In this document: positions 1 to 64,000 of the stretch, piece after piece
Position numbering within the stretch: the first letter of the stretch is position 1
Layout: every line of letters starts with the position of its first letter
Assembly (NCBI RefSeq): GCF_000223905.1
Contig: NC_015944.1
Span: 124,001 to 188,000 of the forward strand
Length of the DNA: 64,000 bases
From: Haloarcula hispanica ATCC 33960
Lineage (GTDB): Archaea > Halobacteriota > Halobacteria > Halobacteriales > Haloarculaceae
Direction of reading: 5' to 3'
Made by a program: the position numbers and the translations under genes
The notes under the pieces: model-generated
Database searches by the model: none
The model's input: only the letters and a program-made list of their open reading frames with translations
Told to the model about the DNA's origin: nothing

Positions 1-932
1 CGCTGTGAAAGTGCTATTCCACACACGAACAGCGCAGTGCCACCACCGAACAGCGGTGCCGCTATCCCACCCAACCGCAAAACGCCCGTCGCTCCAAGCA
101 GCGACAGGGCAGTCGCTAACGCGCCGAACCCGGCGAATGCGACGCCTGCGGAGTCCCGGACTCGTTTGAGGTCCCAATCGAGCCAAGAGAGCCCTCCAGC
201 GGCCGCGCCGATCAAGAGGGTAAACACCGCTGCGGGGAGCGTGATGTATGCGAGCGCCTTCACCGCCATCACGGGACCGAGAAGTGTTCCGACCGCGAGG
301 AGACTCAACACCGGCCCAACGGCCGTATCACGGGGGACGAACGTCACGACACGCCCGTCGTTCAGTTCGGTCAGCGTCATCCGCTGGCCGTCGTCTGAGA
401 CGGTCGCGCCGTCAATGGTCCGCCCGACTCGCATCCCATCGGGGGCAACGATGACGAGGCGGTCAGCGCCGAGGCCGTCGAGGTTTCGATAGCCGTAGGC
501 TTCGGTAAACTCGCCAGTGCGGACCGCCCCGCCGACAGACTGCTCGGCGAAATCGGCCTCGCGGTAGCGCAGCGTTATGACGCCGTCGCCGGAGACGTTC
601 GCGCTCAGAAGCTCGGTGTCCCACATCGCTCTGTCGGCGATAGCGGTTCGGAGGCTCTCGTTCGCCCGGAGACGTGCAACCCCATCTGAGTCGGACAGGC
701 GGTTGTGGACGACCCACGTTGCGCTTCCGTTGGCGTTGACGGCGACGGTAGCGTTGCTGTGGGTGACAGTGACCGAGACGCCGTGGGACTCGGCCGTCGA
801 TTCGAACGTGTCACCGCAGGCGTCACACAGCGGCCGCGGCGGCGGCGCTGCACCAGCGGGCATGGCAGTGACGAGGAGCGACGCACAGACCAGACAGAGG
901 AGGGCGAGGTGGTGGAGTCGATGCGGGGCCAT
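1..932 (-). CDS. Secreted/membrane-anchored hypothetical protein (3' end outside window)
   Basis: An open frame without stops reads from an ATG at 932 to the left edge, about 310 residues, so the C-terminus is missing. Residues 9-28 form a hydrophobic signal-like segment, followed by a Cys-x-x-Cys pair (C36, C39). A long polar beta-rich region follows, and then at least three hydrophobic segments begin near residue 200. The layout suggests an exported N-domain with a C-terminal membrane part. Frames on the other strand and in other phases here have basic, low-complexity translations and look like shadows. I do not recognise the family and assign no function. Confidence 0.75.
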   Translation of the reverse strand, partial: MAPHRLHHLALLCLVCASLLVTAMPAGAAPPPRPLCDACGDTFESTAESHGVSVTVTHSNATVAVNANGSATWVVHNRLSDSDGVARLRANESLRTAIADRAMWDTELLSANVSGDGVITLRYREADFAEQSVGGAVRTGEFTEAYGYRNLDGLGADRLVIVAPDGMRVGRTIDGATVSDDGQRMTLTELNDGRVVTFVPRDTAVGPVLSLLAVGTLLGPVMAVKALAYITLPAAVFTLLIGAAAGGLSWLDWDLKRVRDSAGVAFAGFGALATALSLLGATGVLRLGGIAAPLFGGGTALFVCGIALSQ

Positions 933-1079
933 ATAACATATCTACCTTGTCATGTGTTAAGAGCTATCGATTACTCAAACAACAGTTATACCAACACGGA
1001 CGGCGAGTGACACTTCGGCCAAAACATCTCTGACAATTGTACCGTCTAATACATATCGCGTGGACGATTCAGGCCGTAT

Positions 1080-1949
1080 TCAAGTATCGGCGGTGTCAGT
1101 GTGGTGGCTGAGCGGAGCGGCCGCCGTTTGGGCCTCGTCGATTACTCCTGCTGCCCACCCGATCACATCGGGGTGCGTACAGCGGATGATATCGAATCCG
1201 ATGTCGCGCTCCCGGTCGATGGTCAGAAACACCGTTTCGCCGTCGATGAGGTCGATACTGCAGGGAACAGATTCGTCGAGACTGTAGTACGTCACGGACG
1301 CCGTCGCGGCCTCGATAGTCTGCCAGCGGCCACGGAGGTCAGCGTCTGAAAGCATCGTCTCGGTCAGGTCGGTGTCGAACACGACGGTCCCATCCGCTTC
1401 GTTGCCTGCCCGTACCGCCTCCTCGTACGTGTACATCGGGAGCGCGATGAACGTTCCTAGGAGCGAGCGGAACGACGACGCGTTCTGGATAGCGTTAGCG
1501 ACGATGCGGGCCGCGGCGAGTGGGTCGGCACTCTGGTCGGCCACGAGTTGTCCCTCGGCGAGACACCGCAGATCGAAGTCGAACCAGTCTGTCGGCAGTC
1601 GCTGGACGACGTCGGGATACTCCTGTCCGATGGAAACCGTCCCGAGTAACTGCGTGAAATCGTCGTAAACAAGCTTTCCCAGGCCGGTTAGCGCGTACAC
1701 CTTCTCCCCGTTCCGTCGCGTGATCCAGTCACGGTCCTCTAAGTCACCGAGGATTCGACTGAGCGTCACGCGCGTCACCCCCGTCCGGTCGCTCAGTTCG
1801 TCACGACTGCAGGGACCGTCAGACAAGAGTTCGAGGACGCGAAGGCGGTGTTCCGAGCGGGCGAGGAACGCCACCGCTTCGATGGCATCGCTCGACAGCC
1901 CCTCGGCGGACCGGGCCGCTGTTCCGTTCTGCAGGTTTGCGGTCGTCAT
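1080..1949 (-). CDS. Winged-helix transcriptional regulator, FilR1-type
   Basis: The 289-residue protein has an N-terminal winged helix-turn-helix at about residues 25-90 (SRDELSDRTGVTRVTLSRIL is the recognition region). A longer alpha/beta domain follows that resembles the FilR1 middle domain of archaeal regulators. It is transcribed away from the ABC exporter genes that begin at 2115, so that exporter is the likely target; this is inference from position. A DtxR-type palindrome lies 19-34 bp upstream of its ATG, overlapping its probable core promoter, so metal status may control it. The ligand is unknown. Confidence 0.85.
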   Translation of the reverse strand: MTTANLQNGTAARSAEGLSSDAIEAVAFLARSEHRLRVLELLSDGPCSRDELSDRTGVTRVTLSRILGDLEDRDWITRRNGEKVYALTGLGKLVYDDFTQLLGTVSIGQEYPDVVQRLPTDWFDFDLRCLAEGQLVADQSADPLAAARIVANAIQNASSFRSLLGTFIALPMYTYEEAVRAGNEADGTVVFDTDLTETMLSDADLRGRWQTIEAATASVTYYSLDESVPCSIDLIDGETVFLTIDRERDIGFDIIRCTHPDVIGWAAGVIDEAQTAAAPLSHHTDTADT

Positions 1950-1967
1950 TTGGGTATCCAGCGATAG

Positions 1968-1983
1968 TTTAGGACTGCCTAAA
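1968..1983. promoter_or_regulatory. Candidate DtxR-family iron box
   Basis: The sequence TTTAGG-ACTG-CCTAAA is a perfect inverted repeat with a 4-bp spacer. The TTAGG/CCTAA arms are those of DtxR/IdeR-type metal boxes, and the same arms and spacing occur at 14171-14184. It sits between the FilR1-type regulator and the ABC exporter, where the TATA box of the regulator would be expected. Binding has not been shown. Confidence 0.55.
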
Positions 1984-2114
1984 ACAGTTTCTCCTTCGGC
2001 CTGTTGTCCGAGTTTAGATGTACGTATCCACGAAACCGGTGTCTGATTATCTGGGATGTTCTTATTCAGTATAACAACTTATATCGACAGAACCACGATG
2101 GTAGGCAGAACGCC

Positions 2115-2864
2115 GTGACAGCAATCGAGATCGAGTCGCTCAGGAAGTCGTACGGCGACGTGACTGCGATACCGGACCTCTCGCTCAGCATCGACGACGG
2201 CGAGTTTTTCGGGTTGCTCGGGCCGAACGGCGCTGGCAAGACCACGACGATGGAGATACTCACCGGACAGCTCAGTCCGGACGGTGGACAGGTGTCGGTA
2301 CTCGGTGTCGACCCGGCGACGCAGCCAACAGCGGTCCGCGAACGAGCGGGAATCCTCCCGGAGAAGGAGTCACCACCGAGTTTCATGACGCCGCGCGAGT
2401 ACTTCGACTTCGTCGGTGCTATCCGGGATATGCCCGACGACGCGGTGACCGAGCAGACCGAGTCGTGGGCCGACCGTCTCGGCTTTACCGAGAAACTCGA
2501 TACACTGTCATCGGACCTTTCGCGGGGCCAACAGCAGAAAGTGATGATCGCCGGCGCGTTCTTCCACGAGCCAGCCGTCGTGTTCATCGACGAACCGCTG
2601 GCGAACCTCGACCCGATCGTTCAGGAGCGGGTCAAGCGCTTCCTGCGCTCCTACCGGGACGACGGCAACACAATCGTCGTCACCACACACGACGTAGACG
2701 TCGCCGCCGAACTCTGTTCGCGGGTCGGCATCATGTACGGCGGCGACCTCGTCGCCGACGTCCGTCCGGCGGAACTCGACGCCGATGTAACGCTCCTCGA
2801 CGTGTTTCTGGACAACGTCGACGCAACAGTGGACCGGGGAGCCAACCCTCTGACACATGAGTGA
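2115..2864 (+). CDS. ABC transporter ATP-binding protein (exporter type)
   Basis: The 249-residue nucleotide-binding subunit energises transport at the inner face of the membrane. It has a Walker A (GPNGAGKTT, residues 36-44), a signature loop (LSRGQQQK, about 135-142), a Walker B (VVFIDEP) and an H-loop His in VTTHD. I chose the GTG at 2115 because homology starts there. Upstream codons in frame are not family-like, and a TATA-like ACTTATATC lies about 30 bp before it. Its stop overlaps the permease start by 8 bp, so the two are co-translated. The substrate is not evident. Confidence 0.92.
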   Translation: MTAIEIESLRKSYGDVTAIPDLSLSIDDGEFFGLLGPNGAGKTTTMEILTGQLSPDGGQVSVLGVDPATQPTAVRERAGILPEKESPPSFMTPREYFDFVGAIRDMPDDAVTEQTESWADRLGFTEKLDTLSSDLSRGQQQKVMIAGAFFHEPAVVFIDEPLANLDPIVQERVKRFLRSYRDDGNTIVVTTHDVDVAAELCSRVGIMYGGDLVADVRPAELDADVTLLDVFLDNVDATVDRGANPLTHE

Positions 2865-4290
2865 CGGTCGGGCGCGCAGGGTGTTCGTCGAGATGCTCCG
2901 CGAGGAGTGGCGACTCCACAGCCGGCTCTTCCGCGGCAGTCACTTCTCCCTGTTTCCGGTGTTCATCTGCCTGCTCGTTGGCGGCGCAGCCAAGCTTCTC
3001 GCTGTTACCGGGACCGAACCGAAAACCGTGTTCGCCGGGCTCCACGCACTGGTGTTCGTCTTCGGTCTCCACACGGGGTCTCTCGGATTTGTGGGACGGG
3101 ATGCCCTCCGGAACCTCCTCGGTGACGTGACGCTGCTGGTGTTCTCTGCCCGCACGCTCCCGCTGTCGCAGAACACGTTGCTGGGGCTGTTCGTCGTCAA
3201 GGACAGTGTCTACTACGCAGTGCTGTTTCTGCTGCCGATCTCTCTGGGAACGGTGCTTGCAGTCCATGGCGTCGCCGGGCCTCTCCTCGTCGTTGCGACT
3301 GTCTCCCTTCTGTGGACGACCCTGGCACTGACGTTCGTCCTCGGGATGGGAACGACGATTGCGGCCCTCGGTCTCACCGGCCGCGGCGTTCCCGGTCTGG
3401 CACTACTCGCGGCCCCACTCGTCGCAGTCGGTGCAGCGCTAGCCAGTGGTGTCGATGTCGTCTCCTACACCCCCTACGGCCTGTTTCTCGCTCAGACTCC
3501 CCTGCGGGTCGGCGCGACAGCGACCGTCATCCTCGGCGTCTTTCTGCTCGGGGCGCTCACCTTTGACGCAACCGCCCCTCGCTCCGCTCGAACAGTCGAA
3601 CCGGTCTTCCGCCGCTGGTGGCGACGGATCGGTGACCCAGTTGCGACCAAGAGCCTGCTCGACATCCACCGGAGCGCAGGCGGGTTCGGGAAGGTCCTTT
3701 TCTCGGCGGCGGTGCTGTTTGGTGTCACCGCCGCGCTGGTCGATTTCGCCGGCCAGATAACGGGCGTGCCACCGTCGACCGGAATCTCGTTCGGTGCGAT
3801 TCTCGGGCTCTCGGGATTTACGACGTATAACTGGCTCACGCAATCCGACGACGTTACCCTGTACTTCGCCCATCCCCTCTCTGTGAACGCCGTTTTCGCG
3901 GGGAAGTTCCGGGCGTTCCTCCTGCTCGGCCCGCTGGTCGGACTCGCGTTCTACGGACTCGCACTGGCCTGGCGTGGCGGGCCGGTCGCCGAGGCGGTCG
4001 TCGGGGCCGTCCTGCTCGTCGGTGTCGCCTGCTACATCTTCGGCACCACCGTGTACCTCACCGGCCTCTCTCCGAACGAGTTCCTCTTCGACACGGCCCT
4101 GTTCGCTGTTTTCGGCGCGGCAATGGTCCTCCCGCTGGTCCCGATCCTCATCGCCGGGTTCGCCATCTCACCGCTGTCCGGGCCCCTGCTTGCCGCGCTC
4201 GGTGGGTCTGGTGGCGTCCTGGGCGCTGTCGGCGTCGGCCTTTACCGTCGGTCGTTACCGAAGTGGGCGACGCGGTATCAACAGGCGTGA
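2857..4290 (+). CDS. ABC exporter membrane subunit
   Basis: This 477-residue protein is dominated by hydrophobic segments, roughly ten to twelve, in two halves joined by a basic cytoplasmic loop near residues 250-265. It directly follows and overlaps the ATPase gene, which makes it the membrane partner of a two-gene exporter. No substrate-binding protein is next to it, which fits export or membrane-protein handling rather than uptake. The sequence is not close enough to a named permease to give a substrate. Confidence 0.85.
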   Translation: MSDGRARRVFVEMLREEWRLHSRLFRGSHFSLFPVFICLLVGGAAKLLAVTGTEPKTVFAGLHALVFVFGLHTGSLGFVGRDALRNLLGDVTLLVFSARTLPLSQNTLLGLFVVKDSVYYAVLFLLPISLGTVLAVHGVAGPLLVVATVSLLWTTLALTFVLGMGTTIAALGLTGRGVPGLALLAAPLVAVGAALASGVDVVSYTPYGLFLAQTPLRVGATATVILGVFLLGALTFDATAPRSARTVEPVFRRWWRRIGDPVATKSLLDIHRSAGGFGKVLFSAAVLFGVTAALVDFAGQITGVPPSTGISFGAILGLSGFTTYNWLTQSDDVTLYFAHPLSVNAVFAGKFRAFLLLGPLVGLAFYGLALAWRGGPVAEAVVGAVLLVGVACYIFGTTVYLTGLSPNEFLFDTALFAVFGAAMVLPLVPILIAGFAISPLSGPLLAALGGSGGVLGAVGVGLYRRSLPKWATRYQQA

Positions 4291-4457
4291 ACTGCAAAAC
4301 AGCTGTCCGTGACGACGAATCGGACACAAGCCACCGAAATGTATCGGTAATGCGGTCGACGTAACCGAATGCGGGCTCTGTGTCGTCACTGCCGGATTCC
4401 CGCGCTGAATATATTCGCACAAAGGCTCTCTACGGCAGCTAGCGACCGATAGATCGT

Positions 4458-4691
4458 ATGGCAGAACAGCAACTCGATCTCCGAGAGATTCCACCGCCGA
4501 AGCGACACCCGAAGATCTTCGACGCGTTCGAGGAACTGGACAGCGGAGAGGCACTGACGATTGTCAACGACCACAAGCCGACGCCGCTCTATCACCAGAT
4601 GGCCGCGGAGCGACAATCGTTCGACGCCGAGGGCTACACTGTCGACCGCATCGGGCCGAACGAGTTCATCGCGACCCTCCCGAAGAAGTAG
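4458..4691 (+). CDS. DUF2249 small protein
   Basis: The 77-residue acidic protein carries the DUF2249 pattern: an N-terminal region LDLREIPPPKRHPKIFDAF, then the strand and turn VNDHKPTPLYHQM. The fold is TusA-like, and in halophilic archaea such proteins often lie near redox or nitrogen-oxide genes. The conserved DH-K-P-PL core is present. The TusA active-site cysteine is absent, since the protein has no Cys. It stands alone between the exporter genes and a hypothetical gene. Function is unknown. Confidence 0.85.
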   Translation: MAEQQLDLREIPPPKRHPKIFDAFEELDSGEALTIVNDHKPTPLYHQMAAERQSFDAEGYTVDRIGPNEFIATLPKK

Positions 4692-4757
4692 CGACAAACT
4701 CGGAGTCCAAGTCCCGGTTTCCGAATCGCTTTTGTTGGTCAGTATTGGTACTCGGAT

Positions 4758-5591
4758 ATGGACCGCCGTACCGCGAGACTACTGAACGGTGTGCTAGCGC
4801 TATGCTGTCTCGCGCTTGTCTTCGCTGCCGTGTATCCGTTCAGTACTGCGAGCCCACACGCGGAAAACCCGGTCGACGAACGGTTTACCGTTCCCGAGTC
4901 CGATGAATACCGGGCGTCGGGAGCGATTGTCGCGGATAGTGAAACAGCGCTCGAATTCGAGGGCGCTGTGACCGCTGACGGCGGCCGCTACCTGTTCATT
5001 GACGAGGGTGATGTCCGAACCGAACAGTATCAGGCGTCGCCGGGCGACCCGGTCTACAGTCGTATCGTCGTCGACGACGACGGCAGTACCGACCGCCGGC
5101 GAGAGCAGATCCAGAGCGATACCGATCGGGAACTCCTTCAGGAGACCCGGACTGACGGGGCCGTCACGTTCATCCTCAAGCAGGAGTCAGAGGATGTGGC
5201 GGACGATGTCTCGGGCGCGGCGTCGGTAGTCGTCAGGAGCCTGTACCTCGTCGAATACGAACGGGAAGCCGACGCCGCTCAGGCAGCGACCGTCTACAAG
5301 CCGAAAAACGGCTGGTACGAGGGGCGGGAAACGTACCACGTCACCGGGGCTACGGGGACAGTGCGAACAGTCGGTGACACGACTGACGTTCGCTCCGCGA
5401 CAGTTACGTGGGACCTGACGAAGTCCGCGGGGACGTATGCAGAACTCGCCTTGGGCAGACTGGCAGGGAAGGCACCGGAAACATACGACCTCTCCTTCGA
5501 GTTCGATTCGGGCGAGACGACAGTGAATCGACCGGCGTGGGTCACCGACGCCCGTACTGAACGTAGCGGACAGTCACAGGACGCGTCGTAA
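4758..5591 (+). CDS. Exported or N-anchored haloarchaeal hypothetical protein
   Basis: The 277-residue protein has one N-terminal hydrophobic segment (about residues 9-29) followed by a strongly acidic extracellular-type domain rich in beta-strand-like sequence. There is no lipobox cysteine and no twin arginine, so it is either a Sec substrate or a single-pass anchored protein. It begins 66 bp after the DUF2249 gene and may share a transcript. I recognise no enzymatic motif. Confidence 0.7.
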   Translation: MDRRTARLLNGVLALCCLALVFAAVYPFSTASPHAENPVDERFTVPESDEYRASGAIVADSETALEFEGAVTADGGRYLFIDEGDVRTEQYQASPGDPVYSRIVVDDDGSTDRRREQIQSDTDRELLQETRTDGAVTFILKQESEDVADDVSGAASVVVRSLYLVEYEREADAAQAATVYKPKNGWYEGRETYHVTGATGTVRTVGDTTDVRSATVTWDLTKSAGTYAELALGRLAGKAPETYDLSFEFDSGETTVNRPAWVTDARTERSGQSQDAS

Positions 5592-5795
5592 CGGCAGGGC
5601 TGTCGTGTACGGTCTGTATGGAGCCGCCAGCCCTCGGCGACCCGTCTAAGAGTGAAGACTAAGCGCTGTAGAGACTGGGACTGCAGGCAGTAGAGCAGAA
5701 AACTGCGGTTGTCTTCCCCTCGACGGGCTGAAAGTGCCATATTCGCCGCGTGTATGGCCGGTTTTTATTTCCTTCCCCGCGAACTACCGGACAGA

Positions 5796-6347
5796 ATGGC
5801 ATCCTACGAGGCGTTTGACCCAGCCGTCGAAATCAACGGGCAAACGGTACTCACGATAGTCGAGGAGGCGATGGGGAAGTTCTCAGACGAGTACCGGGAA
5901 CGAGCGCTAACGGCGCTCGATGCGGAGGGAATCACCGACCCGGCGGCCGACGAGTGGTACCCACAACAGGCCTGGCTGAACGCGTTCGAGACGATTGCCG
6001 ACGACCTGCAACCGCACGTCCTCGACCGACTCGGCGAACAGATCCCGCGTGTCGCTGACTGGCCGAACGATTTCGATTCTGTTCCGGAGGGGCTCCAGTC
6101 GATAGACGAGGCCTACCAGCGCAATCACCGTGGCGGGGATATCGGGCACTATCGCTTCGAATCCGTGGGCGAGCGGACCGGCGAGGTGACGTGTGAGAAC
6201 CCGTATCCGTGCCCGTTCGACCGTGGCCTCATCCGGGGTGTCGCCCAGCAATACGCGCCGGTCGGCGCGTTCGTGTTCATCGAAGAAACGGGTCAGACGT
6301 GTCGTCGGAACGGTGACGATACGTGTACGTACACCGTCTACTGGTAA
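5796..6347 (+). CDS. Unassigned protein with V4R-like C-terminal cysteine pattern
   Basis: The 183-residue protein starts best at the ATG at 5796, because sequence upstream in frame is basic and unlike the rest. The C-terminal third has three conserved-looking cysteines before a final C-R-R-N-G-D-D-T-C-T-Y turn, and the segment ENPYPCPFDRGLIRG. This resembles the end of V4R/heme-NO-binding-like sensor domains, but the match is by eye only and weak. It could be a small-molecule sensor. It is followed tail to tail by a GbsR-type regulator, 8 bp away. Confidence 0.6.
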   Translation: MASYEAFDPAVEINGQTVLTIVEEAMGKFSDEYRERALTALDAEGITDPAADEWYPQQAWLNAFETIADDLQPHVLDRLGEQIPRVADWPNDFDSVPEGLQSIDEAYQRNHRGGDIGHYRFESVGERTGEVTCENPYPCPFDRGLIRGVAQQYAPVGAFVFIEETGQTCRRNGDDTCTYTVYW

Positions 6348-6355
6348 CGCGGTGA

Positions 6356-6859
6356 CTACCGCTCGTAGGACTCGAGCGCCTCGCGGAGTTCTGCGGCGGA
6401 GTACTCCGACGCGAGCTGTACGATCTCCTCCAGGTCTTCGTACGTTTCACGGAGATTTCGAACGCGCTCTTGCTCGCGAGTCTCTGCTGATACCTGCTCT
6501 TCCGCCCGGCGGATGGTCCTGAGCGTCGTCTGGACTTCCCGTTGGATGTACTGCTGGAACACGTCCTGCAGGATGAACCAGACCTCACGTTCGGCCTCGA
6601 ACCGGACTCGTCTGCCGCCCCCTGCAGACGACCTGCGGTGGATGAGCCCGATACGCGACAGCGTCCGTGTGACGTTACTCACCGTCGATTTCGCGTAGCC
6701 GGTTTCTTCGACGAGTTCTGGGATGGAGAGGGGGTCCGATGCGAAGTACAGCACGCCGTAGATGCGCCCGGCGCTTCGGCTGAGGCCGTACACCTCGGCC
6801 GATTGCTCCATCGATTCGATGACGCGTTCGCGTGCGACCGCGCTGTCGTCATCACTCAT
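6356..6859 (-). CDS. GbsR/MarR-type transcriptional regulator
   Basis: The 167-residue protein has a winged helix-turn-helix at about residues 35-95 (PLSIPELVEETGYAKSTVSN then RIGLIHRR and a basic wing GGGRRVRF). A long charged helix follows, suited to dimerisation. This is the layout of GbsR-like repressors, which in bacteria act on osmolyte genes. It is divergent from a small ArsR-type regulator, and the perfect dyad at 6948-6973 lies between them. A TATA-like AATAAATAG sits at about 6916-6924. Targets are unknown. Confidence 0.85.
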   Translation of the reverse strand: MSDDDSAVARERVIESMEQSAEVYGLSRSAGRIYGVLYFASDPLSIPELVEETGYAKSTVSNVTRTLSRIGLIHRRSSAGGGRRVRFEAEREVWFILQDVFQQYIQREVQTTLRTIRRAEEQVSAETREQERVRNLRETYEDLEEIVQLASEYSAAELREALESYER

Positions 6860-6947
6860 GCATCCGAACTGGCTGCCCTGTTTGCCGCGTGTCCTGCTGC
6901 GTCATACCTCAGGCTATTTATTCCGTAAGTATTAAATTGTTTGATTG

Positions 6948-6973
6948 GTTTGTTCGGATTGAGCCGAACAAAC
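6948..6973. promoter_or_regulatory. Perfect 26-bp dyad between two regulators
   Basis: GTTTGTTCGG and CCGAACAAAC form perfect 10-bp arms around a 6-bp spacer. The site ends 33 bp before the ArsR-type gene at 7006 and 89 bp before the GbsR-type start at 6859. Length, symmetry and position fit an operator bound by one or both winged-helix proteins. Confidence 0.65.
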
Positions 6974-7005
6974 AGAAGCGAACGTCAATACCCTCCCTAC
7001 AATCC

Positions 7006-7359
7006 ATGGCAAGCGTCTTCCCCCATCACCCGCCAGTTGACTATGCACCCCGAGAGCAGACGAACGTCGTAGTCAACGGTACCGAACCGACTGACGTCCT
7101 TCAGATTCTCTCGTCTGAGGCTGCTCAGGAGATACTGGGGGCGGTCAGGAACGAACCGCGGACCGCGTCGGATATCGCCGATGCAGTCGACCGCTCGCTC
7201 CAGAGCGTCTCCTATCACCTCGACCGTCTCTGTGAAGCTGACCTTATCGAACCCGCCGAAACGTGGTACTCGGAGAAGGGGACAGAGATGACAGTGTACG
7301 CTCTCGCCACGGAACGCCTCGTCGTGCAGTTCGGTGACAGCACCGACCGATCCGTGTAG
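7006..7359 (+). CDS. ArsR-type helix-turn-helix regulator
   Basis: The 117-residue protein contains a single winged helix-turn-helix (QEILGAVRNEPRTASDIADAVDRSLQSVSYHLDRL, about residues 37-72) followed by a beta wing with the acidic-basic turn SEKGTEMTVYAL. I start it at the ATG at 7006, since upstream codons in frame are shadow-like. No metal-binding cysteines are seen, so it is not a classical metal sensor. It is divergent from the GbsR-type gene and shares the 6948-6973 dyad with it. Confidence 0.85.
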   Translation: MASVFPHHPPVDYAPREQTNVVVNGTEPTDVLQILSSEAAQEILGAVRNEPRTASDIADAVDRSLQSVSYHLDRLCEADLIEPAETWYSEKGTEMTVYALATERLVVQFGDSTDRSV

Positions 7360-7472
7360 CGTCACCACTCGTTTCGAGTGCTGCCTGTAATCGGAGTCTG
7401 CAGTGAGGTTCGGATGGCTTTGTTTTCGCTACCGAGGCAGAAGACAAACAGACCTATTGGACGCCTTATCGT

Positions 7473-8357
7473 ATGCCGAATATGGACGAGGAGACGGGCG
7501 CGGAACAGATGACGGCGACAGTGCGACAACGGGTTTCGAGCGTACTGGACGCCGACGCTCAAAGCGCGACGGCACTCGACGGCGGGGAAGTCGGGTCGGT
7601 CTACCGTGTGACGTTTCGCGACCGTCCTGACGTGGCGGTGAAAGTCGACGACTCGCCGCTCGGAATCGAGGCGGCAATGCTTCAGTACCTCGACCGTGAC
7701 ACGCCGCTCCCCGTTCCGGACGTCCTCCACGTCGAACCGGAACTGCTCGTGCTGTCGTTCGTCCGCGGAGACGGCCGATTCGGTGAACGGGCCGAACGCG
7801 ACCTCGCGCGCCACGTCGCGTCTCTCCACGACGTCTCGGCTGACGCGTTCGGCTTTCCGTTCGATACCCTTTCGGGGCCGTTCAGCCAGTCGAACCCGTG
7901 GACCGAGTCGTGGATCGACTTCTTCCGCGAGCGACGGCTTCTCCCGTTCGCAAGGACTGCGCGGGACGCTGGGGCTCTGCCAGCCACCGAGTTCGACCGG
8001 GTGCAGCGACTGGCGGAAACGCTCGATACTCGTCTCGTCGAGCCGGCCACGCCGTCGCTGCTGCACGGCGACATCCACCCCGGAAACGTTGTCGTGGCTG
8101 ACGGAACCGTTCGGGCCGTCCTCGATCCAGCGATATATTTCGGCCACGCTGAAGTAGACCTGGCGTACGTCGACCGACTGGACTCGATCGGCGCTGCGTT
8201 CTACGATGAGTACCGCCGCCACCGCAATATCTCCGAGCGGTACTTCGACGAACGGCGCGACGTGTATATCGCCTTCCACGCCCTGGAGAACGTCCGGTTT
8301 TTCGGCGACGACGGACTCCCGAGGCTCGACAGCGCGTTAGACCGCCTCGGGGTGTAA
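7473..8357 (+). CDS. Fructosamine/ketosamine-3-kinase family protein
   Basis: The 294-residue protein has the aminoglycoside-phosphotransferase kinase fold. VAVKVD gives the nucleotide-binding Lys, HGDIHPGN (H198, D200) the catalytic loop, and LDPAIYFGHAEVDLAY the metal-binding D-P motif typical of fructosamine kinases. These enzymes phosphorylate sugar adducts on amines, marking glycated molecules for breakdown. The gene stands alone and converges on the MFS gene with a hairpin between them. Another small amine or sugar could be the substrate. Confidence 0.85.
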   Translation: MPNMDEETGAEQMTATVRQRVSSVLDADAQSATALDGGEVGSVYRVTFRDRPDVAVKVDDSPLGIEAAMLQYLDRDTPLPVPDVLHVEPELLVLSFVRGDGRFGERAERDLARHVASLHDVSADAFGFPFDTLSGPFSQSNPWTESWIDFFRERRLLPFARTARDAGALPATEFDRVQRLAETLDTRLVEPATPSLLHGDIHPGNVVVADGTVRAVLDPAIYFGHAEVDLAYVDRLDSIGAAFYDEYRRHRNISERYFDERRDVYIAFHALENVRFFGDDGLPRLDSALDRLGV

Positions 8358-8380
8358 AAAGCGGGAGCGGTGGACCCGCC
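8356..8380 (-). terminator. Hairpin plus T-run terminator of the sugar-porter gene
   Basis: GCGGG (8361-8365) pairs with CCCGC (8375-8379). Read on the minus strand the hairpin is followed by five T residues (8356-8360). It lies 20 bp past the stop of the MFS gene and overlaps the last bases of the convergent kinase gene. Confidence 0.5.
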
Positions 8381-8399
8381 CGCCGTTCCGATGGTCGAC

Positions 8400-9779
8400 T
8401 CAGTCAGCCAGCGAGATGTTCTGCCGGAGGTCGTCTTCGATTGCCTCCAGCGTCCGGCCCTTGGTTTCGGGGACGTAGCGGTAAACGAACACCAACCCTA
8501 CGAGGCTGCAGAGGCCGAACAGCCAGAACGTCGCAGAGGTTCCGACGCCGTCAGTCAGGACGGGGAAGGTCAGCGACACGAGGAGATTCGCACCCCAGTT
8601 GGCGACGGTGACGACACCCATCGCCGACCCGCGAACGGAAAGCGGGTATATCTCAGAGATCAGGAGCCAGAAGACCGGGCCGAGACCGATTGCGAAGAAA
8701 GACACGAACAGCATCAGACTGATCGTGGCGATGACGCCGAGGCCCCCGCCGAGACCGGGAAGGTAGAACACAGTACCGAGGACGGCCAGCGTCGCGACCA
8801 TCCCGCCGACACCGACGAGGAGCAGTCGGCGACGACCGACACGGTCGACGAGCAGGATCGCCACGATGGTCATCACCACGTTGATCGTTCCGATACCGAC
8901 TGTCGCAAGGATTGAGGCCACGTTTCCCAGCCCGGTGGATTCGAGAATCGTCGGGGCGTAGTAAATGACCGCGTTGATGCCGGTGATCTGCTGGAACACG
9001 GCGAGTCCGAGCCCGACCACGAGCGCTGGGCGGAGCCACGGAGCCAGCAGGTCCCGGACGCCGGTTTCGGACTGTGTCTCGACGGTCTCCTCGATATCAC
9101 CGAGTTCTTCCTCGACGCTGCCGGACCGCGTCCGCTTGAGGACGGCTCTCGCCTCGTCTTTCCGTCCGTGCTCGAAGAGCCAGCGTGGGCTTTCGGGCAT
9201 CTTCAGAATGCCGATAGCGAGGACGACGGCTGGGACCATCCCGGCACCGAGCATCCAGCGCCACGCGCCCGCGTCGGCGAACGCGTAGTTGACGAAATAC
9301 GAGAGCAGGATTCCGGTGGTCACCATGAGCTGATTGAGGGAGGTGAGCCCGCCGCGAATCCTGGGCGGCGCGATTTCGGAGATGTACAGCGGGCCGACAA
9401 TCGACGCGAAACCGATAGCGACGCCGTCTATAAGCCGACCGGCGACGAGGACGGGGACGTTCGGCGCGACAGCCATCGTGAACGACCCGACGAAGAACAC
9501 GATGGCCGCGATGAGGATGAGGCGGCGGCGACCGAGGCGGTCGGCTAACTGGCCGCCGACGGCCGCACCGGCCGCGGCCCCGGCCATCGCACCACTGACG
9601 ATGATTCCCTCGACGAGCGGCGACATGACGAACGAGTCCTGAATGAACAGGAACGCGCCCGAGATGATCCCGGTGTCGAACCCGAACAACAGTCCGTTCA
9701 GCGCGGCTAACGCGGAGACGACGTAGACGAACCGGTCGCCGTCACCGCTGAGGACGTTCCGTATGGTGGCTGTGGACAT
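8400..9779 (-). CDS. Sugar-porter family MFS transporter
   Basis: The 459-residue protein has twelve predicted membrane segments and the sugar-porter signatures. These are DRLGRRR after helix 2, PESPRWL at the end of the first half, QQITGINAVIYYAPTI in helix 7, VDRVGRR after helix 8 and PETKGR at the C-terminus. The family imports sugars or polyols by proton symport. I start at the ATG at 9779, where the family begins. Two GTGTAAAA repeats (9782-9789, 9804-9811) lie just upstream, the far one at TATA distance. The substrate cannot be named. Confidence 0.92.
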   Translation of the reverse strand: MSTATIRNVLSGDGDRFVYVVSALAALNGLLFGFDTGIISGAFLFIQDSFVMSPLVEGIIVSGAMAGAAAGAAVGGQLADRLGRRRLILIAAIVFFVGSFTMAVAPNVPVLVAGRLIDGVAIGFASIVGPLYISEIAPPRIRGGLTSLNQLMVTTGILLSYFVNYAFADAGAWRWMLGAGMVPAVVLAIGILKMPESPRWLFEHGRKDEARAVLKRTRSGSVEEELGDIEETVETQSETGVRDLLAPWLRPALVVGLGLAVFQQITGINAVIYYAPTILESTGLGNVASILATVGIGTINVVMTIVAILLVDRVGRRRLLLVGVGGMVATLAVLGTVFYLPGLGGGLGVIATISLMLFVSFFAIGLGPVFWLLISEIYPLSVRGSAMGVVTVANWGANLLVSLTFPVLTDGVGTSATFWLFGLCSLVGLVFVYRYVPETKGRTLEAIEDDLRQNISLAD

Positions 9780-9781
9780 CC

Positions 9782-9811
9782 GTGTAAAAATGAACTCGAA
9801 TCTGTGTAAAA
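9782..9811 (-). promoter_or_regulatory. Direct repeat at the sugar-porter promoter
   Basis: GTGTAAAA occurs at 9782-9789 and 9804-9811, 22 bp apart, which is about two helical turns on one DNA face. The copy farther from the gene coincides with the expected TATA position for a leaderless start at 9779. Confidence 0.35.
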
Positions 9812-9893
9812 GTCTTTCCAAGTCTTTTCGTACCACGGCGAAGCCACTGGGAGCGGGCGGCGTCGGGCGAGGCCCGGAGCGCAGTCTGCACGG

Positions 9894-10373
9894 TCATCGG
9901 TCGCGAACGAACGTAACCGGGCACGGGGCGTTCAACATCACCTCCTGAGCCGTGCTCCCGAAGATAGCCTTCCCCGCCGGAGAGCGCTGCCGCCCGCCGA
10001 CAATCACGCGGTCCGCGGACACGTCTTTCGCGATGGAAACGATACCTTCCCCACTCGTCCCAGTCGTCGCACGGGGGACAGTCGTCACCGACTCGGCTTC
10101 CAGCTCGTCGATGATCTCCTGGGTGACCGACATCTGTGCGGCCAGCTCGTCCGGGTCGATGTTTTCGTCCGGCGTTTCGAGCAGTTGCTCTACCGCCTCC
10201 CGGTACGAGTCCGGATCGAACACATGTGCGATGATTACTGTCGCGTCTGTCGGCACCGTGACTTCAGTAACGGCGTCGACGAGCGTGTCGACGCGGGCGT
10301 CGTCGCGGCTACCGACCGCGAGTAGCACGGTTTCGAGGCCGCGCGTATCGGTCGCTGCTGTCATTTCATTCAT
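9894..10373 (-). CDS. UspA-type universal stress protein
   Basis: The 159-residue protein has the UspA alpha/beta fold. It has an N-terminal strand ETVLLAVGSRDDA, VIIAHVFDPD, and a C-terminal nucleotide-loop region VIVGGRQRSPAGKAIFGSTAQ followed by APCPVTFVR. The first part of the loop has Q where ATP-binding members usually have G. I choose the ATG at 10373 because TATTTA at about 10398-10403 lies 27 bp upstream, giving a leaderless start. A GTG at 10379 and an ATG at 10364 are alternatives. Confidence 0.88.
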   Translation of the reverse strand: MNEMTAATDTRGLETVLLAVGSRDDARVDTLVDAVTEVTVPTDATVIIAHVFDPDSYREAVEQLLETPDENIDPDELAAQMSVTQEIIDELEAESVTTVPRATTGTSGEGIVSIAKDVSADRVIVGGRQRSPAGKAIFGSTAQEVMLNAPCPVTFVRDR

Positions 10374-10419
10374 CAGCACTGAGATTCGCTGCCGGGGTAA
10401 ATAGAAGCTGCTATGAGTT

Positions 10420-10435
10420 TACTATAATTATAGTA
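10420..10435. promoter_or_regulatory. 16-bp perfect palindrome upstream of the UspA gene
   Basis: TACTATAATTATAGTA is fully symmetric and lies 47-62 bp upstream of the UspA start, just beyond the BRE/TATA region. The placement fits an activator site or a second promoter element. Confidence 0.4.
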
Positions 10436-10531
10436 ATTATTTGTATTCAGCTATACGACCCGCTTCCACCGCGACGGGGACATCCACCTACTCCTCTGAG
10501 AGCGGGTGTCGCGGTGGCACGGACCTGTCTC

Positions 10532-11731
10532 TCACTCGGCAACTCCTTCTGTAATAATCCTCGCGAGGCGTTCTCGGTCGAACAACTGCGCCTCTGTGAA
10601 CGTCTCGGGGAAGTAGCGCTTCGCGTACCGTTCGATCATGAATAGGTTGTGCAACGGGCCGGTGTAGATCGGACCGCCGCGAAACACCCTGTCGTTCTGG
10701 ACGGCCCTCAACCGGCTGCCCACTTCGTGCTCTTTCATATGGGCGAGCACTGAGTTCTCGAACTCCTCACGGGTCTTCCCCTCGCGATGGTATCGCAGAA
10801 GGAGTGAGTCTGGATCTATCTCCAGCAACGCTTCGTAATCGAGCGACTCCGAGCCGGAGTACCCCTCGATTCCGGTGTCCGAGAACGCGTCGGCAATTCC
10901 GAGCGTTTGGAAGTGTTCCTTGTTGGCCCCGTTCCCGCTGATCCGATACGGCGTGAACGCTTCCGGCTCCTCGCCGGCGAACATGAGCGCGGCGTTCGGT
11001 CGCTCCTCTGGTGCCGGGAGCCGAGCCTGCACCGTTTCGGCTAGCTCGGCATGGATTGAACGGATCGCCTCGAAGCGCGCCTGTTCCTGAACCATCTCAG
11101 CCACCTTCTCGAAAGCCTCGTACAGGCTGTAGTACCGGTAGTTGTGCCAGTCGTCAGTCCGTCGGAAAACGAGGTTTCCGATAAACGGAGCGACGTTCTC
11201 CCGGACTTCCGTGAGGTCGGACTGTTCCCATGCTTTGAGCCAGTGTGTCAGTGCGTGCGGATCGATGAGATGCAGATCCGCGTCCATCTCGTAGAACGCC
11301 TCCTTCGAGACGCCGTCGCTCCAGAGCTGTGTGAGGGCGTTGAGGTCTATAGACACTCCATCGAGTTCCTCGTAGTGCAGCGTCTTGTACCGTCCACGGT
11401 ACCAGATTGATTGTACTGCGTCGCCGTGACCGAGCGCGACCAGCATATCGATGTAGTCCGCGGTGAAGGGGGCGATTGTCTCGGGCACAGTTTCGAACTC
11501 GACGGTTCCGACTGGCTCCATCGTCACCGAATACGTTCCGTCGGAAGTCGCTGGCCCGGTAGCGCTCGGTTCGGTATCCGTGGCCCTGTCACCGGTCCCA
11601 GCTTCCGAAGATTCCTGACTGCTGTTGCCCAAACATCCGGCGAGTAGTCCACCGAGGGCGAGTGTACCACCGCCTTTCACGACTTCTCTCCGCGTCGGTC
11701 GTTCGAACGTTGCTCCGTCCGGGCCACTCAT
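10532..11731 (-). CDS. Tat-exported iron/siderophore-type binding lipoprotein (third of three)
   Basis: This 399-residue protein captures a ligand at the cell surface for an ABC importer of the iron-siderophore/cobalamin class. It has a twin-arginine signal (R14, R15) and a lipobox ending at Cys33 (GGLLAGC). A Ser/Thr/Gly-rich linker follows, then a PBP-like domain with the family features VEFETVPETIAPFTADYIDMLVALG-type and DPDSLLLRYH. Its ATG overlaps the stop of the upstream paralogue by 4 bp (ATGA). It closely resembles the gene at 11728-12918. No permease or ATPase lies nearby. The exact ligand is unknown. Confidence 0.87.
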   Translation of the reverse strand: MSGPDGATFERPTRREVVKGGGTLALGGLLAGCLGNSSQESSEAGTGDRATDTEPSATGPATSDGTYSVTMEPVGTVEFETVPETIAPFTADYIDMLVALGHGDAVQSIWYRGRYKTLHYEELDGVSIDLNALTQLWSDGVSKEAFYEMDADLHLIDPHALTHWLKAWEQSDLTEVRENVAPFIGNLVFRRTDDWHNYRYYSLYEAFEKVAEMVQEQARFEAIRSIHAELAETVQARLPAPEERPNAALMFAGEEPEAFTPYRISGNGANKEHFQTLGIADAFSDTGIEGYSGSESLDYEALLEIDPDSLLLRYHREGKTREEFENSVLAHMKEHEVGSRLRAVQNDRVFRGGPIYTGPLHNLFMIERYAKRYFPETFTEAQLFDRERLARIITEGVAE

Positions 11732-12918
11732 TCGAACTCACCCGTGACGATATCGGCGAGGCGCTCCCGGTCGAAGAGTTCGGTGTCTGAGGTCACGTCG
11801 CCGAAGATATCGGGATAGAGTTGTTGGGCCGCCCGTTCTGTCAGGAAGAAATTGTGAATCGGACCCTGTCGGAGGTAGCCACCGCGATACACGCGTCCGT
11901 TCTGTACCGCGGTCAGTTGGCTCCCGACGCTGTGGTCTTGCATAAACTGTAGAACGGTCTCCCGGAACTCGGTCGCAGATTTTCGCTCGTGGCCGCGGAC
12001 GAGGATAACGTCCGGATCGACTGAGAGAAGCGTTTCGTAGTCGTACTCGCCCCGATTGGTTGTGCTGAGGTTCTCGATATCGGTTCCGGCAAGCGCGTCG
12101 GTGACGCCGAGATCACGCCACTGCTTCTTGCTCGTGCCGTTGTCGTTCAGCCGATAGGGCGAGAACGACTCCGGTTCGTCGGTGCCCTCGAACGTAAGGA
12201 GGACGTTCGGACGCTCCTCAGCTGGCGGGAGCTGACTCTGCAGGTCCGCGATGTAGTCGTCGTGTAGCTGTTTGAACGCCTCGTACCGAGCCTGTTCTTG
12301 GAAGACCTCAGCAACCTTCTCGAAGGCTTGATACAGGGTGTAGTACCGGTAGTCGTGCCACTCGTCGGAGCGACGGAAGATCAGATTCCCGATGAACGGA
12401 GCGACGTTTTCGGCGATTTCGTCGACGTCCGACTGCGACCAGTCGAACCAGTTGATGAGCATCCCTGGGTCATAGAGGTGCACGTCGCTGTCGAGTTCGT
12501 AAAACTCCTCTTTCGTTCGGACCTCCGGATTCGCGTCAATCGTCTCCTGGTCGACGGACACACCGGGAAGCTCATCGTAGACGTACGTGTAGTAGCGGTC
12601 CGCCCCGCCGATACCTGTGAGGCCATCGGCCTGCCCGAGTGCCACGCCCATATCGGCGTAGGTGCCACCGTAGGGAAGCCATCGCTCGGGAACCGTCTGG
12701 AACGTAACGTCGCCCACCGGCTCCATATTGACAGTGTATGATTCAGTCTCAGTCGCTGTTGGGGTCTCGGTTGTCTCCGTTGGCTCAGTCGCGGTAGAGT
12801 CCGTGGCGGAGTTGCTCGAACACCCGGCGAGCAAACTGCCGCCCGCAATCAGCCCGGCTCCCTTGATATAATCTCTGCGTGTCGGCTGTTCAAGCGCCGG
12901 TCTACCGGGGTCAGTCAC
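11728..12918 (-). CDS. Tat-exported iron/siderophore-type binding lipoprotein (second of three)
   Basis: The 396-residue protein is built like its neighbour: twin arginine at R14-R15, lipobox Cys33, a Thr-rich linker and a substrate-binding domain. It shares with the 10532-11731 protein the stretch FIGNL-FRR-WH-YRYY-LY-AFEKVAE and the C-terminal NGRVYRGG and FDRERLA. It overlaps both neighbours by 4 bp, so the three are co-translated. It is clearly a product of tandem duplication. Confidence 0.87.
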   Translation of the reverse strand: MTDPGRPALEQPTRRDYIKGAGLIAGGSLLAGCSSNSATDSTATEPTETTETPTATETESYTVNMEPVGDVTFQTVPERWLPYGGTYADMGVALGQADGLTGIGGADRYYTYVYDELPGVSVDQETIDANPEVRTKEEFYELDSDVHLYDPGMLINWFDWSQSDVDEIAENVAPFIGNLIFRRSDEWHDYRYYTLYQAFEKVAEVFQEQARYEAFKQLHDDYIADLQSQLPPAEERPNVLLTFEGTDEPESFSPYRLNDNGTSKKQWRDLGVTDALAGTDIENLSTTNRGEYDYETLLSVDPDVILVRGHERKSATEFRETVLQFMQDHSVGSQLTAVQNGRVYRGGYLRQGPIHNFFLTERAAQQLYPDIFGDVTSDTELFDRERLADIVTGEFE

Positions 12919-14165
12919 TGTCCCTCACCCGTGATTACGTCAGCGACACGCTGGCGGTCAAACAGCTGTTCCTCGACGGGGAGTTCGGGGTATGGCTCGC
13001 CGTCGACGTAGCCCGGCCACTCACCGAACTGGTCGGGGTACAGTTGTTTCGCGGTCATTTCAGTCTGAAACAGGTTCAGGATCGGACCCTGCCGACGGGC
13101 ACCTTGAGCGTATATCCGCCCCTCTTGGACGGCAGTTATCTTTCTCAGTACCTCGTCGTCTGCCAGTTGTGACCGAATGTCGTCGAGGTTGTGGTACCCC
13201 GTCATCGGCCCGAGGACGAGCAACACGTCCGGGTCGGCGTCGAGAAGCAGTTCGGAGTCGAGCGTGATATTCCGCCCGTCGTCGCCGTACTCGTCACCAA
13301 CGGCGTCGGCTAACGCATCGGTAGCACCCAGCGGGCGGGTGTGGGCAGCGTAGTAGCCCGGATGGTTCATTTTGTACCCCCATATTTTCTCGTCGGATGT
13401 GGAGAACAGGACCATGGCCGCGCTCGGCCGCTCCTGTTCCGGGGGCAGGCCCGCTCTGATAGTCTGCAGCATCGATTCGCGGACCGATGTGAGTGCCTCG
13501 TACCGGTCGCTCTCTCGGAACACCTGCGCGATCTTTCCGAAGATCTCCCAGAGCGTATAGTATTCGTACGCATCAGCCCAGCCTGATGGCGGTTTCTGAT
13601 GAGTGCCGCTGAGCGTGTTCCCGAACCACGGGCCGACGTTCGAGCCTATCTCTTCGAGGCTACTGTCGTCCCATCCCTCGGCCGTCGCAACCTTCGCTGG
13701 GTCCGCTATATGGACATCGCTATCGAGTTCGTACAGTTTCTCTTTCGACGGCGGCCACGAAGAGTACAGGTCATCCCAGTCGATTGAGACTCCCTCCAGT
13801 CGGTGGAGGAACTTCTGATACAGCGATTGGTGGTATTCAGGCGCGTGCATCGCGTTGATCGCGTCGCCTCGCCCAAGCGCGACCAGCATGTCTACGTGGT
13901 GGCCCAGTATCGTGAACACACTCTGGGGGACCGTTTCGAACTCGACGGTTCCCATGGGCGACATTGTAACCAAGTACCCGTCATCAGCCGTGGTTGGTTC
14001 GGCCATTGAGGTCGACCCGTCGCCTGTGCCTCGCTCGCTCGGAGTTGACTTGGAGTCGGATTGACCTACACAGCCCGCCAACAACCCCCCACCTATCACC
14101 GCGCCACCATACTTCATGTAGTCACGTCTAGTCGGGGACTTGTGGTTTGTATCATCTCTCGACAT
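12915..14165 (-). CDS. Tat-exported iron/siderophore-type binding lipoprotein (first of three)
   Basis: The 416-residue leading gene of the triplet has a twin arginine (R13-R14) and lipobox Cys32. It is the most diverged copy: the second domain carries a different insert (GTHQKPPSGWADAYEYY) where the others have FRR-WH-YRYY. I start at the ATG at 14165. An ATATATA element centred near 14191 lies 26 bp upstream, which gives a leaderless transcript. Iron boxes flank that TATA box, so the operon is probably repressed when iron is plentiful. Confidence 0.87.
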   Translation of the reverse strand: MSRDDTNHKSPTRRDYMKYGGAVIGGGLLAGCVGQSDSKSTPSERGTGDGSTSMAEPTTADDGYLVTMSPMGTVEFETVPQSVFTILGHHVDMLVALGRGDAINAMHAPEYHQSLYQKFLHRLEGVSIDWDDLYSSWPPSKEKLYELDSDVHIADPAKVATAEGWDDSSLEEIGSNVGPWFGNTLSGTHQKPPSGWADAYEYYTLWEIFGKIAQVFRESDRYEALTSVRESMLQTIRAGLPPEQERPSAAMVLFSTSDEKIWGYKMNHPGYYAAHTRPLGATDALADAVGDEYGDDGRNITLDSELLLDADPDVLLVLGPMTGYHNLDDIRSQLADDEVLRKITAVQEGRIYAQGARRQGPILNLFQTEMTAKQLYPDQFGEWPGYVDGEPYPELPVEEQLFDRQRVADVITGEGQ

Positions 14166-14170
14166 GGTTG

Positions 14171-14222
14171 TTAGGCCCACCTAAAAATATATAACTGCTT
14201 CGGAATTTAGGCGCGCCTGAAA
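14171..14222 (-). promoter_or_regulatory. Iron-responsive promoter with two DtxR-type boxes
   Basis: Box 1 (14171-14184) is TTAGG-CCCA-CCTAA and lies between the TATA box and the start codon. Box 2 (14206-14222) is a near-perfect TTTAGGC-GC-GCCTGAA dyad at the upstream side of the TATA element (about 14188-14194). A repressor on both sites would block TBP/TFB and polymerase. The operon it controls encodes iron-type binding lipoproteins, which agrees. Confidence 0.65.
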
Positions 14223-14418
14223 ACTGGCCGCCGTCACGGACTCCGGTCGGTTGTCCCGGCAGTCCGTGTCACGTATGCTCGTCGAGAGCGCAACTTCCCC
14301 GCTGTTATCCACCCTGAGACATGCTGCATCTATTCACAAACTGCGGCTGGCGCGTTCGAGACCTCGCTGCTACCGCTGACAGCCACAACAGCGGATCGGG
14401 GGAACGTACAACAGTAAA

Positions 14419-14437
14419 GTGTCCTTGCTGTGGACAC
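14419..14437 (+). promoter_or_regulatory. Inverted repeat upstream of the Lrp-type gene
   Basis: GTGTCC (14419-14424) and GGACAC (14432-14437) are perfect 6-bp arms with a 7-bp spacer, ending 6 bp before the ATG at 14444. The size and place suit self-regulation by the Lrp/AsnC-type product. Confidence 0.45.
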
Positions 14438-14443
14438 ACTAGT

Positions 14444-14917
14444 ATGGCTGACGAGGAAATCGACGACGTGGACAGGGCAATCCTGTACGCATTACAGGAG
14501 GATGCTCGAAACATGTCGTCCGGGGACATCGCAGAGCGAACCGATACGTCCGACAGCACCGTCCGCAAGCGCATTAACCATCTCGAGTCCAGCGAGGTGA
14601 TTAAGGGCTACAGCGCTGACGTCGACTATCAGCAGGCGGGCTATCCGCTCCGGATGCTGCTTTACTGCACTGCGTCGATTCCCGAGCGAGGCGATTTAAT
14701 CCCGAAAATTCTGGATATAGACGGTGTGGTATCGGTACAGGAACTGGTCACCGGCGAGGAGAATCTCCTCGTGACGGCTGTCGGCGAATCGGATAGCGAT
14801 ATCACCCCTGTCGCACAGGCACTTCTCGATATGGGCCTGACAGTGGCCGACGAAGTACTCGTTCGGAGCCATGAGACGACGCCTTTCGGTAAGTTCGATT
14901 CCGAAAACGGTAGCTAG
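14444..14917 (+). CDS. Lrp/AsnC family transcriptional regulator
   Basis: The 157-residue protein has an N-terminal helix-turn-helix (IDDVDRAILYALQEDARNMSSGDIAERTDTSDSTVRKRINHLE) and a C-terminal RAM-type alpha/beta domain (about residues 70-140) that usually binds an amino acid or similar effector. I start at the ATG at 14444. The frame remains open upstream through a CPCCG motif but has no good start codon there. It precedes the dabB-dabA pair on the same strand by 440 bp and could regulate it, the iron lipoproteins, or itself. Confidence 0.87.
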   Translation: MADEEIDDVDRAILYALQEDARNMSSGDIAERTDTSDSTVRKRINHLESSEVIKGYSADVDYQQAGYPLRMLLYCTASIPERGDLIPKILDIDGVVSVQELVTGEENLLVTAVGESDSDITPVAQALLDMGLTVADEVLVRSHETTPFGKFDSENGS

Positions 14918-15357
14918 CTGACGACGCCGCCGCGACCACAGGGTTACGCTCTGGACACCTGCGTGCCCGGGACGACGCGGTCAGACAGGGTATGAGAGTA
15001 ACCGTCTCATGCCCGGCAACGATCTGATTTCCTGAGCAGCCTCTCCGAACAGTTTGGTAATATCGCTCCATCTCAATACTCACTCGGTCCCTCATAGTCG
15101 AATCTGTGTACGTGTGTACAGCGGACTCGTAATCGAACGGTGTTGCCAGCACAGGCCGCGAGGTACCCGCTTACTCCCCTGGCGGTGGTTCTCGACCGAG
15201 ATTCAACCACAAAAACATAATGTTCTATAATCTACTATTTTAGGAACAAATTGGTAGTATAGAAGGATTTAATAATCAGTCCGTTCGCACTAGGGATGAA
15301 GACAACCGGAACTGGTCAATCACATTCCGTGATTGCCGTGATCAGTCACGAAAAACG
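14918..15357 (+). promoter_or_regulatory. Intergenic region with the dabBA promoter
   Basis: No gene is supported here. An imperfect dyad has arms TTCTATAATCTACTA (15223-15237) and TGGTAGTATAGAA (15252-15264). A TATA-like TTTAATAA (about 15268-15275) follows, placing the transcript start near 15296-15300 and giving a leader of about 60 nt. Close to the dabB ATG a small hairpin CGTGA-TCAG-TCACG (15337-15350) is seen. The dyad lies directly upstream of the TATA box, as expected for a regulator site. Confidence 0.45.
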
Positions 15358-16845
15358 ATGTCAGGACACAACTCACCGAAGACGGTTGGATCACTCCCGG
15401 ACACGACGGCTGACTCGCCGCTCGTACCCGTCGCACTCACATGGCTCGTGTGGTCGATGTTTGCCGCGAGCATTGCTGTGCTTGCCGTTCGGGTCCGAAC
15501 CGGAGTCGCGTGGGAGATACCCGGCGTTGTTGCTGTCGATGGGCTGACCGTCCTGATGTGGGTGGTCGCCACCTTCTTCAGCGGTATCGTTCACAGCTAC
15601 TCGCGCCGCTACCTGGCAGGCAGCCGCCTTAAAACGGGCTTTTTCGCCACCGTATTCGGTTTCACGGTGGTCGTGATGGGACTGGTCGCGGCTGACCACC
15701 TTGCCCTGTTCGGGGCGCTGTGGCTCGCGATGGGGCTGCTGATGGCGAAACTCATCGGAATCGTCGGCGGCTGGGACCAGGCACAGGCGGCTGCGACGGT
15801 CGCCCGCAAGTACTTCATCGCCAGCAGCGCGCTTCTCGCCGTCGCGCTAACGGCGCTGTGGTGGACGACCGATGCGACCACAGTCACCGGAGTTACGGCG
15901 GCTGCCGACGCACTCGGTGGCCCGGTGTGGCTGGTCGCCGCCGGCGCGCTCGTGCTCGCAGCGATGATTCAGTCCGCTCTGCTCCCGTTCCACGGCTGGC
16001 TTCTCTCTTCGATGACCGCACCGACGCCCGCCTCGGCGCTGATGCACGCTGGATTCGTCAACGCCGGCGGCATCCTGTTGACCCGCTTCGCCCCAGTCAT
16101 CACTGTCGACCCTGCGCTCATGCTCGCAATCGTCGCCGTCGGCGGTGCAAGCGCCATCGGCGGGAAACTCCTGAAGTCGGTCCAGACTGACATCAAGGGC
16201 AAACTCGGCTGTTCGACGGTCGGCCAGATGGGATTCATGATCATGCAGGCCGGCCTCGGCTTCTTCGGGGCTGCTATTACCCACCTCATCCTCCACGGCT
16301 TCTACAAGGCCTACCAGTTCCTCAGTGCCGGCGGCCAAATTGAACACACTAGCCCGAGCGAGGGGACGCCACACACGGTAGGAACGACGACGAGCATTAT
16401 CGGTGTCATCGTCACACTGCTGACCGGCATCGCCGGCGGCGCAGTGTTCGCGGTGCTGACGGGGAAAGGGACGAAGGTCGGCAGCGGCCTCCTGCTGACG
16501 TTCTTTGTGGTGTTCACGACGCTCCACGCGGCCCGTAGCGCCGTACAGCATACCTCGCTTCCAACGGCGGCCCGCTACGGGGCCGTCCCAGTGGTCTTCT
16601 TCCCGGCTATCGTCATCTACGCCGCGGTCTATACGGGCGTCTCGGGGCTCATGCCTGTCAGCCCGGCAACGACGGAACTGACCCTGCTCCACGGCATTAT
16701 CGCCGTCGTCTTCGTCGGCATCTACACCGGCATCGAGACCGGGGTTCACGAGCGCAGCCAGCGCCTCTACGTGGCGCTGCTGAACGCCGGTCAACCGGCA
16801 GCTGACACTGTGCTCACTGCTACGGAGGACTACAATGAGTACTGA
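15358..16845 (+). CDS. dabB: DabB-type membrane subunit of inorganic-carbon accumulation complex
   Basis: The 495-residue protein belongs to the NADH-quinone oxidoreductase NuoL/NuoM proton-channel family, with about twelve to fourteen membrane helices. It is far from any complex I operon and is followed by dabA. Family features include HGWLLSSMTAPTPASALMHAG (helix 7-8 region), the conserved Lys in GGKLLKSVQTDIKGKLGCST and LHGFYKAYQFL. In the DAB complex this subunit is proposed to couple ion flow to the CO2-hydrating DabA. The ATG at 15358 is the only in-frame start. Its end overlaps dabA by 11 bp. Confidence 0.9.
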   Translation: MSGHNSPKTVGSLPDTTADSPLVPVALTWLVWSMFAASIAVLAVRVRTGVAWEIPGVVAVDGLTVLMWVVATFFSGIVHSYSRRYLAGSRLKTGFFATVFGFTVVVMGLVAADHLALFGALWLAMGLLMAKLIGIVGGWDQAQAAATVARKYFIASSALLAVALTALWWTTDATTVTGVTAAADALGGPVWLVAAGALVLAAMIQSALLPFHGWLLSSMTAPTPASALMHAGFVNAGGILLTRFAPVITVDPALMLAIVAVGGASAIGGKLLKSVQTDIKGKLGCSTVGQMGFMIMQAGLGFFGAAITHLILHGFYKAYQFLSAGGQIEHTSPSEGTPHTVGTTTSIIGVIVTLLTGIAGGAVFAVLTGKGTKVGSGLLLTFFVVFTTLHAARSAVQHTSLPTAARYGAVPVVFFPAIVIYAAVYTGVSGLMPVSPATTELTLLHGIIAVVFVGIYTGIETGVHERSQRLYVALLNAGQPAADTVLTATEDYNEY

Positions 16846-19240
16846 ATCCACCATCCACGACAGTATCGACACCGCAGCGACCACCGTCGGCTCCCTCTGG
16901 CCCATCCACTCGTTCGTGACAGCAAACCCCCTCACGGGGTTCGAGGACCAGCCGTTCAGTGAGGCAGTCACGCAGGCAGCCGACCTGTTGGGCGGCCGTG
17001 GCTACCCCAGCGCGGAGACGTTCCGTGCGGCGCTACAACACGGCCAGATAGACCCGGAGATTCTCGACGCGGAACTCTCCGAGGCCGGCTACGAGAACGA
17101 CCCCGAGGTACTGCTCGACCGGATGGCCACAGCGACCGATGCCTCGAAAAGCGATTCCGACACCGCCACCGACCGCGTCGACCAGGTGCTGACGAAGTGG
17201 CTGTCGACGTTCCTCGACGAGGGGAGCGCCCACTGGTCGATGCCGAACCGCGAAGCGGGATTCTACACAGCTTTCCGCGGAGTGGCTGAGCACGACAGCG
17301 AAATCCCCGACGAGGGAATTATTACTGATCTGCCCGAAACGCCGACTGCGGCCATCGAAGCGGTGCTCGCACCGTACCCGGTGAGTCAGTGGGTGCCGGT
17401 TTTCGAGGAGCAACTGACCGCCCTCCCGGGCTGGACAGGACTCATCAAGCAGCGTGCCGACGACGGGGGCGTGTGGCAGTCGGCGTACCCGATTTCACTG
17501 GCGGGGTACCTCGCGGCGCGTCTGGCCCTGCTAGATGCCGTCGGTGCTGATATCGCCCCCTCGAACGACAGCATCGACCCGGACCCGGCCGCCGAACTCG
17601 CCGGGGCGTTCCTGCGCGCCTGGGAGGCGACCTACCGCGGCGACCTCGTCGAGACCGTCGCCGCGGAGAGCCAGTCGCTCGCCGACAGTGACAAATCGGG
17701 CTGCCCGGACGCACAGATGGTCTTCTGTATCGACACGCGCTCGGAGATCATCCGCCGTCACATCGAGGCCGCGGGCGACTACGAGACCCATGGGTACGCC
17801 GGTTTCTTCGGGATCCCGATGGAGTACCAGGGATACGACACCGACGTGTCTGTCAATGCCTGTCCACCGATTCTCGACCCGCAGCACCACGTCACCGACG
17901 TGCCGACCGACGACGACACCCAGGCGAGCCACGACCGCTTGTCGGGCATCCGTGAGACCGCCGACGAAATCATCGAAACGGTAGAGGCCAACGCCGCCAC
18001 AGCTTACGGCTACGTCGAGACTGCCGGGAGCGGGTACGGCCTCGCGCTCGCAGCCCGCACCCTCGTCCCCGGGCGCGTGCATGACCTGTTCGATGCGGTC
18101 GACGACTCGGTACCCGATGAACACGAGTTCTGTGACCCGCTCGTCCACCACCAGCACACCTACGCCGGTGACCTGCCGGTGGGACTGACCACCGACGAGA
18201 AAGTCGAGTACGCCGCCACCGCGTTCGACCTGATGGGCTGGGAGACGTTCAGCCGCCTCGTCGTCTTCACCGGGCATGCCAGTGAGACGACCAACAATCC
18301 CTACGATTCGAGTCTGGACTGTGGGGCCTGCGCCGGAAATCCCGGCGGCCCGAACGCCCGCGTGCTGGCGAAAATCTGCAACGACGACGAGGTCAGGGCC
18401 GCGCTCCGCGACCGCGGTTTCGAAATCCCCGAAGACACCGTCTTCCTCGCTGGCGAACACAACACGACGACTGACGAGGTGGAACTGTACGACAGCGACG
18501 TACCCGAGAGCCACGCTGCCGATCTCGACCAGTTGCGCGCCGACCTCGCCACTGCCCGCGAGAACGCGGCCGCCGAGCGTGCCGAGTCCATGGGTGCCGA
18601 CACCTCATCAGGGGTCACCGAGACGGAGCGCCGCGCCGCCGACTGGGCCGAGACCCGCCCCGAGTGGGGCCTGGCCGGCAACGCCGGCTTCGTCGTCGGC
18701 CCCCGCGAACTGACGAGTGATGTCGACCTCGGCGGCCGCGCGTTCCTCCACTCCTACGACTGGTCGACTGACGCTGACGGCGAGGCGCTGGAAGCGATAC
18801 TCACCGGCCCGATGGTCGTCACGCAGTGGATCAACACCCAGTACTACTTCTCGACGGTCGACAACGCCGTCTACGGGAGCGGCTCGAAGGTGACCCACAA
18901 CCCCGTCGGCAACGTCGGCGTCTACCAGGGCAACGGCGGCGACCTGATGACCGGCCTGCCGCTCCAGTCGCTGATGGCGGCCGACGACGACCCGTACCAC
19001 CAGCCGCTCCGCCTCTCGACGGTCATCCACGCTCCGGTCGACCGCGTCAACGGCGTCCTCGCTGAACACCCGGAACTGGCAGACCTACTCGACAACAACT
19101 GGCTCTCGTTGACAGTCGTCGATCCCACGCAGGACCACCGTGCCTTCGAGTACGAGCGTGACCTAGAGTGGTCGCCGGTGTCTGACCTGTCAGAAGCTGA
19201 AGCGACGGAACCGTTCGCACCCGCGGCCGCAAACGACTAA
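16835..19240 (+). CDS. dabA: DabA (DUF2309) zinc protein of inorganic-carbon accumulation complex
   Basis: The 801-residue cytoplasmic-side protein of the DAB complex is thought to hydrate CO2 vectorially to bicarbonate through a beta-carbonic-anhydrase-like site. The expected residues are all present: C298 and D300 in VFCIDTRSE, H481 in TGHASETTNNPY and C496 in SLDCGACAGN. The H-to-C spacing of 15 matches the studied bacterial protein. The 11-bp overlap with dabB argues for a translated pair. A T-run just after the stop (about 19273-19277) may end the transcript. In a presumed heterotroph the role would be anaplerotic bicarbonate supply. Confidence 0.93.
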   Translation: MSTESTIHDSIDTAATTVGSLWPIHSFVTANPLTGFEDQPFSEAVTQAADLLGGRGYPSAETFRAALQHGQIDPEILDAELSEAGYENDPEVLLDRMATATDASKSDSDTATDRVDQVLTKWLSTFLDEGSAHWSMPNREAGFYTAFRGVAEHDSEIPDEGIITDLPETPTAAIEAVLAPYPVSQWVPVFEEQLTALPGWTGLIKQRADDGGVWQSAYPISLAGYLAARLALLDAVGADIAPSNDSIDPDPAAELAGAFLRAWEATYRGDLVETVAAESQSLADSDKSGCPDAQMVFCIDTRSEIIRRHIEAAGDYETHGYAGFFGIPMEYQGYDTDVSVNACPPILDPQHHVTDVPTDDDTQASHDRLSGIRETADEIIETVEANAATAYGYVETAGSGYGLALAARTLVPGRVHDLFDAVDDSVPDEHEFCDPLVHHQHTYAGDLPVGLTTDEKVEYAATAFDLMGWETFSRLVVFTGHASETTNNPYDSSLDCGACAGNPGGPNARVLAKICNDDEVRAALRDRGFEIPEDTVFLAGEHNTTTDEVELYDSDVPESHAADLDQLRADLATARENAAAERAESMGADTSSGVTETERRAADWAETRPEWGLAGNAGFVVGPRELTSDVDLGGRAFLHSYDWSTDADGEALEAILTGPMVVTQWINTQYYFSTVDNAVYGSGSKVTHNPVGNVGVYQGNGGDLMTGLPLQSLMAADDDPYHQPLRLSTVIHAPVDRVNGVLAEHPELADLLDNNWLSLTVVDPTQDHRAFEYERDLEWSPVSDLSEAEATEPFAPAAAND

Positions 19241-19502
19241 GCTGGCCCGAACAGCCGGTATCTGGAACTGCTGGCACACTAACTTTTTGAACTTATATAA
19301 AAGACACTCAAAATAGAAAACCACTCCAAAATAACCCTATCTATGTAATTTGTCTACAATCAGAAATAGATACTTCCATATATGGTAAATAGTGGTGTAA
19401 ACAACGCAAATAGAGACTATCAAGCGAATATTTAGTGGCATAAACTGGACTTTTGATAGTATAACACAGAACTCCGTTTACATCCCACGCCAATAGAGAG
19501 AG

Positions 19503-20531
19503 TCAGCGCGGTGTGAGCCCGACACCGTCTGCGAGCAACTCGTGGGAGCGGAGCGCGTCAGCGTGGTCGCCGACGACGTGCTGGATCATCACCTCATCGA
19601 CTCCGACACGATCAGACAGCTGTTCGAGAAGGTTATTGAGCGTTTCCGGGCTCCCGGAGATCGCTCGTGGCCACTCACCGGCATCCAGCGTGGCGGGCGT
19701 CGGTTCGGGCACCGCTCCGAGTTCGTCGATCGCTTCCTCGACAGATGGAGTCGTGCCAACGACCCCTCGCTCCATCCGCTTGAACGACGCTTCGGCCACG
19801 GCGCGGAGCCGCGCCGCTTCCGCGTCGGTCTCGGCACAGACCGCGTTCACTGCGACCATCCCCTGTGGCTCGTCGACGCCGCCGGCCAACTCCGACGATT
19901 CGAAGTGGGTTCGGTATTCCTCGAAGGAACGGGTGGCTAACCCCGGTCGGATGAACGCGGCGAAACAGTAGCGCAGACCAAGCTCGCCGGCCAGTGCGGC
20001 GCTCGACGGGCTCGACCCGAGAACCCACGGCACAGGCGTCTCCGCATCTGAACGAGGGATTTCCAGATCACTGTACGCGTGTCCGTCCGGGTAGCTGTCG
20101 TAGAGGTGCGAAACGACGGCTTCGATTTTTTCGGCGTGGTCTTCGTCGGGGTTCCGGACGCGGCGGTCCGTCCCGAGCGCGCGGTCCACGGCCGGAGACC
20201 CGTTTGCCCGCCCAAGCCCCGCGTCGATTCGTCCGGGAGCAAGGCCATCGAGGGAGCCGAACAGTTCTGCGACTTTGAACGGGCTGTAGTGGTTGAGGAG
20301 GACCGCACCCGACCCGAGCCGAATGGAGTCGGTTTCGGCGGCGAGGTTGCCGAGCAGTACCTCGGGTGTTGTTCCGGCGAGCTTGTTTCCCATCCCGTGG
20401 TGTTCCGCCACCCAGAACCGGGAATAGCCGAGGCGTTCGGCCTGCTGGGCCGCGTCGACGGTGTTCGAATACGCGTCAGCCGCAGTTCCGTCATTCGGGA
20501 CCGGAGAGAGATCGACGATTGAGAGGTCCAT
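19503..20531 (-). CDS. LLM-class flavin-dependent monooxygenase
   Basis: The 342-residue protein is a bacterial-luciferase-like TIM-barrel enzyme that would use reduced flavin and oxygen. Signs are LSIVDLSPVPNDGTAADAYSNT at the start, RFWVAEHHGM, LGSGAVLLNHYSPFKVAE, FGSLDGLAPGRIDAGLGRA and the C-terminal PETLNNLLEQ. The group resembles MsnO8/YhbW-type members, whose substrates are mostly unknown. The ATG at 20531 matches the family start. It is a single gene with AT-rich DNA on both sides. Confidence 0.9.
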   Translation of the reverse strand: MDLSIVDLSPVPNDGTAADAYSNTVDAAQQAERLGYSRFWVAEHHGMGNKLAGTTPEVLLGNLAAETDSIRLGSGAVLLNHYSPFKVAELFGSLDGLAPGRIDAGLGRANGSPAVDRALGTDRRVRNPDEDHAEKIEAVVSHLYDSYPDGHAYSDLEIPRSDAETPVPWVLGSSPSSAALAGELGLRYCFAAFIRPGLATRSFEEYRTHFESSELAGGVDEPQGMVAVNAVCAETDAEAARLRAVAEASFKRMERGVVGTTPSVEEAIDELGAVPEPTPATLDAGEWPRAISGSPETLNNLLEQLSDRVGVDEVMIQHVVGDHADALRSHELLADGVGLTPR

Positions 20532-20963
20532 ATCCGCCCACAACGGTGGCGAGGTTTAACCGTTCGGCTACTCACAGTGCGTGAGTATCTCACTCGGGCA
20601 CGCCGCTCTGATGGAACGTCCCACCCGGATATAACTGATATCTAGAAAAAGCAATAGTTTCATGCAATACTATAATAAACAGAATATCTCACTTCGCTAT
20701 ACTGGCTATTTCTGGGCAGTGTGAAGGTCGGAGAATTATATCTCTCGGGCACCTGCCGAAACCCTCCGGATCCCAAATACATGGGCCTCAAGCGCTATGA
20801 GGCCGTACATTCAGATAATATACCGCCTCATTAATTGTTTCAGAATCGCGTCACGGGGTCGTGCGTACAACGGGCCTGCTGAAATTACTACCAATATTCA
20901 GAAATACCTGTATATCTATCATATCGCGCTTTTTCCGGGACAGTCTTCTCAATGCAGTGCCGG
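20532..20963. other. Intergenic AT-rich stretch with a strong hairpin
   Basis: I see no gene in these 432 bases. GGCCTCA (20784-20790) and TGAGGCC (20798-20804) form perfect 7-bp arms around a 7-nt loop, without a T-run on either side. It may be an RNA structure in the trailer of the dehydrogenase gene or in a small RNA, or a protein site. Confidence 0.4.
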
Positions 20964-21995
20964 TTACGAATCAAGTGATATCATGCCCTTGACCACAGTC
21001 GGCTCCATCGCTCGGCGGAACGCGTCGTCGATATCTTCGAGTTCGGATTCGAAGTCGATGATTCCCTCAACGTCGACTTCGCCGTCGGCCAACAGGTCGA
21101 CAGCCGCGTCATAGGTGTTCTTGTACCGGAACGAGCCGTGGACGTCGACCTCGTTGTCGATGAGTTCCAGCACGTCGATTGGGACCTCCGCTTCGCTGGC
21201 GAGTCCGACCAGAACGACCGTGCCGCCCCGACGGACCACGTCGATTGTCGACTTGATCGACGGCTCCGCGCCGGAGGCTTCGACGACCACATCAGCACCG
21301 ACGCCGTCCGTGTACTCGGCGACCGCCGCATCGAGATCCGTTTCGGTAACGTTGACGGTCAGGTCCGCTCCCCGTTCTTCGGCGAAGGTCAGCTTTTCGT
21401 CGACGACATCGGTCAGTATTACGTCCGTCGCGCCCGCGGCACGCGCGGCCTCCAGCACCATCAGCCCAATCGGCCCGGCGCCGGTTATCAGCACTGTATC
21501 CCCGGTTCCGACGCTGCCGCGGCGGCAGGCGTGGATGCCGACCGAAAGCGGCTCGCACAGTGCCCCTTCAGCAGTGGAAACGGCCTCCGGGAGCGTGTAG
21601 GCGAAGTCGGCCGGCCACGAGACGTACTCCGTGAACGCGCCGTCGTGTGGCGGCGTCGCCATGAACGTCACTTCCTCACAGAGGTGGTAGTCGCCGCGCT
21701 TGCAGTGGGCACAGCGCCGGCACGGAACACCGGGTTCGAGCGCGACCCGGTCGCCCGGTTCGTGGTGGGTAACGTTCTCGCCCACTTCGACGACTTCACC
21801 GGCGCTCTCGTGTCCGAGGACGAGCGGGTCTTCGACGACGTAGTCGCCGATACGACCGTGTTCGTAGTAGTGGACGTCGGAGCCACAGATCCCAACGTCG
21901 CGAACGGCAACGAGTACGTCGTCGGGCCCGGGCGACGGTCTGGGACGGTCCTCCAGTTCGAACTCATTTGGTTCTACCAGTACAGCAGTTCGCAT
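20964..21995 (-). CDS. Zinc-dependent MDR polyol/sugar dehydrogenase
   Basis: The 343-residue medium-chain dehydrogenase is of the sorbitol/xylitol-dehydrogenase type and oxidises a polyol to a ketose, or a sugar to a lactone, with NAD(P). It has the catalytic-zinc Cys in GICGSDVHYY, GHE-type HESAGEVVEVG, four structural-zinc cysteines in PCRRCAHCKRGDYHLC, and a Rossmann loop GAGPIGLMVLEAA. The start at 21995 fits the family. It lies 69 bp after the dehydratase gene on the same strand and is likely co-transcribed with it. Substrate not known. Confidence 0.88.
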   Translation of the reverse strand: MRTAVLVEPNEFELEDRPRPSPGPDDVLVAVRDVGICGSDVHYYEHGRIGDYVVEDPLVLGHESAGEVVEVGENVTHHEPGDRVALEPGVPCRRCAHCKRGDYHLCEEVTFMATPPHDGAFTEYVSWPADFAYTLPEAVSTAEGALCEPLSVGIHACRRGSVGTGDTVLITGAGPIGLMVLEAARAAGATDVILTDVVDEKLTFAEERGADLTVNVTETDLDAAVAEYTDGVGADVVVEASGAEPSIKSTIDVVRRGGTVVLVGLASEAEVPIDVLELIDNEVDVHGSFRYKNTYDAAVDLLADGEVDVEGIIDFESELEDIDDAFRRAMEPTVVKGMISLDS

Positions 21996-22064
21996 ACCTG
22001 TTGGCACGGAACAGAGCCATAAAAATACACAGGGTGGGCCGCCCCATTGGGTTGCCGTGTCCAG

Positions 22065-23216
22065 CTACCACTCCGCGACGCTCCCGTCCTCGTGGTGCCA
22101 TACCGGGTTGTACCAGTTGACCTCTGTCTGTGCCAGTTCGCGGATGAGAGTCTCGTCGAGATCGATACCAAGTCCGGGGCCGGTCGGCCGTTTGACGTAG
22201 CCGTCTTCGAACTGGAACGTCTTCGGGTCCTCCAGGACCTTGAGTCGCTGGCTCGTCGTCGGGTCGTGTAGATCGAGGTCCTGTTCGTGCAGCACGACGT
22301 TCTGGGCGCAGAACCCGACCTGCAGGCTCGCCGCGAACGCGACGGGGCCGAGCGGACAGTGTGGAACGACGGCTACGTCGAACGCTTCCGCCATCGACGC
22401 GACCTTGCGCATCTCGCTGATGCCACCGACGTGGGTCACGTCGGGCTGGAGTATCGACACCCCGTCGTCAACGAGGAGGCGCTTGAAGTCATAACGCGAA
22501 TAAAACCGTTCGCCAGTCGCTATCGGAACAGTCGTCCGCTCGGCGATACTGGCAAACGAGTCGTCGTGTTCGGGGAGCAGCGGCTGGTCGATGAACATCA
22601 GATCGAACTGTTCGAGTCGCTCGACGAGATCCGCGGCCATCGGTTTCGAGACGCGGCCGTGGAAGTCGACTCCGACGAGGGCGTCGTCACCGACGGCGTC
22701 ACGGATTGCAGCCACACGCTCAACCGCATGATCGACAGCGTTCGGCGTCTCAATCGGCCGAAACTCCCGGGCGAAATTGAACTTGAACGCTCTGTAGCCG
22801 CGTTCTCGGTCCTCTTTCGCGGCCGCGGCCACGTCTTGCGGATCATCGCCACCGAGCCACTGGTAGACGAGTAGCTTATCGCGGACGTGCCCGCCGAGTA
22901 GTTCGTGCACCGGTGCGCCGTAGTGCCGCCCCTTGATGTCCCAGAGCGCGTGGTCGATGCCCGCGAGCGCGCTCATGAGTATCGGCCCGCCGCGGAAGTA
23001 CCCGCTCTGATAGAGCTTCCGCCAGTGATACTCGGTTCGAAGTGGGTCGGCCCCAAGGAGATACGCCTCGATAAGCTCGGTAACAGCGGCACGGACTGTC
23101 TCCAACCGGCCCTGAACGATGGGCTCGCCCCAGCCGACGATCCCCTCGTCAGTCTCCAGTTTAAGAAGCAACCACCGCGGCGGCACGGCGAACAGTTCGA
23201 AGTCGGTGATTTGCAT
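22065..23216 (-). CDS. dgoD: D-galactonate dehydratase family protein
   Basis: The 383-residue enolase-superfamily enzyme dehydrates an aldonate to the 2-keto-3-deoxy acid. Similarity to bacterial DgoD runs end to end: FELFAVPPRWLLLKLETDEG, GYFRGGPILMSALAGIDHALWDIKG, VGVDFHGRVSKPMA (metal ligand D184), ATGERFYSRYDFK (third ligand Glu), APHCPLGP-type VPHCPLGP and the ending HEDGSVAEW. At the second metal-ligand position the sequence is FIDQP, so D210 replaces the usual Glu. The ATG at 23216 is the family start. Galactonate or a related deoxy-aldonate is the likely substrate. Confidence 0.9.
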   Translation of the reverse strand: MQITDFELFAVPPRWLLLKLETDEGIVGWGEPIVQGRLETVRAAVTELIEAYLLGADPLRTEYHWRKLYQSGYFRGGPILMSALAGIDHALWDIKGRHYGAPVHELLGGHVRDKLLVYQWLGGDDPQDVAAAAKEDRERGYRAFKFNFAREFRPIETPNAVDHAVERVAAIRDAVGDDALVGVDFHGRVSKPMAADLVERLEQFDLMFIDQPLLPEHDDSFASIAERTTVPIATGERFYSRYDFKRLLVDDGVSILQPDVTHVGGISEMRKVASMAEAFDVAVVPHCPLGPVAFAASLQVGFCAQNVVLHEQDLDLHDPTTSQRLKVLEDPKTFQFEDGYVKRPTGPGLGIDLDETLIRELAQTEVNWYNPVWHHEDGSVAEW

Positions 23217-23256
23217 AGCTATGTTATCTGCGAGGGAGTACTTGTAATGACTGGCT

Positions 23257-23268
23257 GCCGATATCGGC
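23257..23268. promoter_or_regulatory. 12-bp palindrome between dgoD-type and SDR genes
   Basis: GCCGATATCGGC is perfectly symmetric and sits in the 120-bp divergent region, 41 bp from the dehydratase start and 69 bp from the SDR start. It is a candidate shared operator. Confidence 0.35.
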
Positions 23269-23336
23269 CCGACAAAGACTGTAACAAAAATAGGCGTACA
23301 TTTATGCTGGAGGCTACCGGAGCACCAAGCGTACGC

Positions 23337-24110
23337 ATGAGTGTAGTTGACAGCTTCTCCCTCGACGGAGAGACAGCTATCGTCACCGGTGCGGCGCAGG
23401 GTCTCGGCAAACAGATGGCGACCGGGCTCACCGAGATGGGGGCCGACGTGGCTATCGCGGACGTGAACATCGAGAAAGCGGAACGGACGGCCGCAGAACT
23501 CGACGGTCAAACGGACGTCGTCGCGACGGAGGTCGACGTGACGGACGAAGCCTCGGTCGAGGCGATGGTCGAAGACGTGACCGACCGCCTCGGACCGATT
23601 GACGTACTGGTCAACAATGCCGGGATCGTCGAGAACTCCCCTGCGGAGGAGACGAGCATCGAGTCATGGCGGCGGGTCGTATCGGTCAACCTCGACGGTG
23701 TCTTTCTCTGTGCCAAACACGTCGGCCAGCAGATGCTCGAACGGGGCGAGGGCCGCATCGTCAACGTCTCCTCGATGTCAGGCTTCGACGTGAACGTCCC
23801 GCAGAAACAGGCCAGCTACAACACGACGAAAGCCGGCGTCAGGATGCTGACCCAGTCACTGGCGGTCGAGTGGGGCGAGCAGGGCGTCCGCGTCAACGCT
23901 ATTGCGCCCGGCTACATGCGGACCGAACTCGTCGACGAAGTGCTCGAAGAGAGCCCCGAGATGGAAGAAACGTGGCTCGAGAACACGCCGATGGGCCGAC
24001 TCGGTCGACCGGAGGAACTGAAAGAACTCGTCGTCTACCTCGCGTCGGACGCGTCGTCGTACATGACGGGGTCGACCGTCGTGATGGACGGCGGCTACAC
24101 CTCGCGGTGA
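23337..24110 (+). CDS. SDR-family polyol/sugar dehydrogenase
   Basis: The 257-residue short-chain dehydrogenase has the cofactor loop TGAAQGLGKQMA, an aspartate after strand 2 (ADVNIEKAE) that favours NAD, NNAGI, and the catalytic Ser-Tyr-Lys set in NVSSMSG and SYNTTKAG. The family end GSTVVMDGGYTSR is also present. I start at 23337. An ATG at 23304 in frame is less likely because the added residues are not family-like. It is divergent from the dehydratase and ends 4 bp from the convergent kinase stop. Ketose/polyol or sugar/lactone conversion is likely. Confidence 0.88.
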   Translation: MSVVDSFSLDGETAIVTGAAQGLGKQMATGLTEMGADVAIADVNIEKAERTAAELDGQTDVVATEVDVTDEASVEAMVEDVTDRLGPIDVLVNNAGIVENSPAEETSIESWRRVVSVNLDGVFLCAKHVGQQMLERGEGRIVNVSSMSGFDVNVPQKQASYNTTKAGVRMLTQSLAVEWGEQGVRVNAIAPGYMRTELVDEVLEESPEMEETWLENTPMGRLGRPEELKELVVYLASDASSYMTGSTVVMDGGYTSR

Positions 24111-24114
24111 GGTG

Positions 24115-25590
24115 TCAGGCCTCGGGCGACGAGGCGTCGGTCAGTGCGGCCAACCGGTCTTTTACGTCGGCCCACTCGCCAGCGGTACCCGGTTCGTATG
24201 TCGTCGTCTCGAACGCCGATTCGACCAACTGCCGCCCGGTTTCGATGTCAGAAACCGTTCCGGCGGCGACGGCCTGTGTGAGGACGTTGCCGACAGCCGT
24301 CGCCTCGACTGGGCCAGTCGACACTGGGCGGTTGGTGGCGTCGGCCAGTAGCTGACAGAACAGCTCGTTTCTAACACCGCCGCCACCGAGCACGATATGC
24401 GATGGCGGGTCGTCGACGACTGCCGCGAGCGCGTCGAGTTCCAGCGCCGTTTTCGCCGCCAGGCTGTCGAGGAGACAGCGGACGATGCTGCCCTGCCCCG
24501 TCGGGACGGGCTGGTCCGTTCGGCGGCAGTAGGCCCGGATCTGCTCGGGCATCGGCTCGTCGATGCCGAACGTCTCGGCATCCGTATCGACGAGTGCGGC
24601 CCGTGGCGGGGCCTCCTCGGCGGCCGACAACAGCGTCTCGTACTCCAGCGGTTCGCCCGCTTCGCGCCACGCTTTGCGGCATTCTTCGAGCATGAAGAAG
24701 CCGTTGATGTTCTTCAGGAGCCGGACGGACCCGTCGACGCCGAGTTCGTTCGAGACGGCCTGTTCGAAGGCGGCGTCCGTCCGCACCGGGTCGTCGCGCT
24801 CGACGCCGAGGACGAACCACGACCCGGTGTTGAGGAACGCGGCGTCCTCGAAGAGCGGGAGGCCGGCGACGGCCGCCGCCGTGTCGTGGCTCGCCGGCGT
24901 CACTATTTCCGGCGGCGAAGACAACCCCGAGACGACGTCGTCATCGACCGCCCCGAGACATTGTCCGGGTTCAGACAGCGGCGGGAGCAGGTCAGTCGGC
25001 ACCGACAGCTCTTCGAGCAGGTCGGTGGCCCACGTTCGTTCCTCGGGATCGACCATCTGCGTGGTCGAGGCAATCGTCACCTCGCCCGCCGGCACCCCTC
25101 CAATCCGTGCGGACAGGAGCTGTGGCATCATGAGCAGGCCGTCGGTTTCTTCGAGGCGTTCGGGCTCCCGCTCAGCGATGGTGTGGAGCTGCCACAGTGT
25201 GTTCGGCGTGTTCCAGTTCGTAATGCCGGTCGCGTCGAACAGCCGCCGCTTGCCGACGGCCTCGAACACTTGCTCGCGTGTGGCCGTCGACTCGGGGTCG
25301 CGGTAGGAGACCGGGTCCCGGAGCAGTTCGCCGTCGGCCAGGAGTCCGAAGTCGAGCCCCCAGGTGTCGATACCGACCGTGTCGAGGCCGTCGGCGCGGT
25401 CGTCGGCCGCACTGAGCCCGTCGCCGATGTGGTCGACCAGCGCGTCGACGTCCCAGACGTAGCGGCCGTCCCGTTCGACGGGTCGGTTGTCGAACCGGTG
25501 GACCTCCTGTACCGCGAACGAGGACTCGGTCACCTCGCCGAGGAACACCGTCCCGCCGCTCGCTCCGATGTCGATTGCGACGTGGTTCAT
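24115..25590 (-). CDS. rhaB: Rhamnulokinase-type FGGY kinase
   Basis: The 491-residue FGGY carbohydrate kinase phosphorylates a ketose at C1. It follows bacterial RhaB closely: AIDIGASGGTVFLGEV at the start, DTWGLDFGLLADGELLRDPVSYRD, NTPNTLWQL, LLMMPQLLSARIGG, ASHDTAAAVAGLPL and LGGGGVRNELFCQLLADA near the end. Together with the adjacent aldolase it forms a kinase-aldolase pair, as for L-rhamnulose or L-fuculose. No rhamnose or fucose isomerase is in the window, so the ketose could come from polyol oxidation. Substrate is inferred. Confidence 0.85.
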   Translation of the reverse strand: MNHVAIDIGASGGTVFLGEVTESSFAVQEVHRFDNRPVERDGRYVWDVDALVDHIGDGLSAADDRADGLDTVGIDTWGLDFGLLADGELLRDPVSYRDPESTATREQVFEAVGKRRLFDATGITNWNTPNTLWQLHTIAEREPERLEETDGLLMMPQLLSARIGGVPAGEVTIASTTQMVDPEERTWATDLLEELSVPTDLLPPLSEPGQCLGAVDDDVVSGLSSPPEIVTPASHDTAAAVAGLPLFEDAAFLNTGSWFVLGVERDDPVRTDAAFEQAVSNELGVDGSVRLLKNINGFFMLEECRKAWREAGEPLEYETLLSAAEEAPPRAALVDTDAETFGIDEPMPEQIRAYCRRTDQPVPTGQGSIVRCLLDSLAAKTALELDALAAVVDDPPSHIVLGGGGVRNELFCQLLADATNRPVSTGPVEATAVGNVLTQAVAAGTVSDIETGRQLVESAFETTTYEPGTAGEWADVKDRLAALTDASSPEA

Positions 25591-25622
25591 GGGATGCTCT
25601 CAGGTGTGGTTCGCACGAGTGG

Positions 25623-26276
25623 TCACTGTCCGTAGCTGTCGAGCTTATCGGCCAGCCGGTCGATCTCCTCGTCCGGGAGGATCTCCGGCTCGCCGATGGC
25701 CCGGGCCTGATGGTGGATGCGGGCGCAGTACTCGACCATCAACGCGACCGTGTAGGCGTCGTCCAGCGACTCGTCGGCGGTCAGCACGCCGTGGTTGCGC
25801 AACAGCGTGGCGTTGAACGACTCGCCCAGCGCGTCGACGGCCGCTTCGCCGAGTTCTTCGGTCGCGTGCGTCCGGTATTCGGCGACGGGGACCTCCGTCC
25901 CGGTAAACGAGAGGAGGTAGTGGGAGGCGGGAATCGCCTCCCCGAGCGAGGCAAACGTCGTCGCGTACGGCGAGTGGGTGTGGACGACGCCACCGACCGC
26001 GGGCCGCTCGCGGTAGACCGCCAGATGCATCGGTAGCTCCGTCGACGGCTCGACGTCGCCCTCAACGACAGTGCCATCCATCCGTACAACAGGAACGTCT
26101 TCCGGTTCGATCTCCTCGTAGGGGATTCCCGACGGGCTGATCGCGATGTGGTTCTCGTCGAGTCGGGCACTCAGGTTTCCACCGGTCCCGGTTGTCAGAT
26201 CGTCTTCGAGCAGGCTCCGGCCGTACTCGCAGATAGCGGTTCGCGTCTCGTAGTGTGCAATGTCTTGATCTGTCAT
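25623..26276 (-). CDS. fucA: Class II aldolase, L-fuculose-phosphate type
   Basis: The 217-residue zinc aldolase would split a ketose 1-phosphate to DHAP and an aldehyde such as L-lactaldehyde. It matches FucA: GTGGNLSARL, ISPSGIPYEEIEPEDV, the catalytic Glu in PSTELPMHLAVY, the zinc His pair in VVHTHSPYAT and the third His in LLRNHGVLT. It begins 32 bp upstream of the kinase gene and 55 bp downstream of the transporter ATPase gene on the same strand, so a single transcript is likely. RhaD/AraD activities are alternatives. Confidence 0.88.
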   Translation of the reverse strand: MTDQDIAHYETRTAICEYGRSLLEDDLTTGTGGNLSARLDENHIAISPSGIPYEEIEPEDVPVVRMDGTVVEGDVEPSTELPMHLAVYRERPAVGGVVHTHSPYATTFASLGEAIPASHYLLSFTGTEVPVAEYRTHATEELGEAAVDALGESFNATLLRNHGVLTADESLDDAYTVALMVEYCARIHHQARAIGEPEILPDEEIDRLADKLDSYGQ

Positions 26277-26330
26277 GTGTCGTGTGTAGATATCGGTCGG
26301 TCGCAGCGGGTGCGACGACGTGTATCGCCG

Positions 26331-27491
26331 TCACTCGGCGGGCTTCATCTGCTCTTCGAGTGCCATCTCGGCGTCATCACCGAGCTGGCGCTGGTGGATC
26401 GTCTCGCCGCTGGCGGGGTCGAACAGGTGGACGTCCCGGTCCGGAATCTCGACGTAGACGTGTTGGCCCTCGCTGATGGGGCGCTGTCCGTCCGTCTCGA
26501 CGATGAACGTCTGCTCGTGGCTCTGTGACCGGGCCTGGAGATAGACGTAGGAGATGCTCCCCATCGGTTCGACGACGTCGACGACGGCCTCGAACTCGTG
26601 GCCCGAGTTCGCCCGGTCGTGAAGCGTCATATCCTCCGGCCGAATACCGAGGACGAGTTCGTTTCGACTCCCAACAGCGGACTGCATCCGCTCGGTCAGG
26701 TCGAAGTCGAAGCCGTCCGCGCGGAGGGTTCCGCCCTCGACGGTGCCCTCGAAGAAGTTCATCGACGGCGAGCCGAGGAAGCCGGCCACGAACTGGTTGG
26801 CCGGGCGGTAGAAACACTCCAGCGGCGTGCCGACCTGCTGGAGTTCCCCGTAGTTGAGGACGACGAGCCGGTCGCCCATCGTCATCGCCTCCGTCTGGTC
26901 GTGGGTGACGTACAGCGTCGTCACGTCGAGGTCGTTCTGGAGCCGGTTGATCTCGGTGCGCATCTCCGCCCGGAGCTTCGCGTCCAGGTTCGACAGCGGC
27001 TCGTCCATCAGGAAGACGTTCGGGTCACGGACGATAGCGCGGCCGAGCGCGACACGCTGTTGTTGTCCCCCGGAGAGTTCGCCGGGCTTGTCGTCCAACA
27101 GCATGTCGATGTCCATCATCTCGGCGGCGGACGTGACGGCTTCCTCGATCTCGTCGGCGGACATGTCCGTCGACATCTTCAGCCCGAAGGACATGTTCTC
27201 CTCGACGGTCATGTTGGGGTACAGCGCGTAGTTCTGGAATACCATCGCAATATCCCGGGCGCGCGGGCCGAGTTGATTGACCACCTTATCGCCGATTCTG
27301 ATATCGCCCTCGGATTGCGTTTCCAGCCCTGCGACGATGCGCATGAGCGTCGACTTCCCGCTCCCGGACGGACCGACGAAGACGATAAACTCGCCATCGC
27401 GGATGTCCAGCGAGACGTCGTCGACCGCGACGATTGACTCATCTCCTTCACCGAATCGCTTCGTAACGTCGTCGATTGTGATCTTTGCCAT
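26331..27491 (-). CDS. Sugar ABC importer ATPase, MalK/UgpC type
   Basis: The 386-residue protein has a full nucleotide-binding domain: GPSGSGKST Walker A at about residues 39-47, a Q-loop in VFQNYALYPNMTV, the signature LSGGQQQRVALGRA, the Walker B VFLMDEPLSNLDAKLR and YVTHDQTEAMTMGDR. A C-terminal TOBE domain (about 240-386) typical of CUT1 sugar importers follows. It serves the two permeases and binding protein upstream on the same strand. It lies between transport and catabolic genes in one apparent operon. Confidence 0.93.
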   Translation of the reverse strand: MAKITIDDVTKRFGEGDESIVAVDDVSLDIRDGEFIVFVGPSGSGKSTLMRIVAGLETQSEGDIRIGDKVVNQLGPRARDIAMVFQNYALYPNMTVEENMSFGLKMSTDMSADEIEEAVTSAAEMMDIDMLLDDKPGELSGGQQQRVALGRAIVRDPNVFLMDEPLSNLDAKLRAEMRTEINRLQNDLDVTTLYVTHDQTEAMTMGDRLVVLNYGELQQVGTPLECFYRPANQFVAGFLGSPSMNFFEGTVEGGTLRADGFDFDLTERMQSAVGSRNELVLGIRPEDMTLHDRANSGHEFEAVVDVVEPMGSISYVYLQARSQSHEQTFIVETDGQRPISEGQHVYVEIPDRDVHLFDPASGETIHQRQLGDDAEMALEEQMKPAE

Positions 27492-27582
27492 TATCTTGCC
27501 TCCGATGTGCGGCTAAGTGAAGCTACCGCCGCCGCAGGGGCGTCGTTTGCGAGCGATACCTGTCGTGGTGTGGACAGCGTCG

Positions 27583-28461
27583 TCATTCTTTGATCACCAC
27601 GCCGAAGCTGAGCCCGGCCGCGAGGTACTTGTTGACCGCGATGAGGAAGATGACGACCGGAACGATCATCGCTGTCGAGGCGGCCGCGAGCATCCCCCAT
27701 TCGATCGAGCGCGAGCCGATGAACGAGTAGACGAACAGCGTCACCGGTACGGCCTCGAAGCTCGTCAGCACGAGCCCGAACAGCAGCTCGATCCACGCGA
27801 AGATGAAGCTGATGATGGCGACCGAGAAAATGCCGGGCTTGGCCGCCGGGAGGACGACCTTCCTGAAGCCCTGGAACTGGGTCGCGCCATCGACACGGGC
27901 CGCCTCTTCCAGCGTCTCGGGGATGCCGTCGAAGAACGCTTTCATCACCCAGACGACGAGCGAGAGGTTGATGCTGACGTACATCAGCACCATCCCGACC
28001 CGCGTGTCGAACAGATTGAGCTCCCGGAAGATGATGAAGAAGGGGAGCACGACGGCAATCGGCGGAAGCATTCGTGAGGAAAGTATCCACACGAGCACGT
28101 CCCGCTCCATGGGGATATCGTACCGCGAGAGCACATACGCGGCGGGGACGCCGATCAACAGCACGAGGACGACCGACGCCGACACCATGACGAGGCTGTT
28201 GGCGAACGCCGCGACGAACCCGGAATCCTGGATCAACTGGATGTAGTTGTACACCGTCGGCAGGAAGATCCAGTCCGGGGGCAGCGAATTCGCTGTTCCG
28301 GGCGGCTTCAGCGACATCGAAGCGAGCCAGTACAGCGGGAACAGCACGATGAACGACCACGTCAGGAGAATGGTGTGTCGAACCACCGTGACGATGGTCT
28401 CACGCGTATCCTTGTCGAGTCGCTGTGACGCGGTCGCGGAGTCGCTATCCGTTGTCGCCAT
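27583..28461 (-). CDS. Sugar ABC importer permease, MalG type
   Basis: The 292-residue protein has six membrane segments and the EAA loop EEAARVDGATQFQGFRKVVLPAAKPG (near residue 190), which docks to the ATPase. The C-terminal region FGLVLTSFEAVPVTLFVYSFIGS is typical of MalG-like subunits. The ATG at 28461 shares one base with the stop of the partner permease, so I prefer it to the start 9 bp upstream. A long open frame overlapping it in another phase is a shadow. Confidence 0.92.
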   Translation of the reverse strand: MATTDSDSATASQRLDKDTRETIVTVVRHTILLTWSFIVLFPLYWLASMSLKPPGTANSLPPDWIFLPTVYNYIQLIQDSGFVAAFANSLVMVSASVVLVLLIGVPAAYVLSRYDIPMERDVLVWILSSRMLPPIAVVLPFFIIFRELNLFDTRVGMVLMYVSINLSLVVWVMKAFFDGIPETLEEAARVDGATQFQGFRKVVLPAAKPGIFSVAIISFIFAWIELLFGLVLTSFEAVPVTLFVYSFIGSRSIEWGMLAAASTAMIVPVVIFLIAVNKYLAAGLSFGVVIKE

Positions 28462-29393
28462 CAGTCCCACACCCCCTCGAAGCCGACCTTCGCAATGATG
28501 ACGTTACACAGTGCAACGACGAGGACGAGGTAAACGACGGCGATCGCTGCGGCCACGGTGATCTGGTTGTTGATGAACATCTGTTCGTAGATGTTGATGC
28601 TCACGAGCTGGGTCGCCGTCCCGGGGCCGCCGCCCGTGAGCCCGTACACCACGCCGAACGTTCGGAACAGGTCGATTAACCGGATGAGTGTCGCGACGAA
28701 CACGACTGGCTTCATGTAGGGGATGATGACGTGGACGTAGCGACGCCACATCGGCGCACCGTCGACGCGCGACGCTTCGATGAGCGTCTTCGGCACCGAC
28801 GAGAGGCCGGCGTAGAAGATGATGAACATGAACGGCGTCCAGTTCCACGCGTCTAAGAGAATAACCGTCAGCAGCGGGATTTCCGAGAGGAAATTCGGCG
28901 CTGCGAACGGCGTGCCGGTGTTTATGACGTACGGAATAATTCCGATTTCGCTGTTCAGCATGATCCGGCCGATGGTCGCGAGCGAGACGGGGGCGACGGC
29001 CATCGGAATGATGAACAACACCCGGTAGAACGACTTCGCCCGGCCGGAGCCGACGCCGGCGACGAGCGCGGCCAGGACGAACCCGAGGATAGTTTCGAGG
29101 AGCAGCGCGCTGACGACGACAGTAATCGTAATGACGAACGAGTGGATCGCGCCGCCGCGGGTAAACGCCGTCTCGAAGTTGCGCAGCCCCACGAAATCAG
29201 CTGCGAATACATCGAGTGTCGGCTCCGCGATCAGGCTGAGATACAGGTCGTAGGCACCGGGGAAGAAGGTGATCATCACCATCACCGCCACCATCGGTGC
29301 CATGAACCAGTACGGGAGGTAGTCGTTCCACAGGTCCCGCAGCCTGGCGAAGGTCGATTGAGGTGTCGTTTCCGTTTGCGTTGGTGTACTCAT
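28461..29393 (-). CDS. Sugar ABC importer permease, MalF type
   Basis: The 310-residue protein has six membrane segments and an EAA loop IEASRVDGAPMWRRYVHVIIPYMKP. The N-terminus with FFPGAYDLYLSL and the middle VGLRNFE are characteristic of MalF/UgpA-like subunits. It forms the heterodimeric channel with the gene that follows it and overlaps at one base. It begins 36 bp after the binding-protein gene. Confidence 0.92.
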   Translation of the reverse strand: MSTPTQTETTPQSTFARLRDLWNDYLPYWFMAPMVAVMVMITFFPGAYDLYLSLIAEPTLDVFAADFVGLRNFETAFTRGGAIHSFVITITVVVSALLLETILGFVLAALVAGVGSGRAKSFYRVLFIIPMAVAPVSLATIGRIMLNSEIGIIPYVINTGTPFAAPNFLSEIPLLTVILLDAWNWTPFMFIIFYAGLSSVPKTLIEASRVDGAPMWRRYVHVIIPYMKPVVFVATLIRLIDLFRTFGVVYGLTGGGPGTATQLVSINIYEQMFINNQITVAAAIAVVYLVLVVALCNVIIAKVGFEGVWD

Positions 29394-29429
29394 TTGTGGG
29401 ATGTGTTGTGGCGCAGGTGTGGCTGAGAC

Positions 29430-30863
29430 TTAATTGCTGTAGATGTCTTCTGCGATGGATGCCGCCTGTGTCATCGCCTCCTCAGCGGACTTCTGCCCGG
29501 CGATGGCGCGCTGCAGTTCCTCCGAGTACCGCTGGCCCCATTCGGGGTACTTCCGGTCGAACGGGTCCGGCGCTGCTTCCTGCAGGGATTCGAGGGTGAC
29601 CTGTGCGAAGTTCTCGCCGACGCGAGAGCGGAACTCGTCGTTCTCCCAGACGGACTGGCGGACGGAGAAGGCGGCGTCGCCCTTGACGTGCATCCAGGTG
29701 TTGGTCGGCTGCGAGGACGCCCACACCATGAACAGGAACGCCTGCTCGGAGTTCTGGGCGTTTTTGGACGTGGAGATCTGCCAGTTGAACGCGTTGGGCG
29801 AGAACTGGCCATCAGCCGGACTGGGAACCTTCGCGATACCAATCGTGTCGGCGACCGAGGAGTCAGAGCCGGTGAGTCCGGGCCAGAACAGGTTCGCGTC
29901 GGAGACGATGTGGCCGGCGCGCCCTTCCTGCATCGTCGAGAGCACGTCCGACCAGGTCTGCGTGGACGCGCCTTCGGGACCGTAGTCCTGCAGCAGGCTG
30001 ACGTACCACTCCGCGGCGTTGATGACGCCGTCGGAGTCGAGGCCGGAATCGGTCGGGAACTCGGTCCAGAGCGAGGAGCCGAACTCGCGCAGGAACGTGT
30101 TGAGGATGTAGATGTTCATCCCGTAGCCCTTGTCGCCACGGCCGACGGTGCCGACGACGTCCGACTCGTTCTCGTGGATGGTCTGTGCGTTCTGACGGAA
30201 CTCTTCGAGCGTCTCCGCGACCTCTAGGTCGTGCTTGTCGTAGAGGTCTTTGCGGTAGAACTGCGTTTGGACTTCGACGGTAATCGGCATCCCGGTCCAT
30301 GTGTCGCTGTAGCCGCCACCGTGAGCCTGCCACCGCGACGCTTCGAAGAGGTCGTCTGGATCGTACCAGTCCTCGTCGAAGAGGCTCTCATCATCGAAGA
30401 ACGGGTCGAGCGGCTGGATCCAGCCTTCCTCGCGGAACTGGTTGACGACCTGATCCATGTAGAAAACGTCGAACTGCCCAGCGCCGGTACTGACGTCCGT
30501 CTGGCGCTTGGTCCGGAACTGCTGTTCGGGCAGGACGTTCCAGACGACGTCGATCCCGGTCAGTTCCTCGAAGACCGGGACCGCGGGTTTGATGGCCGAA
30601 ACCCAGGGGTGCTGGACGGCCCCGATGTTGATCGAGGACCCCTCGAACTGTCGCCAGTCGATATCGGCGTCCTCGTACTCGCTGAGTGGAATCGCGAGCT
30701 CGCCATCGCTTCCGTCGGTGCTGGTTCCGCCATCACTACCCCCACTTGAGCCGTCACTTCCGCTCCCATCTGAGCCATCGCCGCCTCGTGTACAGCCAGC
30801 GAGACCGCTGAGTAGTCCGACACCTGTCGCTTTCAGAAACGTCCGCCTGTTGGAGTTGGTCAT
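29430..30863 (-). CDS. Sugar ABC importer substrate-binding lipoprotein
   Basis: The 477-residue protein starts with a Tat signal (NRRTFLKATGVGLLSGLAGC, lipobox Cys about 23), then a Gly/Ser/Asp-rich linker and a large family-1 extracellular solute-binding domain. The gene is first of the operon that continues through permeases, ATPase, aldolase and kinase. I choose the ATG at 30863, since the Tat motif sits properly behind it. A TATA-like TTTATT on the minus strand (30901-30906) and two TACCGA repeats precede it. Oligosaccharide or glycoside binding is likely. Confidence 0.92.
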   Translation of the reverse strand: MTNSNRRTFLKATGVGLLSGLAGCTRGGDGSDGSGSDGSSGGSDGGTSTDGSDGELAIPLSEYEDADIDWRQFEGSSINIGAVQHPWVSAIKPAVPVFEELTGIDVVWNVLPEQQFRTKRQTDVSTGAGQFDVFYMDQVVNQFREEGWIQPLDPFFDDESLFDEDWYDPDDLFEASRWQAHGGGYSDTWTGMPITVEVQTQFYRKDLYDKHDLEVAETLEEFRQNAQTIHENESDVVGTVGRGDKGYGMNIYILNTFLREFGSSLWTEFPTDSGLDSDGVINAAEWYVSLLQDYGPEGASTQTWSDVLSTMQEGRAGHIVSDANLFWPGLTGSDSSVADTIGIAKVPSPADGQFSPNAFNWQISTSKNAQNSEQAFLFMVWASSQPTNTWMHVKGDAAFSVRQSVWENDEFRSRVGENFAQVTLESLQEAAPDPFDRKYPEWGQRYSEELQRAIAGQKSAEEAMTQAASIAEDIYSN

Positions 30864-31209
30864 GCCAGTTTGCCTCGTCACTACCGAATTACCGATGCAT
30901 AATAAAGGTAATCATCTGTAAGGTAGAATACCCATCCCACTGGGGGAGATCCGACGGTTTGCAGTACTAGGACGCCTCTATCTACGAATTCCTCTGTCGC
31001 CCGATTACGGGAGACCGTGGCAAGATTTTAATACACGGTCCGAAAACATCGATAGTACGGATCGTGGCTGAGTCCGCTGTGTGCGTCCAGCTCGGCTGGA
31101 CCAGTGACAACGGGCTACGGCCCAGACCACCCATGACCCGACCCACACCAACTCACGACCGAGGTACTGCTGTAGTGACGACCGCGACCCGACCGTCGGA
31201 GGACGACTG
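30864..31209. promoter_or_regulatory. Divergent promoter region of sugar importer and MDR gene
   Basis: There is no gene. On the importer side TACCGA occurs at 30882-30887 and 30890-30895, between the TATA-like TTTATT (30901-30906) and the start codon. On the other side TTTTAATA (about 31025-31032) would give a leader near 150 nt for the MDR gene. That leader contains two hairpins, GTCCAG-CTCGG-CTGGAC (31085-31101) and GGGC-TACG-GCCC (31112-31123). A clear Shine-Dalgarno GGAGG (31199-31203) precedes the ATG at 31210. Confidence 0.45.
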
Positions 31210-32244
31210 ATGCGCGCCAGCACGTTGACCGATGTCGGCGAAATTACCGTCGAAGAGCGTGACCGACCGGACCCTGCGGATGACGAGGTTCTCGTTCAGG
31301 TCGGCGCCTGTAGCGTCTGCATGACCGACTATCATATGTACCACGGCACCTTCGCCGCAGAGACACCGCTGGTCCTGGGCCACGAAGGTGCCGGGACCGT
31401 TGCGGAAGTCGGTGCCGACGTTGAGGGCTTCGCGGTCGGAGACCGCGTCGCAATCAACCCCACCGTCCCCTGTAACGCCTGCTCGTACTGCAAGAAGGGG
31501 GAGACGCACCTCTGTGAGAACAACACGAGCATCGGCGGTGCCGGTGACACCATCCTCGACGGTGCCTTCGCTGAATACGTCCGCGTCCCGGCGATCAACG
31601 TCGAGGACATCGGCGAGATGTCATTCGAACGGGCCGCACTCGCCGAACCGCTCGCCTGCTGTGTCCACGGCGTCGAGCAGACAGACATCAAACCCGGAGA
31701 CAGCGTCGGTATTATCGGCGCTGGCCCGATTGGCTTGCTGCTCCTGCAGGCGTTCCGCAACGCGGGCGCTGCCCCAATCGTGGTTTCCGAACTTGATGAC
31801 GAACGACGAGAGCTGGCTGCCGACCTCGGCGCAGATGCCGTCGTCGACCCCAACGAAGAAGATCCCGAGGAGGCGATCTGTGCGGCGGCCGGCGGACCGG
31901 TCGACGTCGGCGCCGAGGCTATTGGGCTCGTCCCGACAATCAAGCAGGCCAACGCTGTGACTGCGTCCGGTGGCTCGACACTCATCTTCGGCGTCCCTGA
32001 CCAAGAAGCGACAATGGAAATCAGCCCGTTCGATGTCTTCTTCGACGAGGTCGACTACCGCGGCTCGTTCTCCCTGACGACCGAGGACTTCGAGCGAGCG
32101 ATAACACTGCTCAGACACGAACGCATCGATGCCGAGACGCTCATCACCGAACGTATCGGGCTCGACGATCTCCCGACAGCGTTTGAACGGATGGGCAACG
32201 CTGAGGGGCTGAAGAAAGTAGTCGTTCCAGGGGATTCCGAGTGA
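31210..32244 (+). CDS. Zinc-dependent MDR alcohol/sugar dehydrogenase
   Basis: The 344-residue protein has the catalytic zinc site Cys in CSVCMTDYH and GHEGAG, four structural-zinc cysteines in PCNACSYCKKGETHLC, and a Rossmann loop GAGPIGLLLLQAF. It resembles sorbitol/threonine-dehydrogenase-like members but is clearly different from the MDR gene at 20964. It is preceded by a good Shine-Dalgarno site. Its last codons overlap the GTG of a decayed aldolase gene, showing the two once formed a pair. Substrate is unknown; a polyol or lactaldehyde-type alcohol is possible. Confidence 0.88.
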   Translation: MRASTLTDVGEITVEERDRPDPADDEVLVQVGACSVCMTDYHMYHGTFAAETPLVLGHEGAGTVAEVGADVEGFAVGDRVAINPTVPCNACSYCKKGETHLCENNTSIGGAGDTILDGAFAEYVRVPAINVEDIGEMSFERAALAEPLACCVHGVEQTDIKPGDSVGIIGAGPIGLLLLQAFRNAGAAPIVVSELDDERRELAADLGADAVVDPNEEDPEEAICAAAGGPVDVGAEAIGLVPTIKQANAVTASGGSTLIFGVPDQEATMEISPFDVFFDEVDYRGSFSLTTEDFERAITLLRHERIDAETLITERIGLDDLPTAFERMGNAEGLKKVVVPGDSE

Positions 32245-32403
32245 GCGAGTACGACCTCCTCGATACTGTCCGGAAATGCGGTCGTCGTGGCGCTTGACCA
32301 CGGTATCGCTATGGAAGCAATTCGTGAACTCGAACAGTACAGTCCACACTTGACGCGGTGCCTTGCAACCGGCCGCAGTTGTTCTGGAGAGAAGAACGAA
32401 TAA
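32241..32403 (+). pseudogene. Decayed DhnA-class aldolase remnant
   Basis: A GTG at 32241 overlaps the MDR stop and starts VSEYDLLDTVRK, then reaches a stop after 18 codons. From 32269 the shifted frame reads SGNAVVVALDHGIAM, the hallmark N-terminus of DhnA/class I fructose-bisphosphate-aldolase-like proteins, and continues about 30 residues to a stop at 32401-32403. Loss of one copy of an 8-bp repeat TCCGGAAA would explain the frameshift. The rest of the gene (about 200 residues) is absent, so it is a remnant. Confidence 0.6.
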
Positions 32404-32542
32404 ATTTCGACAGTCGGAACTCGTAGCGATCCAGAAAATAGTGATAAATAATGTAGGATATCTTCTGGGCCTACTGCACATGCCACCATCTGTTCTGCTC
32501 TAGTGAACAGGCTTTTGTCGCGGCGGGTCGAAACGACGGTCA

Positions 32543-33310
32543 ATGACCGACGAACCACAGTATGCAGTCGAAGCAACCCAGACATCGGTGGCTATCCTCG
32601 AAGCGCTTGTCGACGCGACGGGGCCTGTCGGCGTTACAGAGCTTGCCAATCTCGTCGGGGTTTCCAAGAGCGTCGCCCATAACCACCTCTCGACGTTGCG
32701 TGCGGCCGGATACGTGGTCAAGCGCGCAGAGAAGTACGAGGCGTCGCTCCGCCCGTTGTTTCTCGGTGAGCGAACGCGTGATGGACTCAGTTTCTATCAG
32801 GCGGCGAAACAACAACTGGACAATCTCGCGACGGCAACAGGGGAGACAGCGACACTGTTCGTCCTCGAAGAAACGGCCGGTGTCCCGGTGTCGATCTCCG
32901 AACCCGAGGACGGCTGGGGAGTCCCGTTCCACGCGGGCGAACGGTTGCCACTCCATGTCAACGCTCCGGGAAAGGCACTGCTGTCGTCGCTCCCGAGTGA
33001 TCGCGTCGAATCGGTTCTCGATGAAAGAGAGCTTGTCGCACCGACTGACGCAACTCTCGTCGACCCAGATGAACTCATCGAGGAACTGCGCCGGGTTCGT
33101 GATGACGGCATTGCGTTCTGTAGAGGAGAACAGTACGAGGGGATTATCGGTGTTGCCGCCCCGCTACCTGACGTCAGTGGTGATCGGATCGCTGCACTGG
33201 GCATCTGTGGCCCCGTTGAGCGTTTGAACGGCCGATACCTCAGGGAGGATATCACCGGGCAGGTCCTCAGCACGACAAAATCCATTCAGGTGGCCCTTAC
33301 ATCGAATTGA
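32543..33310 (+). CDS. IclR-family transcriptional regulator
   Basis: The 255-residue protein has an N-terminal winged helix-turn-helix (VGVTELANLVGVSKSVAHNHLSTLRAAGYV, about residues 30-62) and the IclR effector domain with ERLPLHVNAPGKALLSSLP and GIAFCRGEQYEGIIGVAAPL. Such regulators control sugar and aromatic catabolism in haloarchaea. Its place among the transporter, kinase, dehydrogenase and lactate genes makes it the best candidate regulator of this region. A TATA-like CTTTTG lies about 30 bp before the ATG. Confidence 0.9.
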   Translation: MTDEPQYAVEATQTSVAILEALVDATGPVGVTELANLVGVSKSVAHNHLSTLRAAGYVVKRAEKYEASLRPLFLGERTRDGLSFYQAAKQQLDNLATATGETATLFVLEETAGVPVSISEPEDGWGVPFHAGERLPLHVNAPGKALLSSLPSDRVESVLDERELVAPTDATLVDPDELIEELRRVRDDGIAFCRGEQYEGIIGVAAPLPDVSGDRIAALGICGPVERLNGRYLREDITGQVLSTTKSIQVALTSN

Positions 33311-33918
33311 TGGGTTCTTGAATAACGGGCGTACTACTGTTATTCTATTCTGTTGGTGGCCGCCATCGGAATGGACGAACGGCCTCACTGCCACACACCG
33401 CTACCGACGACGCCTGATCTTCATGCGTCGAAAAGATAGTTTCCGGTCACCCCGGCATCAGAAGTAATCTCACGAAGGAATCGCGGATCACTTTATGCCC
33501 CCTCTGTACTGACTGTGAGATTAAGCACCATCGTGTGAGTGCTACTGCTGTCAATCGCGTGCTGTTCTCTACAGCAGAACAGGCCGCAGGATTGAACAGC
33601 GAGGTGTTGTGGGGACAGTCCCACCGACTACAACAGCGGCTATTGGTCTCTAACTCACGCCCACCGCTAATATGAATATATAATTGACACATTTCCGGTC
33701 ATATATCTCAAAATTGGAGATGGAATTGCCAGATATACGTCTATTCCATCCAAGTCTGTATGTCCCATACGCAACATCTGATCTTCCACGGAAGTAGATA
33801 GCTCTGATGGGTATCGCTACGAGACGACGCAGCACCAGATAACTACTGCAACCGTGACCCTGTCAGAGACGGAGACAATGCGGTTTCTGTGGGAACTGCA
33901 GGAAAACCGACTGTGCCC
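33311..33918. other. Gene-poor stretch, possible coding remnant
   Basis: I support no intact gene in 608 bases. A plus-strand frame from about 33419 to 33672 has no start codon but contains a Cys-rich turn LCPLCTDC followed by a helical-looking stretch. It may be a fragment of a decayed gene, possibly from a mobile element, but no family is recognised. The rest is AT-rich upstream and trailer sequence. Confidence 0.3.
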
Positions 33919-34923
33919 TCACAATGGGGTGCCACAGCCCGGGCACAGCGGGGGGCCGGATTCGGGGAGCGAAAGCCCGCAGTGTGGGCACCCGTCATCG
34001 CCTTCCGGCGTCCGGATCTCCGAGACAATGTCGGATGTCTGTGTGCGGATTGCATCTCTCGCGGCTATTCCTGTAAAGCCATCAGCAGGTTCCGCCCCGC
34101 GATACTGGGAGAGAGCGAACCGGGCTCGCTCGGCAACAAACTCCTCGTCCACAGTGAACTCTTCGAGTTGTGCTTCCGGGAACGCTTCCACGCTCTTAGT
34201 GCCGGCAAGCAACCCCAGCGCTTCGGCTGCCCGCCCGCGGACGTATCTGCTTTCGTCTTCGAGACACGAGACGAGTGCTTCCCTGGCGTCTGTAAGCCGT
34301 TCGGGACACGCAGAGCCGATAACGACGAGAGCTGTGCTCAGGTGATATCGAACCAGTTCGCTGTCCGCTCGAAGATGCTCGGCGAGCGAGTCGACCTGAT
34401 AGCGGAGTCTGTCGGGACGGCCCATGGCGACGTGGGCCAGCGCCTTCGCTAATTTCTCCCTAACTTCTGGTTTGTCGAACTCCAGGCCGATGCGCAGGTC
34501 TGCCACGACCTCAGGTGAGACGACGGCATCGGGATGGTCGACGGCGACGTAGCCCAGCGCCTCTGCACACCGGGCGCGAACGTAGTAGAACTCCGACTCA
34601 TCCGCCAGTCGCTCGGCAAGCGTCGGGACAACCGGAACCACGCTGTCCGGCGCGCTCTCGCTGACCGTGACGAACAATTTCGCTGTCGTGAGCCGTGTCG
34701 GCCGCTCGCTATTCTGCAAAAACACAGTGAGCGACGTCAGTACGCCGTCGAACAGTTTCGGCTGGTCGTCAGCAGCCGCTTTGAGTGACCGCAAGCACGC
34801 CTGCTGGTCAGCCGCTCCGGCCATCGAAAGCCGCTCAAGTGCTGTCAGTGCGTCAGCTTTCTCTCCTTGTTCGAGTAACGTCACAATCTCTGAATCTGGA
34901 GGTGCACCGGATTGGTCGTCCAT
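33919..34923 (-). CDS. HEAT-repeat protein with C-terminal zinc ribbon
   Basis: The 334-residue protein consists of repeated helix pairs (about residues 40-260, with units such as RARCAEALGYVAVDHPDAV and RGRAAEALGLLAG), forming an alpha-solenoid of HEAT/PBS-lyase type. It ends in a zinc-ribbon with CPHC and CPGC pairs. Such proteins usually act as scaffolds for protein contacts. I start at the ATG at 34923. It is flanked by unrelated catabolic genes and transcribed alone. Confidence 0.8.
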   Translation of the reverse strand: MDDQSGAPPDSEIVTLLEQGEKADALTALERLSMAGAADQQACLRSLKAAADDQPKLFDGVLTSLTVFLQNSERPTRLTTAKLFVTVSESAPDSVVPVVPTLAERLADESEFYYVRARCAEALGYVAVDHPDAVVSPEVVADLRIGLEFDKPEVREKLAKALAHVAMGRPDRLRYQVDSLAEHLRADSELVRYHLSTALVVIGSACPERLTDAREALVSCLEDESRYVRGRAAEALGLLAGTKSVEAFPEAQLEEFTVDEEFVAERARFALSQYRGAEPADGFTGIAARDAIRTQTSDIVSEIRTPEGDDGCPHCGLSLPESGPPLCPGCGTPL

Positions 34924-35303
34924 CGGTCCGTTGTCGGCATTTCTCGGAGAACCCACAAAACCCCTTGCCTCCCGGGTATTACTCGATCCGAAATAACCGC
35001 ACACCGTTGAAACTGTGATACCGCCATTAATGCCGTATATGGTAATGCATCTATGGTTTATACACCTATTTATGAGAGATGTCGGTAGAGAGTACCGATA
35101 TTTGGATGTATTTGTGTGGCGAATATATTAATCAGATTACATCGGGCGAGTGGCAATATAAGTAAATACAGTAACTGTCTGCTGATCTAGTAAAACGATG
35201 CCCAGCGTAGCTGGATATACGCGGCAGCCCACTGGATTTGTCGGACTTCCGCCCGTTTCAGACAAAAACTAAATGATGATGTAGGTTTTCGGTTCGCGCA
35301 TAG
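34924..35303 (+). promoter_or_regulatory. Promoter region of the lactate-utilisation genes
   Basis: This AT-rich region contains no gene. A perfect dyad TCGGTA-GAGAG-TACCGA (35082-35098) lies about 205 bp before the LutC-type start. Its half-site TACCGA is the one repeated at the sugar-importer promoter (30882-30895). A TATA-like element (AACTAAATGA, near 35270) lies about 30 bp before the ATG at 35304. Confidence 0.4.
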
Positions 35304-35825
35304 ATGAAAAGCAAACGCGCGTCGTTCGAGGACGCTCTCGAAGCATTGGGTGTGACAGTTTCAAGCACTGCCGAGTCCGACCTCGAAGCCGCTGTTACGG
35401 AGGCAGTCACGGAGCCTGCAGTCGGGATCGCGCTCGACAAAACGGCCGGGGACGAGGCGTTTTCTCTCACGGGGACGCCGGTCACGGTCGACCCCACTCC
35501 GGTCGCGCTTCGCGAAGCGACCACCGGCGTAACCGGTGCTGAACTCGGCATCGGCGACTACGGTTCGCTCGTCCTCTCGATGACCGAAGAGGCCAGCGAA
35601 CTCCTGAGCCTGTTTGTCGAGCGTCACGTCGCCATTCTTCACGAGGAAGACATCCAGCCCGATATGGACGCGGCAGTGGCAGAACTGGACGAACGGTTCA
35701 ACGAAACCGGTGGGAGCGCGATCATCGCAACAGGACCGAGCGCGACAGCCGATATGGGCGCGCTCGTCAAAGGCGCACACGGACCCAAGGAAGTCCACGT
35801 CATCATCGTCGAGGAGGGTGCGTGA
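35304..35825 (+). CDS. LutC-type LUD-domain protein
   Basis: The 173-residue LUD-domain protein fits the small subunit of the LutABC L-lactate oxidation system, which converts lactate to pyruvate. Typical motifs are ALREATTGVTGAELGIGDYGSLVL in the centre and GPSATADMGALVKGAHGPKEVHVIIVEE at the end. It overlaps or abuts the next gene (stop at 35823-35825). In this locus it could handle L-lactate made from lactaldehyde after deoxy-sugar cleavage. Confidence 0.88.
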   Translation: MKSKRASFEDALEALGVTVSSTAESDLEAAVTEAVTEPAVGIALDKTAGDEAFSLTGTPVTVDPTPVALREATTGVTGAELGIGDYGSLVLSMTEEASELLSLFVERHVAILHEEDIQPDMDAAVAELDERFNETGGSAIIATGPSATADMGALVKGAHGPKEVHVIIVEEGA

Positions 35826-35827
35826 CG

Positions 35828-38008
35828 ATGGCGACCGCCGACGAACTCCGCGAACTGATGCGGACCGAGGGCGCGGCAGTCGCGGAGAACACGCAGGGGT
35901 TCAACACGGGGCGCTACGACTCTGTCGCGGACCTGGGAGACTACGAGGAACTCAAGCAAGCGGCCCGGAGTATCAAGGAGGACGCCATCGAGGAACTTCC
36001 AGATCTCCTCGACCAACTGACGGAGACCGTCGAAGCGAACAGGGGAACGGTGTACATCGCCGACGACGCCGCCGACGCGAACGACTACATTCGCGATGTC
36101 GTCGACGAACGAGCGGCTGACCGGGTCGTCAAGAGCAAGTCGATGACCAGCGAGGAGATCGAGGTCAACGAAGCGCTCGAAGCAGATGGCGTGGACGTGG
36201 TCGAGACGGACCTGGGCGAGTGGGTGTTGCAGGTCGCCGACGAAGCCCCTTCTCACATCGTCGCCCCGGCGATTCACAAGTCCCGCGAGAGCATCGCGGA
36301 GCTGTTCAACGAACGGTTCGAGCCCGACGAGCCGCTGGAGACGGCCGAGGAACTGACCCGCTTCGCCCGGAAAAAGCTGGGCGAGCAGATCATCGACGCG
36401 GAAGTCGGCATCACCGGTGCGAACTTCGTCACGGCCGATACCGGGACGATGGCGCTGGTCACCAGTGAGGGCAACGCCCGCAAAACCGTGGCCGCGACGG
36501 ACACGCACGTCGCAGTGGCCGGCGTCGAGAAGGTCATCCCGACGGTTGGAGACCTCCACCCGTTCATCGAACTCATCGGTCGCTCGGGCACCGGACAGGA
36601 CATCACGTCGTACGTCTCGCTGCTGACTCCGCCAGTCGACACGCCGGTCGTCGATTTCACCGACGACGAAACACCGCTGTCGGAATTCGATTCCGACCGC
36701 GATTTCCATCTCGTGTTGATCGACAACGGCCGACTGGAGATGCGAGATGACGAGCAGCTTCGGGAGACGCTGTACTGCATCCGATGTTCCGCCTGTTCGA
36801 ACTCGTGTGCGAACTTTCAGAGCGTCGGCGGCCACGCCTTCGGCGGGGAGACGTATTCGGGTGGCATTGCGACGGGCTGGGAGGCCGGCATCGAAGGGCT
36901 GGACGTGGCCGAGGAGTTCAACGACCTCTGTACCGGGTGTACCCGCTGCGTGAACGCCTGCCCGGTCGGCATCGATATCCCATGGATCAACACCGTCGTC
37001 CGGGACCGGATCAACCGCGACAAGGACGCTCCCGGAGAGTGGCTCGTCGACGGACTCACGCCCGACGAGGAGGACGACGGTGCGCCACTGCAAAAGCGCT
37101 TCTTCGGCAACTTCGAGACCGTCGCAAAGCTCGGCAGCGCCACCGCACCGGTGTCGAACTGGCTGGCCGACACGACAGTCGCACAGCAAGCGATGGCCCT
37201 AATTCTGGGTATCGACCCGCGACGTGACCTCCCGACGTTCGAGCGGGAGACGCTCGTCGACTGGGCCGCTGCCCGTGACTCACAGGTCACAAACCCCGAG
37301 CGCCGGGCGGTGCTCTACCCGGACCTGTACACGAATCACGTACAGGTCGAGCGCGGCAAAGCCGCGGTGAAGGTGCTCGAATCGCTGGGCGTCGATGTGG
37401 TGGTCCCACCGGTACCATCCAGCGGCCGCGCGCCGCTGTCACAGGGTATGGTTGCGACGGCGACAGACCACGCTGAGCGGGTCACAGAGGCCCTCGAACC
37501 ACATATCGCAGACGGCCGCGACGTGGTCGTTATCGAGCCGAGCGACCACGCGATGTTCACCCGCGAATACGAGCGACTCCTTGATGAGTCGTCTTTCACC
37601 GACATCGCGGAGAACAGTTACGAGGTGTTCGAATACGTGTTCGGGCTGCTCGACAATGGAGGGTCCGTCGAGTCGCTCTCGACCGTCACCGGCGCGGAAA
37701 TCGCGTATCACAGCCACTGCCAGCAGCGAACACTCGGTCTTGAAGCTCATACCGTCGCTGTCCTCGAAGAATGTGGCTACGACGTTGTTACATCCGACGT
37801 GGAGTGCTGTGGCATGGCCGGGAGCTTCGGGTACAAGTCCGATTACTACGAACTGAGCATGGACGTTGGCGACCGGCTCCGGACCCAGTTGGAAGACGAC
37901 GGCGTACAGGACCGGCCCGTCGTCGCCAGTGGGACCTCCTGTCTGGAGCAGATCGACGCGCTACTGGAGCGGCAGCCGCGCCATCCTATCGAGCTGTTGG
38001 CGACGTAA
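35828..38008 (+). CDS. LutB-LldE fusion iron-sulfur protein
   Basis: The protein is about 726 residues. The N-terminal half is a LUD domain with ITGANFVTADTGTMALVTSEGNARK, followed by two 4Fe-4S motifs (CIRCSACSNSC and CTGCTRCVNACPVG). The C-terminal 240 residues match the LutA/LldE/GlpC CCG-domain subunit, normally a separate gene. The second CCG motif is intact (C660-C661 in VECCGMAGSFG). The first is replaced by Ser-Ser (S531-S532 in PSSGRAPLSQG). The ATG at 35828 has GGAGG 10 bp upstream; a GTG at 35822 is an alternative. Confidence 0.88.
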   Translation: MATADELRELMRTEGAAVAENTQGFNTGRYDSVADLGDYEELKQAARSIKEDAIEELPDLLDQLTETVEANRGTVYIADDAADANDYIRDVVDERAADRVVKSKSMTSEEIEVNEALEADGVDVVETDLGEWVLQVADEAPSHIVAPAIHKSRESIAELFNERFEPDEPLETAEELTRFARKKLGEQIIDAEVGITGANFVTADTGTMALVTSEGNARKTVAATDTHVAVAGVEKVIPTVGDLHPFIELIGRSGTGQDITSYVSLLTPPVDTPVVDFTDDETPLSEFDSDRDFHLVLIDNGRLEMRDDEQLRETLYCIRCSACSNSCANFQSVGGHAFGGETYSGGIATGWEAGIEGLDVAEEFNDLCTGCTRCVNACPVGIDIPWINTVVRDRINRDKDAPGEWLVDGLTPDEEDDGAPLQKRFFGNFETVAKLGSATAPVSNWLADTTVAQQAMALILGIDPRRDLPTFERETLVDWAAARDSQVTNPERRAVLYPDLYTNHVQVERGKAAVKVLESLGVDVVVPPVPSSGRAPLSQGMVATATDHAERVTEALEPHIADGRDVVVIEPSDHAMFTREYERLLDESSFTDIAENSYEVFEYVFGLLDNGGSVESLSTVTGAEIAYHSHCQQRTLGLEAHTVAVLEECGYDVVTSDVECCGMAGSFGYKSDYYELSMDVGDRLRTQLEDDGVQDRPVVASGTSCLEQIDALLERQPRHPIELLAT

Positions 38009-38232
38009 GCGACCGCTGCGGCTTGTTATTTGCGTGCAGGCAGGAAACATTGTACCTAACGCGTGTACGCCCGTTATTTATACCGTGCTTATATCCACCT
38101 GTATGTCGGGGGCGTACGTCGGATTGGATCCCGGGATCTGAGGTCGCGCATCCGTGCTCTGACGACCTTTATGTACCATTGCTTGTCCTGTTCATGCTCT
38201 GCAGTGCAAGTCCACAGGTCCGCTACCGGCAG

Positions 38233-39531
38233 CTACTCGCGAAGCGACGGCGCGACGAGCTGTCCGTTGTCGAACTCGATCGGCGACGGCGCTTCGACGA
38301 CTCGGAGGTCGTCACGGTCGCGTGCGGCCTCGACCAGCGCGGGTGACGCGTAGAGCTGGTGGAGATGCATCGTGTCGGCCGCACGGAGCACGCGAACGGT
38401 GTCGGTGTCGACCACTGGCGGTACTTTCACCCCGCGAATCGTGCTCGCGGTGAGCGCGTTGATCAGCGACGTCTGCGCGTCGAGTTCCGCGACGACATCT
38501 TCGTGGACGACATCGGCTGAACCGACGCCCATCGCGTTCCCGTGAGTCTTCTCTGTCAGCCCGCGTGTGAAGATGCGCTTGATGTCTGGCGTCTCCGGAG
38601 CCGGCTCGTTTATCGAGAACGGTCGGCGGCCGATGACGTTAGTATCGAGTCCCTGGCCGCTGATTTCCTTCCCCTGGCGGTCGAATACCACGAGATCGAG
38701 TTCATCGAACGGGAGCTTGGGCATCAGTTCGTAGGCGGTCTCTAACAGTTCCGCCTCGCGGTCGAGGAAGCCACTTGGCGGCACGCCCTCTATCAGCGTC
38801 GTCTCGTCGTGCTGGTCCTCGACGATTGCGACGCCGCCGACAATCGGCAACTCGTCGAGCAACTGCCCGGTGATCTCTGGAATCATCCGCCGGAACGACC
38901 AGTCGACGGCCCACTTGTGCGCGATCTGTGCGCCGCGTTGCTTGCCCATGCCGATGACGAGCATCTTCGAGAGCCCGCTCTCGACTGGCCCGTCGAAGTC
39001 CGTATGCGGTTTGACGCGGTTGATGGGAATGATTGCATCAGCCGCCACAGCCGTATCGTCTGCGACGACGGGCACGTCCCGGTCCGGCGTTCGCCCGACC
39101 TCGACCACGTCCATGGTCGACCGGATTTCACAGCCGATAGCCGACTCGGTCACGCCGAGTTCGTTCAGCATCGTTCGCTGGCCCTCGCCGGTAGCCCCAC
39201 CGTGGCTCCCCATGGCCGGGAAGACGAACGGCTCGTAGCCGGCGTCGGAAACTGCGTCGGCGACACCGGCGACAATAGTGGGCAGGTTCGCGATACCACG
39301 GCTGCCGACGCCCAGCGCGACTTCGCCGCCTTCTGGCACGTCGGCAAAGGACAGGGACTCGACCGCCCGGGCCGCGTGTGTTGCGACGTCGTCCGGCGCT
39401 ATCGGGTCCGTCTCCCAGTTCTGTTCGATGACGCCGAGTTCGGGGAGCTGTGGATCACCACAGGCCTCGACGATTGTCTCTTCCGGCAAGGAAAGCGCGC
39501 TGGCCGCGATCTGTTGATCGCTTGCGTCCAT
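38233..39531 (-). CDS. LarA-like (DUF2088) protein
   Basis: The 432-residue protein belongs to the lactate-racemase-like superfamily. It has an alpha/beta N-domain with VALGVGSRGIANL, AMGSHGGATGEGQ (catalytic-type His) and a central LVIGMGKQRGAQIAHKW (Lys). True LarA carries a nickel-pincer cofactor and exchanges D- and L-lactate. The layout here is of the related family whose substrates are largely unknown. Nearby lactate-oxidation genes make a hydroxy-acid racemase plausible. The ATG at 39531 fits the family start. Confidence 0.8.
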   Translation of the reverse strand: MDASDQQIAASALSLPEETIVEACGDPQLPELGVIEQNWETDPIAPDDVATHAARAVESLSFADVPEGGEVALGVGSRGIANLPTIVAGVADAVSDAGYEPFVFPAMGSHGGATGEGQRTMLNELGVTESAIGCEIRSTMDVVEVGRTPDRDVPVVADDTAVAADAIIPINRVKPHTDFDGPVESGLSKMLVIGMGKQRGAQIAHKWAVDWSFRRMIPEITGQLLDELPIVGGVAIVEDQHDETTLIEGVPPSGFLDREAELLETAYELMPKLPFDELDLVVFDRQGKEISGQGLDTNVIGRRPFSINEPAPETPDIKRIFTRGLTEKTHGNAMGVGSADVVHEDVVAELDAQTSLINALTASTIRGVKVPPVVDTDTVRVLRAADTMHLHQLYASPALVEAARDRDDLRVVEAPSPIEFDNGQLVAPSLRE

Positions 39532-39612
39532 ACGTGACGTATCAGCGCGTCCGGTCATAAACGTGACCCAAAGGCTCGATGAACCAGCTCTCGGGCACGG
39601 CAAACGCAGTCG

Positions 39613-40947
39613 TCACTCGGTCGAGTCAGGAACTACGAGAACGGCCACGTCGTTGACGTTCGTGCCGGTCGGCCCGGTCTCGACCGTCGCCCCGACCGCC
39701 GAGAGGTACGAGCCGGCGTCGTTTGCGAGCAGCGCCTCACGAGCGCGCTCGCGGTCGTCGATGACGGTCGCGTCGGCGATGGCACCGGCCACGACGGAGC
39801 TCCCGTCTTCGCCGTCAGTGTCGACGGCCGCGATGACCGCGTCGCCGCCGTGGTCCAGTGCGCCGGAGCGGACGAACTCCTGATTGGGACCGCCCTGCCC
39901 CCCGTCTCCGGTCACGGTGACTGTCGTTTCTCCCCCGGCGAGGAGGACGGCCGGCGGCTCGACCGGAGTCCCCGTCGATGTGGCCTCCTCGGCGATAGCA
40001 ACGAGCGGCTTCGCCACCTCCCGGGCCTCCCCGCGCAGGCGAGATGTGAGTACGAGCGGGTCGTACCCGGCATCCCGTGCGACGACAGCGGCGGCTTCGA
40101 GTGCGGTCGCATTGTCGCCGACGAGATAGTTCCGGACCCTGTCGAAGGCCGGGTCGTCTGGAAACGGCGTCTCAGGAATTTTTCCGTCCCGTCCGGCTTC
40201 GAGGTGTTTGCGAACCGCTGGTGGTGGGGTGAGATCGTATCTATCGAACACGGCGAGCGCGTCCTCGTACGTGGTCTCGTCCGGGACCGACGGACCGCTT
40301 CCGATGGTCGAGCGGTCGTTGCCGACCACGTCACTGAGAAGCAGGCCGGCGACGGTTGCGGGAGCCGCACGCCGCGCTATCTGCCCGCCTTTCAGGTCCG
40401 AGAGGTGCTTGCGGACGGCGTTGATCTCCTCGATAGCAACGCCGCCGCTCAGGAGCCTGTCAGTCGTCGTCTGGAGGGCTTCCAGCGTCAGCTCTCCGGC
40501 CGGGGCCGACAGAAGGGCGCTCGCACCGCCGGTCAGGACGAACAGAACGAGCGTGTCCTCGTCGGCGTCGTCGACTGTTTCGAGAATGTCGGTCGTGGCC
40601 TCGACGTTGCGGTCAGACGGTAACGGGTGGTCCCCGACGGAACTCCTGACCGTGTCGGTGTCGGCAGCCTGCTTGACGACGACGTGCCCGCCGCTGAGAC
40701 GGTCACCGAGAATGGATTCCAGTGCGCGCGTCACACCGCCGGCGGCCTTCCCACCGCCGACGACGACAACGTCGCTGTAGCTGTCGAGATCGTACGTCGT
40801 CTCACCGATAGTGAGCGTCTCACCCTCACGGCTTACGGCCGACCGGGTGGCAACATCCGGCGCAGCCGCATCGATGGCGGCCTCGATACAGTCGAGTGCC
40901 ACCTCGTGTGCGGAGCTTGCTGCAAGCGTCGCTCGGTTTCGGATCAT
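39613..40947 (-). CDS. Glycerate 2-kinase (DUF4147/MOFRL type)
   Basis: The 444-residue protein phosphorylates D-glycerate to 2-phosphoglycerate. It has VVVGGGKAAGG, the loop LLFVLTGGASALLSAP-like LVLFVLTGGASALL, EINAVRKHLSDLKGG, DVVGND and the C-terminal MOFRL domain with GGPNQEFV, DTDGEDGSS and GPTGTNVNDVAV. It lies 82 bp before the LarA-like gene on the same strand, so co-transcription is likely. It would feed glycerate from sugar-acid or glycolaldehyde metabolism into glycolysis. Confidence 0.93.
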   Translation of the reverse strand: MIRNRATLAASSAHEVALDCIEAAIDAAAPDVATRSAVSREGETLTIGETTYDLDSYSDVVVVGGGKAAGGVTRALESILGDRLSGGHVVVKQAADTDTVRSSVGDHPLPSDRNVEATTDILETVDDADEDTLVLFVLTGGASALLSAPAGELTLEALQTTTDRLLSGGVAIEEINAVRKHLSDLKGGQIARRAAPATVAGLLLSDVVGNDRSTIGSGPSVPDETTYEDALAVFDRYDLTPPPAVRKHLEAGRDGKIPETPFPDDPAFDRVRNYLVGDNATALEAAAVVARDAGYDPLVLTSRLRGEAREVAKPLVAIAEEATSTGTPVEPPAVLLAGGETTVTVTGDGGQGGPNQEFVRSGALDHGGDAVIAAVDTDGEDGSSVVAGAIADATVIDDRERAREALLANDAGSYLSAVGATVETGPTGTNVNDVAVLVVPDSTE

Positions 40948-40966
40948 ACCACTGTTTCCGCCCGGG

Positions 40967-40996
40967 CCGGTAAAAAATCTGCCTCGCCGGGGCGGG
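40967..40996 (-). terminator. Possible terminator after the GH105 gene
   Basis: On the minus strand a GC-rich stretch with a small stem (CGCC/GGCG, 40985-40994) is followed by six T residues (40972-40977). It falls between the GH105 stop and the glycerate-kinase start, only 50 bp apart, so it may separate the two transcripts. Confidence 0.3.
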
Positions 40997-40997
40997 G

Positions 40998-42068
40998 TCA
41001 GCGCGCGCTATCGGCGGCCATGAGATACCAGCCCTGCCCGTACGGCGTCACCGTCAGCGGCGCTTCGGGTCCGCCCGGGGGACCGGCGACGCGGCCGACC
41101 GCGCCCTCGTCGTCGACGACATGCGTCACAGCATCGAGCGCGTCATCCGCTGAATCGCGGTACTGCGACTCGTCGAGAAGTCCGAGTTCGATGCCGCGGT
41201 TGAACGCGTAGGCAAACATCAGCGTCCCAGATGACTCAAGGGGCGTATCCGTGTCGTCGACGAGGTTGTGCCAGAAGCCGCTCCCGTCTTGCAGTGGGAG
41301 CAGGCTCTCACAGTGATCCCTGAAGCGCTCGACCAGATCCTCGCGCTGATCGTGGTCGTCCGGCAAGCGGTCGAGGATTTCGACGGCCGCCGCGGCGGCC
41401 CAGCCGTTGCCCCGCGCCCAGAACGCCCCTTGCGGGTAGTGATCCGGCGTTTCGACCCAGATGTGTCGGAACAGTCCAGTCCGGGGATCGCGGAGATGCT
41501 CGGCGTGAACCAGATACTGCGTGACGGCTTCGTCGTGGGCCGCTGGCTCGTCTGCGGCCTCGGCGTATCGGCTGAAGAACGGGCACATCATATACACCGA
41601 ATCGATCCACAGCGATTTGATTCCGGCAACCTCCGGGTCGTGGTGGGGGATACCCCCCGTTTCCGTCCGGTCGACTGACTGGAGCCACTCGTACTCGCCC
41701 CTCGCCGCGTCGAGGTATCGCTCGTCGCCCGTCCGCTCGTAAAAGTCGAGCACGCCGTGGCCGATAGCGGTCGTGTTGTTGGTGTTCATGCACTTTTTCA
41801 CCGTGAGCTCCCAGCTGGCCTCGTACTCCCGGCCGTGGCTGAACACCTCGATGGGGTAGCTCGGTCCGTATCCCAACTGTCCGTTGTCGTCCTGTGTCGC
41901 GACGGCCCTGTCGACGAGGTCTTTCGCAGCCGTGACGGACTGCTCGCTCCCCTCGGCGAGGAGGCCGTTTATGGCGACGCCGGTGATCCACGACTTGCCG
42001 TCGAGGTCGAGCGTTCTGAGATGCGACGCTGCACGTGTTGCTGGCTGTGTGGCGTTGTCTGACGACAT
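40998..42068 (-). CDS. GH105 unsaturated rhamnogalacturonyl hydrolase-type enzyme
   Basis: The 356-residue protein is an (alpha/alpha)6-barrel of GH105/GH88 type, which removes unsaturated galacturonate from lyase-made pectin fragments. Marks are TNNTTAIGHGVLDFY, the catalytic-region Asp in KSLWIDSVYMMCPFFSRYA, GAFWARGNGWAAAA, ESSGTLMFAYAFNRG and YGQGWYLMA. There is no signal peptide, so it acts in the cytoplasm on imported oligosaccharides. The products would be L-rhamnose, or another sugar, and the unsaturated uronate. Confidence 0.9.
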   Translation of the reverse strand: MSSDNATQPATRAASHLRTLDLDGKSWITGVAINGLLAEGSEQSVTAAKDLVDRAVATQDDNGQLGYGPSYPIEVFSHGREYEASWELTVKKCMNTNNTTAIGHGVLDFYERTGDERYLDAARGEYEWLQSVDRTETGGIPHHDPEVAGIKSLWIDSVYMMCPFFSRYAEAADEPAAHDEAVTQYLVHAEHLRDPRTGLFRHIWVETPDHYPQGAFWARGNGWAAAAAVEILDRLPDDHDQREDLVERFRDHCESLLPLQDGSGFWHNLVDDTDTPLESSGTLMFAYAFNRGIELGLLDESQYRDSADDALDAVTHVVDDEGAVGRVAGPPGGPEAPLTVTPYGQGWYLMAADSAR

Positions 42069-42488
42069 CTGATCGCTACATCTACCTGCCAGCCGTACTA
42101 ATAAAAAAGTATGTGTCCGATAGCTATCGCGGGCTGACGAACGCCTGAGACGTGTTTGTTTCGAACGGCATACTGTAGAGAAGAGTACCTCCTGTTAACT
42201 GAGATAGGTCGTCCAGTATCTATATATTTGACCTGGTGTCATGGCTACTGAAAATTGGGTTTTGGGATTATATTCTCATTATACCATTTCCTATGCTGCC
42301 AATATAGAACTGTATTCTCATATGTGGTATCATTCTAATGATTGTCTATTGTAACATAGCGCATTACGGATATAGGATGGCCAGGTCCGGACTCAATAAG
42401 ACATCCTATCAATCTCTAATCTGTACCCCTGTGATCCTTCCCTGATAGGGTTAGAATAACAATACCGGTGTCCCTCGAATCCGTCGAC
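42069..42488. promoter_or_regulatory. AT-rich intergenic with overlapping dyads
   Basis: No gene is seen. TAGGATG (42373-42379) pairs with CATCCTA (42402-42408), and CCTATCA (42405-42411) pairs with TGATAGG (42443-42449). The two dyads share bases and cannot both form. A TATA-like TTAGAATAAC (about 42451-42460) follows, 30 bp before the propeller start at 42489, so the dyads lie in upstream control DNA. Confidence 0.4.
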
Positions 42489-43625
42489 ATGGAGTTCTCT
42501 CACGAACGTATCGATGACGACCCGCCATGTAGCAAACTAAGTAGTCTTGAAACCACGGACCTGACTGGCAACGGTCGACCAGATATCATCGTAACGGGGA
42601 TGGGCGGAAATCCGACAATTTCGGTCGCGGGCAATCGAATTCAGGTTCCGACACACGGGCCACTCAGTCGAGTCACACCTCGGCTTGAGACGAACATCTT
42701 CTGGTACGAGAACCCGGGGTGGGAACGGCACACGCTTGCGACGGAGACCGATCTCCACCCTGGCGTCGGAACCGACCTCGCAGACATCGACGGCGATGGA
42801 AACGTCGACCTCGTCGTCGGACAGGGATTCGGACGGTCGAATGTGTACTGGTACGAGCAACCGGAATCGCCGACGGATCCCTGGCAACAGCATCTGATAT
42901 CCGATCGGTTCGAGAAGTACCACGACCTGCTCGTCGCTGATGTCGACAACGATGGGGACGCCGAACTGATCGGACTCTCACAGGACAGCGAAACCGTCTT
43001 CTACTACGATATTCCGGCTGCTCCGTCCCAGGAACCGTGGCCTGATTCGAACGCTCACATCATCGACGAAGACATCCGTATCGAGGGGCTCGCTGTGGCC
43101 GACATCGACGGCGACGGAACGAAGGAGGTGGTTGCTGGGACGAACGTATATCACCACGACAACGGCGACTGGGTTCGTTCAGATGTCTGTACGGGCTGGG
43201 ACGATACGCGGGTCACCGTTGCCGATCTCGATCAAGACGGCACGCCGGAAATCATTCTCTCTGAGGGTGATTCACCAACGTACGGGACGCATCCGGGTCG
43301 CCTCGCTGTGGTCGAGTATCCGGCGGGGTCGCCGACGGTTCTCAAAGACGATCTGTTCTGTCCACATAGCCTTCAAACCGCAGATTTGACCGGGAACGGA
43401 TATCCCGACATCTACGTCGGTGAGATGTCGCTCGGGGAAAACGCCAGTCCCGAGCAGTTGGTTTTCGAAAACCTCGGGGACGGAGAGTTCCGGGACCACA
43501 CCGTCGTTTCCGGGATTCCCACGCACGAAGCACAGTTAGTTGATATGAACGGTGACGGAAAGCTGGATATCGTCGGCAAGTCCTACGGTCCGGCCCACCA
43601 CGTCGATGTCTGGTATCGGCACTGA
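42489..43625 (+). CDS. Seven-repeat FG-GAP/VCBS beta-propeller protein
   Basis: The protein is about 378 residues with seven calcium-type loops of the form D-x-x-G/D-x-G-x-x-D: DLTGNGRPDII, DIDGDGNVDLV, DVDNDGDAELI, DIDGDGTKEVV, DLDQDGTPEII, DLTGNGYPDIY and DMNGDGKLDIV. It probably folds as a seven-bladed propeller. No signal peptide is seen, which is unusual for FG-GAP proteins. I favour the ATG at 42489 for a leaderless start; a GTG at 42468 is in frame. Beside the GH105 gene it may bind or cleave pectin fragments, since some polysaccharide lyases are propellers. Function is unproven. Confidence 0.8.
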   Translation: MEFSHERIDDDPPCSKLSSLETTDLTGNGRPDIIVTGMGGNPTISVAGNRIQVPTHGPLSRVTPRLETNIFWYENPGWERHTLATETDLHPGVGTDLADIDGDGNVDLVVGQGFGRSNVYWYEQPESPTDPWQQHLISDRFEKYHDLLVADVDNDGDAELIGLSQDSETVFYYDIPAAPSQEPWPDSNAHIIDEDIRIEGLAVADIDGDGTKEVVAGTNVYHHDNGDWVRSDVCTGWDDTRVTVADLDQDGTPEIILSEGDSPTYGTHPGRLAVVEYPAGSPTVLKDDLFCPHSLQTADLTGNGYPDIYVGEMSLGENASPEQLVFENLGDGEFRDHTVVSGIPTHEAQLVDMNGDGKLDIVGKSYGPAHHVDVWYRH

Positions 43626-43658
43626 CACTGGAACGGGTTTCAACCCCGCACCCTGTCC

Positions 43659-44939
43659 TTAAATACGCAGCAGGTCGAACCCCGCTTCCGTCCACGCTTC
43701 CGAGTCGAGGACATCGAGCGTGTCAAAAATTACGCGGGTATCGAGGAGCGAACCGACCCGCTCCGGCGAAAGGTCTGCGAACTCATCGTGTGCTGTCGCC
43801 AGTACCGCCGCGTCTGCTCCGTCTAGAGCATCGGAAAGCGGTTCCAAATCGTACCGACTGTTCGATACATAGGGGTCACATAAACGGAGCGAAGTAGTAT
43901 CTTGCCGGTCTGGTTCAAGACTGGGGGCCTCGCTCTCGGCGCCCACTATCGTCCGTGCAATCTCGAGTCCTGGGCTGTTCCTCGTATCGTCGACATTCCC
44001 TTTGTATGCGACGCCCAAGATAGCAATCGTCTTGTCGTCGAGCGGTCCCAGTTCCTCAGCGAGTCTGTCGACGACGTAATGTGGCATGCGCTGATTCACT
44101 TGCCTTGCCGTGTCGATCAGGTCAGTATTATCCGAATTAGCGCCCAAAAAGAACGGGTCTACAGGGAGGCAATGACCGCCGACACCCGGTCCAGGGTTTA
44201 GAATATCGACTCGTGGATGACTGTTCGCTAATTCGATTGCATCGCGTACATTAACTCCATAGTCTCTGGCTATGAGCGCTAAGGCGTTGGCGTACGCGAT
44301 ATTGACATCCCGGAACGCGTTCTGTACGAGTTTGACGAATTCAGCAGTTGTAGCGTCAGGGGCAACGTTGAGACTGCCCGTGGGAACCGCCTCATACAGG
44401 TTCTTGATTGCGGCAGTAGATGCACTGTCGTATCCGCCGAGGATCCGGTCGTTTGAACGTAATTCGGTGATCGCGTTCCCCGGGAGCATGGTTTCGGGGA
44501 CGTATCCCAGTCCGATGTCTTCGCCGGGTTCTAATCCCGACTGAGAGAGTATCGGTGCAACCACTGTTGCCGTCGTGCTGGGGGGAACGGTCGACTCAAG
44601 GACGACGACATCGTTGGGGCGTAGCAACGAGCTGACAGTCTGGGAGGCTTCTTTGACGTATCGGAGATCAGCACTGCCGGCCGATTTGTCATACGGTGTC
44701 GGGACGCAGATAATGTGATATGCAGCCGGCACCGGCTCATCACTTATCGTCAGGCCCGAATCGATTGCCGCTCGGACATAGGATTCGAGTTGGTCTTCCG
44801 AAACATCTGGCTCGCCTCGTTTGAGTTGGCTGCGGACTCGGTCATCGGTATCGAATCCGACTACGTCGTGGCCGTTGTTCGCAAACAACGACGCAGTGGC
44901 CATCCCGATGTACCCGAGTCCGTGAACGCAGACTCTCAT
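43659..44939 (-). CDS. UDP-N-acetylmannosamine dehydrogenase-type enzyme
   Basis: The 426-residue nucleotide-sugar dehydrogenase oxidises a UDP-HexNAc to the uronic acid with NAD. It has VCVHGLGYIGMATASLFANNGHDVVGFD, CVPTP, ESTVPPSTT, a catalytic Cys in GPGVGGHCLPVDP and GVAYKGNVDDTRNSP. The GVGGHC form is that of WecC-type enzymes rather than UDP-glucose dehydrogenases (GFGGSC). A matching epimerase lies at 60339. The product is inferred to be UDP-ManNAcA for a surface glycan. Confidence 0.88.
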   Translation of the reverse strand: MRVCVHGLGYIGMATASLFANNGHDVVGFDTDDRVRSQLKRGEPDVSEDQLESYVRAAIDSGLTISDEPVPAAYHIICVPTPYDKSAGSADLRYVKEASQTVSSLLRPNDVVVLESTVPPSTTATVVAPILSQSGLEPGEDIGLGYVPETMLPGNAITELRSNDRILGGYDSASTAAIKNLYEAVPTGSLNVAPDATTAEFVKLVQNAFRDVNIAYANALALIARDYGVNVRDAIELANSHPRVDILNPGPGVGGHCLPVDPFFLGANSDNTDLIDTARQVNQRMPHYVVDRLAEELGPLDDKTIAILGVAYKGNVDDTRNSPGLEIARTIVGAESEAPSLEPDRQDTTSLRLCDPYVSNSRYDLEPLSDALDGADAAVLATAHDEFADLSPERVGSLLDTRVIFDTLDVLDSEAWTEAGFDLLRI

Positions 44940-45021
44940 CGATAGCATTCTGGTCGTTTCACTACTCTGTTATATGTTGGATACTGGCATATAGACTGTT
45001 AGAATATTACGGCCACAGCTA

Positions 45022-46539
45022 TCAGATAGTCCTTACTAGTGACCGCAACTCGTTGATGATCCCCCACTCGCTGCCAGCCTCCATCAACAAAACGGATACC
45101 GCGTATGTAGCCGCACCTACGACGACAAGCACCGCGAACTCTACGATTGGAATGACTGAGATCATCTCTTGTACCCACAGCACTACTGCGGCCATTGCCG
45201 CTGCCCCTGGAAGCGGGTAGGCGAACTCAATGGCTAACCGTTGGAGACTCCCCTCGACAGCAGCAGCAGCGAGATACATGTCCAAAGGCATCATAATGAA
45301 TACGTACACACCCACGACTGTCGCCGCAACACCTGCAATCCCAAACTCGGTTGCGGCTGGGTATATCGGGATGGCGATGAGGCCGATAGTCAGCGCCTGT
45401 AGCTTGACCAGATAATCTTGGTTCCCAGTTGCACGCCAGACAGAGCCAAATGAAGCGATGTACCCGCGGATCAAGCCATAGATAGCGAGGATCTGCATCG
45501 GCAGGACCATCGGCAACCACTGCTCACCCAGAAACGCGAGGACAAACGGCTCAGCGACGACTGCGATGCCAACGGCCATCGGAGCGACCAAAAACGTCGA
45601 CAGCCGAATCGTTCGGTAGAACCCGGCCCGTAGCGCTTCCATGTCGTCTTGGATCTTCGAATACGCCGGAAACGTAACGCGGGAAATCACATGTGTTACT
45701 TCGGTTGCAGGGGCGTTCGAGAGCCGATACGCGAATTGATAGAACCCGAGAGTTGCTGACCCCAACAGCCAGCCGACGAAGATGTCGTCACCCTCGTTGC
45801 TGATGTAGTTCAGGATACTTGAGCCAGTGATCCACTTCCCGTAGTCTATCATTTCACGCGCCAGGTCCGTATCGAAGGACGGCCACGGCCGGTACTCATG
45901 GAGCAGATACGAGAGCCCGAACCGGGCGACGTTTCGAGCTATATATGCAAATGCAAGGGCCCAAACTGTGGGGTTCACGAGCGCGTACGCGAACGCGACG
46001 ATGAAGTACACGGCTTCAGCTCCGACTTCGTACGCGAACTCCTTATGGAAGTTCAGGTCCTTCTTGAAGTAGACAATCGCCGGGTTCTGAAAGCCCATGA
46101 CAACCGAACCGATTGCCATTGCGCGTACAATACTGATTAGCGCCGGTTCTGAAAAGAACTGGCCGATGAGTGGCGCAGCGACAAAGACGAGACCACCGAT
46201 GACAAGCCCACGAACTCCTTTCATCACAAGGACGGTGTTGAGATATCTATCGACGTTCTCGTCTTTATTGTAGATGAGAGCGTCGTCGAGACCGAGCTTC
46301 GAGACACGTCGGAGGCCGACGATAACGAGTGACGCAAGTCCGACAATACCGAATGCACGCGGATCCAGAAGCCGTGCCAGTACCACTAGAGTCAGGATCT
46401 GAAATATACGACCGGAGATGTTAAGCGCGGTAAGCCAGATTCCGCCGGTGACGGACTGCTCTAATAACCCTCCTTCCGGGGTCAGTATGGTTTTTATGCG
46501 AGAAGCCAGAGAACGTAACCAATTCAGTATCCGTGTCAT
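45022..46539 (-). CDS. Wzx/RfbX-type polysaccharide flippase
   Basis: The 505-residue protein has about fourteen membrane segments of the MOP superfamily. Family features are SVTGGIWLTALNISGRIFQILTLVVLARLLDPRAFGIVGLA near the start, YFKKDLNFHKEFAYEVGAEAV in the middle and RVTFPAYSKIQDD before helix 7 or 8. It would flip lipid-linked glycan units across the membrane. It is on the same strand as the dehydrogenase, 83 bp upstream of it. Confidence 0.9.
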   Translation of the reverse strand: MTRILNWLRSLASRIKTILTPEGGLLEQSVTGGIWLTALNISGRIFQILTLVVLARLLDPRAFGIVGLASLVIVGLRRVSKLGLDDALIYNKDENVDRYLNTVLVMKGVRGLVIGGLVFVAAPLIGQFFSEPALISIVRAMAIGSVVMGFQNPAIVYFKKDLNFHKEFAYEVGAEAVYFIVAFAYALVNPTVWALAFAYIARNVARFGLSYLLHEYRPWPSFDTDLAREMIDYGKWITGSSILNYISNEGDDIFVGWLLGSATLGFYQFAYRLSNAPATEVTHVISRVTFPAYSKIQDDMEALRAGFYRTIRLSTFLVAPMAVGIAVVAEPFVLAFLGEQWLPMVLPMQILAIYGLIRGYIASFGSVWRATGNQDYLVKLQALTIGLIAIPIYPAATEFGIAGVAATVVGVYVFIMMPLDMYLAAAAVEGSLQRLAIEFAYPLPGAAAMAAVVLWVQEMISVIPIVEFAVLVVVGAATYAVSVLLMEAGSEWGIINELRSLVRTI

Positions 46540-46764
46540 TTTCCACTAGCGGAGTGAGGAGAGCCAGCCAGGCCCTCACAAACAGTTGTTCTACTGTCGT
46601 CGCCTGCTGAGACATCTTGTCGACACATCTCAGGTGCTGAAACCCGGTCTATGAGAGGCTTACCGTGGTTCCCGACACGCTCACTGTCCATTTATCCAAC
46701 ACGATGGAAACAGACAGGATAGTTATTAAGCTACTACTCGCCAAGTGGCTTACTCTGGTACTGC

Positions 46765-47904
46765 TCACCCGAGTCTCGTTTCAATAAACTGCTCGTAGTC
46801 ATTAAGAACAGTTTGCGGTGCGAAGTCGGCTGCGCGGTCCTGTAACACTGCTGCCGGTGTCGGATTATCTAACATTTCCAGGGCGGCAGTGGCGATTGAA
46901 TCGACATCCCCGACTGGTGTAAGTCTTCCATACTCTCCATCTGCGAGTATCTCACGCGGACCGCTCGGACAGTCTGTCGAGACGATCGGACACCCACAGG
47001 CCATCGCCTCGATCAATACTGTGGGTAATCCCTCGAATTGAGAGGAAAGAAGGAACAGGCTAGCCTGGTTCATGAACCGATATGGGTTATCGACGTAACC
47101 TGGAATAGACGTAACCTCAGTGAGCCCCAGTTCGACGGTAAGTTCACGGACCGTTTCGGTTTCTGACCCGCGGCCTGCGATTACTGCACGAGTATCCGGT
47201 AACGTATCGTTAACGCGCTTGAATGACCGGAGCCACGTTTTGAGGTCCTTCTGGGGATGGTGACGACCGACGAACAGCAGCACATCGGTGTCAGGGTCCT
47301 CGATCCACTTGTGTGATACCGGCTCATGCGCCCGGTCCTGAACTGTGGTTATTTCGACTGGATTGTGAAGAACAGAGATATCCCCTCGGTCCACGGCTGT
47401 CTTTTCGCCGAGGCTGTCGGCGACACCGTCTGATACAGCGATCAGGTCATTCGCTGCTGGATAAAGCTGTGCCGCTACTTTCCGGACACCTCTCGACTTC
47501 AGCGATTCGTCGGGCATCATCCCGAACGCAATGTGTTCTGTCGGAACAACTGTCGTAGTCGACTCGGCCACTCGTTTTGCACCCAGACAAAGGATATTTG
47601 CGTCGGTTTTCTCAGAAATGAGGATATCTGGTTCTGTGTCCCCCAAGTATTGCGCTAGTTTGTGCAGATGGGCACCGATACCGATGCCAGGAATACGCAC
47701 GTCAGCCAGTTCGATCACGGCGACGCTATCGGCGACCGCTGTCCGCAGTTCGCCACCCGGATGTGACACTACAAGTTCGACATCGTAGCCCCTACCGGCC
47801 AGCCCATTAACGATATTGACAGTAACCTGTTCGGCCCCACCAACAGTCAGGTTTGGAATATAAAACGCCAGGTCCGGTTCAGCCCCCACACTAGCGCTGG
47901 TCAT
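46765..47904 (-). CDS. GT4-family glycosyltransferase
   Basis: The 379-residue GT-B enzyme has the N-terminal acceptor-side motif FYIPNLTVGGAEQVTVNIVNGLAGRG, a linker with LLFVGRHHPQKDLKTWLRSF, and the C-terminal donor-binding FEGLPTVLIEAMACGCPIVSTDCPSGPREIL, containing the E-x7-E pair. It transfers a sugar to a lipid- or glycan-linked acceptor on the cytoplasmic face. I start at the ATG at 47904, as the extra ten residues of the longer frame do not fit the family. Confidence 0.9.
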   Translation of the reverse strand: MTSASVGAEPDLAFYIPNLTVGGAEQVTVNIVNGLAGRGYDVELVVSHPGGELRTAVADSVAVIELADVRIPGIGIGAHLHKLAQYLGDTEPDILISEKTDANILCLGAKRVAESTTTVVPTEHIAFGMMPDESLKSRGVRKVAAQLYPAANDLIAVSDGVADSLGEKTAVDRGDISVLHNPVEITTVQDRAHEPVSHKWIEDPDTDVLLFVGRHHPQKDLKTWLRSFKRVNDTLPDTRAVIAGRGSETETVRELTVELGLTEVTSIPGYVDNPYRFMNQASLFLLSSQFEGLPTVLIEAMACGCPIVSTDCPSGPREILADGEYGRLTPVGDVDSIATAALEMLDNPTPAAVLQDRAADFAPQTVLNDYEQFIETRLG

Positions 47905-48134
47905 TGAGTAGCCTCCATCGAATGCCAATGGCACGTTCGGTACATCTCTGTCTGTTATGTGCTCAGCGACTCCGTTGATACGGGAGTGGAGTCTGTTCGC
48001 CGCAGTAGTTCAGTGTCCGGCCAACGAATCACGCGGGATAGAACGCAGTACACACAGCGGGTAGTAGCAGGCATTCACCAGTACAATCTACCCTTTCACG
48101 TTTTGTTAGAAGTGTTCTACCCGAGGAAATCCAA

Positions 48135-48524
48135 CTACTGCCATTCGAAAAGTTGTAACGGCCCCTGGAAAATAACCGCTGCAAGTATAACAAACCCTAT
48201 ATATACAAGCATATCGAGCTTTCGCCACCAATCCGGTGGCTGGTCTGTCGGTGCAAACAGCAGACGAAGTCCGACCAAACCGTGGAATGAAACGATGAAA
48301 TAGAGGTCGGGGGACAGCATATCGATACCGATCAACAGTACAAGCATGAGTAGCATCCAGACCGCTTGCGCCCCAACTATCGTTTGGAGTAGTTTTGACT
48401 GCTCGGTCGGCCACCCACGGGATGAGGTCTCGTCCGAACCCGCCCCATCCTGATTAACTAACCCAAGCTCGGAAGGGTGTTCCGGGAGTCTCGCATCAAG
48501 AGTGCCTTCGTCACGGTCTGTCAC
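48135..48524 (-). CDS. Small haloarchaeal membrane protein
   Basis: The 129-residue protein has an acidic N-terminal half of about 45 residues and then three hydrophobic segments (about residues 48-68, 72-90 and 108-125) with short loops, one containing PPDWWRK. It sits between a glycosyltransferase and a divergent DUF1616 gene. I recognise no family; a partner in glycan assembly is only a guess from its place. Confidence 0.65.
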   Translation of the reverse strand: MTDRDEGTLDARLPEHPSELGLVNQDGAGSDETSSRGWPTEQSKLLQTIVGAQAVWMLLMLVLLIGIDMLSPDLYFIVSFHGLVGLRLLFAPTDQPPDWWRKLDMLVYIGFVILAAVIFQGPLQLFEWQ

Positions 48525-48905
48525 TGCCTGGTCCTCCTAACCCATCCTGTAGGGGCGTTACCATCAATCCACTGTTGACAGGACTGTCTTACAATTATGT
48601 GCTGTTTACTATCCCTCAAGCAGGGGTATTATTATATACGCAGTCTGTGGTTGCCGCTTTGCACCTATCTAACTTATAAGCGGGGGCTACAACCAATTCG
48701 TCCTCCGAGGAGTCGTGGCTGCAATTGAGATCCATACAATCCGCTGTGAGGTCGTTAGAGCCAAACTAACAATCAGCGTGTATGGAGCATTGTGAAGCGA
48801 TGAATCATCGTTGGGGTATTAGCTGGCACGTGAACCCCGCCCTGATAGCGGGTCTTGGTTATCTGGCAGGTGACACGGCAATGGGTACAAGCGGGGGCCT
48901 GTAGA
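48525..48905. other. Intergenic between divergent membrane-protein genes
   Basis: I see no gene and no strong repeat in these 381 bases. AT-rich clusters (for example near 48630-48645) could hold promoters for either side. A good TATA box at 27 bp before 48906 is not evident. Confidence 0.4.
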
Positions 48906-49904
48906 ATGCCGGACGACAGCACGGATATCAAAGGGTTCCTCTCACTCAGTGCGGATCTCATACTAGTCCTCCTGATATCAATGGCGGCCGTGATTATTAG
49001 CTTGCGGAGACCAAACGCAGTGCCGACACCGATTCGCGTGACCCTTGGATTCCTCTTTATTTTCGTTCTTCCGGGCTATACAGTTTTGACATCACTTTTT
49101 CCTGCGATATACTCGCAGTCTGCTATGGCGGACGAACAGCGGATCACCCATTACCCTATTTCATTCGCTGAGGGGGTGGTACTGACCGTTGGTCTCAGTA
49201 TCGCAATTGTGCCGCTGTCTGTATTGGTACTAAATTTCGTTGCGTGGCCGATTGGACCTGTAAGCACAGTCGTTACAGTCGCCGCGCTCACCGCTGTGAT
49301 GTCGGGTATCGCAATTATCCATCGCATCGTTGACTCACAGAGTGCTGGCGTACCCATTGAACGACTGACATCGATACTGACCGGTTCGTTTCAGTCGAAG
49401 CCGACGATCCGATCCGCAGCCGAGGTGATCACAGTCTGCCTTCTGTTACTTAGCGCTGGAATCGCGGGTGCGGCGCTGACACAGACCAACGGTGGAGAAC
49501 AATACACGGAGTTGTCCATCCTGACAGAGGAAGCGGAAACTGGTAATCTAACTGCTGACGGCTATCCCACCTCGCTTCAGGTGGGCGAGCAAACTGAGCT
49601 TGTCGTCTCCGTAGGGAATCACGAGGGCCAAACCGTTCAATACACCGTCGTCACTCGATTGCAATCCGTCTCGACATCCGGTGGCGAACGGACTGTAACA
49701 CGGGCAACCACGATTGACACCCTCTCAGTAAATGTCGGTGACGGCGACGTGTCACGTCAGGCAATGCCGATCACGGCAAACACGGTAGCGGACGCTGACC
49801 GTCACAGGCTAGTGGTGCTCCTGTACAAGGGGGCGCCACCGGCGAATCCGACTCTCGAAAATGCATACCGAGATGTCCACATCTGGATCAATATCACGCA
49901 ATAA
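48906..49904 (+). CDS. DUF1616 membrane protein
   Basis: The 332-residue protein has an N-terminal part with four to five membrane segments (LILVLLISMAAVIIS, TLGFLFIFVLPGYTVLTSLFP and others). The exported C-terminal half has an immunoglobulin-like strand pattern (LQVGEQTELVVSVGNHEGQ through YTVVTRLQ). This is the DUF1616 layout, which in archaea is often found in surface-glycan or secretion loci. The motif FVLPGYT is conserved in the family. I start at the ATG at 48906. Its molecular role is unknown. Confidence 0.82.
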   Translation: MPDDSTDIKGFLSLSADLILVLLISMAAVIISLRRPNAVPTPIRVTLGFLFIFVLPGYTVLTSLFPAIYSQSAMADEQRITHYPISFAEGVVLTVGLSIAIVPLSVLVLNFVAWPIGPVSTVVTVAALTAVMSGIAIIHRIVDSQSAGVPIERLTSILTGSFQSKPTIRSAAEVITVCLLLLSAGIAGAALTQTNGGEQYTELSILTEEAETGNLTADGYPTSLQVGEQTELVVSVGNHEGQTVQYTVVTRLQSVSTSGGERTVTRATTIDTLSVNVGDGDVSRQAMPITANTVADADRHRLVVLLYKGAPPANPTLENAYRDVHIWINITQ

Positions 49905-50017
49905 TACATGTGTATTCAATATCTTTCAGAACCGCCTCAGGTCCTGTCTCAGCCACTCACAGCTATGTTAGAGCGAAATAGTACCCGTCGCTGTTTGCTC
50001 CGAGGTGAACAAGACGC

Positions 50018-51838
50018 ATGAACGACCGACAGCAAGAACTCTTGGACTCGGGATTGCTCGTTGGCGGTGCTACCGCTGTTTTGCTGCTTACGATCATCGT
50101 GTTTCTCACTCCCGAGGCACAGGAGTACGAGTTCTCGATATATCGGGGCTATCCGATGCTCTTTTGGGGTCTCGTGCTTTTCGGCATTTTTTCGGGCCAA
50201 CTTGTGATTCTCAGGGCGGCACTGACCGACAGAACCGACTTCCGCTCGTGGCCCCTGGGCGTGGTAATTATCATGGCTGTCGAGGCCGTACTGTTTTTGC
50301 TCCCGTACTTTCGCGGCTACCAAGCGTATGACCGCGCAGATGTTCTCACGCACGTGGGCTTTATTCGGAATATCCACTCGCTGGGAGCACTCCCGCCGTC
50401 GGACATCTACCCGAACATCCACTTACTGACGTTATTGTTCTCGTATGTGACCGGCATCGACCCGCTTCAAATAATAAACTCGATTTCGGTCATCATTCCA
50501 CTGTTCTCCGTCCTGGCCTGGTATGTGCTGGTGACCTGGCTTTACGACGGTAGACGAGCGCTTCTGACGCTGCCATTTGCGCTCCTGCTCGTCGCTGGTG
50601 GGGCATACGTGAACCCATCCCCGTTCACACAGAGTTCACTGCTCGTTCCGTTTGTCCTCTACGTATTTTTCCGTGAGCGCCGGACTCGCTCGCTCCAATC
50701 ACGGGCGGTTCTGTTGATCGTCCTCGTGGCTGTTGTCATCTATCATCCTTTGACGACCGCATTCCTTATTCTGGGTCTAATAGCGTATTTCGTTGCGAAC
50801 CATATCGGGAGCTTGACCCCCTCTGTGGACACGATTTCTCCATGGCGTGGTTCTACTGGGAAGGGAGTCACCATCCAACTGATGGTTGCACTGTTTTTCT
50901 CGTGGTATTATACGTTCGAGCCGATATTAAACCGAAGCAGAGAGGCGATTCAGGGCCTTCTCGGCACGTCAAGCGGTGGTTCGGAACTGGATAAGTACAG
51001 CTCCGTGGTCAGCGAAACGTCCCCGCAACTCAGCGATATACTAGTTATCGGCTTCGCAAAATACGGACTCTCTGGAGTGTTGATGGGTATCGGCGGGCTC
51101 TATCTGTTACTGATAGCGTACGACACGCTGACCGATATGCCTGAGATATCCGAGTACGAACTATCGTTTTCGCTATCTTTCATCGGTTTCCTGGGTCTGG
51201 CTGTGCTGTTTTTGGTATTTAACCTTATCGCTGGCTTCGGACGGCCGTTAATTTATGTCAATATCTTCGCTGTTTTGCTATCCGGGTCGCTGTTTTATAA
51301 ACTCTACCAGCGGTACGAAATGAGACACCTAGTTACCGGTTTTCTATGCTTACTACTGCTCTCTCATACGGTGTTTGGCGTTGTGACACTGTATCACTCC
51401 CCTTTAGCAGCGGAAACCAGTCGTCAGGTGACCGACAAGGAACTCGAAGGCTCACAATGGCTGCTTGACAATCGAAATCGGTACACGAAGACCGTCGAGT
51501 ACGGGATTTCGTTTTACAGGTTTAGCGACGCGTATCACGGCAAAAACAAGTCTTCTCGTCGTGAAGTTATCGACCCGAGCAGCCCGAGGCCTCCGGATCA
51601 TTTCTCGTACGACCGCAACGCGACGCTGGGGCCGTCGTACGACAGCGACCGGTATATGATAATCACGAAGAAGGGTCGGGAGTTCTATCAGGAAATGTAT
51701 CCGGAGTACGAAGACCAGTGGAGATTCCGACCGGCGGATTACGATAAATTACAGAACGACCCCACCGTTGGTCAGCTATACGACAACGGTGAAGTTCGTA
51801 TTTATCGGATTACAGCTACCGGGGGAATTACCCAATAA
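50018..51838 (+). CDS. Large multi-spanning membrane protein, GT-C-like
   Basis: The 606-residue protein has about twelve hydrophobic segments in the first 460 residues and a soluble C-terminal domain of some 140 residues outside the membrane. An acidic motif Y-D-R-A-D-V-L-T-H-V-G-F in the first large loop resembles the metal- or lipid-phosphate-binding site of GT-C glycosyltransferases. Family membership is by layout only. It follows the DUF1616 gene by 113 bp on the same strand and may act on lipid-linked sugars or polymerise glycan repeats. Confidence 0.7.
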   Translation: MNDRQQELLDSGLLVGGATAVLLLTIIVFLTPEAQEYEFSIYRGYPMLFWGLVLFGIFSGQLVILRAALTDRTDFRSWPLGVVIIMAVEAVLFLLPYFRGYQAYDRADVLTHVGFIRNIHSLGALPPSDIYPNIHLLTLLFSYVTGIDPLQIINSISVIIPLFSVLAWYVLVTWLYDGRRALLTLPFALLLVAGGAYVNPSPFTQSSLLVPFVLYVFFRERRTRSLQSRAVLLIVLVAVVIYHPLTTAFLILGLIAYFVANHIGSLTPSVDTISPWRGSTGKGVTIQLMVALFFSWYYTFEPILNRSREAIQGLLGTSSGGSELDKYSSVVSETSPQLSDILVIGFAKYGLSGVLMGIGGLYLLLIAYDTLTDMPEISEYELSFSLSFIGFLGLAVLFLVFNLIAGFGRPLIYVNIFAVLLSGSLFYKLYQRYEMRHLVTGFLCLLLLSHTVFGVVTLYHSPLAAETSRQVTDKELEGSQWLLDNRNRYTKTVEYGISFYRFSDAYHGKNKSSRREVIDPSSPRPPDHFSYDRNATLGPSYDSDRYMIITKKGREFYQEMYPEYEDQWRFRPADYDKLQNDPTVGQLYDNGEVRIYRITATGGITQ

Positions 51839-51919
51839 CTCAGTGCTTACTCTACTTGAGAGCCGTTACGCAGTGTAAACTTAAGCTATCAGGACCGCCA
51901 GTAGTTTCCAATACGAGTA

Positions 51920-53341
51920 ATGTCGACACAACCGAATATCATCTGGCTCACGCTCGACAGCGTCCGGGCCGATAGAACGAGTATGGCTCCGGAGGCCCGC
52001 GATACGACTCCAAACATGCAGCGTATTGCGAACCTGGCCGACGGGCAGGCCTTTACGAACTGCATCACTCATGCTATGTGGTCGCTTCCGTCCGATGCAT
52101 CGATGCTCACTGGGACTTACCCCTCGTATCATGGAACGGGGCTGTGGAACGAGGTCTTACCCGAAGAGATACCGACCGTAGCCGAGCGCTTCTCGGACCT
52201 TGGCTATCATACAGCCGGTGTTTCGCAGAATGCCTACTGCAGCGATTCAACCGGTCTGTCGCGTGGATTTGATCAGTTCGACCTCGTGAACAAATCTGAT
52301 TTCCTCAGTACGGTTGGAGTCCGGACGCTGTTGAAATATGCTCTCAAACTACGGACACATTCCGGAGGGTATACGCTGTCGACGGACCAGCACCGGACAG
52401 ATTACCTGGCTCTGGATCTTGCTAAACGTCGATTGCGGTCGTTCCAGGGGTCCGAAGAGCCCTTTTTCATGTTTGTGCATACGCTAGGTGCGCATCTTCC
52501 GTACGCACCACCGCTGTCGTTCCGAGATACGTTCACGGACACTCTCGAACAGACAACCGATGAAGCAATCGAAACAGCGGTCGAAGTGAGTTCGAACCAC
52601 TACCGGTCTACGGCGTCCGGATGTGACTTCTCCGATCGGACCGACAACGCTCTCGCTGCGATGTACGATGGCCTCATGTCGTACACTGATTGGTATGTCG
52701 GGCAATTTTTCGAGTACCTGAACTCGCTTGATCTGGGTCCGACAGTGTTCGTTGTGACTGGCGATCACGGTGATCTACTGGGCGAAGACGATGTGCTCGG
52801 CCATCAACTGTCGCTCCACGACGGGTTGGTCAACGTCCCAATGGTGGTTCACGGACTCCAATCGCTGGCGGATCTCCCGGCCGATACGCTCTTACAGCAC
52901 ATTGACGTGATGCAAGCGCTGCTTTTAGAGGCTGGCGCCAGTCCTGACTCCCTGGACGGATTCCAGGGTCAGGACCCACGTGCTGACCCCCGAACCTATG
53001 CTCTTAGCCAACGCGGGAACGACACGTACGAAACAGCGATCACACAGATGACGGAACATGATCCGACTGTCGATACTGATCGCTATCATTCGGGACTTCT
53101 GCATGCCCTCCGCGGCAAACGATTCAAATTTCTGCAGTCTGAACAGGGAAGTCAGCTGTACAAACTCCCGGACGAGCAGACAGACGTTCTCGAATTGTAT
53201 CCATCGGTCGCCGCCGAATACCGGGCCGCGTTTGAAGAGGCCATCAACCGAGTTGGCGAGTCACAGTCGACCGACACACAGCGGACAATGACAGATGAGA
53301 TGAAAGATCATCTCGCCGACCTTGGATATGTCACGGACTAA
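51920..53341 (+). CDS. Sulfatase-like alkaline-phosphatase-fold protein
   Basis: The 473-residue protein has the superfamily metal sites: PNIIWLTLDSVRADR (first Asp), the nucleophile region MWSLPSDASMLTGTYPSYHG, FVHTLGAHLPY and VVTGDHGDLLGED. A classical sulfatase would show C/S-x-P-x-R. Here the motif is S-L-P-S-D, so the formylglycine-route Arg is missing. It has no signal peptide and could transfer or remove a charged group on a glycan precursor. It is on the same strand as the two membrane genes upstream. Confidence 0.82.
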   Translation: MSTQPNIIWLTLDSVRADRTSMAPEARDTTPNMQRIANLADGQAFTNCITHAMWSLPSDASMLTGTYPSYHGTGLWNEVLPEEIPTVAERFSDLGYHTAGVSQNAYCSDSTGLSRGFDQFDLVNKSDFLSTVGVRTLLKYALKLRTHSGGYTLSTDQHRTDYLALDLAKRRLRSFQGSEEPFFMFVHTLGAHLPYAPPLSFRDTFTDTLEQTTDEAIETAVEVSSNHYRSTASGCDFSDRTDNALAAMYDGLMSYTDWYVGQFFEYLNSLDLGPTVFVVTGDHGDLLGEDDVLGHQLSLHDGLVNVPMVVHGLQSLADLPADTLLQHIDVMQALLLEAGASPDSLDGFQGQDPRADPRTYALSQRGNDTYETAITQMTEHDPTVDTDRYHSGLLHALRGKRFKFLQSEQGSQLYKLPDEQTDVLELYPSVAAEYRAAFEEAINRVGESQSTDTQRTMTDEMKDHLADLGYVTD

Positions 53342-53425
53342 TCCAATCACGCGGGGCGTAAACACGTTCCCGCTTACAGCACAGACCGATGACGGTACTT
53401 TCAGTCCGGGAGACCGTCGCTTCGA

Positions 53426-54412
53426 TTATAAGTAACCGAGATCTTCAAGCCGCTGTTCGGTATCGGATCCCATCGCCTCCTGTCGTGTTTCGTCTACTTC
53501 TGGTGTGTGTTCGTTTGTGTCGGTAGCAGTTGCAGTCGCCCACGGTACCTTTTTTAAATTCGGATGGGCGAATCCTTCAGGATGGCCATACAGTCCCATT
53601 TCACCGAAGAGTTCACCGTGGTCGGCCGTAATCACGACTTTCTCGGCATCGATGTTTTGCAGCAGTAGTTCGATTGAATCCAGCACGAACCGGAGGTTAT
53701 CCAGGTATAATTCTTTAACTTCTGTGACGGATGCCGTCCCCTGCTCCATGGCCGTCCACGGATCCGCTTCAACCTCCAGAAGCGGCCGATTTTCCTCGTA
53801 GGCCTCTGCAATGTACGGCGTATGTGGCTGTAAGTAGTGTACCACCATCCGTTCGAACTCAGTGGTTCGGGCGGTATCGATAGCGTAATCGGTCATTACC
53901 TGTGGCGGGGCCTCAGGGAAGTAGTCGTCATAATCGTGATTGTGGACGTGGAGGAACTTCTTGAAGGCGTCTTTTTCCACAATATCCCAGTCTGGCCACA
54001 TTACCGGAATTGTATAGGCCTTTGGTGGGTATGTCCGGTCCTCGAATGTCTGTGGAAAAAACGGGTTTGAGGTCACTAACGCCGTTTCCGCGATCTCCTC
54101 CTGATAGTCGTTTGTGAACGTCTTACTGATCCATTCGTGTGACGCACTGCCGACGGACCAGATCGAACCGACATCGTCAATGAACTCATACTCGGGTGCA
54201 ACTGCTTGGAGTGCGTCGACACGACAGGCATCGAGGACGAGAAGCAAGTCCCAGTCGCGTTCGAATATATTCGTTCCGATCGGATACCTGGTTGTCAGTG
54301 TGTAGTAGGGACCATTGAACGCTCCGCGAAGCGAGCGGGCGATGTCCGCCGGATGCTTGTTCTGGATCCCCGACGCCAGTTCGGTGAGCCAGCTTCGAGC
54401 GTCGGTATGCAT
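53426..54412 (-). CDS. Sulfatase-like protein, LDACR subgroup
   Basis: The 328-residue protein is of alkaline-phosphatase fold, with first metal Asp in LLLVLDACRVDAL, HYLQPHTPYIA in the middle and VVITADHGELFGEMGLYGHPEG near the end. A Ser-rich GSASHEWI after the first metal site is the likely nucleophile region; no C/S-x-P-x-R motif exists. It shares the LDACR-x-DA motif with the gene at 56396. I start at the ATG at 54412. Substrates are unknown. Confidence 0.8.
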   Translation of the reverse strand: MHTDARSWLTELASGIQNKHPADIARSLRGAFNGPYYTLTTRYPIGTNIFERDWDLLLVLDACRVDALQAVAPEYEFIDDVGSIWSVGSASHEWISKTFTNDYQEEIAETALVTSNPFFPQTFEDRTYPPKAYTIPVMWPDWDIVEKDAFKKFLHVHNHDYDDYFPEAPPQVMTDYAIDTARTTEFERMVVHYLQPHTPYIAEAYEENRPLLEVEADPWTAMEQGTASVTEVKELYLDNLRFVLDSIELLLQNIDAEKVVITADHGELFGEMGLYGHPEGFAHPNLKKVPWATATATDTNEHTPEVDETRQEAMGSDTEQRLEDLGYL

Positions 54413-54608
54413 ACACCAGCCATCGGCGTATTTGGGTTTAGTTATGCTTGCAAAAACCGTTCCAGAACGACTGTCTCCCGACACTATGTACATTCAATGG
54501 CCGAAAACAACGTTGTAAAACGAGCTATTCGCCCCTCGTTCGATTCGCACCTGTCTCAACGTAAACCGATCAAACAAACTTGGAAGCAGGGCCACGCCGG
54601 ACGGCGCA

Positions 54609-56009
54609 TCAGTTGTTTTCGAGTTCGTTCACTTTTTCAGCAAGACTGATAATATCCGACTCGATACTCTGGAAGTTCTCGTTCAGGGGGATATGCCAGT
54701 CTAGTACGCCCTCTGCCGGCTGATTGTAGCCCCCCAGGTTTCCGAGGTTGATCGACCCGCTGGTCTCCTCCGTCGTCTCTTCGGATTCGTTTGTTCCGTC
54801 GGTAGTGCTCTCGCTAGTTCGTGGACCGACTTCGCTTTTGGCCACCGTGTCCGGCTTCAGCTGAGTACTACCGGCCGCGGCTGTCCCGACTGTGACGGAA
54901 CTGAGACTACCGATACCACTCGTTCCGTCGTGTCTGACTTCTTCAATTGACCCGGACGAACTCTCGTCAAAGAAGAGAGCAATACCATCGTTGTTCGGAC
55001 TGACATTGTGTACGGAGATGGTTCCGGATGTTCCCAAGTCAACACCTTCCGCATAGATACCCATGCCTGAGTAGCCGCCAAAGGACCGCATGCCATCGTT
55101 TTCGACGTTTCTGACTGCAACTTGATTGAGTGTCAGAGTACCGTGGCCGCCGCCACCGAGGTCAATTCCGGGACCCCCACAGTTCTCAATGACAACGTCC
55201 TCCAATTCAAGCGAGCCACAGTCGTAGTTGTCGTTGTTGGTCTTGATTCCCCGAGTCGTTCGGCTCCCACCAGCGATGTAGGTGTTCCGAAGAACCGTCT
55301 TGAGGTTGCCCGGGTCGATCTTTACTGCGCCGAGTCCAGCAGAGAAATAACTCCGTTCGACGATGACTGTCTGGTAGTCCGCGGTGGTGTCATCTCCGAT
55401 ATCAATATCGGTCCCTGCGCTGTCCTCAATGAGACACCACGAGATGTTTGTGGTTTGTTTCGACGACTGATTCAGATTCAGCGCGTGCCCGGCCGAGACA
55501 TCTGGATCACCGCAGCGTGAGAACTGACAGTACTTGAAGTCTCCAGCGATATCATCGCCAAGCTGGACGCCAAAGTTGAGTGAGTTCTTGATGACGCAGT
55601 CGCGCATGGTGAAGGTTCCGCTCCCGTCGTACACGCGGAACCAGCCACTCCCTGGAGCACCGGATTGCTGGCTGCCGTTCATATCCATCGTCAGCTGTTC
55701 GAACCGAACACCTGTCATCTGTGACCCGTCGCTGCTGCGGGCGCGGAACATCATGTGCCAGCGTGACTGCCCTCCGACCATCTGAAGGACTGTCGAACCG
55801 AAACTCTCACCCTTCCACGTGAGATTATCCCAACTTCCGTCCATCGGATAATCGAGCGGGAAGGGACTGTTGGAACCGACAAGGTATGTGCCGGCCGGGA
55901 AATAGACCGTTCCACCTGGGGACGCAGCGTCAGCCGCCGCTCTGATCGCGGCCGTGTCGTCCGTTGAACCGTCTCCGACAGCACCGTGGTCGGTAACATC
56001 TTGTGCCAT
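54609..56009 (-). CDS. Right-handed beta-helix protein with C-terminal coiled coil
   Basis: The 466-residue protein starts VTDHGAVGDGSTDDTAAIRAAADAA, the pectate-lyase-superfamily/tail-spike entry motif. A long parallel beta-helix follows (about residues 60-380), with repeated runs such as FTMRDCVIKNSLNFGVQLG and ISVHNVSPNNDGIAL. After a Thr/Glu-rich linker the C-terminus has LNENFQSIESDIISLAEKVNELEN, a short coiled coil that would trimerise it. There is no signal peptide, unlike its paralogue at 57422. It may bind or cut an acidic glycan. Confidence 0.83.
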   Translation of the reverse strand: MAQDVTDHGAVGDGSTDDTAAIRAAADAASPGGTVYFPAGTYLVGSNSPFPLDYPMDGSWDNLTWKGESFGSTVLQMVGGQSRWHMMFRARSSDGSQMTGVRFEQLTMDMNGSQQSGAPGSGWFRVYDGSGTFTMRDCVIKNSLNFGVQLGDDIAGDFKYCQFSRCGDPDVSAGHALNLNQSSKQTTNISWCLIEDSAGTDIDIGDDTTADYQTVIVERSYFSAGLGAVKIDPGNLKTVLRNTYIAGGSRTTRGIKTNNDNYDCGSLELEDVVIENCGGPGIDLGGGGHGTLTLNQVAVRNVENDGMRSFGGYSGMGIYAEGVDLGTSGTISVHNVSPNNDGIALFFDESSSGSIEEVRHDGTSGIGSLSSVTVGTAAAGSTQLKPDTVAKSEVGPRTSESTTDGTNESEETTEETSGSINLGNLGGYNQPAEGVLDWHIPLNENFQSIESDIISLAEKVNELENN

Positions 56010-56395
56010 GGTTACAGCACCTCCGTGTCAGGAGTTGTGTCCTGGTTGTGTAGTGCTAATACCGCGCTCGTCCGGGTCAGCTCCGCGAATATTTCTGGTT
56101 TCACACGCCAGTAATTACTAATTACTCTAATAACCGTTGTTCCGATTTAGCTCATTTCGATAAAATATTGGATGTTGATACTCTCTCTTACTACCCGTAT
56201 TGTTACCAGTCAAATACTCTTTTCCGGTTTTATTTGCTGGTAATTCGAAGCACTCCCATTCGGAGTAGAAATAATGAGGAGTGGTAGCCTCCTCCTAACT
56301 CCGATATATCGTCAGTAGCTGTATGCCATCGCCACTGTCCAGTGGTAGACAGGCCAGCGACTTCGTATGGTCTTACCCACGAGGTGGTCGACCGT
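56010..56395. other. AT-rich intergenic stretch
   Basis: These 386 bases lie between two genes on the same strand. I see no open frame with coding character, no clear repeat and no RNA gene. The promoter of the beta-helix gene should lie at its left end, near 56030. Confidence 0.4.
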
Positions 56396-57313
56396 TCATT
56401 TGTATCCAAGGTCCTTGAGACTCTGTTCGATCTCTGCTTGATCGATATCTGTCAATTGGCTCCGCGGCGATTCCGATCTGATCGTTCGTCGTGACTCATT
56501 CGAGACGACGTGCCACGGGACCTGAACCAGCTCGTCAGTGTAGACTCTGATCGGATGACCGAACCAACTAACAGGAAACGGTGAAAGCCGTTCTCCGAGC
56601 GCCTCGCCGTGGTCTGCACTGATAACTGTCTTTCCCTCTAATTCTTCGACAAGGCGCTGAACGTGTTTTAGTACATACTGGAGGTTATCCTGATACGCTG
56701 CTCGGATAGTGTCCGTATCAACTGAACTTCGCCGCACATACTCACGCATATCCACCCGTTTCTGTTCGAATCCGTCGATATCAGTTCCGATATATGGATG
56801 GTGCGGTTGCATGTAATGAATCACCAAGCGTTTATTCGGATACTGTCCGATCTTATCCAGCGCGGCCTCAGTAACGGCCTCCGCACTGGGGACAAACCCG
56901 TCTGCTGCATCTCGTTCTACATCATAGTACGCGTGGAATTCACAGTCGAAGTCGTCGCTATTCTGGAGGTCGAGATACCATCGGTTACCGGAGATTACGA
57001 CAGTGTCGTGCAATCGCTTCCCATTGAAATTCCCTCTGACGAACTGTCTGCTTGTGCTTCCCCGAGATTCACGCATCTCTATCGGGCCGACAAACGGGGT
57101 CGTTGCAGTGTAGGCGTCATACCGGCACGCATCAAGTAGAATTAGATTGTCCCAGTCTTCATCGGCGATGATATCGGTCCCGGAAGTGTTGTACTCCACA
57201 CCCCCCGTAAACTCATAGTACATCTTATTAATTCCAAGTCCAATAAGGCCCGGATCCCTTACCGCTTGCAGAAGGAATTCCGGATTATCCCGGAGACTTG
57301 CGAGTACTTCCAT
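56396..57313 (-). CDS. Sulfatase-like protein, LDACR subgroup (second copy)
   Basis: The 305-residue protein is of alkaline-phosphatase fold with the first metal Asp in DNLILLDACRYDAY, RGSTSRQF as likely nucleophile region, LVIHYMQPHHPYIG and TVISADHGEALGERLSPF. Layout and motifs match the protein at 53426, and both end in a C-terminal S/T-rich tail closing L-(K/E)-DLGY. The two genes alternate with two beta-helix genes on the same strand, suggesting duplicated pairs. Confidence 0.82.
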   Translation of the reverse strand: MEVLASLRDNPEFLLQAVRDPGLIGLGINKMYYEFTGGVEYNTSGTDIIADEDWDNLILLDACRYDAYTATTPFVGPIEMRESRGSTSRQFVRGNFNGKRLHDTVVISGNRWYLDLQNSDDFDCEFHAYYDVERDAADGFVPSAEAVTEAALDKIGQYPNKRLVIHYMQPHHPYIGTDIDGFEQKRVDMREYVRRSSVDTDTIRAAYQDNLQYVLKHVQRLVEELEGKTVISADHGEALGERLSPFPVSWFGHPIRVYTDELVQVPWHVVSNESRRTIRSESPRSQLTDIDQAEIEQSLKDLGYK

Positions 57314-57421
57314 ATGTCAATTTGCCACTCAGTTTGTGCTACTAATTATTAAGCTCCTACCTTGATTGGATAGTCTATATCGGACGGACGGCCATTATCA
57401 CTGAGAGGTTATTTTTACAAA

Positions 57422-58807
57422 TCACTTCGTCCGTGGCCCGACATCACTTTCGGATACTACATCCGGCTCTAGTGGGTCGCCTCCCTGAGTCTCGCGTGCC
57501 ACTGTTACACCGTCGTTTCGGCCGAGGCCCCCTGTCCCGTCGTGAATGACTTCGTCAATCGAGCCCGACCCCTCGAATATTTTCAAAGCGGGCCCGCTGT
57601 TGTCCGTCCCAACGTTATGAATCGAGATCCGCCCAGAGGTTCCGAAGTCCAGTTTCTCCGTTCGAATCCCTCCTCTATCATTCCCTCGTTCAACATTGTT
57701 TTTGTCCACGTTTTTTATTGCAACTTCATTGAGTTGGAGCGTAGAGCGGTTCGGTAAATCCAGGCCGGGCCAGCCACCTCCGTCTATCAGAACGTTATCG
57801 AGTCGTATGTCAGCCATATAGAAGTCAAACGGATTCATTTTAACCGGAATCCGTGTTTCTGCGTCGCCAAGCATCTGTGTATTCGTTACGCTCACTGAGG
57901 CGGCTGTGGGATCAACTTTCAGCGCTCCAAAACTATTCTTTATTATACACTCCTCGACTCGGACTGTTTGTAGATCTTTGTTTTCGTCTGTCCCTACATC
58001 AATCGAGACACCCCGTTGGTTGGTACAGTAGACGTTCTTAATCACCGTCTGGGTCTTCTGAGCGGTCTGGTTTGGAGTGATCGCATGGGCGTAGGACTCG
58101 TCCCCGTTGTCTTTGAACGTACAGTATCTGATGTCAGCATCCATCCCACCGACCATCTTCACGCCAGAGTTGCGTGTCGAAGTGACCACACAATCCCGCA
58201 TTGCCAACTGACCATCAGCGCCGTTCGTTCTAATCGCGGTTCCGACGCCGCTTTGCTTATCCGAGTTGAGATCAATAGTCAAATGTTCGAGACGTATCTC
58301 GTCATCTTCACTACCTGTTCTCGGTGTTATGTGTAGTCCATAATGGACTCCATCTTGTCCGGGTGCCATGACGAGTCTTGCTGTCTCCTGTTCGGGACCG
58401 CGGAGCGTGACGTTTTGCTGTCTCTGGTCAAGAGTGATAGCGCCCGGCAGGTCACGCTGTGGACTTATCAGCACTTCTCCGGGAGGGAACTCAACTATTC
58501 CGTCCGGTGCGGCAGCATCTATGGCCCGTTTTATCGCGGCAGTATCGTCAGTCTCTCCATCGACGCTTGCTCCGTACTCAACTACATCGGCAACCACAGG
58601 CGTCTCTTGCTGTTGTGGTGTCTGGTCGTTCGGACTGCTGTCGGTACTGGGACTAGGACTGGGCGTGGGACTGTTGTCGTCACCATCCGATGGTTGATTC
58701 CTGTTCTCGCCCCGAGAGCTTGAGTCAATCGCGTACAGTCCTATGCCAGTTCCAGAGATCCCCAGAGCAGCTAATAGGCTCCGACGGGTTAGTTGCTTGT
58801 CTGGCAT
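57422..58807 (-). CDS. Tat-exported right-handed beta-helix protein
   Basis: The 461-residue protein has a twin-arginine signal (LTRRSLLAALG, hydrophobic to about residue 26) and a Ser/Pro/Asp-rich linker to about residue 72. A pectate-lyase-superfamily entry (VVEYGASVDGETDDTAAIKRAIDAA) and a long beta-helix follow. Its last residues (LEPDVVSESDVGPRTK) match the pre-linker part of the paralogue at 54609. It would act outside the cell, perhaps on the surface glycan made by this locus. No catalytic residues can be fixed from sequence alone. Confidence 0.85.
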   Translation of the reverse strand: MPDKQLTRRSLLAALGISGTGIGLYAIDSSSRGENRNQPSDGDDNSPTPSPSPSTDSSPNDQTPQQQETPVVADVVEYGASVDGETDDTAAIKRAIDAAAPDGIVEFPPGEVLISPQRDLPGAITLDQRQQNVTLRGPEQETARLVMAPGQDGVHYGLHITPRTGSEDDEIRLEHLTIDLNSDKQSGVGTAIRTNGADGQLAMRDCVVTSTRNSGVKMVGGMDADIRYCTFKDNGDESYAHAITPNQTAQKTQTVIKNVYCTNQRGVSIDVGTDENKDLQTVRVEECIIKNSFGALKVDPTAASVSVTNTQMLGDAETRIPVKMNPFDFYMADIRLDNVLIDGGGWPGLDLPNRSTLQLNEVAIKNVDKNNVERGNDRGGIRTEKLDFGTSGRISIHNVGTDNSGPALKIFEGSGSIDEVIHDGTGGLGRNDGVTVARETQGGDPLEPDVVSESDVGPRTK

Positions 58808-59237
58808 TTACAAACTGTTTTGCCCTTGTTACTGCAGAAAGCTGAGAGAGCTGTGACTATATCGCCCAAATACGGGATAGAGTATCTTCGAGAGTCGCGT
58901 TGTCGCTTGGTGATATCCCCCAAAGTGTTCACCATGTTACGAGAGAGAAGGAGACTCGCAGTAATAAATATACTGAGCGTACTTGGGGATACCTGTAGTA
59001 GATACTGTTTTCATTGCCTCACTGTTCGGGTAGCGTTTATATAACTAAATTCCACAACAGCGAATTCTCAGCTACCAGTTGCTCCGATGATGTGTCCTGA
59101 GAAAACTACGGTAGCCATGAAAGAGCGTTCATACGATAAGGAACGGTGGTCGTAGTGTCGTACCTTCACAGCCTGCATCAACCGGTTACAGGCGATTTCA
59201 GGGGCCCAAGACATCAGATAACACAGTTACCGAACCG
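58808..59237. other. Divergent promoter region of beta-helix and GT2 genes
   Basis: There is no gene. A TATA-like TTTATATAAC lies at about 59036-59045, some 190 bp before the glycosyltransferase start, implying either a long leader or a transcript not yet recognised. No strong dyad was seen. Confidence 0.35.
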
Positions 59238-60209
59238 ATGACCGAAAACGAGGGACATTCGGCGAATCCGCTTGTAACGGTAGTAATAACCACCTATGAC
59301 CGGCCGGAATTCCTACAGAAGGCTGTTGACACAGTCACTGCGCAACGATACGATCCGATTGAACTCATTGTGGTTGACGACCACTCACCGACTCCTGCTG
59401 ACGATGTTCTCAACGACCGAGATCCGGATTTCGAACGCTTCGAGATCCACAGGCACGCCGAGAACCAGGGCGCAAACGCCGCTCGGAACACCGGCATCGA
59501 GGTCGCCTCGGGCGAGTACATCGCCTTCTTAGACGACGACGACAGGTGGGATCCTGAAAAGATAGCCACACAGGTCAATGCGTTTCAGGACAGCGGTCCC
59601 GAAGTCGGTGTCGTCTACACTGGACGGAAAGTAGTGGACGACGACGGGGGCGTTACCCGAGTCTGGGCACCAGACCAGCCAGACGGAGATATGACGAAGG
59701 CGTTGCTCTGTCGGAACGTCGTCGGGACACAGTCTTCGGTCATGGTCCGTTCGGATATCGCCAAGGAGACCCCCTTCGACGAGACGATACCCCGATGGGC
59801 GGATCTGGAATGGTACGTGGCGGCATCGACGAAATGTGAGTTCGCCGCCGTCGACGAACCGCTCGTCATTTACGACCGTCGCGCCCACAATCGTATTTCT
59901 GATGACTACGAAGTCCTCGAAGAGAGCTATGAGCTGTTCATCGAAAAGTACCGCGACCTCGCGGCCAGTTACGGACCGCTGTTCGAACGGAAAATGTTAG
60001 CCTGGTCTGCCTACCGGGTCGGAAACGCATCGCTGAATGCGAGATACTACGACATGGCTCGACGATATTTTTTCCGGGCACTTGCTCTGTATCCGTTTGA
60101 ACCCACGTTTCTCATTTACGCTGCAACTACTGTTGGCGGTCGAACGACTCACAGAATCAGCCAGCACATCAAACGAATCCTCCCGCATCGCCTCGTACCT
60201 ATCAGCTAA
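59238..60209 (+). CDS. GT2-family glycosyltransferase
   Basis: The 323-residue GT-A enzyme has the nucleotide-binding strand TVVITTYDRPEFLQKAVDTV, VVDDHSP, GANAARNTGIEVASGEYIAFLDDDDRWDPEKI (the D-x-D metal motif) and a C-terminal helical part. It adds a sugar from a nucleotide donor to a lipid-linked acceptor, as in haloarchaeal S-layer glycosylation. It is the first of three genes on this strand with the epimerase and another transferase. Confidence 0.92.
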   Translation: MTENEGHSANPLVTVVITTYDRPEFLQKAVDTVTAQRYDPIELIVVDDHSPTPADDVLNDRDPDFERFEIHRHAENQGANAARNTGIEVASGEYIAFLDDDDRWDPEKIATQVNAFQDSGPEVGVVYTGRKVVDDDGGVTRVWAPDQPDGDMTKALLCRNVVGTQSSVMVRSDIAKETPFDETIPRWADLEWYVAASTKCEFAAVDEPLVIYDRRAHNRISDDYEVLEESYELFIEKYRDLAASYGPLFERKMLAWSAYRVGNASLNARYYDMARRYFFRALALYPFEPTFLIYAATTVGGRTTHRISQHIKRILPHRLVPIS

Positions 60210-60338
60210 ATACTATTTCGTTCAAACTGTGTTGTCTCGGGAAAAGCACTCCATAACAAAGCCCACGAATTCCTGTCTTGAAGACATGATGTCTAGTGAC
60301 CTGTCCCATGGCCGATACTGCGGCGGGGGTGAGAGTTA

Positions 60339-61487
60339 GTGGCGAACGCGACGGCGGCGTTCGTCCTCGGAACCCGGCCGGAAATCATCAAGCTCGCGCC
60401 AGTCATCAAGGAATGTGATCGCCGTGACGTATCGACAATCGTTATCCATACGGGTCAACACTACTCGAAGTCCCTGGACACGGTCTTTTTCAGGCAGCTT
60501 GACCTTGCCCCACCAGCGGTCAACCTCGATGTCGGATCGGGAAGTCATGGAGAGCAAACCGGTGAGATGGTAATCGGCATCGAACAGCACCTGAAAGACG
60601 CAGACCCGGACGTGTTGTTCGTGCAGGGCGATACGAACTCCACGCTTGCTGGCGCGCTCGCGGGAAGTAAACTCGATATCGAAGTGGCACATATCGAGGC
60701 GGGACTCCGGAGCTACGACCGTGATATGCCGGAAGAGCGAAACCGGATCATCATTGACCATGCGGTCGATCACCTGTATCCACCTACAGGGGAGACCGCA
60801 AACCTCCTCAGGGAGGAAGGGATTTCGGATAATCGGATTACCGTCACTGGAAACACAATCGTCGATGCTGTTATGGCTTATGACGACACGTCATCGTCGG
60901 TGAGTTCGATTCTGGCAGATCTCGACCTCTCACCGGGTGAATTCGACCTGCTGACAGCCCATCGCGCCGAGAACGTCGACGACAGAGACCGGTTTGCGAA
61001 TATTCTCTTCGGCGTGGCAGCAGCCGCAACACGCCGTGAAAACGACGTGATCTATCCCGTCCATCCGCGTGCGAAAGACCGGCTTGAGGAGTTCGATCTC
61101 TCGGTTCCGGACTGTATTCGGACAGTCGAACCGCTGGATTTCTTCGATTTCCTGCGGCTAGAGAGTACGGCTTCGCTGGTCTTTACCGACTCCGGTGGTG
61201 TTCAGGAAGAGACCTGTGTGCTGGGCACTCCGTGTGTCACCCTCCGGAACGGAACCGAACGGCCTGAGACTGTGTTTGCTGGTGCGAACTGTATCGTCGG
61301 CCATCGGCCGGATGATATTGTCGCCGGTGCCCGACAGATGCGGCCAAAGGTTGGCGACTGGGAGCTGCCTTTCGGCGACGGGAACGCATCCGAGTACATC
61401 TTGGATGACCTCGGCTTCGATGCGTCACACCGCACGAGACAACCCCAGGAGCGTGCGGCCAGTAGTGGCGGAGTAAAGGAGCCATAA
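60339..61487 (+). CDS. wecB: UDP-N-acetylglucosamine 2-epimerase
   Basis: The 382-residue enzyme converts UDP-GlcNAc to UDP-ManNAc. All landmarks are present: LGTRPEIIKLAPVI, HTGQHYS, QGDTNSTLAGALAG, HIEAGLRSYDRDMPEERNRIIIDH, GNTIVDAV, DSGGVQEE and LRNGTERPETV. It starts with GTG at 60339. The product is the substrate of the WecC-type dehydrogenase at 43659. The two genes are unlinked by transcription but lie in one glycan region. Confidence 0.95.
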   Translation: MANATAAFVLGTRPEIIKLAPVIKECDRRDVSTIVIHTGQHYSKSLDTVFFRQLDLAPPAVNLDVGSGSHGEQTGEMVIGIEQHLKDADPDVLFVQGDTNSTLAGALAGSKLDIEVAHIEAGLRSYDRDMPEERNRIIIDHAVDHLYPPTGETANLLREEGISDNRITVTGNTIVDAVMAYDDTSSSVSSILADLDLSPGEFDLLTAHRAENVDDRDRFANILFGVAAAATRRENDVIYPVHPRAKDRLEEFDLSVPDCIRTVEPLDFFDFLRLESTASLVFTDSGGVQEETCVLGTPCVTLRNGTERPETVFAGANCIVGHRPDDIVAGARQMRPKVGDWELPFGDGNASEYILDDLGFDASHRTRQPQERAASSGGVKEP

Positions 61488-61517
61488 CTTAGCCCGCGTC
61501 TATCGAGTTGTTCACTA

Positions 61518-62717
61518 ATGGTGTCACGGGTTCTGGCTAGTGCTGTTAATCATCCCGACAGTATCAATCCGTATATCGGCCTTTTCAACCATCGAATTAT
61601 CCGCTCATTGCAGGACAGTGGACTGTCCGTGGACGCAGTTGCGCCGCGGCCTTTTGCACCGCCTGTTGGCCCGAAATCGGAGTACAACATGTTGCCATCT
61701 GTCGAGGAGTGGGACGGATACGACGTGCACCACCCCCGGTTCTGGTACCTCCTCCCAAAGCGACTGTTCTACGGCCTCTCGGGCGATTCGTTCGCAAAGC
61801 GAGTCTCGGAATACGTTGATGAAACGTTTGAGGAGCCCGACCTCGTTCAGGCGTGTCACATCTACCTTGACGGGTACGGGTTACTGCCGTACTGTCGTAA
61901 CCACGATGTTCCGCTGTTTGTCGTTTCACACGGTCATTTCATGAACAACTACGAAGACCTCGCTCGGGGTGTCCGGTCACGGGTCGACGAAACGCTCACG
62001 GCGTGCTCAAAAGTGCTGTGTGTGAGTGATGCACTCGCTGATACCGCTCGCTCCCACGTCTCTTCAGAGAAAGTCGAGACCGTCCCTATCGGCGCAACCC
62101 CTGAGCGCTATCCCACTGACCAGGAGTCACAGCTCCGCAGGGAACTGGGCATCGATGCTGACGCCACCGTGGCACTGTTCGTCGGCGAGTTCTGCGAACG
62201 AAAGGGTATCCCGGAGGTAACGACTGTCCTCCCGGAACTGTCGCTTCCTGATACCGAGTTTGTCTTCATCGGCCACGGTGGGGCACAGCGCTCGGAACTT
62301 CAAGCGGCGCTGGCAGAGAGTGATTTCAGTGGCCGCCACGTCTATACGGGCATCACATCGCTGGCGCTTCGCCGGTGGCTGACCGTCGCTGACCTGTTAG
62401 TGTTACCCAGTCGCGCAGAAGGCCGACCGACAGTTATCTACGAGGCAATGGCGGCTGAAACCGCCGTGTTAGGGACGGATATCGGTGGTGTTTCCGAGCA
62501 AGTCGTCGACGGAGAGACCGGCGTACTCATCCAGCCTCGCGATGCGACCGCGCTTGCCGATGCACTGGAGTCGCTTACCACCGATTCTGACCGGTTAGCA
62601 GAACTGGGGTCGAACGGCCACCAGCGACTCGTCAATCAGGGCTGGACCTGGGACGGGTACGCTACCCGCGTTCGGGAACTGTACGCGGAGTTCGAAGGCA
62701 AGGGCCTGCAGACATAA
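61518..62717 (+). CDS. GT4-family glycosyltransferase
   Basis: The 399-residue GT-B enzyme has an N-domain with LASAVNHPDSINPYIGLFNHRII and a C-domain with LFVGEFCERKGIPEV, LVLPSRAEGRPTVIYEAMAAETAVLGTDIGGVSEQVVDGETG (E-x7-E). It begins 31 bp after the epimerase stop and is likely on the same transcript. It probably adds a hexose or the ManNAc-derived sugar to a lipid-linked glycan. Confidence 0.92.
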   Translation: MVSRVLASAVNHPDSINPYIGLFNHRIIRSLQDSGLSVDAVAPRPFAPPVGPKSEYNMLPSVEEWDGYDVHHPRFWYLLPKRLFYGLSGDSFAKRVSEYVDETFEEPDLVQACHIYLDGYGLLPYCRNHDVPLFVVSHGHFMNNYEDLARGVRSRVDETLTACSKVLCVSDALADTARSHVSSEKVETVPIGATPERYPTDQESQLRRELGIDADATVALFVGEFCERKGIPEVTTVLPELSLPDTEFVFIGHGGAQRSELQAALAESDFSGRHVYTGITSLALRRWLTVADLLVLPSRAEGRPTVIYEAMAAETAVLGTDIGGVSEQVVDGETGVLIQPRDATALADALESLTTDSDRLAELGSNGHQRLVNQGWTWDGYATRVRELYAEFEGKGLQT

Positions 62718-62795
62718 GAGCGACCCAGACGACCATACTGGAAACTCGGACGCGAAGAGCGAAACGAATTACAGAGGTGTGAACACCGGACGGTG

Positions 62796-64000
62796 TCAGT
62801 CCTCGATAGATGTGAGTGGCTGAAACACGGTCCCCACCTGAACCCCCGTTGCCTCGTCTCCGTCACGGGTTACGTCTACCGTATCAATATCGTCCGTGCT
62901 CAAGAGAAATCCAAACGAAACGTCCGAGCCATCCGTCCGAAGGGTTATGCCCGTCCGTGGCATCGAGCGTCCAAACTCGGGATAGTACGGACGCTGGTCG
63001 CGGATAATTCGGTCTGTATCCAGCGGGTAAATATGTGCGATTCCGGTCTCTGAACCGCCCTCTAGGGAACTGACGACCAGATGCTGCTGACCGTCGGACG
63101 GTGTCGACCGGACAGTGACGGCCGGGTCTAGGTGCAATCGACTCCGTATCGGAGCGGATTTTTCGGCCGAGACAGTGTCCCAGACGAGCCACCACGTGTC
63201 AGATCCGTAGATGTGCCGGCGGTGACTGTACTGTGGCTGTGACGAGGACTCGGTTCGATAGTGGCCATCAAAGCACGTCAGACCATCGCGGTGCTCGTAC
63301 GCGACTTCCGGTTCGATTCGACGGCCGAACAAGTAGCTTCCCCCAGTCTGAATGGGCTCTACGTCGTCGTATTGAACCGTATTATGCGCTTCGACACTCC
63401 GTGAGTACTGGCGCTCCGTCGTTGGCAGGTACTCGAATACTCCCGTGTCCGTGAGGATCCGCTGCCCGTCGGCCCACCAGAGGACAGCGAAGTGGTCGTT
63501 GTGCGAATGGGCGGGGAGATGCGGCGGGCCGATTGCACCACCGTCGACGAGGAGGCGGCTCCGACCGGTTCCGAGCCAGTAGTACCCCGATGCAGTGGGC
63601 GCGTTCTGCGCGGATGTGGTCTCATCGGTCGGTTCAATGCCCACTGCACGGGCATACGCGAGACAGCTCTGCAGAGGCAAGGCAAGACCGAACACCGAGT
63701 CGTTCAGGAGTGGTAGGCGTCCGTCGGGTGGCTCCATGTCACGGAGGAACCGAACGCCCGCAGTCGCGACCCGCTGAACCTCCGGAGGGATTTCCCGACC
63801 GACTCGTTTCAGGAGGTCGATGACAGTCAGATACCGCGTCACCGTCACAGCGTGGTACATCGGACTGCGCTCGAAGTGGCCGCCGTCCGCACGGAACTGT
63901 TCGGCCGTTTCGACGAGCACATCTAGCCCCTGTTTGACCCACTGCTGGCCGGACTCGGGGAAAAAAAGACCGGCCATGACCAGCGCCGCACCGTTCTCGA
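62796..64000 (-). CDS. Heparinase II/III-family protein (5' end outside window)
   Basis: The open frame continues past the internal ATG at 63977 to the right edge, with ENGAALVMAGLFFP in frame, so the true start is beyond the window. The visible 400 residues hold the end of an alpha-barrel and the beta-sandwich with GPPHLPAHSHNDHFAVLWWADGQRILTDTGVFEY and HNTVQYDD, typical of heparinase II/III and alginate-lyase-like proteins. It is convergent with the transferase gene. In an acidic-glycan locus it may trim the polymer. Confidence 0.88.
   Translation of the reverse strand, partial: ENGAALVMAGLFFPESGQQWVKQGLDVLVETAEQFRADGGHFERSPMYHAVTVTRYLTVIDLLKRVGREIPPEVQRVATAGVRFLRDMEPPDGRLPLLNDSVFGLALPLQSCLAYARAVGIEPTDETTSAQNAPTASGYYWLGTGRSRLLVDGGAIGPPHLPAHSHNDHFAVLWWADGQRILTDTGVFEYLPTTERQYSRSVEAHNTVQYDDVEPIQTGGSYLFGRRIEPEVAYEHRDGLTCFDGHYRTESSSQPQYSHRRHIYGSDTWWLVWDTVSAEKSAPIRSRLHLDPAVTVRSTPSDGQQHLVVSSLEGGSETGIAHIYPLDTDRIIRDQRPYYPEFGRSMPRTGITLRTDGSDVSFGFLLSTDDIDTVDVTRDGDEATGVQVGTVFQPLTSIED

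Follow-up and report, generated by a model that had tools for sequence, protein, structure and literature searches.

A probable isomerase-free kinase-aldolase branch in the mannitol/sorbitol cluster of Haloarcula hispanica

The published msc mannitol/sorbitol cluster of Haloarcula hispanica carries genes for a RhaB-like FGGY kinase, a FucA-like class II aldolase and an SDR, which probably form an accessory branch for the breakdown of a further polyol. In the pathway that we infer from sequence, reactions and substrates alike, the MscEFGK importer would take up this polyol beside mannitol and sorbitol, the SDR would oxidize it to a ketose, the kinase would phosphorylate the ketose at C1, and the aldolase would split the ketose 1-phosphate into DHAP and a hydroxyaldehyde. 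Since polyol oxidation by the SDR would itself supply the ketose, no isomerase would be needed. The concept of a polyol-ketose-ketose 1-phosphate-aldolase sequence is already known in biology; the isomerase-free use of a kinase-aldolase pair in a haloarchaeal polyol cluster appears to be undescribed in the literature searched. If correct, the proposal indicates a probable function for unassigned genes of a published haloarchaeal cluster, and it provides an example of a polyol importer extended by a detachable kinase-aldolase module.

The locus lies on a 0.4-Mb replicon, within the 64,000-nucleotide stretch that we analysed (the window), and it is the msc cluster, HAH_5138-5148. The identification follows from the gene order, which reads mscS, four genes, mscK-G-F-E, mscM and mscR. 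In the published numbering mscS is HAH_5138, mscK-G-F-E are HAH_5143-5146, mscM is HAH_5147 and mscR is HAH_5148 (Ortjohann & Schönheit 2024, PMC11519228), so that the gap HAH_5139-5142 corresponds exactly to the four genes that separate mscS from mscK here. In window positions, mscS (HAH_5138 by position; 20964-22007, minus strand) encodes an MDR/PDH sorbitol dehydrogenase matching ketose reductase 1e3j (E = 3e-94) and sorbitol dehydrogenases. The four-gene CUT1 polyol ABC importer mscK-G-F-E occupies 26331-30881 on the minus strand, and the MDR mannitol dehydrogenase gene mscM (31210-32244) and mscR (32543-33310), encoding the IclR-family cluster activator, follow on the plus strand. The locus thus agrees with the msc paper (PMC11519228) in its importer, its pair of MDR dehydrogenases, its IclR regulator and its gene order, but the roles given there stop at mscSKGFEMR, and the passages searched say nothing about the four genes in between. 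The original prediction for this DNA had overlooked that the cluster is published.

MscS is an NAD-dependent sorbitol dehydrogenase and MscM an NAD-dependent mannitol dehydrogenase; both yield fructose, as established by knockout and kinetics, and deletion of either gene abolishes growth on its own polyol (PMC11519228). The MscEFGK importer takes both hexitols. The fructose is handled by khk, fruK and fbaB1, encoded elsewhere, and deletion of khk (ketohexokinase) nearly eliminates growth on mannitol and sorbitol (PMC11519228). Because both dehydrogenases make fructose, which goes to the ketohexokinase encoded elsewhere, MscS and MscM are not the dedicated partners of the cluster kinase and do not primarily feed it. 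The adjacent MDR and SDR enzymes had been predicted to supply the ketose. This remains plausible for the SDR, which tracks the kinase-aldolase pair, but is not supported for the MDRs. A single system of all three dehydrogenases was rejected, as the MDRs are MscS and MscM and such genes persist in clusters that have no kinase and aldolase.

The aldolase gene (HAH_5142 by position; 25623-26276) and the kinase gene (HAH_5141 by position; 24115-25590) lie on the minus strand together with mscK. The gaps are 54 bp between mscK and the aldolase gene and 32 bp between the aldolase and kinase genes; the kinase gene starts about 0.7 kb downstream of mscK, and alignment shows that the order mscK-aldolase-kinase is kept across most genera. 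A RhaB-type kinase and a FucA-type aldolase in a sugar-importer operon had been predicted, and both the coordinates and the family matches agree; the two genes lie directly behind the CUT1 importer. Against the PDB, the kinase matches L-fuculose kinase (4c23, E = 6.6e-79) and RhaB (2cgj, E = 2.3e-71). It scores 371.8 bits against the rhamnulokinase equivalog TIGR02627, below the curated cut-off of 527.95, and is 34% identical to RhaB and 24% identical to FucK of E. coli. All placeable RhaB substrate residues are kept (T81, W82, G83, D85, H236, D237, T238 and N296), with residue roles as annotated in UniProt. The closest named relatives, at 88-90% identity, are from Haloarcula japonica, amylolytica, sebkhae and mannanilytica. 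The genome encodes two FGGY proteins, this kinase and a 519-residue protein that is presumably glycerol kinase, judging by its length and by how generally haloarchaea have that enzyme. The aldolase is the single class II aldolase (PF00596 protein) encoded in the genome and matches FucA-type aldolases with E values down to 4e-58, its best PDB match being DrdA (6btd). The nearest characterised enzymes act on L-fuculose 1-phosphate or 5-deoxyribulose 1-phosphate. At 36% identity to E. coli FucA, it keeps the catalytic Glu73, the zinc ligands His92, His94 and His155, and Tyr113 and Tyr209.

The original prediction that no rhamnose or fucose isomerase is present was borne out by a genome-wide search. 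Neither RhaA (PF06134) nor FucI (PF02952) gave any match in the genome, in searches with working positive controls, and a haloarchaeal RhaI query likewise returned none; we interpret the genome's PF01261 matches as endonuclease IV plus generic TIM-barrel proteins. On these results, a RhaA-, FucI- or RhaI-type isomerase encoded elsewhere in the genome was rejected. RhaA and FucI are absent from all 25 genomes with RhaB-like kinases, namely this one and 24 others. Among 293 Halobacteriales genomes, only G268 carries an isomerase of the RhaI type, and there it adjoins a kinase 51% identical to the one at the HAH_5141 position. Within the msc cluster, no diketo-hydrolase was recognised of the kind used in the haloarchaeal rhamnose pathway, together with rhamnose dehydrogenase, a dehydratase and KDR dehydrogenase.

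Relatives of MscE were found in 29 of the 293 genomes, and two that were not accompanied by the rest of the cluster were left out, giving 27 msc clusters. Of these, 18 contain kinase and aldolase together and nine contain neither, and one is never found without the other (Fisher p = 2e-7, with phylogeny not corrected for). With one entry per genus and state the comparison becomes 7 versus 7 (p = 6e-4, again not corrected for phylogeny), and the absences are spread over several families. The kinase of G268 was assigned to the neighboring RhaI module, and in the counts its msc cluster is one that has no kinase. All 18 clusters with kinase and aldolase also have the SDR; one of these (G156) has a broken kinase frame. 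Without the pair, the SDR survives only in G280 and G138; in both, C-terminal remnants of the kinase adjoin the SDR gene, and in G280 a 16-residue aldolase-like remnant adjoins mscK. Clusters in which the trio is missing keep the importer, an MscM-like MDR and mostly a DgoD-like enzyme and the regulator, and several keep MscS. The SDR, kinase and aldolase are thus a detachable module, gained and lost together. Relatives of the kinase and aldolase are also paired in clusters of other types (L047, L049 and L050). Halomicroarcula rubra, whose cluster (L065) carries the trio, is reported to be unable to use dulcitol, xylitol, mannitol and sorbitol, with a negative result for each polyol given as sole carbon source; this phenotype says little because mannitol and sorbitol use also fails.

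The SDR gene (HAH_5140 by position; 23337-24110, plus strand) is plausibly the source of the ketose. The protein has the S...Y...K motif, and its best PDB match is galactitol dehydrogenase (2wdz), followed by the polyol dehydrogenase 3awd. It scores about 200 bits against many SDRs, and its substrate cannot be read from its sequence. The cluster contains no dedicated aldehyde dehydrogenase, which counts against the proposed branch. The SDR might instead reduce or oxidize the aldehyde product of the aldolase, with the ketose imported or derived from an unrecognised isomerase or a side activity of MscS. In favor of this, the cluster has no other gene for processing an aldehyde, and an aldehyde dehydrogenase gene adjoins the kinase gene of G268. 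But the SDR is kept in G280 and G138 where kinase or aldolase is no longer intact, and its best matches are polyol dehydrogenases; we therefore regard a role on the aldehyde as unlikely.

The residues of the aldolase pocket, as taken from alignments, bear on the nature of the ketose. FucA-type aldolases cleave (3R,4R)-ketose 1-phosphates, which makes L-tagatose, D-ribulose and L-fuculose the candidates. In FucA, F131 and F206 are the wall residues proposed, from mutagenesis, to receive the methyl group of lactaldehyde. This hydrophobic wall of the aldehyde pocket is altered here: the H. hispanica aldolase carries H131 and L206. Of the 23 distinct msc-linked aldolases, 22 share the changed wall (F131H/G132A/F206L-I) and the full signature T72/H131/A132/L-I206, which none of the non-msc relatives compared has; G132 and F206 are kept in nearly all non-msc haloarchaeal relatives. 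The change argues against a 6-deoxy substrate. Oxidation of a polyol or deoxypolyol had been the predicted origin of the ketose. The polyol part remains plausible, the importer being experimentally a polyol importer, but the deoxy part is weakened by the altered wall.

In a 6-deoxy route, the trio would use L-fucitol, L-rhamnitol or imported L-fuculose or L-rhamnulose and release DHAP and L-lactaldehyde. Such substrates would suit the closest characterised kinase, an L-fuculose kinase, and the closest aldolases, with their L-fuculose 1-phosphate and 5-deoxyribulose 1-phosphate substrates, as well as the RhaI-like isomerase beside the G268 kinase. Genes for a GH88-family hydrolase and for LarA-like and Lut-like proteins, 2-10 kb away, point the same way. 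Against this stand the replacement of the proposed methyl-holding F131 and F206 by H and L/I in nearly all msc-linked aldolases and the setting in a hexitol system; deoxypolyols are also rare substrates. We consider a 6-deoxy route improbable.

With the wall not conserved, L-tagatose and D-ribulose are favored over L-fuculose. For the proposed branch, the likeliest ketose is L-tagatose formed from galactitol, or else D-ribulose formed from either D-arabitol or ribitol. As one tentative version, the SDR may convert galactitol to L-tagatose, the kinase may form L-tagatose 1-phosphate, and an aldolase retuned for a hydroxymethyl group may release DHAP and L-glyceraldehyde; this specific route is possible, though we would not assume it. 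No description of galactitol use via L-tagatose with a kinase and an aldolase was found in the literature searched. If true, it would be an undescribed archaeal isomerase-free kinase-aldolase polyol pathway. H. hispanica is genetically tractable, with the uracil-auxotroph strain DF60 and pop-in/pop-out deletion.

The position of the kinase and aldolase genes inside a mannitol/sorbitol cluster, downstream of its importer, could also suggest a second fructose route, in which fructose would pass through fructose 1-phosphate to DHAP and D-glyceraldehyde, as with human ketohexokinase and aldolase B. The (3S,4R) stereochemistry of fructose is unsuited to FucA-type aldolases, many msc clusters have no kinase-aldolase pair, and the khk deletion leaves almost no growth on either sugar alcohol (PMC11519228). 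A fructose route is accordingly very unlikely.

Sato et al. (2022, PMC9700705) set the true haloarchaeal ribulose-1-phosphate aldolase apart from "FucA*", an unassigned group with members in Haloarcula, for which they raised a possible link to nucleoside or pentose pathways. The aldolase at the HAH_5142 position is probably FucA*. It scores 214.3 bits against NF053831, the haloarchaeal ribulose-1-phosphate aldolase family, below the cut-off of 300 bits, and no ribose-1,5-bisphosphate isomerase above cut-off was found in the genome (best TIGR00511 score 160 versus 314), both of which fit FucA*. We propose that the evidence places the FucA*-type aldolase in polyol catabolism; the galactitol route, if it operates, would give the orphan FucA* of Haloarcula a function. 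That the enzyme instead serves as ribulose-1-phosphate aldolase in the nucleoside-derived pentose bisphosphate route could draw on the NF053831 match and the broad aldehyde range of Hx-FucA, but it is highly improbable given both sub-threshold scores, the separation of the Haloarcula group by Sato et al. (PMC9700705), and the linkage to a polyol importer and an FGGY kinase rather than to nucleoside genes. The two aldolases share a superfamily and a haloarchaeal origin.

The proposed branch resembles several known systems in part. The RhaABD and FucIKA systems for L-rhamnose and L-fucose also combine a RhaB-like kinase and a FucA-like aldolase with conserved catalytic residues, but here a dehydrogenase would take the place of the isomerase, and the aldolase wall is altered. 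The polyol operon of Pseudomonas fluorescens (mtlEFGKDYZ) likewise joins one polyol importer to several dehydrogenase/kinase branches; its branch uses xylulokinase and fructokinase, with no aldolase step. MscE is 42% identical to the SBP of this operon, according to the msc paper (PMC11519228). In 5-deoxyribose salvage by DrdKIA (PMC6079011), DrdA is the best structural match of our aldolase, but DrdK is methylthioribose-kinase-like and the pathway requires the isomerase DrdI, whereas the kinase here is of the FGGY type.

The remaining intervening gene (HAH_5139 by position; 22065-23216, minus strand) encodes a DgoD-like D-galactonate dehydratase of the enolase superfamily, which the original prediction had overlooked although it lies inside the interval considered. 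It scores 602.6 bits against the galactonate dehydratase family NF010624 (cut-off 311), is identical to E. coli DgoD at 191 of 382 residues (50%), and keeps the catalytic and metal positions of DgoD with one E to D change. Because clusters that have no trio mostly keep this gene, we assign it to the msc core rather than to the detachable module; it may perhaps serve galactonate use, and nothing in our data links it to the kinase-aldolase-SDR trio. The gene lies 57 bp upstream of mscS on the same strand and is divergent from the SDR gene, with 120 bp between them (23217-23336). In an alignment of this promoter region across genera, an ATTTA block on the SDR side and an ACTTG block on the dgoD side are kept. 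The alignment of the two divergent promoters revealed no convincing common operator or regulator motif between them; their TATA-like blocks are conserved.

A gene set that, judging by sequence, looks like the bacterial-type phosphorylative rhamnose pathway was present in one of the 293 Halobacteriales genomes compared (G268). Positions 5618-10830 of its locus L048 encode, next to one another, a RhaI-like isomerase, a RhaB-like kinase, a class II aldolase, an aldehyde dehydrogenase and an ABC importer. The isomerase scored 350.9 bits to TIGR02635, below the cut-off of 531. The msc polyol cluster of this genome adjoins the module and lacks the trio of SDR, RhaB-like kinase and FucA-like aldolase.

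A second group of RhaB-like kinases (40-45% identity; loci L047, L049, L051, L052, L053 and L055) lacks the TWG substrate motif; enolase-superfamily genes and an SDR are frequent neighbours. In G199, one reading frame (L050, 12050-13387) carries two fused FucA-like aldolase domains; it lies beside the genes of a RhaB-like kinase and a DgoD-like enzyme.

The gene at 12341-13180 of locus L044 is, by our reading, a putative archaeal-type class I fructose-bisphosphate aldolase. In some genomes this gene and its relatives in L037, L039, L069 and L082 repeatedly adjoin the mannitol dehydrogenase gene mscM. If this identity is true, fructose cleavage would be tied to the msc cluster.

Elsewhere in the window, three tandem paralogous lipoprotein-like genes (about 400 aa each) occupy 10532-14180; one was searched with the NCBIfam models and gave no match. 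At 15358-19240 the gene of a NuoL-like membrane protein precedes that of an 801-aa protein with no hit among these models, a pair that we take to resemble the DabB/DabA inorganic-carbon transporter. Near the msc cluster, the genes at 35304-42068 may form a module for lactate/glycerate or for rhamnogalacturonan. Besides Lut-like genes at 35304-38008 they include those of a LarA-like nickel-pincer isomerase, which scored 457 bits to NF052515, of a glycerate 2-kinase-like protein and of a GH88-family hydrolase.
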